From Clostridiaceae bacterium (GTDB lineage: Bacteria; Bacillota; Clostridia; DSM-8532), in NCBI GenBank assembly GCA_012840245.1, contig DULR01000046.1, forward strand, positions 1-36,512: a stretch of DNA of 36,512 bases. Reading direction: 5' to 3'. Each line of letters begins with the position of its first letter. Within the stretch, counting starts at the first letter, position 1. Positions 1 through 36,512 of this stretch are shown piece by piece. A program made the translations under genes and the position numbers. The notes below the pieces were generated by a model that saw only the letters and a program-made list of their open reading frames with translations, was not told the origin of the DNA and searched no databases.

Positions 1-57
1 AAGCCGGATGATGTGCTTGATGTTTGGAAAAGTATGAAGCTTAAAATGTTATGTTAA
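1..57 (+). CDS. Possible 3' end of an upstream gene
   Basis: Frame 1 is open from the window edge to a TAA at 55-57 and encodes 18 residues ending in KLKMLC. The stretch is too short to assign to a family. A second frame also stays open for the first 30 or so bases, so even the frame is not certain. It is listed because the next gene does not start until 136 and its promoter region follows directly after this stop. Confidence 0.3.
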   Translation, partial: KPDDVLDVWKSMKLKMLC

Positions 58-79
58 CTATAAAAATTGATGGGTCAAA

Positions 80-97
80 CAGTGGCTTTGGTCACTG
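80..97. promoter_or_regulatory. Inverted repeat upstream of the first GH16 gene
   Basis: CAGTG (80-84) and CACTG (93-97) form a perfect 5-bp inverted repeat with an 8-base spacer, just upstream of an AT-rich, TACAAT-containing stretch. The position fits an operator for the GH16 gene, possibly read by the YesN-type regulator encoded downstream. That role is inference, and the arms are short. Confidence 0.3.
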
Positions 98-98
98 A

Positions 99-117
99 TT
101 TAATACAATATTAATTG
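99..117 (+). promoter_or_regulatory. AT-rich 19-bp motif shared with the GH3 promoter region
   Basis: TTTAATACAATATTAATTG matches 30784-30802, upstream of the GH3 gene, at 18 of 19 positions. It contains a TACAAT that could be a -10 element. It lies 19 bases before the GH16 start codon, just ahead of an AAGGAGGGG ribosome binding site at 121-129. It could be a shared operator or only a similar AT-rich promoter core. Confidence 0.4.
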
Positions 118-135
118 TACAAGGAGGGGAAAAGC

Positions 136-2031
136 ATGAGTAAGTTCCAAAAACCACTCAGTACCTTACCTGCTGCTTTGGCGATTTTTCTGGTTCTATG
201 CATGCTCTCTTACATGTTTTCCTTCATGATTATCACTGAGGCTGCGTTTGCTGAGGACTACCCCCAATGGGATCCCACTGTTGCCTATCCGAAGGACTCG
301 ATCGTGATGCATAAAGGTGCTGTCTGGAAAGCCAAATGGTATAACGTCAATGAAGAGCCCATGGATGTTCAGGGCAATGCCTGGGAATGCATTATACCGA
401 AGCCACCCGAACCACCTGAACCACCTGAAAATCCGGATGGCTACGATCTGCCGAGAGTATTCTTCGATGACTTCAATATGTATAACGCAAGCAGCGACCA
501 GGCCTTGCTTGATTTTGGATACGAAGTGAGCGACAGAACCGGCGGTCCTGGTCCCGGGGGCTGTGTCTGGTCAAAAAACAATGTAACTTTCGTCAATGAC
601 AGTGAGCTTCCCGGCAATAAATTCTTAAGGCTAACAGCGACCACAAGAGGGTCCGGAGAAACTACCGTCCAGGCTGAGATACTGGCACCCAGAAAGTTCC
701 TCTACGGAACCTATGCTGCGAGGATCAAGTTTACGAACGAGCCTGCTTATGGACCTGACGGGGATCAGATAGTCGAGACATTTTACACCATTTCTCCGTG
801 GACTTTGCAAAACAGTCCGGATTACGGTGAAATGGACTTTGAATACCTTGCGAACGGGGGTTGGGGAAAGCCGGCGATGACCATGTGGAATACCACGTGG
901 GAAACAGCCAGCATCAGAACGACCACTCCCACGACCCGTGATTTCAGCGGCTGGCATACCTGCGTGATCCAATCCACAAGTACCGAAACCAAATATTATA
1001 TTGACGGGCAACTGCTTGCATCACACGATATCTATGCACCTGAAACAGAGATGTTCCTTTCATTCAACTTATGGTTCATCGATGGTATCTGGGCGGGCGG
1101 AAATCAGGAAAGGGCATATATTCAGGATGTTGACTGGGTATATTACGCAAAGGATGTAATAATGGCTCCTGCCCAGGCCGAATGCAATGTTCAGTACTAC
1201 AGGAACAATTCTGTTTCCCGAAAGGACACTCTTGACAGCTCAGACCCGATCCCTCCGGTCCTGAAGGCTGCAAGCATATCGGTCGATGATGCTCATAACA
1301 CAGGAAATTACACCATAACCGTAAATGTTCCTGCCAATAACAGTGCAAACACTCTGAAGCTTTATGAGCAAAACGACAATACACTGCTTCTTGAAAGAAG
1401 TCTGGCAGTCGATATGCCGGCAGTCCAGACATTCACTTACAGCTTCAGTGACAAGGAACCCGGCATATACAGCTATGTGGCAGTAACAAGTGACGGTACC
1501 GGTTCTCTCAACAGCAATATCATCACCGTTACAGTCGAAGAGGAAGATGGAGGTGACGATGAGGAGGAAGATCCGGAGCTGGTAAACGCTGCCGCAGGCA
1601 GGCCTATAACGGCCAGTGATTATATATGGGGAAATGCATCATATGTTACTGACGGTGACAAGAACACGAACAACTATATGGGAGTTACACAAAATCTGCA
1701 ATGGATACAGATCGATCTTGGAGAAAGCAAGAAGATCCACCAAATAAATCTGTGGCATTATTACGGCGATGGAAGGACATACCATGACGTGATCGTAAGG
1801 CTGTCAGATACTCCTGATTTTTCAGGTGGTGTTACTACGGTATTCAACAACGATAATGACAACAGCGCCGGTTTCGGAGCAGGCAGTGATGATGAGTATG
1901 CCGAGACGAGCGAAGGGAAGACCATTGTATTCTCACCGGTCAGCGCAAGATATGTCAGACTGTATTCAAACGGCAGCAATGCGAATATCTACAACCATTA
2001 TGTGGAAGTGGAAATATATACCGCCGACTGA
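136..2031 (+). CDS. Secreted GH16 family glycoside hydrolase with CBM5/12-like and F5/8C domains
   Basis: Probably an extracellular endo-acting glucanase-like enzyme of 631 residues. The ATG at 136 is chosen because it follows AAGGAGGGG (121-129); the frame is open further upstream. A signal peptide ends in AFA at residue 39. Residues 41-86 resemble a CBM5/12 (ChtBD3) module with W, AYP and VWKAKWY positions, followed by a PEPPEPPENP linker. The GH16 domain (about 107-345) holds the catalytic strand E232-M-D234-F-E236; by family knowledge E232 is the nucleophile and E236 the acid/base. An Ig-like domain (about 372-465), an acidic Glu/Asp linker and a discoidin-like F5/8 type C domain (from about 483) complete it. 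The motif lacks the extra residue of laminarinase-type EIDxxE, so beta-1,3- versus mixed-linked glucan, or another substrate, is undecided. A perfect hairpin follows the stop. Confidence 0.9.
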   Translation: MSKFQKPLSTLPAALAIFLVLCMLSYMFSFMIITEAAFAEDYPQWDPTVAYPKDSIVMHKGAVWKAKWYNVNEEPMDVQGNAWECIIPKPPEPPEPPENPDGYDLPRVFFDDFNMYNASSDQALLDFGYEVSDRTGGPGPGGCVWSKNNVTFVNDSELPGNKFLRLTATTRGSGETTVQAEILAPRKFLYGTYAARIKFTNEPAYGPDGDQIVETFYTISPWTLQNSPDYGEMDFEYLANGGWGKPAMTMWNTTWETASIRTTTPTTRDFSGWHTCVIQSTSTETKYYIDGQLLASHDIYAPETEMFLSFNLWFIDGIWAGGNQERAYIQDVDWVYYAKDVIMAPAQAECNVQYYRNNSVSRKDTLDSSDPIPPVLKAASISVDDAHNTGNYTITVNVPANNSANTLKLYEQNDNTLLLERSLAVDMPAVQTFTYSFSDKEPGIYSYVAVTSDGTGSLNSNIITVTVEEEDGGDDEEEDPELVNAAAGRPITASDYIWGNASYVTDGDKNTNNYMGVTQNLQWIQIDLGESKKIHQINLWHYYGDGRTYHDVIVRLSDTPDFSGGVTTVFNNDNDNSAGFGAGSDDEYAETSEGKTIVFSPVSARYVRLYSNGSNANIYNHYVEVEIYTAD

Positions 2032-2054
2032 TCATACCCCTGACCAGGTGGCCG

Positions 2055-2089
2055 AAATTTAAGCAGGACCGGAGGTCCTGCTTAAATTT
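2055..2089. terminator. Perfect 16-bp hairpin after the first GH16 gene
   Basis: AAATTTAAGCAGGACC (2055-2070) and its exact complement (2074-2089) flank a 3-base loop, followed by ATTATTATAT. The stem is strong and the trailing T-run weak. It probably separates the GH16 gene from the kinase gene, whose own promoter begins 21 bases later. Confidence 0.7.
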
Positions 2090-2109
2090 ATTATATATAC
2101 CGGTGTTTG

Positions 2110-2138
2110 TTGACATTGGAATCTTTTTTAAATACTAT
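2110..2138 (+). promoter_or_regulatory. SigA-type promoter for the yesM-yesN operon
   Basis: A consensus -35 box TTGACA (2110-2115) is 17 bases from TACTAT (2133-2138), which matches 4 of 6 positions of the -10 consensus. Transcription would start near 2145, almost on the AGAGG ribosome binding site (2145-2149), leaving a leader of only about 10 bases before the ATG at 2155. Confidence 0.55.
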
Positions 2139-2154
2139 TTACTTAGAGGTTGTT

Positions 2155-3954
2155 ATGAAATTTAAAAAATTGACAATAACAAAACAACTGACAATAACTG
2201 CTTTTTTGATCATAACGGCAGTCATTTCCGTGTTTGCCTTTGCTTATAAAAAGGCTTCTGACATCATGGTGGATAAAAATAAAAAATACTCTACAGAGAT
2301 CACTTCAAAAATAAAGCACAATATTGATCTGTATTATCAGGAAGTAACGAATATACTCTACAACATCGGCTATGATATAAACACACAGGATTATCTTACT
2401 GCTTCGAATCCCGAGAAATCATATGATCTGAGCAAAAATCTGATTTACATGTCAATAAATATGATGGTTATAAAAAAGGACATAATCGATATTGTTATAA
2501 TAAGTGAGAACGGCAGCTATTTTACCATGGAAGGTGAGTACAATACCGTATTGAGCCTCAAGGGTCAGATCCCCGATGACAGAAAAGTACATAATACCGG
2601 GTTTGTAGAGCTGACAAGCCTGAATAATGAAGGTGTAATAGCCATCATGTATGGTATGTACATAAACTCAGCTTATAATGAGGATATTCTCGGAAGGAAG
2701 ATCGGCTTTGCGGCAGTATTGGTTGATGTTAACCCAATTTTCGATGAAATTAGCAGAGTCACCGATAATACAGAGCTTAAATATTATCTGATAGACAAAA
2801 ACGGCAATATATATTCCAAAAACGATCCTCTCGGAATAAGCGGGAACAGGGAGCTTATAGAAAACATAATCAATGATTTCGAGAACAACGACATTAAAGA
2901 TACATATGAGATCAATGGATCCAGAAATATCGTACTTGTGGATGAAATCCCTATCATACAGGGCAGGATAATAAGCTTTATGCCTGAAAAGGAGCTGTTC
3001 GCGGAGATAGACCAGTTAAGGAGGATCGTAATGATCGTCCTTATGGTTACCCTGATTTCCATGTCGGTGTTATTCTTCCTTATAACCAACAATATCACCC
3101 GTCCGGTAAAAAAACTTATCTCTTTTATGGATGATCTTAAAGGAGGGAGCATCAGGGACCTTAAGAAGGAAGTCCAGCTGGAAGGGTATTTTGAGATCAC
3201 GGTATTGTCAAAGGAATTCAACAGCATGCTCAGGGAGATCAACAATCTGACTCACAGACTGTTCGAAACTAGCTCCAAGCTGTACGAAACGGAGATCGAA
3301 AAAGAAAAGTCGGAGCTGGCCTTTCTCAGAAGTCAGATCAACCCTCATTTTCTTTACAATACCCTTGAAGTGATCAAGGGCATCGCTCTTGATGAGGGAG
3401 CGGAAAAGCTTTACGAAATGACCAATGCCCTGGCTCTTGTCTTCAGATACAGCGTAAAGGGTTCCAATACGGTTCAGCTTGGCGAGGAGCTCAAGATCAT
3501 AAAAGCCTATGTGCACATCCATCTCATAAGGTTTGGAGAAAGACTGGAGGCTGAATACCAGATCGAAGAAGAAACTCTGAATGTCAAGGTACCTAAAATG
3601 ATACTCCAGCCTGTCGTTGAAAATGCATTCTTTCACGGACTGGAGGCCAAGAGGGGAAAAGGCAGGCTGACGATCGGAAGTTCGATCAACGGCAGGACCT
3701 TGAGGATCTGGATAAAGGATGACGGCGTGGGTATCGAAGAAGATAAGCTGGCCGAAATAAGATCAAAGCTTTCCGGTTCGGCTGCCGATTCCCGTCTGAA
3801 CTCCGGAAGGGACGGAAGGATCGGATTGTTCAATGTGAACAACAGGATCAAACTCACCTATGGAGCGGAATATGGTTTAAGCATATACAGTGAGCCCAGC
3901 AAGGGAACTGAGGTGGTTATTTTATTGCCTGCGGGAGATGAGGAAAATGTATAA
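2155..3954 (+). CDS. YesM-type sensor histidine kinase
   Basis: Membrane sensor kinase of 599 residues that should phosphorylate the response regulator encoded next to it. The ATG at 2155 follows AGAGG; an upstream TTG in frame overlaps the promoter and is unlikely. A first membrane segment lies at about 11-31, an extracytoplasmic sensing region at about 35-290 (double-Cache-like by position), a second membrane segment at about 292-312 and a HAMP domain after it. The His-kinase region carries INPHFLYN with H398 as the phosphoacceptor, typical of the YesM/LytS class. An N-box (QPVVENAFFHG) and a DDGVGI box mark the HATPase domain. The stop overlaps the start of the regulator gene by 8 bases, so the pair is probably translationally coupled. 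In Bacillota such pairs usually sense carbohydrate availability; the ligand here is inferred to relate to the flanking GH16 enzymes. Confidence 0.93.
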   Translation: MKFKKLTITKQLTITAFLIITAVISVFAFAYKKASDIMVDKNKKYSTEITSKIKHNIDLYYQEVTNILYNIGYDINTQDYLTASNPEKSYDLSKNLIYMSINMMVIKKDIIDIVIISENGSYFTMEGEYNTVLSLKGQIPDDRKVHNTGFVELTSLNNEGVIAIMYGMYINSAYNEDILGRKIGFAAVLVDVNPIFDEISRVTDNTELKYYLIDKNGNIYSKNDPLGISGNRELIENIINDFENNDIKDTYEINGSRNIVLVDEIPIIQGRIISFMPEKELFAEIDQLRRIVMIVLMVTLISMSVLFFLITNNITRPVKKLISFMDDLKGGSIRDLKKEVQLEGYFEITVLSKEFNSMLREINNLTHRLFETSSKLYETEIEKEKSELAFLRSQINPHFLYNTLEVIKGIALDEGAEKLYEMTNALALVFRYSVKGSNTVQLGEELKIIKAYVHIHLIRFGERLEAEYQIEEETLNVKVPKMILQPVVENAFFHGLEAKRGKGRLTIGSSINGRTLRIWIKDDGVGIEEDKLAEIRSKLSGSAADSRLNSGRDGRIGLFNVNNRIKLTYGAEYGLSIYSEPSKGTEVVILLPAGDEENV

Positions 3955-5362
3955 AGTTTTTATTGCCGATGATGAAGAATTCGTCATCAAAAGTCTCATC
4001 AGGGGAACCAACTGGAAAGAAAGCGGTTTTGAGGTGATAGCCAGCTCCAATGACGGTGTGGATGCTTATGAAGAGATCTTAAGACTGAAGCCTGATCTTG
4101 TGTTCACCGATATACGAATGCCGGGGATGACCGGTCTTGAGCTAATCAAAAATGTAAAAGAAAAGCTGGAAGGCATACAGTTTGTGATAATAAGCGGGTA
4201 TGCCGAATTCGCTTACGCTCAGAAGGCAATGAATTACGGAGCGGTCGGCTATTGTCTCAAGCCTTTTGACAACGCTGAGATCAAAAGCATACTCAGTAAG
4301 GTCAAAAATATCCTTGACAATGAAAATAAGCGAGAAAATGAAGATATCCTCTATCTGATCGAAGATGAAGACCACGACAATCATGCCGAAACAGAAGAAT
4401 TTTTCAGATCGAACGGAATATTTCCCGAAAAAGGCTTTACCGTGGCAGTTACTATAGGAGGCAAATCCGCCAGGCTTTTCAATTCAGAAAAAACTGTCAG
4501 GCTGAAAATCGGATACGACAAATCCATATATTTTCTTCAGGATTATAATGATGAGGATCTTGTCAGTTCTGAGTTTACCGGAAATGTGAAAAGCATAGGG
4601 ATTTATGATATTATTTATACAGTGGCCGATCTGAAGAATGTTATCGATGAGACCATTATACTGGCTTACCAGTATTTTATATCGGGCAGCAAATGGCCAT
4701 TCAGAAAAAAAGCCGAGGACAGGAATGTGGAGAAGCTGATAATCAGCTTTGAAAATGCCATGATCCACATGGACATAGAAGAGATCAAAAAAGTGCTTGC
4801 AGGCTTCCATGAGTACTCTCAGAACGGCAAAATGAATGTAAAGCATGCCATAAACATTTATAATTCATATGTAAGTTTCTCTTCCAGGCTTTTGGGCGAG
4901 GAAGGCTATGAAGAATACATATACAATATCGATGAATTATGTAAGCGATTTTCCGGGATGCAGGAAATGCTCGAGTACATAACAACATCGACCATGAATA
5001 TTATAGGAAGAAAAAAGACCGGAAACATATCCGATATCAGAAATGAATATTTCAAGAAGATTATTGATTATATCAACCGCAATTTTTACAAGGATATATC
5101 GATACAGAGCCTTTCCCGGGATTATGCGCTGAACTCCAACTATTTATGCCAGTTGTTCAGACGGGAGCTTGGAATGACCTTTACCGATTATCTGACAGGG
5201 CTAAGGATCAACTACTCGAAGGAATTGCTTAAAAATACCGACCTCACGCTCGGTGAGATTGCCGGTAAAAGCGGATATACAGATTATTTCTATTTCATAA
5301 GGGTATTTAAGAAGATCACCGGTAAAAGCCCCGGACAATTTCGCAGCTCCAGCAGGGAGTGA
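3947..5362 (+). CDS. YesN-type response regulator with AraC DNA-binding domain
   Basis: Cytoplasmic transcription regulator of 471 residues and partner of the upstream kinase. The start at 3947 lies inside the kinase's last codons and follows GGAGATGAGG. The receiver domain (1-125) has the acidic pair D8-D9, the phosphoacceptor D55 in TDIRMPG and the conserved Lys in YCLKPF. The middle (about 130-365) is a poorly conserved linker region. The C-terminal part from about 368 is an AraC double helix-turn-helix ending in GKSPGQFR. By family knowledge it would bind near promoters of transport and glycoside hydrolase genes once phosphorylated; the GH16 genes and the following binding-protein gene are the obvious candidates. 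Confidence 0.93.
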   Translation: MYKVFIADDEEFVIKSLIRGTNWKESGFEVIASSNDGVDAYEEILRLKPDLVFTDIRMPGMTGLELIKNVKEKLEGIQFVIISGYAEFAYAQKAMNYGAVGYCLKPFDNAEIKSILSKVKNILDNENKRENEDILYLIEDEDHDNHAETEEFFRSNGIFPEKGFTVAVTIGGKSARLFNSEKTVRLKIGYDKSIYFLQDYNDEDLVSSEFTGNVKSIGIYDIIYTVADLKNVIDETIILAYQYFISGSKWPFRKKAEDRNVEKLIISFENAMIHMDIEEIKKVLAGFHEYSQNGKMNVKHAINIYNSYVSFSSRLLGEEGYEEYIYNIDELCKRFSGMQEMLEYITTSTMNIIGRKKTGNISDIRNEYFKKIIDYINRNFYKDISIQSLSRDYALNSNYLCQLFRRELGMTFTDYLTGLRINYSKELLKNTDLTLGEIAGKSGYTDYFYFIRVFKKITGKSPGQFRSSSRE

Positions 5363-5404
5363 TTAATGCCCGCGACTGTTCAGCGTAACCAGGAGGGTCA
5401 TTGA

Positions 5405-6997
5405 ATGAGGGAAGAGCGGAAAATCGGAATACTGGCGGTTATTTTGTCGGTAATCGTAATAAGTGCAGGCTGCAGTGATAAGGTACCAGCCAGAGAAACC
5501 GGTACTGACCAAGAAAATTCATTATATGAGGATCGGATGGAAATATCGGTTGCTCTCTGGGGGATAGACGATGCACTGTCGCATAAGGAAAACGACCAGT
5601 TTTATGAGCATTTATCCGAAAGATTCAATATCGAACTAAAACCTGTACCAATAAACTGGGATGATTATACCCAGAAAATCATATTATGGGCATCAACGGG
5701 CGATCTTCCCGACATATTCTCCATTGACGCTATCGGAACGAGCTATTACAGGGACTGGATAAAAAGAAAGCTGATAAAGTCCCTGCCCGATGATTTGAGC
5801 AGGTTTCCGAATCTCGAAAAATATCTGGCCGAAGCAGATATAGAGAATCTGAAGGTGAACGGCAAGCTGTATTTTGTTCCAAGGCGCCTTTATGATTCGA
5901 TCAAGTACTGTGTCCATGACAGGAATATATTCTACAGGTGGGACCTGGCACAGAAGGCCGGTATAAACAAGGAACCGGAAACATGGGAAGAATTCTCATC
6001 CATGCTCGACGCGATCATAAAAAATGATCCGGAGAACAGAAATATCCAGGGGCTGACTTTTGTGAACATGAAACATATAAGCGGCCTGTTCTGGTTATAC
6101 AGCAATCCTGCCGCTGCCAGCGACGGAAGCGGGAACGATTATAAATGGATAAAAGAAAACGGGAAGTATATCCCGGCCGTCTTCTCTGAAAAATCTCTGC
6201 CTTCCCTTATAAACCTGAGGAATATGTATGTGAACGGGCTCACAGACAGGGAGGCTGTTTCGGCCAAGGGTACCCAGGGATATGAGAAATTTGCCGAAGG
6301 CAAGGCTGCTGCGATTCTGATCAAAGGATACGGGAATCTCGATACTTTCGTGCTGAAAAAATGGAAAGAAATATATCCTGATAAGGAATTGACCGAGTGT
6401 GTCAAAAGAGCCAGGAATTTTCCCGCTGTCGATGGAAATAAGTATCAATGTGTCTTTAAGACATTCTGGTCCGAAAGCTATTTCAACAATGAAATGAGTG
6501 ATGAGAAATTTAGCCGGATCCTTGATCTGTATGACTATATGCTTTCGGAGGAAACAAAGGAGTTCTACAGGTTCGGAGTAAAAGGCGTCGATTATATAAA
6601 GGAAGGCAACAGAATAATCCCAATTACGAATTCGGAGGACCTTAAGAAAAAACAGCATTCAGGGCCTGTTCTGAGCAGCCTTGTGGAGTATGACGACCAG
6701 TTCCAGTATGATCCCAACAATTACACACTTGATCTTAAGATAAGAGAGATGGCTTCATCGGATATAGCCACTGATATGGCCGAAACAGTCATCCCTGAGT
6801 ATGAGGATAGCCTTACATATCTTTCTACTCCTTCCAAGGATGTTTTTGCGATCTATGATTATGATGACATGATCAGGGTAATGATAAGCGAAAAACCGGT
6901 GGAAGTTGTCTGGAACGAGATCATCGAGGGTTATCGCAAGAAGGGTCTGGACAAGGTGATCGAAGAAGTCAACAACATTATGGATGATCCAGGATGA
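5405..6997 (+). CDS. ABC transporter solute-binding lipoprotein (LplA/YtcQ-like)
   Basis: Extracellular sugar-binding lipoprotein of 530 residues, anchored to the outer face of the membrane. The start follows AGGAGGG (5392-5398). The signal peptide ends in a lipobox, ISAGC, with C23 as the lipidated cysteine. The length and overall pattern (LWG near the mature start, ASTGDLPDIF, PETWEEF) fit the large binding proteins that partner YesM/YesN systems. It probably captures oligosaccharides released by the GH16 enzymes. No permease gene is adjacent or elsewhere in the window, so membrane components must be encoded elsewhere or absent. A truncated paralogue lies at 10433-11296. Confidence 0.88.
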   Translation: MREERKIGILAVILSVIVISAGCSDKVPARETGTDQENSLYEDRMEISVALWGIDDALSHKENDQFYEHLSERFNIELKPVPINWDDYTQKIILWASTGDLPDIFSIDAIGTSYYRDWIKRKLIKSLPDDLSRFPNLEKYLAEADIENLKVNGKLYFVPRRLYDSIKYCVHDRNIFYRWDLAQKAGINKEPETWEEFSSMLDAIIKNDPENRNIQGLTFVNMKHISGLFWLYSNPAAASDGSGNDYKWIKENGKYIPAVFSEKSLPSLINLRNMYVNGLTDREAVSAKGTQGYEKFAEGKAAAILIKGYGNLDTFVLKKWKEIYPDKELTECVKRARNFPAVDGNKYQCVFKTFWSESYFNNEMSDEKFSRILDLYDYMLSEETKEFYRFGVKGVDYIKEGNRIIPITNSEDLKKKQHSGPVLSSLVEYDDQFQYDPNNYTLDLKIREMASSDIATDMAETVIPEYEDSLTYLSTPSKDVFAIYDYDDMIRVMISEKPVEVVWNEIIEGYRKKGLDKVIEEVNNIMDDPG

Positions 6998-7042
6998 CAC
7001 TGAATGGACTTAAATTATATTATGAATGGATTCATGTTACAT

Positions 7043-7069
7043 GAAGCGTATTGGTTACGCTTCTTTTTT
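7043..7069 (+). terminator. Rho-independent terminator after the binding-protein gene
   Basis: GAAGCGTA (7043-7050) pairs with TACGCTTC (7056-7063) around a 5-base loop, and a run of T follows to 7069. It closes the yesM-yesN-binding protein operon. Confidence 0.8.
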
Positions 7070-7156
7070 ATTCTCAACTAAACATTTTGAATATTTTAAA
7101 AATATCTTCTTCATATGAAATGCCCGTCTTTGATTATAAAATGAACAATGCGAAGC

Positions 7157-7176
7157 AAACACTTCCAGTAGTGTTT
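7157..7176. promoter_or_regulatory. Inverted repeat upstream of the tandem GH16 gene
   Basis: AAACACT (7157-7163) and AGTGTTT (7170-7176) form a perfect 7-bp inverted repeat with a 6-base spacer, 34 bases before the start codon. It lies in the leader or promoter region and may be an operator. It resembles the CAGTG/CACTG repeat at 80-97 only loosely. Confidence 0.35.
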
Positions 7177-7209
7177 TATCAATCAAATCAAAGATTGGAG
7201 TGAGGAGTC

Positions 7210-10023
7210 ATGTTTAAATCTTATTCAAGATCTGCTGCGGCGTTGCTGGCAATCATCACCATATTCGCATTCATGCTGGTCAACGCCTGTTACTCCGATG
7301 CGACTTCAGGCCCGATAAAGGGGGAAACAGCTGTGGGCGAGTTCTTTGATGATTTCAACTATTCCGACCCGAATGACGCCGAACTGGCAAAAATGGGATG
7401 GACAGTCAAGGAAAGCACTACTGAGGGTCCCGGCCCCATAGGTTGTTCATGGTCAAAAAGCAATGTAACGTTTATAAACGATCCTGCCATGGCAGGAAAC
7501 AAGCTGGCCAGGCTGACATCGACCACAGACGGGACCAACTCAGGTACAAGCCAGGCTGAGATCTTCCAGCAGAGAAAGTTCTATGAGGGTACATATGCGG
7601 CGAGAGTAAGATTCACTGACAGCCCCGTGTCAGGACCTGATGGCGACAGCATCGTCGAGACCTTTTTTGCCATAACTCCCCTTGAATATGATATGGATCC
7701 CAACTACTGCGAGTGTGATTTCGAATATATGCCAAACGGAGGCTGGGGGGATACCAGATGCTTCATGTACGAAACCACCTGGGAGACCTATCAGAATGAG
7801 CCATGGCAGTCTGTGAACACCACCGAATTCCAGTTCGAAAGCTTTGAGGGCTGGCACGAACTTTTGTTCACTGTCAAAAACGGCTATGTAAAATACTATA
7901 TAGACGGAAAGCTTGTCGCGTCGCACAGCGGCAAATACTATCCCGAGCATCCCATGAGCATCAATTTCAACCTCTGGTTCGTGAACGGCGGTCTGCTGGA
8001 TTCATCAGAGATCAGAAAATATGTCCAGGATATCGACTGGGTGTATTTTAAGGAATACGCCGAACTTTCCATCCAGCAGGTGAGAAAGGCAGTGCAGAAT
8101 TTCAGGAAAGATTCTGTTTCCCGAAAAGACACTGTTGAGCCCAAGACGGGATCTGTTCCTGCGCCGTGCACACTTATCTGCGACAGGGAGGTAAACACCG
8201 GTGATTATAAAATAACGATAACTATTCCGGCAGGCAATTCTGCCACCAGCCTGAGGCTGTACGAAAATGACGAACTGGTCATGGTCAAGAACTTCAAACC
8301 AGGTTCGAACAGGGAAAATAACTATTCATATGTAGTAAGAAACAAGGCAAAGGGAGATTATGTGTACAGGGCCGATCTTTCGAACGGGAACGGCACGCTT
8401 ATCGGAGAAGACCTGACCGTTAAGGTCACAGACATATTCTTTGACGATTTCATTTATTCCAAGATAACCGACAAAAACTTCTCAAAGATGGGATGGACCA
8501 TAAAAGAAAGCACGACAGACGGTCCCGGACCAATTGGATGCTCATGGACCAAGGAAAATGTGACCCTTGTGAACGATCCTGATATGAAGGGCAACAAAGT
8601 GGTAAGGCTGACTTCCATCACAGACGGTACGAACGCGGGAACGAGCCAGGGCGAAATATATCAGCAGAGGAAGTTCTATGAAGGAACATACGCAGCAAGG
8701 GTCAAATTTAACGACAGTCCCGACATCGGACCCGACGGGGACAGTATTGTTGAAACATTCTTTGCCATCACTCCTTTAAAATATGATATGGACCCTGATT
8801 ACTGCGAATGTGATTTTGAATATATGCCCAATGGTGGCTGGGGAGACCCAAACGGATTCATGTATGAAACCACATGGGAAACTTATCAGGGAGATCCATG
8901 GAATGCGGTCAACATCACTGAGTTCCAGTATCGGCGCTTCGAAGGCTGGCATACATTGGTTTTCACAGTAAAGGAAGGGGTCGTGAGGTATTATATAGAC
9001 GGAGATATAGTTGCTGAACACAGCGATAAATATTACCCTGAGCACCCGATGAGTATCAATTTCAACCTGTGGTTCGTCAACGGAGGCCTAATAGATTCGG
9101 ATGAGATCCGCGAATACACCGAAGACATCGATTGGGTGTTCTATGCCGAGGATGTCGTACTGACCTGTGAACAGGCCGAGGCCGCCGTAAGGAACTTCAG
9201 GGCATCGAATACTAAGAGAACAGATACCGTCAAACCTAAAGACGCCGGACTGATCCCCCAGGAATCTGCGGTATTAAGCGTTGACAGCCCCCAGAACAGC
9301 GGCGATTACAACATTCAGGTAACAGTTCCCGCCAACAGCAATGCAAGGGAACTGAAGCTGTACGAAAACGGCAGGCTTATCATGGTCAAACCGATCACAC
9401 CAGGCCTGCAGCAAGTCCAGACATTCAATTATCAGGCTCAGTCCAAACCGGTTATGACATATAAATACCAGGCTGATCTGTCAAATGAAAACGGCACGAA
9501 ATCGAGCCAGGAACTCGATGTTGAAGTAATGATCGGAGATTTTCCGGTAAATGTTGCGATAAACAAACCTGCTACAGGCGGTAACGGGCTTTATATCAAT
9601 CCCACTGCGCTCAACGACGGAGACAAAACAGCGGCTGAAGGCCATTATACAGGTGTCGGCGGTGAAGGATTGCAATGGGCTCAGATAGACTTCGGCAAAA
9701 GCTATGATGTCAACAAAATTGTAGTTTGGCATTATTATGCCGACGGAAGGATCGTACACGATCTGATAATCCAGCTTTCCAACGACCCGAATTTTGAGAC
9801 CGGCGTCGTGACAGTATTCAATAATGATACAGACAATTCTGCCGGGCTTGGTTCCGGGACCGACGAGGAATATGCTGAAACGCCTGAAGGTAAGACCATA
9901 GTGTTCGATACCGTAAACGCCAGATATGTAAGGCATTATCAAAACGGTGCTCTGAAGCCCGACGGGGAAGAAAGCCCGTATAACCAGATCGTCGAACTGG
10001 AAGTCTGGACAGCCGGGAAATAA
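7210..10023 (+). CDS. Probable lipoprotein with two tandem GH16 domains, Ig-like domains and F5/8C domain
   Basis: Surface glycoside hydrolase of 937 residues with two apparently complete catalytic domains. The ATG follows GGAGTGAGGAG. The N-terminal hydrophobic stretch ends in LVNAC, a possible lipobox with C27 (Asn at -2 is unusual), so it is likely membrane-anchored, unlike the first GH16 protein. GH16 unit A runs from F45 with catalytic strand E168-C-D170-F-E172. Unit B runs from F410 with E533-C-D535-F-E537. Each is followed by an Ig-like domain introduced by a short A-V-x-N-F-R motif. A discoidin-like F5/8C domain (about 778-937) closely matches that of the first GH16 protein. No CBM5/12 module is present. 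Substrate is probably the same glucan class; a related secreted GH16 group exists in Streptomyces as far as I recall. Confidence 0.9.
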   Translation: MFKSYSRSAAALLAIITIFAFMLVNACYSDATSGPIKGETAVGEFFDDFNYSDPNDAELAKMGWTVKESTTEGPGPIGCSWSKSNVTFINDPAMAGNKLARLTSTTDGTNSGTSQAEIFQQRKFYEGTYAARVRFTDSPVSGPDGDSIVETFFAITPLEYDMDPNYCECDFEYMPNGGWGDTRCFMYETTWETYQNEPWQSVNTTEFQFESFEGWHELLFTVKNGYVKYYIDGKLVASHSGKYYPEHPMSINFNLWFVNGGLLDSSEIRKYVQDIDWVYFKEYAELSIQQVRKAVQNFRKDSVSRKDTVEPKTGSVPAPCTLICDREVNTGDYKITITIPAGNSATSLRLYENDELVMVKNFKPGSNRENNYSYVVRNKAKGDYVYRADLSNGNGTLIGEDLTVKVTDIFFDDFIYSKITDKNFSKMGWTIKESTTDGPGPIGCSWTKENVTLVNDPDMKGNKVVRLTSITDGTNAGTSQGEIYQQRKFYEGTYAARVKFNDSPDIGPDGDSIVETFFAITPLKYDMDPDYCECDFEYMPNGGWGDPNGFMYETTWETYQGDPWNAVNITEFQYRRFEGWHTLVFTVKEGVVRYYIDGDIVAEHSDKYYPEHPMSINFNLWFVNGGLIDSDEIREYTEDIDWVFYAEDVVLTCEQAEAAVRNFRASNTKRTDTVKPKDAGLIPQESAVLSVDSPQNSGDYNIQVTVPANSNARELKLYENGRLIMVKPITPGLQQVQTFNYQAQSKPVMTYKYQADLSNENGTKSSQELDVEVMIGDFPVNVAINKPATGGNGLYINPTALNDGDKTAAEGHYTGVGGEGLQWAQIDFGKSYDVNKIVVWHYYADGRIVHDLIIQLSNDPNFETGVVTVFNNDTDNSAGLGSGTDEEYAETPEGKTIVFDTVNARYVRHYQNGALKPDGEESPYNQIVELEVWTAGK
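7342..8436 (+). repeat. Intragenic tandem repeat, unit A (GH16 + Ig)
   Basis: The unit begins at FFDDF (codon 45) and is 1095 bases, or 365 codons, long. The second copy begins at FFDDF in codon 410 (8437). The distance from the unit start to the catalytic Glu is the same in both (123 residues), so no net insertion or deletion separates the catalytic cores. Long stretches are identical in protein, for example around PNGGWGD and FNLWFVNGG. Confidence 0.85.
8437..9540 (+). repeat. Intragenic tandem repeat, unit B (GH16 + Ig)
   Basis: Second copy of the GH16 plus Ig unit, starting at codon 410 and ending near the VEVMIGD linker before the F5/8C domain. Its Ig part resembles that of the first GH16 protein (NTGNYTITVNVPANNSA there, NSGDYNIQVTVPANSNA here). 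Confidence 0.8.
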
Positions 10024-10050
10024 CACCGGGTTCATCATTTTTTGAGTCTA

Positions 10051-10111
10051 GGGGACGGAGGCTTTGACTCATTCTGGGTGGGAGCAAGAATGAGTCGAAG
10101 CCTCCGTCCCC
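10051..10111. repeat. Large intergenic hairpin repeat
   Basis: A 25-base left arm (10051-10075), beginning GGGGACGGAGGC, is complementary to 10087-10111 with a single G-T type mismatch and an 11-base loop. GGGACGG-type hairpins of this sort recur between genes in many Clostridia. It lies 27 bases after the GH16 stop and may also end that transcript. No transposase is present, so it would be mobilised in trans if at all. Confidence 0.7.
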
Positions 10112-10168
10112 AAAACTCAGAAGCGGAGGGATGTCGTAAACGAGCATATGAATCATATTGTCGTTTGT

Positions 10169-10210
10169 GCTCTTCGTCGCTTCGCTCCTCAGAATGACAA
10201 AGTAAGGCTA
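10169..10210. repeat. Dispersed intergenic repeat related to the one at the right end
   Basis: Positions 10188-10210, read on the minus strand, match 36107-36129 at 22 of 23 bases (core CCTTACTTTGTCAT). The adjoining GGAGCGAAGCGACGAAG is a variant of the GAGCGAAGCG repeat seen twice at the right end. The stretch 10112-10430 shows no supportable gene and appears to be repeat and scar sequence. Confidence 0.65.
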
Positions 10211-10432
10211 CGTAGCGGCACTTATTGGCTGTACTAATCAAATTGTGCAGAAGCATTGTCCACGACACGCAGCAAATGGATTTCAGTTATATAAAATATG
10301 GACTGAATTCATATGCCTGTTCATTAATGGTATATATCTGTCTGATTGCTCTGACTATTTTGCATATCTCTTATAACTTTGGTTTATATGATAGCCTTTG
10401 GCAGGCTGGTAAAATTTACTCATGGAAATCTT

Positions 10433-11296
10433 TTCAAAATAAAGGATGAAGGAAGATATGTTCCCGCTGTTTTGACCACTAAATACTCACTGCCTGCTCT
10501 GAAGAATGTGAGAGAAATGTACGAGCAGGGACTTATCGACAAGGATATCGCGCTTGTTAAAGGGCAGCAGGCTTATGACAAGTTTGCCTCAGGAAAAGCC
10601 GCAGCAATTCTTGTTGTGGGATACGGAAATATCAATAATCTGCTGCTGCCCCGATGGAAAGAGCTTCATCCCGACGTACCGCTGCTCGATGCGGTCAAGC
10701 GTGTAAAATATTTTCCCTCGACCGACGGAAACCGCTATTATTGCACGTTCAGAACATACTGGTCGGAAAGTTATTTCAGTTCGAATGTGGACGACAGAAA
10801 AATGGACAGGATCATGAGGATGTATGATTACCTGCTCCAGCCCGACACAAAGGAATTTTACCGCTTCGGTGTCAAGGGTGTTGACTATAAGAAAGAGGGA
10901 GACAAGATAATACCGCTCATAAGCAATGAAGAGCTTCTGAAGAAGCAGCCCGGTGCAGGTACGGTCGGAGCTCTCGTTGAGTTCGATGATCAATATCTGT
11001 ATGATCCCAACAACTTTACCATTGACCCGGCTATCAGGGAAGCTGCCGTAAAGGACCTTGAATATGCAAAATCAGTTACAAGGGAACCGGATTATGAAGT
11101 AAGGCTTACATATGTTTCAACACCGACTAAGGATAAGTTTACGATTTTCGATCATGATTTCATGCTCAACATCATGATGGGCAAAGAACCTGTAGAGAAG
11201 ATGTGGGAGGAACTGCTGAATGATTATGAAGCCAAAGGCCTGAGCAAGATGATCGAAGAGGTCAATGAGAAAGCCAGGGAAATGGGTCTGGATTAA
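10433..11296 (+). pseudogene. 5'-truncated ABC solute-binding protein gene
   Basis: Homology to the intact binding protein at 5405-6997 starts abruptly at FKIKDEGRY (matching YKWIKENGKY) and runs to the stop. Shared blocks include KFAxGKAAAIL, TKEFYRFGVKGVDY and DPNNxTxD. The first roughly 245 residues are missing, including signal peptide, lipobox and N-terminal lobe. The frame stays open a little further upstream, but nothing there resembles the family and no ribosome binding site precedes a start codon. The preserved 3' frame suggests a recent loss or a structurally constrained remnant. The neighbouring repeats at 10051-10210 mark the likely deletion junction. Confidence 0.8.
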
Positions 11297-11318
11297 ATGA
11301 CAGTGAGTTTTTCAAACA

Positions 11319-11348
11319 GAGGCCCGGGTGCTCTCCCGGGCTTCTTTT
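11319..11348 (+). terminator. Terminator after the truncated binding-protein gene
   Basis: GCCCGGG (11322-11328) pairs with CCCGGGC (11335-11341) around a 6-base loop, and TTCTTTT follows. It isolates the phosphorylase gene from the pseudogene. Confidence 0.7.
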
Positions 11349-11385
11349 ACTCATTGATACAAGATTTGCTGCAAAGGGGGATAAT

Positions 11386-14016
11386 ATGTTTTTTAAAACC
11401 ATCAATGAGATTTCCGAAAGATATAATGAGGCAATGAACGGCAAGGGACGAAGCAAACAGATGCCCGGCAACGTGTATTTTCTTGATGATCACCGTATCC
11501 TGTCCATACCTGACAGATCAACTGATTGCAGATATCCTTATGGATATGACGGATTCAATTTCTGGGCACATAGTTCGGGGTATATGTACTGCAATGACGG
11601 GCGCTTTTCGGTTTTTCCGAAGGCATCGGAAGGGCAGGAACCCAAAATTGCCTTTTTTGCAGGGTTCAGGCATTCAGACGATGATCATGAGGTTATATCG
11701 CTGCTGCCGGTACCCAGATTGAGGACCTTGAACATGACGGCAGTCAGATATACGGTTTTTTCAGGCTCATGCGCATATTACATAACCGAAGCGTGTGATA
11801 TGAGATTTTCTGTCAGAGTATTCCCTGACAAGGAAAATACTTTGCATTTTACTTTGGGAGCAGAAAACCTGTCACCGGAAGCCAGAAGGTTCTTCATATC
11901 TGCTTTTATAAACCCGTTTCTGCGCCATGATTTGTTTGAAGGCGCAGAAAACAGATGGTTCCGGGAGGTAAGGTTCATAAGATCCGTAACAGAAGACAAC
12001 GACCTGGGAAGCTTTATGATCAGGACCAACGAAGACCTGAGCAGGACAGAGTCGGTATCCAATATTGCGGCCTTATCAAGGCATATCACCTTTTACGGGA
12101 ACTGCAGAATGCTGTCCCATGAGGAAACCGCCTCCAGATATGAGTACGTTGGAGGTATAATGAATAATCTCAGCTATCCGGAGCCGTTGTACAGAGGGCA
12201 TCTGCCGGAAGGAAAGAATCGGTGCGCATTTACAGAGACAGGGGCAGCGGGGGACATAATCTGTCTTGATATGGGACCCGGCTCAGCGGTCAGGTATGAT
12301 TTGGAGCTCAAATACAGGACCCAATGCAAAGATGAGAAAGAAGCCGGATTTCTGTTCGCCAGACATTTGACTCCGACCGAGAAGGACGATCTTTCCGCAA
12401 GCCTTGAAAAAGAGGCCATTATGTCTTTCGAAAACCTGTCTGTTGAGTTTTCTGGCCCATCGGAAGGCCCTGTTGAAAGCGGGCTGCTGAACTCCTTCTT
12501 TTATCACCTGATGAAGCAGGTTAAATTCTGCTCGCTTATAAAAGGCTATGTTCAGCTTTCACCGCTTTCGATGATCGGAATAAGAGATGTTTTTCAGGCT
12601 TTGGAGGCATATATGTTCTGGGAGCCTTCGGCAGCGAAGAGAAAAATGCTTGAAGCTCTGAACTTCGTTCTGGAAGACGGAAGATGCCCGCGGCAGTATA
12701 CACTGCCTTTAAAAAAAGGGGCCCCCGCGTACATGGACCTGAGACCTTTCATAGACCAGGGGTCATGGGTCATATCAGCGGTATCGACATATCTCAAATT
12801 AACGGGAGATTTTGGATTTTTGACTGAATCATGCGGCTATTGCCTGGCTGATGAGGGTAAAGGCGTTGGGATAAGCAGCGGCAAAAGCGACAGTGTCCTT
12901 GACCATCTGATCAGGATAATGGATTATCTTCTGAGCAACAGGGATTTTGGACATACAGGACTGATAAAGGCCTTGTACGGAGACTGGAATGATGCTCTGG
13001 ACGGACTGGGCGTAAGCAGTGAAGAGGGCGTCGCCTTCGGGACAGGCGTCTCGGTCATGGCATCCCTCCATGTTTATCAAAACCTGGCTGAAATCATTGG
13101 CATCCTTGAAAAAGTGAATGAAGCACTGGATACCGGTGAGCATTATTTGGCAAAAATACCCATTTATTCGGAAGCAAGGAGCATTCTTGAAAGTAATATC
13201 CTCAAGTATGCAGTTGTCGAAGGCCTCAATGATGAAAAAAGAATAGTTCACGGCTGGGGAGACAAAAGGTCGTATCTGGTCGGCAGCTTTTGCGATCCTG
13301 ACGGAGAATCAAGATATAGCCTGACTTCGAATGCATTCTGGGTCCTGTCCGGTTTATATGAAAAAACCCCGGAAATGAAAAAGGTTATATTAAAGGCTTT
13401 TAAGAATTTGGATTCAAAATATGGATATAGAACTTTTGCCCCCCATTTCCCTCCCGATTGTCCCGGAGTGGGAAGAATACCCAAACTTCCAAAAGGTACA
13501 GCAGAAAACGGGGCTGTATACATACATGCTTCAACATTTGCAATAATGGCGCTTTTCAGAATGGGACTAGCCAGGGAGGCCTGGGACCAGATTTTCAGGA
13601 TCCTTCCCTTCACACACCGTAAGGTTTCCTGTTCTCCGTATGTAATGCCTAACTCATATGGCTGTAATGAAGAGCTTAACATCGACGGAGAGTCGATGAA
13701 TGACTGGCAGACCGGCAGTTCCAACGTTTTGTTCAAGATATTCATGAGATTTGTTTTCGGTATCGAGCCCGAACATGATTGCCTGATTATCCAGCCGGCA
13801 AACTGGTTTCCGTTTGAAGAACTCAGGGTGGATATAAAAATACGTTCATGTCTGTTGAGGTTAAGATATAAAAATACAGGAACAGGAAACAGAAAATTCT
13901 ATATCAACGGCAGATTATTCAAAGGGGAATATAACAAACATATTAAGACAGAATATATAAAAATACCCTGGAATCAGCTTGATATGCATACTTGTGACAT
14001 ATTGGCGGAAGACTGA
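11386..14016 (+). CDS. Glycoside phosphorylase of the GH94/GH149/GH161 group
   Basis: Cytoplasmic enzyme of 876 residues without a signal peptide, start preceded by AAAGGGGG. An N-terminal beta-rich region (about 1-330) is followed by an alpha/alpha-barrel region with the hallmark GDWNDALD; D536 in it matches the general acid Asp of GH94 enzymes. ENGAVYIHAS and DWQTGSSNVLFK, then GIEPEHDCLIIQP, correspond to the phosphate-site and C-terminal blocks of this group. Such enzymes split beta-linked oligosaccharides with phosphate to give a sugar 1-phosphate. With GH16 enzymes next door a beta-1,3- or mixed-linked gluco-oligosaccharide is a plausible substrate, but cellobiose-type or other specificities are not excluded. 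The family within the group cannot be settled by eye. Confidence 0.78.
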   Translation: MFFKTINEISERYNEAMNGKGRSKQMPGNVYFLDDHRILSIPDRSTDCRYPYGYDGFNFWAHSSGYMYCNDGRFSVFPKASEGQEPKIAFFAGFRHSDDDHEVISLLPVPRLRTLNMTAVRYTVFSGSCAYYITEACDMRFSVRVFPDKENTLHFTLGAENLSPEARRFFISAFINPFLRHDLFEGAENRWFREVRFIRSVTEDNDLGSFMIRTNEDLSRTESVSNIAALSRHITFYGNCRMLSHEETASRYEYVGGIMNNLSYPEPLYRGHLPEGKNRCAFTETGAAGDIICLDMGPGSAVRYDLELKYRTQCKDEKEAGFLFARHLTPTEKDDLSASLEKEAIMSFENLSVEFSGPSEGPVESGLLNSFFYHLMKQVKFCSLIKGYVQLSPLSMIGIRDVFQALEAYMFWEPSAAKRKMLEALNFVLEDGRCPRQYTLPLKKGAPAYMDLRPFIDQGSWVISAVSTYLKLTGDFGFLTESCGYCLADEGKGVGISSGKSDSVLDHLIRIMDYLLSNRDFGHTGLIKALYGDWNDALDGLGVSSEEGVAFGTGVSVMASLHVYQNLAEIIGILEKVNEALDTGEHYLAKIPIYSEARSILESNILKYAVVEGLNDEKRIVHGWGDKRSYLVGSFCDPDGESRYSLTSNAFWVLSGLYEKTPEMKKVILKAFKNLDSKYGYRTFAPHFPPDCPGVGRIPKLPKGTAENGAVYIHASTFAIMALFRMGLAREAWDQIFRILPFTHRKVSCSPYVMPNSYGCNEELNIDGESMNDWQTGSSNVLFKIFMRFVFGIEPEHDCLIIQPANWFPFEELRVDIKIRSCLLRLRYKNTGTGNRKFYINGRLFKGEYNKHIKTEYIKIPWNQLDMHTCDILAED

Positions 14017-14059
14017 GCAAATATCAGCCTAAAAGCCTATATTTTCTAGACTTGTAGAG

Positions 14060-14086
14060 TTGACATCAATAATGTTACAATAAAAT
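14060..14086 (+). promoter_or_regulatory. Possible promoter of the TPR membrane protein gene
   Basis: TTGACA (14060-14065) is followed after 15 bases by TAAAAT (14081-14086). The spacer is short for a SigA promoter, so this is a candidate only. The AT-rich gap 14017-14133 contains no other gene. Confidence 0.35.
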
Positions 14087-14133
14087 CAATGTCCGGGTTT
14101 ATTCTGGCAAATTGATTTTTCTGGAGGGGTGTT

Positions 14134-15324
14134 ATGCTGGATATTAATGAAGAATTATCCAAATTTGAATTTATTGATGTTGAAAAAGTTGAAGAAAAGA
14201 TTGGCAGAATACCCGATGATATGAAAAATGCAATCGAACTTTACAATAAAGCACTGGATGATCTGAGGAGCAATAATGAAGATATAGCAATAATAGCATT
14301 AAAAAAGGCCATCGCAATCTATCCGGCATTTTACGAAGCAATGAACCTTATGGGGATCTGCTTTTTGAAGTTGGATGATGAAGACAATGCCCGGCGCATG
14401 TTCAACAAAGTCATTCAGATGGATGATAACAGTATCCGGGCATCGAGGTATTTGGATCAACTGGACGGCAAAATCCCTTCAGAAGAGGCTAGTACAGGCA
14501 AATCAAAACGTCTGAGGAAAATCGCGGCAACAGCAGAGTGGATGAGAAGCGGGCTTTCTCCGGAGAAAAACAGCCCATATTATTTGAAATATATATTGGG
14601 GATCTTGATCGGCATACTTGCCATGTGTCTCGTTTGGATAATCGTTCCCGAGGGCAGTCCTGTAAAAATAGATCTTGGCGATCTTTTCAGGAAGAGCGCC
14701 GAGGCGTCCCCTGAAGTAAAGAAGCTTGAAGCCGAGAAGGCAGAGCTCACGACTCGTCTGAATGAAGCCAATGAAGCTTTGAAACAGGCAAATGATACAG
14801 AGAAGCAATTGCGGGATGAGATGGAAAAGTACATACATTGGAGCGCTATCTTTCGAAATCTTCAGAACCTGTATTGGGAGGAGCAATACAAGGAAGTTGT
14901 GATACAGGTTGAAAGGGATCTGGCAGGTCTTGAGATGCCCGAGGATATTGCGCTTGAAATCGAGACATTGATTAATAAATGCAAGCCCAGAGCAATATCA
15001 CAATTCTATGAATCGGCCAGATCCATATACAGATCCAATGCAAATGCCCGGTCTGTTGATGTGTACAAAGAAGCTGCCGACGAATTCAGGATGGCTATAA
15101 GCATTCTGGATGAAATGGATTCTAAGCCGAGCATAGCGGTTGATGTTTATTACTATGGAGGTAAGGCCATAGCGCTTTCTCAGTATCCTTCCAAAGAAGC
15201 TGCAGAAGAAGAAGCTAAAAGATGCTTCAATGCAGTGATCGAAATTGCACCAAGATCAGAAATGGCTTCATATGCCCGGTCGAGGATAAGAGATATTGAT
15301 GAGGGCAGGACAATAAAACACTAG
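14134..15324 (+). CDS. Membrane-anchored TPR/coiled-coil protein, function unknown
   Basis: Protein of 396 residues with start after TGGAGGGG. Residues about 30-105 carry TPR-like helices (AIELYNKALDDL, AIIALKKAIAIYPAFYEAMNLMG, ARRMFNKVIQMD). A basic stretch and one membrane segment (about 149-170) follow. After it comes a Lys/Glu-rich coiled coil (about 190-230) and a second helical repeat region ending in CFNAVIEIAPRSEMASYARSRI. The N-terminal half has no signal peptide and is probably cytoplasmic, with the coiled coil outside, by the positive-inside rule (KRLRK before the membrane segment). It resembles scaffold proteins; no enzyme motif is seen. It ends at a bidirectional terminator and is probably monocistronic. 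Confidence 0.75.
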   Translation: MLDINEELSKFEFIDVEKVEEKIGRIPDDMKNAIELYNKALDDLRSNNEDIAIIALKKAIAIYPAFYEAMNLMGICFLKLDDEDNARRMFNKVIQMDDNSIRASRYLDQLDGKIPSEEASTGKSKRLRKIAATAEWMRSGLSPEKNSPYYLKYILGILIGILAMCLVWIIVPEGSPVKIDLGDLFRKSAEASPEVKKLEAEKAELTTRLNEANEALKQANDTEKQLRDEMEKYIHWSAIFRNLQNLYWEEQYKEVVIQVERDLAGLEMPEDIALEIETLINKCKPRAISQFYESARSIYRSNANARSVDVYKEAADEFRMAISILDEMDSKPSIAVDVYYYGGKAIALSQYPSKEAAEEEAKRCFNAVIEIAPRSEMASYARSRIRDIDEGRTIKH

Positions 15325-15337
15325 GTCATTATGAAAC

Positions 15338-15369
15338 AAAAGAGGTTGCCATTATTGACAACCTCTTTT
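15338..15369. terminator. Bidirectional terminator between convergent genes
   Basis: AAAAGAGGTTG (15338-15348) pairs perfectly with CAACCTCTTTT (15359-15369). The A-run on one side and T-run on the other let it serve both the TPR gene and the phosphofructokinase gene. Confidence 0.8.
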
Positions 15370-15398
15370 ATATTTGCTTTTTATAATATTTGATAATA

Positions 15399-16652
15399 TT
15401 ACAGCTTATAAAGAACCTTCTTAAGTTTGGCGAAACGAGGCAGACCATCCTCGATCGGAGGCTTTGATTCACCCTCGATCAAAGGCAGGACATAATTGAT
15501 GAAGTCCTGTGTAAGACCTGTTCCGTCGGCATTGATCCACTCTCTGGGAACCTTTTTCTCGGTATTGGCAACTTCCGAAAGATTGACGAGAATATAATTG
15601 CATGCGTATTTGCCGTCCTTCTCGGTTCTTTCGTATGCCACCATGTAGTCTGTATAGCCTTCTACTGCATACTGAACTGCTTTCTGTCCGGCTGTAAAGG
15701 CTTCCTCTACGTCTGTTTTTGAAGCCCAGTGAGCAGCGCATCTCTGCAGGAGCGAGAACTCAATGGCGCGAGCTTTGCAGCCCAGCTCTTTCTTGAGCAC
15801 ATTTGCAAGGACCTGAGCTGTGCCGCCCAGTTGTGCATGTCCGAATGAATCCTTTGTTTTCGCAAGATCCGAGCCATATTCGGAAATATACTTACCGTCC
15901 TTATCCTTAATGCCTTCCGATACTGCAACGATAAGTTTACCGTTGTTTTTCTCATAAACTTTTTTGCAGTCAGCGACGAACTTGTCCATATCAAAAACTA
16001 TTTCAGGAAGATAGATAAGATCAGGACCTTCACCTTTGTAAGAAGCCAGTGCGGTCGCTGCTGTGAGCCAGCCTGCGTTTCTTCCCATTACTTCGAGCAC
16101 ACAAACCATTGGAGTGTCATATACACGGGCGTCATGGTAAACTTCCATGGTTGAGGTTGCGACATATTTGGCAGCGCTTGCAAAGCCAGGGCAGTGATCT
16201 GTTGCGTAAAGGTCGTTGTCGATGGTCTTGGGAACACCGATAACGCGGCATTCATACCCAGCCTTCTGCATGAACTTGCTGATCTTGTTGCATGTATCCA
16301 TTGAATCATTTCCGCCGTTGTAGAAGAAATAACGGATGTCGTACTTTTTGAATACTTCAAGGATCTTTTTATAGTCAGTATCGTCCTTATCGGGATCTGC
16401 GAGCTTGTACCTTACCGAACCTAGCGCTGATGAAGGAGTAGTCTTCAAAAGTTCAAGTTCATGGGGGTCTTCCTGTGTTATGTCGTATAATTTTTCTTCG
16501 AGTATGCCACGTATGCCATTGGCTGCACCAAATACCTTGGGTATGCAGTCAGACCTGAGAGCCTCGGTAAACACACCGGCGGCACTTGCGTTGATTACCG
16601 AAGTGGGGCCTCCTGACTGACCAAAAACTGCGTTTCCAACTAATTTTGCCAT
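15399..16652 (-). CDS. pfp: 6-phosphofructokinase, probably pyrophosphate-dependent
   Basis: Glycolytic enzyme of 417 residues converting fructose 6-phosphate to fructose 1,6-bisphosphate. The start MAKLVG at 16652 is chosen because GGAGG lies 7 bases before it; the ATG 15 bases earlier overlaps that site. GQSGGPTSVIN begins the fold. GGNDSMDT carries D116 where ATP-dependent enzymes have Gly, and PKTIDND carries K142 where they have Gly; both changes mark use of pyrophosphate by family knowledge. D145 is the catalytic base and MGRNAG the substrate loop. Length also fits the 400-residue pyrophosphate class rather than the 320-residue ATP class. Such enzymes are standard in anaerobic Clostridia and save ATP. 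Confidence 0.92.
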   Translation of the reverse strand: MAKLVGNAVFGQSGGPTSVINASAAGVFTEALRSDCIPKVFGAANGIRGILEEKLYDITQEDPHELELLKTTPSSALGSVRYKLADPDKDDTDYKKILEVFKKYDIRYFFYNGGNDSMDTCNKISKFMQKAGYECRVIGVPKTIDNDLYATDHCPGFASAAKYVATSTMEVYHDARVYDTPMVCVLEVMGRNAGWLTAATALASYKGEGPDLIYLPEIVFDMDKFVADCKKVYEKNNGKLIVAVSEGIKDKDGKYISEYGSDLAKTKDSFGHAQLGGTAQVLANVLKKELGCKARAIEFSLLQRCAAHWASKTDVEEAFTAGQKAVQYAVEGYTDYMVAYERTEKDGKYACNYILVNLSEVANTEKKVPREWINADGTGLTQDFINYVLPLIEGESKPPIEDGLPRFAKLKKVLYKL

Positions 16653-16785
16653 GTTTTTTGCCTCCATTTATATTTTGATTTTAATCATTAACTTTCTCCA
16701 GTATTATCCGGATATTGCCACAAAATAACCGGAATGGCTGCCGATACTATTAAAAACAGCCGAAGTGTTTATCTTTTCATCGGAT

Positions 16786-16815
16786 ATTATATCATGGTTT
16801 TAATAGTTGTGTTAA
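16786..16815 (-). promoter_or_regulatory. Promoter of pfp
   Basis: On the minus strand TTAACA (16815-16810) is separated by 18 bases from a perfect TATAAT (16791-16786). It lies about 130 bases upstream of the pfp start codon and diverges from the kinase promoter at 16870-16898. Confidence 0.5.
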
Positions 16816-16869
16816 ATTTTTTACAAACTTTTTTAAATTATATTATGAACAGAAGACAATTTCTTTTGA

Positions 16870-16898
16870 TTGACAATAATTTTAAAAGTTTTGATAAT
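16870..16898 (+). promoter_or_regulatory. Promoter of the ribokinase-like/SIS operon
   Basis: TTGACA (16870-16875) and GATAAT (16893-16898) are separated by the ideal 17 bases. The kinase start codon is about 55 bases downstream of the expected transcription start. Confidence 0.6.
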
Positions 16899-16959
16899 AG
16901 TATTATGTACAGTCTGCCATCAGAAAAAATAGAAAAAATGCTTTGAGAGGAATGATATC

Positions 16960-17952
16960 ATGCAAAAGAAGCCTAAAATACTGGTCGTCGGAAGTTTCGT
17001 AATGGATCTGATAGTCAGTACCAGCCGTGTTCCCAATGAAGGTGAAACAGTTATAGCCGGACTGGACTTCAAGACTGCTTCAGGCGGTAAAGGTGCCAAT
17101 CAGGCTGTTCAGGCTGCAAAACTGGGAGCCGATGTGACTTTTGTCGGCAAAGTCGGAGACGACAGCTTCGGCAGGGAGATGGTCGCTGCAGTCAGCGCCG
17201 CAGGCGTCAATACCGATTATGTGCTTATGGATAATAAGGTTTCATCGGGAGTAGGCAATGTTATTCTTGAATGCAAACCAGGACAGAAAGCAAAGAACAG
17301 GATAATCGTAGTCCCCGGAGCAAATATGACTATTACACGGGACGAGATCGCGTTCCTGAAGGATACTGTAAAAAATTATGATATGGTCATCATGCAGCTT
17401 GAGATCCCAATGGAGATTAATGAGACAGTAGCTTCTTATGCATATGATGCCGGAGTTCCTGTAATGCTGAATTCAGCTCCTTCAGCACCGCTTTCTCCTG
17501 AGTTATTGAAAAAACTCACCTATATATCTCCAAACGAGCATGAGGCAGCTGATTTGACAGGCATTAAGATAACCAGAGAAGAAGGCATTCTGGACATGGA
17601 TTCAGTGAAGAAGGCAGCATCGAAGCTTCTCGAAATGGGAGTAAAGAACGTTATCATCACCCTGGGAAGCAGCGGAGTCGCATTTATGAACAGCGAAACC
17701 TTTATATACAAGCCATGTATCGACATAGTCAAAGTTGTAGATCCTACAGCCGCAGGGGATTCATTCGTAGGGTCCTTCTGTACTGCGGTCGCCTCGGGCA
17801 GGAGCCACGAGGAAGCTCTTGATTATGCTAACTATACAGCAACACTGACAGTTTCGAGAATGGGCGCGCAGCCGTCACTACCCACCAATGATGAAGTCGA
17901 AGAGCTTATTCGCACGCATAAAAAGCAATTGCAGGAGGAAGGAAAACAGTGA
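16960..17952 (+). CDS. rbsK: PfkB-family sugar kinase, ribokinase-like
   Basis: Cytoplasmic sugar kinase of 330 residues, start after GAGAGGA. VVGSFVMDLI at the N-terminus and GGKGANQAVQAAKLG are the PfkB substrate-binding signature typical of ribokinase. DPTAAGDSFVG (261-271) is the second signature, with D267 as catalytic base. Ribokinase normally has DTTAAGDAFNG, so the Pro, Ser and Val are small departures that could mark another sugar. Its last bases overlap the start of the isomerase gene (TGATG), so the two are probably made together. No ribose transporter is nearby, so ribose as the substrate is not established. Confidence 0.8.
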   Translation: MQKKPKILVVGSFVMDLIVSTSRVPNEGETVIAGLDFKTASGGKGANQAVQAAKLGADVTFVGKVGDDSFGREMVAAVSAAGVNTDYVLMDNKVSSGVGNVILECKPGQKAKNRIIVVPGANMTITRDEIAFLKDTVKNYDMVIMQLEIPMEINETVASYAYDAGVPVMLNSAPSAPLSPELLKKLTYISPNEHEAADLTGIKITREEGILDMDSVKKAASKLLEMGVKNVIITLGSSGVAFMNSETFIYKPCIDIVKVVDPTAAGDSFVGSFCTAVASGRSHEEALDYANYTATLTVSRMGAQPSLPTNDEVEELIRTHKKQLQEEGKQ

Positions 17953-18563
17953 TGGACAGGATTAATGATAAATGTGCTTTTGAGTTTTTTGATATAGTAT
18001 GGCAGGAGATGGAGGAATTAAGGAGCAGGATAAACGAAGGTTTTTATCAGAAGGCTGTTGAACTTATCCTCGCTTCCGAAAAAGCCGGAGGGCGTATCCA
18101 TATAACCGGGATAGGGAAACCCTCATATGTGGCCGGATATATAGCTTCTCTCATGTCCTCGACCGGAACGCCCACCTATGTCCTTCACGGAACAGAAGCG
18201 ATCCATGGCTCATCCGGACAGGTCAGGGAAGGAGATGTTGTGATAGCCATATCGAACAGCGGTGAGACAGCAGAACTGAAAGCCACGGTAACAACTGTAA
18301 AGAATAACGGAGCAAAGATCATCTCGGTGTCAGGAAACTCCGAGTCCTGGCTTGCTAAAGAAGGGGATGCATTCCTGTTCGCAGGTGTGAAAAGAGAGGG
18401 AGATGCACTGAACAGAGCGCCCCGGGCTTCGATCCTTGCAGAAATATTGGTTCTCCAGGGTCTTAGTATAATACTTCAGGATATAAAAGGACTTACACCT
18501 GTCCAGTATGTCAAATGGCATCCGGGCGGAGCTCTGGGAAAACTCAGAGAAAATGAAAAATAG
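17952..18563 (+). CDS. SIS-domain sugar-phosphate isomerase, arabinose-5-phosphate isomerase-like without CBS domains
   Basis: Protein of 203 residues from the ATG at 17952 (a GTG directly before it is possible), with GGAGG at 17935. The single SIS domain holds GIGKPS, STGTPTYVLHG, EAIHG, ISNSGETAE and HPGGALGK. Aligned by eye with E. coli KdsD, all four residues reported as catalytic are kept: K56, H85, E108 and H190. The C-terminal CBS pair of KdsD is absent. The reaction would be ribulose 5-phosphate to arabinose 5-phosphate, which is odd for a Gram-positive without Kdo, or a related pentose or hexose isomerisation. Coupling to a ribokinase-like gene suggests joint work on one sugar. A terminator follows. 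Confidence 0.82.
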   Translation: MDRINDKCAFEFFDIVWQEMEELRSRINEGFYQKAVELILASEKAGGRIHITGIGKPSYVAGYIASLMSSTGTPTYVLHGTEAIHGSSGQVREGDVVIAISNSGETAELKATVTTVKNNGAKIISVSGNSESWLAKEGDAFLFAGVKREGDALNRAPRASILAEILVLQGLSIILQDIKGLTPVQYVKWHPGGALGKLRENEK

Positions 18564-18589
18564 CATGATTTGGCATACAGTAAAAGCAG

Positions 18590-18633
18590 CAGCCGGAATG
18601 GAACCATACCAGGTTCTGCCCCGGCTGTTTTTT
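18590..18633 (+). terminator. Terminator of the kinase/isomerase operon
   Basis: CAGCCGG (18590-18596) pairs with CCGGCTG (18621-18627), with an inner GAACC/GGTTC stem, and six T residues follow. Confidence 0.8.
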
Positions 18634-18681
18634 ATCCGGGACCAGATGATCAGAAAGTCAACAGAGCATAGGAATAATAAA

Positions 18682-18699
18682 TTGTTATTTTCTTAACGA
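18682..18699. promoter_or_regulatory. Rex-like operator upstream of PFOR
   Basis: TTGTTATTTTCTTAACGA fits the Rex consensus TTGTTAA-N4-TTAACAA at 12 of 14 defined positions. It ends 17 bases before the -35 box of the PFOR promoter. Rex is a redox-sensing repressor that responds to the NADH/NAD ratio and controls fermentation genes in Clostridia. Assignment is by pattern only. Confidence 0.4.
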
Positions 18700-18714
18700 A
18701 CAATTTTAAATTTT

Positions 18715-18771
18715 ACTTGTGAGTGTATAAAAATGTGATATAATATTTGTTGAATGCCAACATTCACAAGT
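18715..18771. promoter_or_regulatory. Nested inverted repeats spanning the PFOR promoter
   Basis: ACTTGTGAGTG (18715-18725) pairs with CATTCACAAGT (18761-18771) at 10 of 11 positions, enclosing the -10 box. Inside, TGAATG (18751-18756) and CATTCA (18761-18766) form a second repeat that shares the right arm. The arrangement suggests alternative operator half-sites or an RNA fold in the early leader. Confidence 0.4.
18717..18744 (+). promoter_or_regulatory. PFOR promoter with extended -10
   Basis: TTGTGA (18717-18722) and a perfect TATAAT (18739-18744) are 16 bases apart, and TGA directly before the -10 makes it an extended -10 promoter. The leader to the start codon is about 80 bases. Confidence 0.6.
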
Positions 18772-18814
18772 CATTTGTATTTCTGTCATGTATACAAAGT
18801 ACATTTGTCTATAA

Positions 18815-22378
<3,564 letters not shown>

Positions 22379-22431
22379 GTAAAGAATAAAAAGTTGCTCA
22401 CAATGATTAAATGAGTAATAAATAACACCAG

Positions 22432-22466
22432 GAGGGTTGTCAGTTAAGCGGCAACCCTCTTTTTTC
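22432..22466 (+). terminator. Terminator of PFOR
   Basis: GAGGGTTG (22432-22439) pairs with CAACCCTC (22452-22459) and is followed by seven T residues. It ends 26 bases before the next gene. Confidence 0.85.
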
Positions 22467-22492
22467 TAAAGAATGATACCGGAAGTGATGTT

Positions 22493-23140
22493 ATGAGGGA
22501 AAAAGCTATAGTTTTTCTGATTGTATATTGTCTGACGGTTTTTACAGGGTGTTCGGCACAAGGGAAGGAAGAGACTTCTCCGAAGAGTACCCCGATCAGC
22601 ACTCCAGCAACGGATACAAGACAGGATACAGATGAACACTCAGAAAAAATAGAATTTGTACAGACTCCAAGTATCCACGAGCAATCAATCAATAATGAGT
22701 TTTCTCTTAAGGTCGGAGAGGAATATATAACTCTTAAAAAATGGGACTATGAAATTGATATAATAGATATATTGGGTAAGCCGCTTCATGAAAGCGAAGA
22801 AATTTTGGGAGATAGTGCAGATACTCATTCCGGGTCGGTTATCAAAACCCAGGAATTTGAGGGATTGGTTTTATATTTGTTTACACCCAATAAAGACAGA
22901 GGATTTTGGATAATGCAGATGGAGGTTAAGGGTGACAAATATAAAACATACAGAGGAGTTTCAGTCGGATGTAACTATGAGGAATTTATAGATATATATT
23001 CTGAAGCTGATATGGTTATAGACGGTCGGGCTGATCCGACGGATTACGCATATACATTTTCTCATAACGACTATTATATAAGATTTGAATTTAAAGATGG
23101 AGTAATTTCAGAGATAAAATATTACGTAGAAATACCATAG
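22493..23140 (+). CDS. Putative lipoprotein, function unknown
   Basis: Protein of 215 residues with a signal peptide ending in the lipobox FTGCS (Cys at about residue 20), then a Thr/Ser/Pro-rich spacer typical of surface lipoproteins. The folded part (about 70-215) contains FSLKVGEEYITLKKWD, a GxSVGCNYEEFIDIY block and a C-terminal DYYIRFEFKDGVISEIKYYVE strand pair. These recall small clostridial lipoproteins that monitor or bind extracellular ligands, but I do not recognise a named family. It starts shortly after the PFOR terminator and no clear promoter was identified. Confidence 0.75.
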   Translation: MREKAIVFLIVYCLTVFTGCSAQGKEETSPKSTPISTPATDTRQDTDEHSEKIEFVQTPSIHEQSINNEFSLKVGEEYITLKKWDYEIDIIDILGKPLHESEEILGDSADTHSGSVIKTQEFEGLVLYLFTPNKDRGFWIMQMEVKGDKYKTYRGVSVGCNYEEFIDIYSEADMVIDGRADPTDYAYTFSHNDYYIRFEFKDGVISEIKYYVEIP

Positions 23141-23252
23141 AAAATTGGGGATGAGGTTTATAAACATGATGATCTTTAAGTTATAATCTTGATACCCGCT
23201 GCAATGAAGATTATAATTAATTAATCTATTACTACATCAGAAGGAGCATCTT

Positions 23253-23525
23253 ATGTCAGAACTGTTGGAAGCAATTATGGTTATAAGTTTTGGGATTTCA
23301 TGGCCTGTGTCCATCATTAAATCTTTAACATCACGTACAGCAAAGGGAAAGAGCCTGTTTTTTATGTTCATGATCCTTTTTGGCTATGGTGCCGGAATCG
23401 CATCGAAGCTTGTATCTGGTAAAATTACATACGTATTTATTTTCTACGTTTTGAATTTTATTATGGTCGGAATAGATACAGTTTTGTACTTCAGAAACAG
23501 GAAGCTGGATCGTGACGGGGCATAA
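23253..23525 (+). CDS. Small membrane protein, PQ-loop/SemiSWEET-like
   Basis: Protein of 90 residues, start after AAGGAGCATC-type ribosome binding sequence. Three hydrophobic segments are visible (about 4-20, 31-50 and 56-78), which is the topology of a half-transporter. The segment FGISWPVSIIKSLTSRTAKGKSL resembles a PQ-loop with Pro in place of the PQ pair's first residue, followed by the usual Ser/Thr-rich cytosolic turn. SemiSWEET proteins of this size form dimers that pass sugars. The match is weak, and the gene is followed closely by a hydrolase gene, so a shared transcript is likely. Confidence 0.6.
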   Translation: MSELLEAIMVISFGISWPVSIIKSLTSRTAKGKSLFFMFMILFGYGAGIASKLVSGKITYVFIFYVLNFIMVGIDTVLYFRNRKLDRDGA

Positions 23526-23561
23526 TATGCTGACCAGCCCGACATTCTGGTTGGAAGGAGC

Positions 23562-24335
23562 ATGGAAATGAGGATAATCAGGGATATACGATATAAAGAA
23601 GAGCATCCAAGGCAGGCACTTGATATTTATCTGCCTGATACCGATGTTTTTTCTACATTGATATACATGCACGGAGGAGGCCTTGAGGGTGGAGATAAGG
23701 CTGATACATACATTCCCATGAGTTATCTCGCTCAAAACGGTATTGCCGCTGTCAGTATAAATTACAGGATATATCCCGATGCATCGTATCCCCAGTTTAT
23801 CGATGACAGCGCTTCTGCTGTAAGCTGGGTTTATCACAACATGAAGAACTATGGTACCTGCAGACATTTCTTTGTCGGGGGCAGTTCTGCAGGCGGGTAT
23901 CTGTCGATGATGCTCTGCTTTGACAAGAGATATCTGAACAAGCACGGCATAAGTCCGGAGGATATGTCCGGATATATTTTCGATGCCGGTCAGCCAACAG
24001 TACATTTTAATGTACTGAGAGAGCGGGGACTTGATTCCAGAAGGGTAATAATAGATGAAGCAGCTCCTTTATACCATGTTGAGGAAAATGCAAATGCAGC
24101 GCCGATGCTTATCATTGTAGCCGAGCATGACCTGGAAAACCGGTATGAGCAAACAATGCTGTTTACCTCAACATTGAAGCATTTCAATTATCCGCAATCA
24201 AAGGTGAAGCTGATCGTAATGAAGGATAAGACCCACTGTCAATATGGTGATGAGGTTGATGCAGACGGAAACAGCGTTTTGGGCTGTATCATAAATGATT
24301 TCATTCATGGAATAGAAAAGGGGAATTCATTATGA
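23562..24335 (+). CDS. Alpha/beta hydrolase, esterase/lipase type
   Basis: Cytoplasmic hydrolase of 257 residues, start after GGAAGGAG. The oxyanion motif HGGG sits in YMHGGGLEGGDKAD, and the nucleophile elbow is GGSSAGGY with S109. The acid is probably the Asp in VAEHDLENR and the catalytic His lies in KDKTHCQYG, in the right order for the fold. It fits the BD-FAE or hormone-sensitive-lipase-like group that de-esterifies small or sugar-linked acyl groups. No signal peptide is present. Its stop overlaps the DUF952 start by 4 bases. Confidence 0.82.
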   Translation: MEMRIIRDIRYKEEHPRQALDIYLPDTDVFSTLIYMHGGGLEGGDKADTYIPMSYLAQNGIAAVSINYRIYPDASYPQFIDDSASAVSWVYHNMKNYGTCRHFFVGGSSAGGYLSMMLCFDKRYLNKHGISPEDMSGYIFDAGQPTVHFNVLRERGLDSRRVIIDEAAPLYHVEENANAAPMLIIVAEHDLENRYEQTMLFTSTLKHFNYPQSKVKLIVMKDKTHCQYGDEVDADGNSVLGCIINDFIHGIEKGNSL

Positions 24336-24685
24336 TCCTGCATTGCATGAAAAAGAAGACCTGGGAAGAGGTTAAATCAAAAAAGTATTATGGCGAGGAA
24401 TGCATTGCAAGTGAAGGATTCATTCATTGCTCACCGGTCGGATATATGTGGAGGGTCGCTCCGAATTTTAAAGATGTGATTGATGAGCTTGTCCTCTTGT
24501 GCATTGATACAGATAAGCTTGAACCGGAAGTACGCTGGGAAGACGGAGATGACTGCGGGAGAAGTTATCCTCATGTCTATGGCTTGATCAATCTTGATGC
24601 AATTATAAAGGTGCTCCCATATTTAAAGGATGAAAACGGCAACTGGATCAAGAATGAAGAACTGAGCATGTATCCGGATGAATAA
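24332..24685 (+). CDS. DUF952 family protein
   Basis: Protein of 117 residues, starting in the ATGA overlap with the hydrolase gene, with GGGG 9 bases before. GFIHCSPVG near the N-terminus and HVYGLINLDAI near the C-terminus are the two conserved blocks of DUF952, with ExRWEDGDDCGRSYPH between. The family is structurally related to ADP-ribosyl-transfer folds according to its annotation, but no function is established. The tight coupling with an esterase-like gene suggests joint expression. Confidence 0.8.
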   Translation: MILHCMKKKTWEEVKSKKYYGEECIASEGFIHCSPVGYMWRVAPNFKDVIDELVLLCIDTDKLEPEVRWEDGDDCGRSYPHVYGLINLDAIIKVLPYLKDENGNWIKNEELSMYPDE

Positions 24686-24723
24686 GAATATAGCCTGTCC
24701 AGGCAAATTCGCTGTTTGTGGTA

Positions 24724-24752
24724 AAGACAGTATAGGCCGATACAAGTATACT
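24724..24752 (+). promoter_or_regulatory. Promoter of the XRE regulator gene
   Basis: AAGACA (24724-24729) and TATACT (24747-24752) are 17 bases apart, matching 4 and 5 of 6 consensus positions. Confidence 0.45.
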
Positions 24753-24754
24753 TT

Positions 24755-24775
24755 CTTTAGATCAGTTAACTAAAG
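24755..24775. promoter_or_regulatory. Inverted repeat before the XRE regulator gene
   Basis: CTTTAG (24755-24760) and CTAAAG (24770-24775) flank 9 bases and sit between the putative -10 and the ribosome binding site. An autoregulatory operator is plausible for an XRE-type repressor. Confidence 0.4.
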
Positions 24776-24785
24776 AGGGTCGATT

Positions 24786-25289
24786 ATGGATCAGGTAAAG
24801 ATAGGTAAATTTATTGCACAGCTTCGGCGTGAACACCATCTGACACAGGAAGCGCTTGGAGCAAAGCTTGGTGTTACCAACAAGACTATATCCCGCTGGG
24901 AAAACGGCAATTATATGCCCGACATCGAAATGTTTCAGTTATTGAGTCGCGAGTTCAATGTGAGTATAAATGAACTGATAAGCGGGGAGCGGCTTTCTGA
25001 TGATAAGCTTCGTGAAGAAGCAGACAAGAACCTGGTTTCTGTCTGGAAGTCCGGAAGCTTCTCAATTAAGGATCAACTTGATTTTTGGAAAAAGAAATGG
25101 CTCAAAGAGCATGCTTTATTGATCGTAACATGCATCATATCAATAGCAGCGATTTTTGCCTATGGATGGATCGAATCGTTGGTCTGGCTGTTAGGTGTAA
25201 GTCCTTTGATCTCTGTCGTTCTTTATGCCGTATTGAGGAATCAGATGATGATTTATGTGGAAAAACGGGCGTTTAAATCACCGGAATAA
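24786..25289 (+). CDS. XRE-family transcription regulator with C-terminal membrane segments
   Basis: Protein of 167 residues. Residues about 6-62 form a Cro/C1-type helix-turn-helix (IAQLRREHHLTQEALGAKLGVTNKTISRWENG). After a linker, two hydrophobic segments (about 110-128 and 130-150) place the C-terminus in or on the membrane. Such membrane-tethered XRE proteins are common in Bacillota and often autoregulated; their signal is generally unknown. The gene is alone on its strand, followed by a convergent DUF4363 gene. Confidence 0.85.
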   Translation: MDQVKIGKFIAQLRREHHLTQEALGAKLGVTNKTISRWENGNYMPDIEMFQLLSREFNVSINELISGERLSDDKLREEADKNLVSVWKSGSFSIKDQLDFWKKKWLKEHALLIVTCIISIAAIFAYGWIESLVWLLGVSPLISVVLYAVLRNQMMIYVEKRAFKSPE

Positions 25290-25300
25290 TTGACAAACCA

Positions 25301-25666
25301 TCAGTTTGCCAGCTGATTCCAGTGCTCATAGGCCTCTTTCAGTTCCAGAACAGCGTTTACCTTGTCTCTTACAAGAAGGGCACCTTCAAGGCGTGCAAGG
25401 CTCATGCTGAAAAAGTTGATTTCATCCCTTTCCGAACTGAACTGTACCCGGTTTACGATCCTTTTCCATTTGTCACTGAGCTCTTTTACTTTAATGCCCG
25501 CTTCATCCCATTTTTCCATCTGGATTGTTTCAATAAGCTCATCGATTGCTTCGGGTATGTTATCATCATCTCCGAGCGGCTTTTTTAATAAATCACCGCT
25601 TAGCATGATTGCAATAAAGATTAGTAATGAAACAACAGGAATAGCAATCACCATGAATTTTCTCAT
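25301..25666 (-). CDS. DUF4363 family protein
   Basis: Protein of 121 residues with an N-terminal membrane anchor (about 5-24) and an all-helical outer part rich in Glu and Lys (DELIETIQMEKWDEAGIKVKELSDKW). This is the pattern of DUF4363, which in spore formers is regularly encoded next to a DUF421 membrane protein, as here. Its AGGAGG ribosome binding site overlaps the stop codon of the DUF421 gene, so the two are coupled. Function unknown. Confidence 0.8.
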   Translation of the reverse strand: MRKFMVIAIPVVSLLIFIAIMLSGDLLKKPLGDDDNIPEAIDELIETIQMEKWDEAGIKVKELSDKWKRIVNRVQFSSERDEINFFSMSLARLEGALLVRDKVNAVLELKEAYEHWNQLAN

Positions 25667-25678
25667 TCCGGCAGCCTC

Positions 25679-26419
25679 CTAAAAAGGTCCTTTGTAGTCA
25701 CCGATATCGATGGCTTTCTGAATATGATCGTCATATTTATCAATATAGAGGTTCCCTTCGGGATTTAATGCAGCTAAAAATACTTCAGATATATCATTGA
25801 TGCCCTGTGCTTTCAGCCGGGACATGAGCCATGCCTCGTCCTTGCCTGCCTGTCTCAGGTTTTCGGAGAACAGGATGCCGTCGTAAATCAGTTCGGTGCT
25901 GATACCCTTATCCTTTACCTGAATATTCATATCATTAGGTGTAAGCGGCTGGTACTCGGGCTTCTTAAGTACCGAAAGGCGGCCATTCGACTCCATGATA
26001 GCATAGCTTACTTCATTCAGATCAAATACTCCCTGATTTCTCAACAGCTCCAGGATATCCGATGCCCTGTACTTTGATTTCTTTAAAGCCTTTTCAAGGA
26101 TCTTTCCGTTCATTATGACGATGTCGGGCTGCCCTTCAAGAACTTTTGCCGCATATCGCCATTTCATGGTTATTATCTCCATGAGATAGCCCAGAGCGGC
26201 CCAGGTTATAAGACCGACCCAGTGAGGCCATGCCCTGCTTGACAGATCCGTTGTCAGGGAAGCTGCGATCGACCCTATTGTGATGCCAAGCACATAATCG
26301 AAGAATGTAAGCTGGCTTATTTGCTCTTTTCCGATTATCCTTGTAAATATAAGAAGAGAAAAAAAGGCTATAATTGACCTTACGAACACAACCAGGCCTT
26401 CGTTCAACGGCAAATTCAC
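25679..26419 (-). CDS. DUF421 membrane protein (YetF/YcaP-like)
   Basis: Protein of 246 residues with three membrane segments in the first 85 (RSIIAFFSLLIFTRIIGKEQ, the TFFDYVLGITIGSIAASL block, and WVGLITWAALGYLMEII). The soluble C-terminal domain has the family's conserved QPDIVIMNGKILEKALKK and LLRNQGVFDLNEVSYAIMESNG blocks. Members in Bacillus are linked to spore properties, and the partner DUF4363 gene follows directly. The exact role is not known. Confidence 0.88.
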   Translation of the reverse strand: MNLPLNEGLVVFVRSIIAFFSLLIFTRIIGKEQISQLTFFDYVLGITIGSIAASLTTDLSSRAWPHWVGLITWAALGYLMEIITMKWRYAAKVLEGQPDIVIMNGKILEKALKKSKYRASDILELLRNQGVFDLNEVSYAIMESNGRLSVLKKPEYQPLTPNDMNIQVKDKGISTELIYDGILFSENLRQAGKDEAWLMSRLKAQGINDISEVFLAALNPEGNLYIDKYDDHIQKAIDIGDYKGPF

Positions 26420-26507
26420 TCCCGGCTTATAATATTATTTATATATTGTCTCAAAGGTCCGCTGTTTTATGCTATTATATAAGCAATATAAAAGTGAGGC
26501 GATCGTT

Positions 26508-27311
26508 TTGGTTATTGATTTTCATACTCATAGCTTTCCCGATGAGCTCGCTGCGAAAGCCATTCCGGCTTTGGCTGAGAAAGCAGGCATTCCGGCCATG
26601 CTGAACGGAACGGTAAAAGGCCTTGACAGGTCCATGAAGGATAACGGTATAGCTTGTTCTGTTATTTTAAATATAGCAACCAAACCGTCACAGACTGAAA
26701 AAGTAAATAGTTGGGCAGCGCAGATACAGAAAGACAATAAAAATATAATATCCTTCGGCAGTATTCATCCTCTGTACGAGAACTGGAGAGAAGAGCTTAA
26801 GCGCATTAAAGAGCTTGGGCTTAAAGGGATCAAATTTCATCCCGAATACCAGGAGTTCTATGTCGATGATAAATCCATGTTTCCCATATATGAGCTTGCC
26901 TTAGAGCTTGGTCTTGTCATCGTATTCCATGCTGGTGAGGACCTGGGCTTCGCACCTCCCTACCATTGCACGCCTGACAGGCTGGATAATGTATTGAGAC
27001 ATTTCAGAGGCGGTAAGATCATAGCCGCCCATATGGGAGGGTACAATTACTGGGATCAGGTTGAAAATTGCCTTGCAGGAAAGGACATATATTTTGACAC
27101 TTCCTATGCTGTCGGCATAATGGACAATGAACAGGCGAAACGTATAATCCTTAACCATGGGTATAAAAAGATACTGTTTGGAACCGATTCCCCCTGGAAG
27201 GATCAGGGCTGGTCTGTTAAGCGCATAAAGGAGCTCTGTCTGGAGCCTGAGATCGAAGAGGCCATATTCTGTAAGAACGCAATGGAGCTTCTGGGTGTGT
27301 CTGTCAGGTAA
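26508..27311 (+). CDS. Amidohydrolase-family metal-dependent hydrolase
   Basis: Protein of 267 residues. A TTG start at 26508 is preferred because GTGAGG lies 8 bases before it and the product then begins MVIDFHTHSF; an ATG at 26469 is possible but has no ribosome binding site. HTH in DFHTHSFPDE is the metal-binding HxH. GIKFHPEYQEF, VFHAGEDLG and AAHMGGYNYWD supply further His positions, and FGTDSPW has the catalytic Asp. This is the Amidohydro_2 (TIM-barrel) pattern, seen in decarboxylases and hydrolases. Substrate unknown; neighbours give no hint. Confidence 0.85.
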   Translation: MVIDFHTHSFPDELAAKAIPALAEKAGIPAMLNGTVKGLDRSMKDNGIACSVILNIATKPSQTEKVNSWAAQIQKDNKNIISFGSIHPLYENWREELKRIKELGLKGIKFHPEYQEFYVDDKSMFPIYELALELGLVIVFHAGEDLGFAPPYHCTPDRLDNVLRHFRGGKIIAAHMGGYNYWDQVENCLAGKDIYFDTSYAVGIMDNEQAKRIILNHGYKKILFGTDSPWKDQGWSVKRIKELCLEPEIEEAIFCKNAMELLGVSVR

Positions 27312-27345
27312 CTGTAAAAATTTTTTCTCTTTGGGAAATGAACAT

Positions 27346-27362
27346 CTGGTAAAATATACCAG
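27346..27362. promoter_or_regulatory. Small palindrome before a mini-ORF
   Basis: CTGGTA (27346-27351) and TACCAG (27357-27362) form a perfect inverted repeat with a 5-base centre. It lies 40 bases upstream of the short ORF at 27402 and may be an operator. Confidence 0.3.
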
Positions 27363-27401
27363 TCTATTAAGACAGAAAGATATTTAAAAGGAGGACATAT
27401 C

Positions 27402-27458
27402 ATGAAAAGACTTTTACTTGTACTTTCATTCATACTCACGTCTGAGATAATATGTTAA
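27402..27458 (+). CDS. Very short ORF with a strong ribosome binding site
   Basis: AAAGGAGGACATATC precedes an ATG that opens an 18-residue peptide beginning MKRLLLVLSFIL. It has a basic start and hydrophobic core like the front of a signal peptide, then stops after a Cys. It may be the stump of a lost exported protein or a true small peptide or leader for the downstream flavoprotein gene, whose ATG is 63 bases after the stop. Confidence 0.35.
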   Translation: MKRLLLVLSFILTSEIIC

Positions 27459-27521
27459 AATAACGCCATCAGTCTGCAATCTTCCAGTTGGGTTCTGTCA
27501 GATTGAACAGGAGGGTAAACA

Positions 27522-28172
27522 ATGAAAAAGGAATACTCCAAAAAACCGCCGTCAATGGAGAAAATGCAAACCTACGGATTTTCATGGATGGATTTCGTGA
27601 CCGCAATTCCGTCCCCCATATTTCTGGTGACATCTTATAAGTCAAACGGAAAGCCTAATGCCTGTCTGCAGTCATGGGCCTGCTTCAGTGGAGACCCTGA
27701 AGGGTTCTATGCCATCCTGTCAAGTGTAAATAAATCAGGACATTTATATCAAACCGTCAGGGAAAAGGGGGAAGCAGTGCTGAACTTCCCTTCGGCAGAT
27801 ATTTATGATCTTTGCCTGAAGACTATTACTAATAACGGGTTTGACGATGATGAGATAGCTAAGTCAGGCCTGACCGCAGAACCTGCCTCAACAGTGAATG
27901 CACCCCGTATAAAAGAGTGCTTCCTGTGCCTTGAATGCCGTTATTTATGGGAGCGCGAGATTAAAGAAGGAAGCAGCAATGTCATGGTGTGTTTCGAGGT
28001 AACTAATATATGCATTGATGAAGCCCATCTTGACGAGAATATACAGGGACGGTATGGCGAGAGCGGCTTTATCTATAATATTCATTATCCTGTCAACCCG
28101 GAAAACTTCAGCGGCAAATCACATGATTATATCGCGATACTGAAAAAGCTGCGCGATATGGGTGAGTATTAA
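27522..28172 (+). CDS. Flavoredoxin-like flavin reductase domain protein
   Basis: Cytoplasmic protein of 216 residues, start after AGGAGG. The fold begins with WMDFVTAIPSPIFLVTSYKSNGKPN and SWACFSGDPEGFYAILSSVNKSGHLYQTVREKGEAVLNFPS, the conserved FMN-binding split-barrel blocks of flavin reductase-like proteins. Anaerobes carry several such flavoproteins (flavoredoxins) as electron carriers or ferric reductases. Two Cys residues in ECFLCLECRY are unusual but their role is not known. It is convergent with the small gene at 28196. Confidence 0.85.
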   Translation: MKKEYSKKPPSMEKMQTYGFSWMDFVTAIPSPIFLVTSYKSNGKPNACLQSWACFSGDPEGFYAILSSVNKSGHLYQTVREKGEAVLNFPSADIYDLCLKTITNNGFDDDEIAKSGLTAEPASTVNAPRIKECFLCLECRYLWEREIKEGSSNVMVCFEVTNICIDEAHLDENIQGRYGESGFIYNIHYPVNPENFSGKSHDYIAILKKLRDMGEY

Positions 28173-28195
28173 CCAAGTTTAATGCTGATCGATGT

Positions 28196-28381
28196 TTAGG
28201 AAGATGAGCTGTTGCTTTCACAAAGCTGCTTCTTTGCGGAGATAATGGCCAGATTGTCACCGATGGAAGTGAATAAGCCTGAGAGGATATCAATATCATC
28301 TGCCGATAATCCGTCAGATATAACTATAGCTATTGCTGCTGCCAAAAGAACTAAATCACTGCCAGGAAAACATTTTGACAT
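28196..28381 (-). CDS. Small DUF6774-like protein
   Basis: Protein of 61 residues on the minus strand. AAGGAGG stands 6 bases before the ATG, so it is a credible gene despite its length. A short hydrophobic helix (LVLLAAAIAIVISDGLS) is followed by SADDIDILSGLFTSIGDNLAIISAKKQLCE. This matches my memory of DUF6774 small proteins in Clostridia: a Cys, a hydrophobic helix, then a second helix ending with a Cys. Function unknown. Confidence 0.65.
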   Translation of the reverse strand: MSKCFPGSDLVLLAAAIAIVISDGLSADDIDILSGLFTSIGDNLAIISAKKQLCESNSSSS

Positions 28382-28680
28382 GGCGTTTCCTCCTTATTTC
28401 AAGATATGCTCGAGATTTTATACGGTGAGTTGATATTGATTGGATTCTCAATGTTTGTTATGCCGCTTATCTTCTTGGTAATTGCTCTATGCAGGCAGAA
28501 CAAGTGATAAATTCATAAAAATCACCCTGCAACATGCACTAACAGAGTGATTTTAAATAATTTCATACTTTACGAGTGGCACCGCTTCTTGCGGTTCCGA
28601 CCACCATAATTTTATCACATAATAATTATTATTAAGTAATACCATATAGACTTTTGTGGTGTAAAAAAAATAAATATAAG
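28382..28680. other. Gene-free AT-rich stretch
   Basis: I see no supportable gene here. It holds the promoter side of the DUF6774-like gene and an AAAATCAC/GTGATTTT hairpin (28518-28525 and 28547-28554) with a 21-base loop, which may be a terminator remnant. The only open frame in the region lacks a ribosome binding site. Confidence 0.5.
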
Positions 28681-28711
28681 AAAAAGCCAGTATCTGATTC
28701 ACTGGCTTTTT
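28681..28711. terminator. Bidirectional terminator downstream of cotJC
   Basis: AAAAAGCCAGT (28681-28691) pairs perfectly with ACTGGCTTTTT (28701-28711). Read on the minus strand it ends in a T-run and probably terminates the cotJ operon. Confidence 0.75.
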
Positions 28712-28712
28712 T

Positions 28713-28750
28713 ACATGAACAAGTTTGGTAGCAGCCAAACTTGTTTATGT
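28713..28750. repeat. Second, longer hairpin beside the terminator
   Basis: ACATGAACAAGTTTGG (28713-28728) pairs with 28735-28750 at 15 of 16 positions around a 6-base loop. It has no T-run on either side, so it looks like an RNA-protecting hairpin, an operator, or the remains of a leader for the short ORF at 28782. Confidence 0.5.
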
Positions 28751-28781
28751 GTCAAGGAGGACAAATATAAGGAGGTCGTTC

Positions 28782-28832
28782 ATGAAGCATATCATTGGAC
28801 ATAATGCTGTATATCTGTGTTCTATATTTTAA
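28782..28832 (+). CDS. Very short ORF with two strong ribosome binding sites
   Basis: AAGGAGG occurs twice (28754-28760 and 28769-28775), the second 6 bases before an ATG that opens a 16-residue peptide beginning MKHIIGHN. Its stop overlaps the cotJC stop by 4 bases on the opposite strand. It may be the stub of a gene replaced by the cotJ operon, or a real short peptide. Confidence 0.3.
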   Translation: MKHIIGHNAVYLCSIF

Positions 28833-29401
28833 TAAAACTTCTTTTTGCCCATTACTTCCTGAACTATTCGCAGGGCCTCGCCGAATCTCTGGTAATGAAC
28901 GACTTCACGTTCCCTTAAGAAACGAAGAGGATCGATTACATCAGGGTCGTCAGCCATGCGGATCAGATAATCATATGTAGCCCTGGCCTTCTGCTCTGCA
29001 GCAAGGTTTTCATTCAGGTTTGCTATAGGATCCTCCATTGATTCGATATATGCTGCGGTGAACGGAACGCCGTTGGAATCGGAGGGATAAACGGCTCTGC
29101 CATGTACGGCATAAAGGGTATCCACATGCAGTTTTTCCAGCTCTTTTGGAGGAACCTTATCCATAAGCTGATGAACCATTGTTCCGATCATTTCAAGGTG
29201 AGCCAGTTCTTCGGTACCGATATCGTTCAGTATTGCTTTTGTTTCCTTTGTAGGCATTGAAAATCTCTGGCTCAGATAGCGCAGGGAAGCAGCCAGCTCT
29301 CCGTTAGGTCCGCCGTATTGAGTAAGTATGTTCATTGCCATTCTTGGATCAGGCTTTTTGATATTGATGGGGTACTGGGTCTTCTTTTCATAAAACCACA
29401 T
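28829..29401 (-). CDS. cotJC: Spore coat protein CotJC (manganese catalase family)
   Basis: Spore coat protein of 190 residues with a ferritin-like, manganese-catalase fold. It has metal-ligand patterns TEELAHLEMIG, NLNENLAAEQKAR and REREVVHYQRFGEAL, giving the Glu and His expected for a dimetal site. The start overlaps the cotJB 3' end by 14 bases. By family knowledge CotJ proteins are made in the mother cell under SigE and form part of the inner coat. Whether it has catalase activity is not shown. Confidence 0.95.
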   Translation of the reverse strand: MWFYEKKTQYPINIKKPDPRMAMNILTQYGGPNGELAASLRYLSQRFSMPTKETKAILNDIGTEELAHLEMIGTMVHQLMDKVPPKELEKLHVDTLYAVHGRAVYPSDSNGVPFTAAYIESMEDPIANLNENLAAEQKARATYDYLIRMADDPDVIDPLRFLREREVVHYQRFGEALRIVQEVMGKKKFY

Positions 29402-29660
29402 TGTTCATGCCTCCTTTAGGGTCCCAAGGCCACGGATCGTTAATCCACTGCCAGCAAGTTGTATTGGGCAGATAACGAGGGGTCAGAGGTCCATACTTTG
29501 CTTGATATTGACGCCTGAGGTTTTCGGATTGCTCCAGGGCCATTTTGTAGTCCCTGAGCGCATTAGCGTCGGAAGGGTGTGTATCCAGGAAAAGCTGTAA
29601 ATCATAAAGTGCAAAATCGTATGCCATTATTTGCTCCAGCAGGGTCGTCTGTTCATCCAT
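29388..29660 (-). CDS. cotJB: Spore coat protein CotJB
   Basis: Protein of 90 residues with the conserved ALYDLQLFLDTHPSDANALRDYK block, a YQAKYGPLT stretch and WQWINDPWPWDPKGG at the C-terminus. The ATG is preceded by ATGGAGGTG. It lies between cotJA and cotJC as in other spore formers and is thought to help assembly of the coat complex. Confidence 0.93.
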   Translation of the reverse strand: MDEQTTLLEQIMAYDFALYDLQLFLDTHPSDANALRDYKMALEQSENLRRQYQAKYGPLTPRYLPNTTCWQWINDPWPWDPKGGMNNVVL

Positions 29661-29676
29661 GCAAAAACACCTCCAT

Positions 29677-29889
29677 TTATCTTACTAATTCCGGGAAAAC
29701 GGTTCCCTTTTTCAGAGCTTCCTGGGCTGGCATTATTCTGCTGTAGATCTGATAGGGTATATATGCCTGGGCAAGTTCAGGCCTTACTGGCATGACCGGT
29801 ATCATGGTCACTTCACCAGTACAGTTATTGCCGGCATATATTGATACTACATTTGGATTTAGATTTGGATTTAAATTGGGATTCTCCAT
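29677..29889 (-). CDS. cotJA: Spore coat protein CotJA
   Basis: Protein of 70 residues, first gene of the cotJABC operon. It begins with an Asn-rich PNLNPNLNPN repeat, then the VRPELAQAYIPYQIYSRIMPAQEALKKGTVFPEL core typical of CotJA. The start is preceded by GGAGGC. The hairpin at 29901-29942 overlaps its promoter and ribosome binding site. Confidence 0.92.
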   Translation of the reverse strand: MENPNLNPNLNPNVVSIYAGNNCTGEVTMIPVMPVRPELAQAYIPYQIYSRIMPAQEALKKGTVFPELVR

Positions 29890-29900
29890 GATAGAAAAGC

Positions 29901-29942
29901 CTCCATGCTTGTTTCTTCTTTATACTATGTACAAGCATGGAG
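29901..29942. promoter_or_regulatory. Inverted repeat around the cotJ promoter and ribosome binding site
   Basis: CTCCATGCTTGT (29901-29912) and its exact complement (29931-29942) flank an 18-base loop. On the minus strand the loop reads CATAGTATAAAG, resembling a SigE-type -10, and the downstream arm ends in GGAG of the cotJA ribosome binding site. Transcripts entering from the araC gene would fold it and hide that site; a start within the loop would not. It may also end the araC transcript, as CTTTTC follows. Confidence 0.5.
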
Positions 29943-29962
29943 AAGTGTGAATTCACAGACAA

Positions 29963-30733
29963 TCAACGTTTATCAGTATATAGCACTCTGTATTGCTGTG
30001 CGGTGAGGCCTACAGTCTTTTTAAAAAAACGACAGAAGTTTCCCAAATCGCGAAATCCTGTTTTCGCGCATATTTCTTTGATCGACAGACGGGTAGTGGC
30101 GAGAAGCTTCTTAGCTTCAAGCAGCCGCCTTGCCTGAATATACTGATATGGTGTCTGATGGACCAGATCCTTAAAGACAGTGTGCAGGTGAGGTATGCTG
30201 ATATCGGCTATAGATGCCAGTTGCTCGATTTTTATATCCTTATGGTAATTCTCTTCGATCCAGTTTTTGATTTTCTGGATCTCATCGATCCGTTTACTGC
30301 TTGGTACGTCGAAACCTGATGTCCTTGCATGCCAGTAAAGTTCGCCGTATATATAATATGACAGCTTCTCGGTGTCACAGGATTCACTGTGGTACTCGGT
30401 AAGGACATTATCGATGAATACCCTCAGGGAGTATTTGTCTTCCCACTGGCTGATCGTATTGACGGGCGGTTTTTTTCCTGAGCTGAACGACAAAACCAGA
30501 CACTCATATGGATTCTCCAGGTCATTCATATATATGGTTTTTTCGCCGGGGCCATGCCAGAGGATGGTTCCGGGCAAAGCCTCAAGTATCCTGTTGTCAT
30601 GCTCAAAAAAGCCTCTGCCTGAGATGATCAGCTCGATATCCTGCTGATCTGCGGGTATGACCCGCGGCTGAGGATTGACACCGTATGGAGCCTTGTAATA
30701 GAATACGTATTTTATCTTCGGGACACTTAACAT
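29963..30733 (-). CDS. AraC-family transcription regulator
   Basis: Cytoplasmic regulator of 256 residues. The N-terminal cupin-like sensing domain (about 1-150) has the PADQQDIELIISGRGFFEHDN block and a metal- or sugar-pocket pattern. The C-terminal AraC domain (about 155-256) carries IEENYHKDIKIEQLASIADISIPHLHTVFKDLV and the second helix-turn-helix SIKEICAKTGFRDLGNFCRFFKKTVGLTAQQYR. It is divergent from the GH3 gene, so control of GH3 in response to a sugar is the best guess; cotJ downstream is a less likely target. Confidence 0.9.
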   Translation of the reverse strand: MLSVPKIKYVFYYKAPYGVNPQPRVIPADQQDIELIISGRGFFEHDNRILEALPGTILWHGPGEKTIYMNDLENPYECLVLSFSSGKKPPVNTISQWEDKYSLRVFIDNVLTEYHSESCDTEKLSYYIYGELYWHARTSGFDVPSSKRIDEIQKIKNWIEENYHKDIKIEQLASIADISIPHLHTVFKDLVHQTPYQYIQARRLLEAKKLLATTRLSIKEICAKTGFRDLGNFCRFFKKTVGLTAQQYRVLYTDKR

Positions 30734-30783
30734 AGAATTAACCCATAAATCATATTATTCAACAATTTACTTGTCGTATTTAT

Positions 30784-30812
30784 TTTAATACAATAATAAT
30801 TGCAATACAATA
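30784..30812 (+). promoter_or_regulatory. Candidate AraC operator upstream of GH3
   Basis: AATACAATA occurs twice as a direct repeat at 30787-30795 and 30804-30812, 17 bases apart. The first copy lies in the 19-bp motif (30784-30802) shared with 99-117. Direct repeats at about 1.5 helical turns fit an AraC-type site, here in the divergent araC/GH3 interval. Confidence 0.4.
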
Positions 30813-30855
30813 TAACAATAGCTTGATCCGGCTATCAGAAACAAGAGGTGAAATA

Positions 30856-32961
30856 ATGGATTACGAAGCAAAAGCCAGAGAAATTTTAAATTCTATGACC
30901 CTGGCCGAAAAAATCGGGCAAATGTGTTTAGGTTTTATCAGCAATGAAAATCTGAATGAAATGCTTGAAGCAATCAGACAGGGCAAATACGGAGCTTACC
31001 TGACCTATGCTGATTTCAGCGACAAGAAGGACATGCATGACAAGATAATGCAGGCAAGCAGGGAAAGCCGTACAGGTATACCTGTGCTTTATGGCAAAGA
31101 TGTTATCCACGGGCATTTTACCGTGTTTCCGATAGGTCTCGGCATGGCTGCCGGCTTTAATCCCGAATTTGCAGAAAAAGTGTTTTCTTTCATTGCAGAA
31201 GAAGCAAGTTCCGAGGGCATATTCTGGACTTTTTCACCCATGATCGATGTCGCGAGGGATCCCAGATGGGGTCGTATAGCAGAAGGATTCGGCGAGGATA
31301 CATATTTGACATCCAGAATGGCTGAAGCGGCTGTTTGGGGTCTTCAGGGACGGGATCCTGAGGCTTTGGGCAAGCAGGAAAAAATTCTGGCCTGTCCGAA
31401 GCACTTTATCGGGTACGGAGCTGTCGAGGGCGGCAGAGATGCAAACACAGCGGAGATCTCACAGCATACACTCATGAATGTCTACTTTCCACCCTTCCTT
31501 GCAGCCATGAAAGCAGGAGCGGGAAGCATAATGTCCGGCTATCACGATATAAACGGTGAGCCTGTGTCGGCAAGCTACAACATACTTACCCATATGATAA
31601 AGGAATTGGGCGGCCTTGACGGCTTCATAGTGAGCGATTTCGGTACCACAGCCCATTTGCTTAAATACCGCTATGCCGAAGATGAGAGGCAGGCAGTAGA
31701 TATCACCGTCAATAACGGCATGGATATGGATATGTGCTCCTCATTATTCACAAAGCACCTTGAAAAGCTTGTGGAAGAAGGAAAAATACCGGTCGGGAGA
31801 ATCGACGATGCAGTTCTTCGCATCCTCAAGACAAAACTTCGCCTGGACCTTTGGAACAGAAAAGTGGGACCATTAAAGGACAAAGGCCAGTTCAAGCTGT
31901 CTGATGAAGCTAAGAGCCTTAGCGTAGAGGCTGCACGCCAGGCATCAGTACTTCTCATGAATAAAGACTCCGCGCTGCCTCTGTCAAAGGACATCAAAAA
32001 GCTTTATGTTGCAGGACCGTATGTTCATGCAAGAAGAGAGTATTTTGGCTGCTGGTGTCTTGATGGAGTGTCTCACGTCATCGAGCCGGTCATCGATATA
32101 CTGAAGCGCAAGCTGGAGAATGTTGAAATAAGGCATCTTGACTATTTTATGTCCGAATTGATACTGAGCAGTGAAGACTATATAGATACTGTGATCTATT
32201 TCGGAGGCGAAGCGCCGGAGCGTTCGGGAGAAAGGAACAATATCACTAATTTAAGGCTTCCCGAGGGTCAGGAGGAACAGATCATCTCCCTTGCGAACAG
32301 GGGCAAGAAGGTGATCCTGGTAGTTGTGGCAGGAAGGCCGTTGAGCCTTGCAAGAGTAATACCCTATGTGTATGCTATCCTCTATGTATTCCATCCAGGA
32401 ACAGGAGGTCCCGAGGCAATTGCTCAGATCCTCACCGGAGAAGCTGAGCCGGGTGGTCGTATGCCGGTCACCGTACCGGTATCCGAAGGTCAGATCCCTC
32501 TTTACTACAACTCCATACAGGTAAGAAGTGACAGACCTGAGCATCTTAAATACAATGACATGACTGAAAAGCCTCTTTATTGCTTTGGATATGGCCTTAC
32601 TTACACAGATTTCAAAGTAAGCGATATAAAGGTCGACAGAAATGAAATACGGAAAAATGAATCGGTCAGGGTAACGGTCAACGTAGAAAATACAGGGACC
32701 AGGTCGGGAGAAGCTGTTATTCAGTGCTATATTAATGACTGCGTTTCATCGCTTCTCAGACCCTGCAAAGAACTGAAAGGGTTCAAAAGAGTTACCCTTG
32801 ACAAGGGAGAGTCAAAAATTGTGGAGTTTACTCTCGGAAAAGAGGAATTAGGCTTTTTCAACCATAAGGGGGAATTCATAGTTGAGCCGGGTTCCTTCAG
32901 GGTCTTTGTGGGACTTGATTGTGAGAACACCATAGACACTTGTTTTGTAGTTACGGACTGA
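30856..32961 (+). CDS. GH3 family glycoside hydrolase (beta-glucosidase or related)
   Basis: Protein of 701 residues without signal peptide, start after AAGAGGTG; an in-frame upstream start at 30823 lacks a site. The N-terminal TIM barrel has LYGKDVIHGHFTVFPIGLGMAA, SPMIDVARDPRWGRIAEGFGED, CPKHFIGYGAVEGGRD and the nucleophile D261 in FIVSDFGTT. The second domain has the GER.N..LRLPEGQE block with the probable acid/base region (EAPERSGE). A C-terminal fibronectin-III-like domain (about 590-701) ends in GSFRVFVGLD. It would cleave non-reducing-end beta-linked glucose from imported oligosaccharides, complementing the phosphorylase at 11386. Beta-xylosidase and other GH3 specificities cannot be excluded. 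Confidence 0.92.
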   Translation: MDYEAKAREILNSMTLAEKIGQMCLGFISNENLNEMLEAIRQGKYGAYLTYADFSDKKDMHDKIMQASRESRTGIPVLYGKDVIHGHFTVFPIGLGMAAGFNPEFAEKVFSFIAEEASSEGIFWTFSPMIDVARDPRWGRIAEGFGEDTYLTSRMAEAAVWGLQGRDPEALGKQEKILACPKHFIGYGAVEGGRDANTAEISQHTLMNVYFPPFLAAMKAGAGSIMSGYHDINGEPVSASYNILTHMIKELGGLDGFIVSDFGTTAHLLKYRYAEDERQAVDITVNNGMDMDMCSSLFTKHLEKLVEEGKIPVGRIDDAVLRILKTKLRLDLWNRKVGPLKDKGQFKLSDEAKSLSVEAARQASVLLMNKDSALPLSKDIKKLYVAGPYVHARREYFGCWCLDGVSHVIEPVIDILKRKLENVEIRHLDYFMSELILSSEDYIDTVIYFGGEAPERSGERNNITNLRLPEGQEEQIISLANRGKKVILVVVAGRPLSLARVIPYVYAILYVFHPGTGGPEAIAQILTGEAEPGGRMPVTVPVSEGQIPLYYNSIQVRSDRPEHLKYNDMTEKPLYCFGYGLTYTDFKVSDIKVDRNEIRKNESVRVTVNVENTGTRSGEAVIQCYINDCVSSLLRPCKELKGFKRVTLDKGESKIVEFTLGKEELGFFNHKGEFIVEPGSFRVFVGLDCENTIDTCFVVTD

Positions 32962-33032
32962 CATTTTAAATATCAAAGGATTTCTGAACAAATCTTTCAG
33001 CATAACCGCATATTATATATTTGAAAATACAG

Positions 33033-33075
33033 GGCTTTTCTTCTGGATATACTTTATTAGGAAGAAAAGCCTTAT
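33033..33075 (+). terminator. Terminator-like hairpin after GH3
   Basis: GGCTTTTCTTC (33033-33043) pairs perfectly with GAAGAAAAGCC (33061-33071) across a 17-base loop and is followed by TTATT. Confidence 0.6.
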
Positions 33076-33140
33076 TGCTTGTTGAAAAAGGGTATATATA
33101 GGATAATAGATGTTGCTAAAAATCAGGAGGTATTCGGTCA

Positions 33141-34799
33141 ATGATTCAAAAGGATATAAGGATTGATCTGAACGGACAGGAAGTCCATGTGGAGAAGGGT
33201 ACCCGGATCGAAGAACTGGCAAAAGGCAGGGCAGGCAAAAAAGGCGCTCTTATCGTAGCAGCTCTTGTCGATAATGAGATCAGGGAGTTGACCTATCCTA
33301 TAGAAAAAGACTGCAGCATCAGTTTTATTGATTTGTCCACAGAAGATGGCATGAGAATATATGAAAGAAGCCTGAACTTTTTGCTCATAAAGGCAGTGCA
33401 TGACTTGTTCCCCGACAAGGAGCTTCAGATACGCCACTCTGTAAGCAGGGGTGTTTTCTTTGAAATAATCGACTACAATGTCACCTCTGTTGATGCCGAA
33501 AAAATCGAAAGGCGCATGCGCGAGCTGGTGAAGCTGGATATAAAATTTACAAAGGTCATCGTATCCATTGACGAAGCCAGGAAAATATTCCTCAAAAGTG
33601 GAAGGGAAGACAGGTACCGTGCTATAGAAAACAGGGAAAAGGATTATGTCACCCTTTATATTTTCGATGACCTGGAAGATTATTTTTATGGTTATATGGT
33701 GCCCAGTTCTGGCTACTTAAGCCTTTTTGGACTGGAAGCCAGCCACGGTGGGCTCGTTCTTATACTGCCCAAGAAGGAAAACCCGGTTCTTCTTCCTGAT
33801 GTGCCGATCCCTCAGAAACTTTTCAACATTTTTAAAGAGTACAGCGACTGGATCAATATCCTGGGTGTCGAGGATGTAGGAAAGCTGAACGAAGCTTATG
33901 AAAACAACCGCCTGAAGGAACTGGTGCTTATAGCCGAAGCTCTTCATGAAAAAAAGATCGCCCTCATCGCCGATATGATCAAGCAATGTCAGCCTGAAAA
34001 AAGACTTATTATGATCGCAGGACCTTCTTCCTCCGGGAAAACGACATTCGCGCAACGGCTTGCGATACAGCTTAAGGTGAACGGGATCACTCCGCTGACA
34101 ATATCTGTGGACGATTATTTCGTCGATAAGACCAGGACTCCCCGGGATGAAGAAGGGAAGCCTGATTATGAGGCGTTGGAAACAGTCGATCTGCCTCTCT
34201 TCAACAGGGATATCAACACCTTGCTTTCAGGAGGAGAAATCGAGCTTCCTACGTTTAATTTCCTGACAGGAATGAGAGAATACAGAGGCAAAAAGCTTAA
34301 GCTGGAAGAGGGACAGGTGCTGATAATAGAAGGTATACACGCTCTGAATCCCAAAATGACGAGCGAAGTGGAGAATGCGAAAAAGTTCAATATCTATATC
34401 AGTGCAATAACCTCAATGCGCATAGATAAGCATAACCGTATCCCGACGACCGACTTAAGGCTTATAAGACGTATCGTCAGGGATAACAGATACAGGGGAA
34501 CATCAGCTCCGAGAACTCTTGAGATGTGGCCTGGCGTAAGAAAAGGAGAGGAGAAAAACATATTCCCGTTCCAGGAAGAGGCAGATGTCATGTTCAACTC
34601 CTCTCTCATTTATGAGCTTCTGATGCTAAAGCCGCTGGTCATGCCTCTGCTTCAGGAGATAACCAGCGATACGCCGAAATATGCGGAGGCGCGAAGACTT
34701 ATAGAATTCTTGAGCTATTTTAAGTCGGCTCCGATGGATGACGTGCCGCCCAACTCGATCTTAAGAGAGTTTATCGGTGGTTCGGTGTTCGCTGAATGA
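33141..34799 (+). CDS. Nucleoside kinase of the uridine kinase/phosphoribulokinase family with TGS-type N-terminus
   Basis: Cytoplasmic protein of 552 residues, start after AGGAGG. The first 60 residues are TGS-like (DLNGQEVHVEKGTRIEELA). Residues about 65-200 resemble the second additional domain of threonyl-tRNA synthetase (IRHSVSRGVFFEI). The kinase domain has the Walker A motif GPSSSGKTT (294-302, K300), SVDDYFVDKTRTPRDEEG, and LIIEGIHALNP. This fusion is widespread in Clostridia and annotated as nucleoside or uridine kinase. The tRNA-synthetase-like front has no established role. It sits 89 bases upstream of an rRNA methyltransferase. Confidence 0.87.
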   Translation: MIQKDIRIDLNGQEVHVEKGTRIEELAKGRAGKKGALIVAALVDNEIRELTYPIEKDCSISFIDLSTEDGMRIYERSLNFLLIKAVHDLFPDKELQIRHSVSRGVFFEIIDYNVTSVDAEKIERRMRELVKLDIKFTKVIVSIDEARKIFLKSGREDRYRAIENREKDYVTLYIFDDLEDYFYGYMVPSSGYLSLFGLEASHGGLVLILPKKENPVLLPDVPIPQKLFNIFKEYSDWINILGVEDVGKLNEAYENNRLKELVLIAEALHEKKIALIADMIKQCQPEKRLIMIAGPSSSGKTTFAQRLAIQLKVNGITPLTISVDDYFVDKTRTPRDEEGKPDYEALETVDLPLFNRDINTLLSGGEIELPTFNFLTGMREYRGKKLKLEEGQVLIIEGIHALNPKMTSEVENAKKFNIYISAITSMRIDKHNRIPTTDLRLIRRIVRDNRYRGTSAPRTLEMWPGVRKGEEKNIFPFQEEADVMFNSSLIYELLMLKPLVMPLLQEITSDTPKYAEARRLIEFLSYFKSAPMDDVPPNSILREFIGGSVFAE

Positions 34800-34889
34800 C
34801 GACTGAATTATATTATAATAATAAACCTGGGAGAATGTCGTACTTCACAGACGAGAAAATCATAACCAACAGGATCAGAAGGAGAAGAA

Positions 34890-36020
34890 ATGGACAAACT
34901 GCGATTATTTGCCACAGCCGCTTTTGGAGTGGAGTCTGTCGTGGCAAGAGAATTGAAACACCTTGGGTATGGGGATACGCATACAGATAACGGGAGAATA
35001 TTTTTCGAAGGTGATTTTGAAGCAGTATGCAGGACTAATTTGTGGCTGCGTTCGGCAGAACGGGTGCATATCGTACTGAGTGAGTTTACTGCCACTACGT
35101 TCAGCGATTTATTCGATGCGACAGCTTCGATCCCTTGGGAAGACTGGCTTCCGAAGGATGCTGAATTCCCCGTTACCGGCAAGTGTGTCAAATCAGTACT
35201 GATGAGTATTTCCGATTGTCAGTCCATTATAAAGAAGGCGATCGTTGAGAGGCTCAAAAAAGTATATAAGCTGGAAACCTTTCCTGAAACGGGTTCCAGA
35301 TACCATATAGATTTTAGTATCACTAAGGATAAGGTCACCATTTCGCTGGATACGACAGGGGAAGGCCTCCATAAGAGGGGTTACAGAAGCCTTGGATACG
35401 AAGCTCCCATAAAGGAAACACTGGCTGCCGCAATGCTCATGATAAGCCGATGGACTCCGGGCAGACACCTGATAGATCCATTCTGCGGCTCCGGAACTAT
35501 TCCCATAGAAGCCGCTTTGATGGCTATGAACAAAGCCCCTGGCATCGACAGAGAATTTGATTGTCAGGAATGGTCCGTTATTCCGAAGAAAATCTGGTAT
35601 AACGCGCTCGATGAAGCCAGAGACCTTATAAAACCTGTCAATGAAATTACTATACAAGGATTCGATATAAATCCTGAAGCCATCAGTATGGCAAATTACC
35701 ATGCAAGACAGGCAGGGGTTTCAGATATCGTCCATTTTCAGGTCCGTGATATGAGGGACATCTCATCGAAGGCCAAATACGGGTTTATAATAACCAATCC
35801 TCCCTATGGACAGAGATTGGGAGAAAAAAAGGAAAACAGCCTGCTTTACCGGGATATGGGGAAGACCTTCAGCAAGCTTCCGACATGGTCGTATTATATT
35901 ATCAACGCCGATCCCGATTTTGAAAAACACTTCGGAAGGAAAGCCGACAAGAACCGCAAGCTATTTAACGGCGGACTCCTTTGCTATTACTATCAGTACT
36001 TCGGTCCCAAACCCGAATGA
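34890..36020 (+). CDS. THUMP-domain rRNA guanine-N2 methyltransferase (RlmL N-terminal type, YpsC-like)
   Basis: Protein of 376 residues, start after AAGGAG. The N-terminal ferredoxin-like and THUMP region (about 1-160) begins LRLFATAAFGVESVVARELKHLGY. The SAM-dependent domain has DPFCGSGTIPIEAALMA (from D196) and the catalytic NPPYGQRLGE (N303-P-P-Y). This composition matches the enzymes that methylate G2445 of 23S rRNA in E. coli (RlmL first half) and YpsC in Bacillus. It is the last recognisable gene before a repeat-rich end. Confidence 0.93.
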   Translation: MDKLRLFATAAFGVESVVARELKHLGYGDTHTDNGRIFFEGDFEAVCRTNLWLRSAERVHIVLSEFTATTFSDLFDATASIPWEDWLPKDAEFPVTGKCVKSVLMSISDCQSIIKKAIVERLKKVYKLETFPETGSRYHIDFSITKDKVTISLDTTGEGLHKRGYRSLGYEAPIKETLAAAMLMISRWTPGRHLIDPFCGSGTIPIEAALMAMNKAPGIDREFDCQEWSVIPKKIWYNALDEARDLIKPVNEITIQGFDINPEAISMANYHARQAGVSDIVHFQVRDMRDISSKAKYGFIITNPPYGQRLGEKKENSLLYRDMGKTFSKLPTWSYYIINADPDFEKHFGRKADKNRKLFNGGLLCYYYQYFGPKPE

Positions 36021-36071
36021 ATGTGTGTCACAGGGATGGTTCTGCTGACATGTCAAAGGGACGGACCTTTG
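36021..36071. repeat. GGGACGG-type intergenic repeat
   Basis: CAAAGG (36054-36059) and CCTTTG (36066-36071) form a small hairpin around GACGGA, preceded by CAGGGATGGTTCTGCTGACA. This resembles the GGGACGGTTCTC repeats known between genes in Clostridia and the hairpin at 10051-10111. Confidence 0.5.
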
Positions 36072-36118
36072 TGAACCTTATTTGATTAATGCGAATTTTA
36101 GCTGCATAGCCTTACTTT

Positions 36119-36155
36119 GTCATCCTGAGCGAAGCGCAGCGAAGTCGAAGGATCT
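36119..36155. repeat. Direct repeat copy 1
   Basis: A 37-base sequence beginning GTCATCCTGAGCGAAGCG is identical to 36451-36487. The core with alternating GAGCGAAGCGCAGCGAAG has internal short repeats. The upstream extension 36107-36129 matches the minus strand of 10188-10210. Confidence 0.85.
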
Positions 36156-36171
36156 TACTTTACTCATGTTT

Positions 36172-36450
36172 TGGCGGCCGCAAGGATCTCGCTCTGTTCG
36201 CCTTTAAGCACCTGCGTCAATATGATCCATTACCTCTATGATGTGGCATTCCTCCGCTTTCGCTCCGTCATGCCCCAAAGTGTGGTCGTTTTCTTACGGG
36301 TCGCTCAAACTTTTCTAATAGCGTCATCGCTCGGTGGTCATTTCCCTTCGAAGTGTATCGGCTCACTACCGCGAGAAACCTTGCACCCGCCTTTGTACCC
36401 CGCACCTCACTGAGTGCTCTAAATGATATCTTCAGCTCAATACCCGCGTC
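36172..36450. other. Gene-free stretch at the right end
   Basis: Between the two repeat copies I see no supportable gene. Open frames here have no ribosome binding site or recognisable product and are rich in Arg, Ser and Pro, as expected from non-coding sequence. Confidence 0.5.
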
Positions 36451-36487
36451 GTCATCCTGAGCGAAGCGCAGCGAAGTCGAAGGATCT
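36451..36487. repeat. Direct repeat copy 2
   Basis: Identical over 37 bases to 36119-36155, 332 bases apart. A further CGTCGCAGCGAC near the window edge (from 36501) repeats the same theme. Confidence 0.85.
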
Positions 36488-36512
36488 ATAAAAGATTCTT
36501 CGTCGCAGCGAC

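Follow-up and report, generated by a model that had tools for sequence, protein, structure and literature searches.

The window, by which we mean the whole stretch of 36,512 nt analysed here, makes up an entire contig (C19) of a 2.9 Mb genome assembled in 108 contigs (99.99% complete by the tool's estimate), so that both of its ends are contig edges. On the plus strand it carries, in this order, a GH16 gene (GH16_1), yesM, yesN, an intact binding protein gene (SBP1), a second GH16 gene (GH16_2), a junction of 401 bp, the C-terminal half of a second binding protein gene (SBP2 fragment) and a gene for a GH94-superfamily phosphorylase. The coordinates given below refer to the plus strand unless noted otherwise.

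GH16_1 (136..2031, alternative start at 115), which is of the type called GH16a below, encodes a secreted beta-glucanase-like protein with an SVSRKDT linker, in which Pfam revealed a weak CBM5/12 match, a GH16 module (catalytic motif EMDFE) and an F5/8C domain. A consensus scan found an intrinsic-terminator-like stem of 16 pairs 3' of this gene (2055..2089) and a promoter-like TTGACA-17-TACTAT 5' of yesM (2110..2138; score 10/12), the latter being a weak candidate since the scan total was close to the shuffle mean. YesM (2155..3954) was identified by Pfam as a sensor histidine kinase (His_kinase, HATPase), the extracellular region of which displayed a dCache match below its cut-off, and YesN (3947..5362) as an AraC-family response regulator. 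SBP1 (5405..6997) starts 42 bp after yesN behind an AGGAGGG ribosome site, with no adjoining permease gene; according to Pfam and its sequence, it is an extracellular binding lipoprotein of 530 aa with a lipobox-like ...ISAGC, and an intrinsic terminator of eight pairs plus a T run lies 3' of it (7043..7069; consensus scan). Because of the terminator-like stems after GH16_1 and SBP1 and the close spacing, yesM, yesN and SBP1 can be regarded as one unit. The order of GH16, yesM, yesN and binding protein described in the first-pass annotation agrees with both coordinates and Pfam.

GH16_2 (7210..10023; GH16b type by Pfam and comparison) comprises two GH16 modules with ECDFE motifs, linkers and an F5/8C domain. 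It belongs to the same family as GH16_1, as had been noted before, with 44% identity over 539 aa and F5/8C common to both. Its GH16 module was duplicated internally (7388-7687 and 8483-8782, 73% DNA identity, spacing of 1095 nt), both modules being complete and each carrying ECDFE; in an unrooted module tree they are each other's partners and stand on the GH16b side. Thus, the catalytic motif EMDFE/ECDFE is kept in 3/3 GH16 modules, and by eye the N-terminus looks signal-peptide-like. The SVSRKDT block, counted earlier among the features shared by two copies of one unit, is indeed present in both GH16 genes (83% over 47 nt), but since the GH16a genes of relatives have it too, it is a family feature.

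The junction (10024..10423), delimited by spacing against relatives, contains a hairpin and a dispersed repeat, as reported at first, though the hairpin measures 83 nt (10040..10122, arms 10040-10075 and 10087-10122, no strand assigned) and not 61. It has a folding energy of -63.2 kcal/mol (z -10) and belongs to a dispersed family with about 30 places in the genome; a genome search placed the second element (10171..10216, likewise unstranded) at about 20, the two families jointly giving about 50 places and 70 matches. An Rfam search of the window gave no match. The second element is of the GTCATCCTGAGCGAAGCG... type, while the hairpin family is long and G+C-rich. Members of the two families are often found no more than about 100 bp apart (e.g. 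C32:75248/75364, C103:15407-15531, C62:49926-50069), as though together they made up a composite BIME-like cluster. At the right contig end, the second element occurs as a pair of identical 37-nt copies (36119-36155 and 36451-36487), which likely caused the assembly break there.

The SBP2 fragment (10379..11296, TTG start), recognised by alignment and tree, is an open frame of 305 codons. Since it aligns with residues 243-523 of SBP1 only (52-53% identity, E 4e-109), it represents the C-terminal half of a transport binding protein, and the first-pass annotation was right that the first half is gone. Signal peptide, lipobox and ribosome site are absent from it, while clear ribosome sites precede SBP1, GH16_1, GH16_2 and GH94. 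A terminator-like stem (GCCCGGG/CCCGGGC with a T-rich tail; 11322..11350), recorded by the consensus scan as a palindrome on the minus strand, separates the fragment from the GH94 gene (11386..14016), which has its own AAAGGGGG ribosome site. The profile match of the latter (Pfam PF17167, E 1.2e-31) supplies the locus with an intracellular phosphorylase, and its PDB matches are cellobiose phosphorylases.

Comparison with relatives provided further insight into how this arrangement arose. When 84,980 species genomes were scanned, a locus of a Eubacterium sp. MAG (JAQSXC010000130.1; genome G405) was recovered with the order yesN-lplB-lplC-SBP-PGM-GH94-GH16; this genome has two further SBP homologues, and another of its loci (L090/L092) shows the near-intact order yesM-yesN-[transposase]-GH16a-lplB-lplC-SBP. 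The most complete arrangement, hereafter locus A, is yesM-yesN-GH16a-GH16b-lplB-lplC-SBP-PGM-GH94 in genomes G406 (L103) and G415 (L105). Locus A was held by three genomes only, with proteins 50-69% identical to those of the window, and each intact relative has one yesM-yesN pair per locus and lplB-lplC ahead of the SBP gene. The first-pass annotation had proposed a second yesM-yesN pair, since lost, between the second GH16 gene and the SBP gene; no such pair was found at this place in L103, L105 or L090/L092, the relatives carrying lplB-lplC there. In L090, the transposase gene (16949-18205) lies on the opposite strand between yesN and GH16a, so that mobile DNA disturbs the locus in another lineage as well. 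G406 and G415 each have a second, paralogous locus, locus B (L104, G406:C17; L106, G415:C72), with yesM-yesN opposite lplB-lplC-SBP, and further on PGM and GH94; four conserved genes precede PGM, two of which by eye resemble LarA-like and GH2-like proteins, and locus B possibly serves a different beta-glucoside pathway.

Phylogenetic analysis placed most genes of the window with locus A. YesM and YesN cluster with their locus A counterparts (support 99/99), YesN being 49-50% identical to that of locus A vs 46.5% to that of locus B. GH16_1 clusters with GH16a of L103/L105/L090 (59-60% identity, support 100/100), the GH94 protein with that of locus A (99/97), the same gene being found in the relatives' loci, and the SBP2 fragment with the SBPs of L103/L105/L090 (68-69%, support 95/97). 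Consequently, the window represents one locus A plus an extra SBP rather than two units, and GH16_1 and GH16_2 are old neighbours under one sensor pair. Nevertheless, its order differs from the intact one in that GH16a lies upstream of yesM and SBP1 directly behind yesN. PGM is missing between SBP and GH94, but as a copy (71% identity) is located on another contig, it was displaced and not lost. The GH16b of the relatives has a single GH16 module and no F5/8C, so that GH16_2, the modules of which are 45-47% identical to the L103 GH16b, shows an extra second module plus F5/8C. A search of 13 genomes of the same genus and 18 others of the same family yielded no orthologue of the SBP2 fragment, for which reason horizontal acquisition of the locus is possible; a class-wide search for a GH16_2 counterpart found none beyond its own genome. 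Given the 50-69% identity of the intact relatives and their absence from the genus and family genomes searched, the exact ancestral order is an inferred one.

The spacing between GH16b and SBP points to what was removed. Between the stop codon of GH16b and codon 258 of the SBP gene lie 401 bp in the window vs 3003-3005 bp in L105/L103, the extra span there being lplB, lplC and the 5' half of the SBP gene. Judging from sequence comparison, a single deletion of about 3 kb would therefore have taken lplB, lplC and the N-terminal half of the transport SBP, leaving a repeat-laden scar of about 400 bp, though it could have happened in several steps; recombination between dispersed repeat copies is a plausible candidate cause. 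A search for remnants of lplB, lplC, the SBP N-half, PGM, yesM and yesN in 10000-10450 and 11280-11400 gave no significant match (best E 0.07, with DNA scores inside the shuffle range), and lplB, lplC and PGM had no match across the whole window. The importer is therefore incomplete, its cognate ABC permeases being absent and its transport SBP truncated. In the own, near-complete genome, no close homologue of lplB was found (best 42% vs about 60% among the compared loci), and the three best hits, considered also as permease partners for SBP1, each lie beside another SBP of their own. Of the earlier proposal, the deletion at a junction rich in repeats and the existence of an intact arrangement in relatives were borne out, while the loss of a second sensor was not. 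Accordingly, we are confident that the window contains one rearranged, degenerate polysaccharide-utilisation locus, composed of locus A and an extra SBP, from which the importer was deleted.

The junction sequence is known from a multi-contig assembly, in which dispersed repeats occupy both the junction and the right end of the contig, and a false join via a repeat could in principle mimic a deletion while the permeases are intact in the real genome. This is unlikely, as the flanks of the junction are parts of one and the same locus and follow each other as expected (GH16b on one side, SBP C-half and GH94 on the other), the junction elements reach no more than 85-93% identity over at least 40 bp with their other genomic copies, and an lplB orthologue was found on no other contig. 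Still less probable is a role of the SBP2 fragment as a short functional protein or regulator under selection. Its open frame shows almost no decay, with 4 of 94 columns invariant in other lineages broken (two of them at the breakpoint) vs 22 of 112 in the intact SBP1, but a recent deletion accounts for this equally well, the signals for secretion and translation named above are missing, and a two-lobe fold would lack one lobe. The fragment is a young pseudogene, and since it is almost undecayed, the deletion is probably recent.

Least credible of all is the idea, put forward at first, of a tandem duplication of a whole GH16-yesM-yesN-SBP unit whose second copy then lost yesM-yesN and half of its SBP gene: the GH16 genes and the related SBPs, two of each, do lie in the expected order, yet intact relatives have a single yesM-yesN with permeases before the SBP, the SBP fragment and GH16_1 each cluster with genes of other genomes (68-69% vs 52-53% to SBP1, and 59-60% vs 44% to GH16_2, respectively), the F5/8C of GH16_1 is 67% identical to that of a relative's GH16a vs 54% to that of GH16_2, and a constrained tree uniting the fragment with SBP1 was rejected, at AU p = 0.031 only.

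The degenerate locus is an example of a known locus type. YesMN-LplBC-type operons, such as yesLMNOPQ of B. subtilis, serve oligosaccharide uptake. Like these operons (also L040, L042, L104, L106 and L108), the locus has the two-component pair and, in its intact form, LplB/LplC and an SBP, whereas in the window the permeases are deleted and there are two SBPs, one of them truncated. The mixed-linkage beta-glucan locus of Blautia producta consists of GH16, an ABC transporter and GH94 (PMC10318527) and shares with the relatives of the window a secreted multimodular GH16, an SBP-dependent ABC importer and an intracellular GH94. Its enzyme, however, is a GH16_3 that carries EXDXXE and CBM4 modules (PMC10318527). 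The GH16 modules of the window have ExDxE and are combined with F5/8C, and the window is without the permeases and half of the importer SBP. Ruminiclostridium cellulolyticum uses the three-component sensor CuaDSR together with CuaABC-CbpA, the gene order being D-S-R and the transporter present and essential (PMC10384115). In the window, too, a binding lipoprotein gene adjoins the kinase/regulator pair within one operon, free of permease genes and apart from the transporter SBP, and a GH94-type phosphorylase is present; the differences are that SBP1 comes after the regulator and that the importer has been lost by deletion.

SBP1 itself is, by its sequence, a divergent extra paralogue; in trees it forms a long branch, and its placement (locus A, locus B or another source) is poorly fixed. 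Its AlphaFold model (pLDDT 80) gave AlgQ1/AlgQ2-type SBPs and FusA, all large oligosaccharide-binding proteins, as best Foldseek matches (E 1e-15 to 6e-19, TM about 0.6), with a sequence identity of 14-18% that does not imply the ligand. By analogy to CuaDSR, SBP1 may present oligosaccharides to YesM. That it now serves YesM-YesN solely as a sensor subunit, forming a three-component sensor in a locus that kept its sensing and secreted-enzyme half after loss of the importer, is a tentative idea which we regard as possible but rather doubtful; binding between SBP and sensor or ligand was studied for CuaDSR by two-hybrid or ITC (PMC10384115).

A working of the locus can be proposed along these lines. 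Once secreted, both GH16 enzymes would cleave a beta-glucan-like polymer outside the cell, by analogy to Blautia (PMC10318527), SBP1 and YesM would sense the released oligosaccharides, and YesN would turn on the GH16 enzymes and the GH94 phosphorylase, which, by the same analogy, would split imported oligosaccharides (PMC10318527). With the cognate importer gone, uptake either proceeds via another transporter or has failed, and we expect it to fail through the lplB-lplC route unless another permease serves SBP1. If the reading of SBP1 as a sensor is true, the cell senses and cuts a polymer without an import route of its own, a public-goods or transporter-swap state, and the kept SBP-YesM-YesN operon offers a small testable case of binding proteins as parts of a sensor instead of transport. 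The locus also provides an example of a Gram-positive polysaccharide locus trimmed at a cluster of dispersed repeats, and demonstrates that two copies read from a single genome can mislead where relatives reveal one locus with adjoining GH16 paralogues. Farther along the same contig lies a GH3 gene (30823-32961), with an AraC-type regulator just upstream on the opposite strand (29963-30733), and this gene could be a source of beta-glucosidase.
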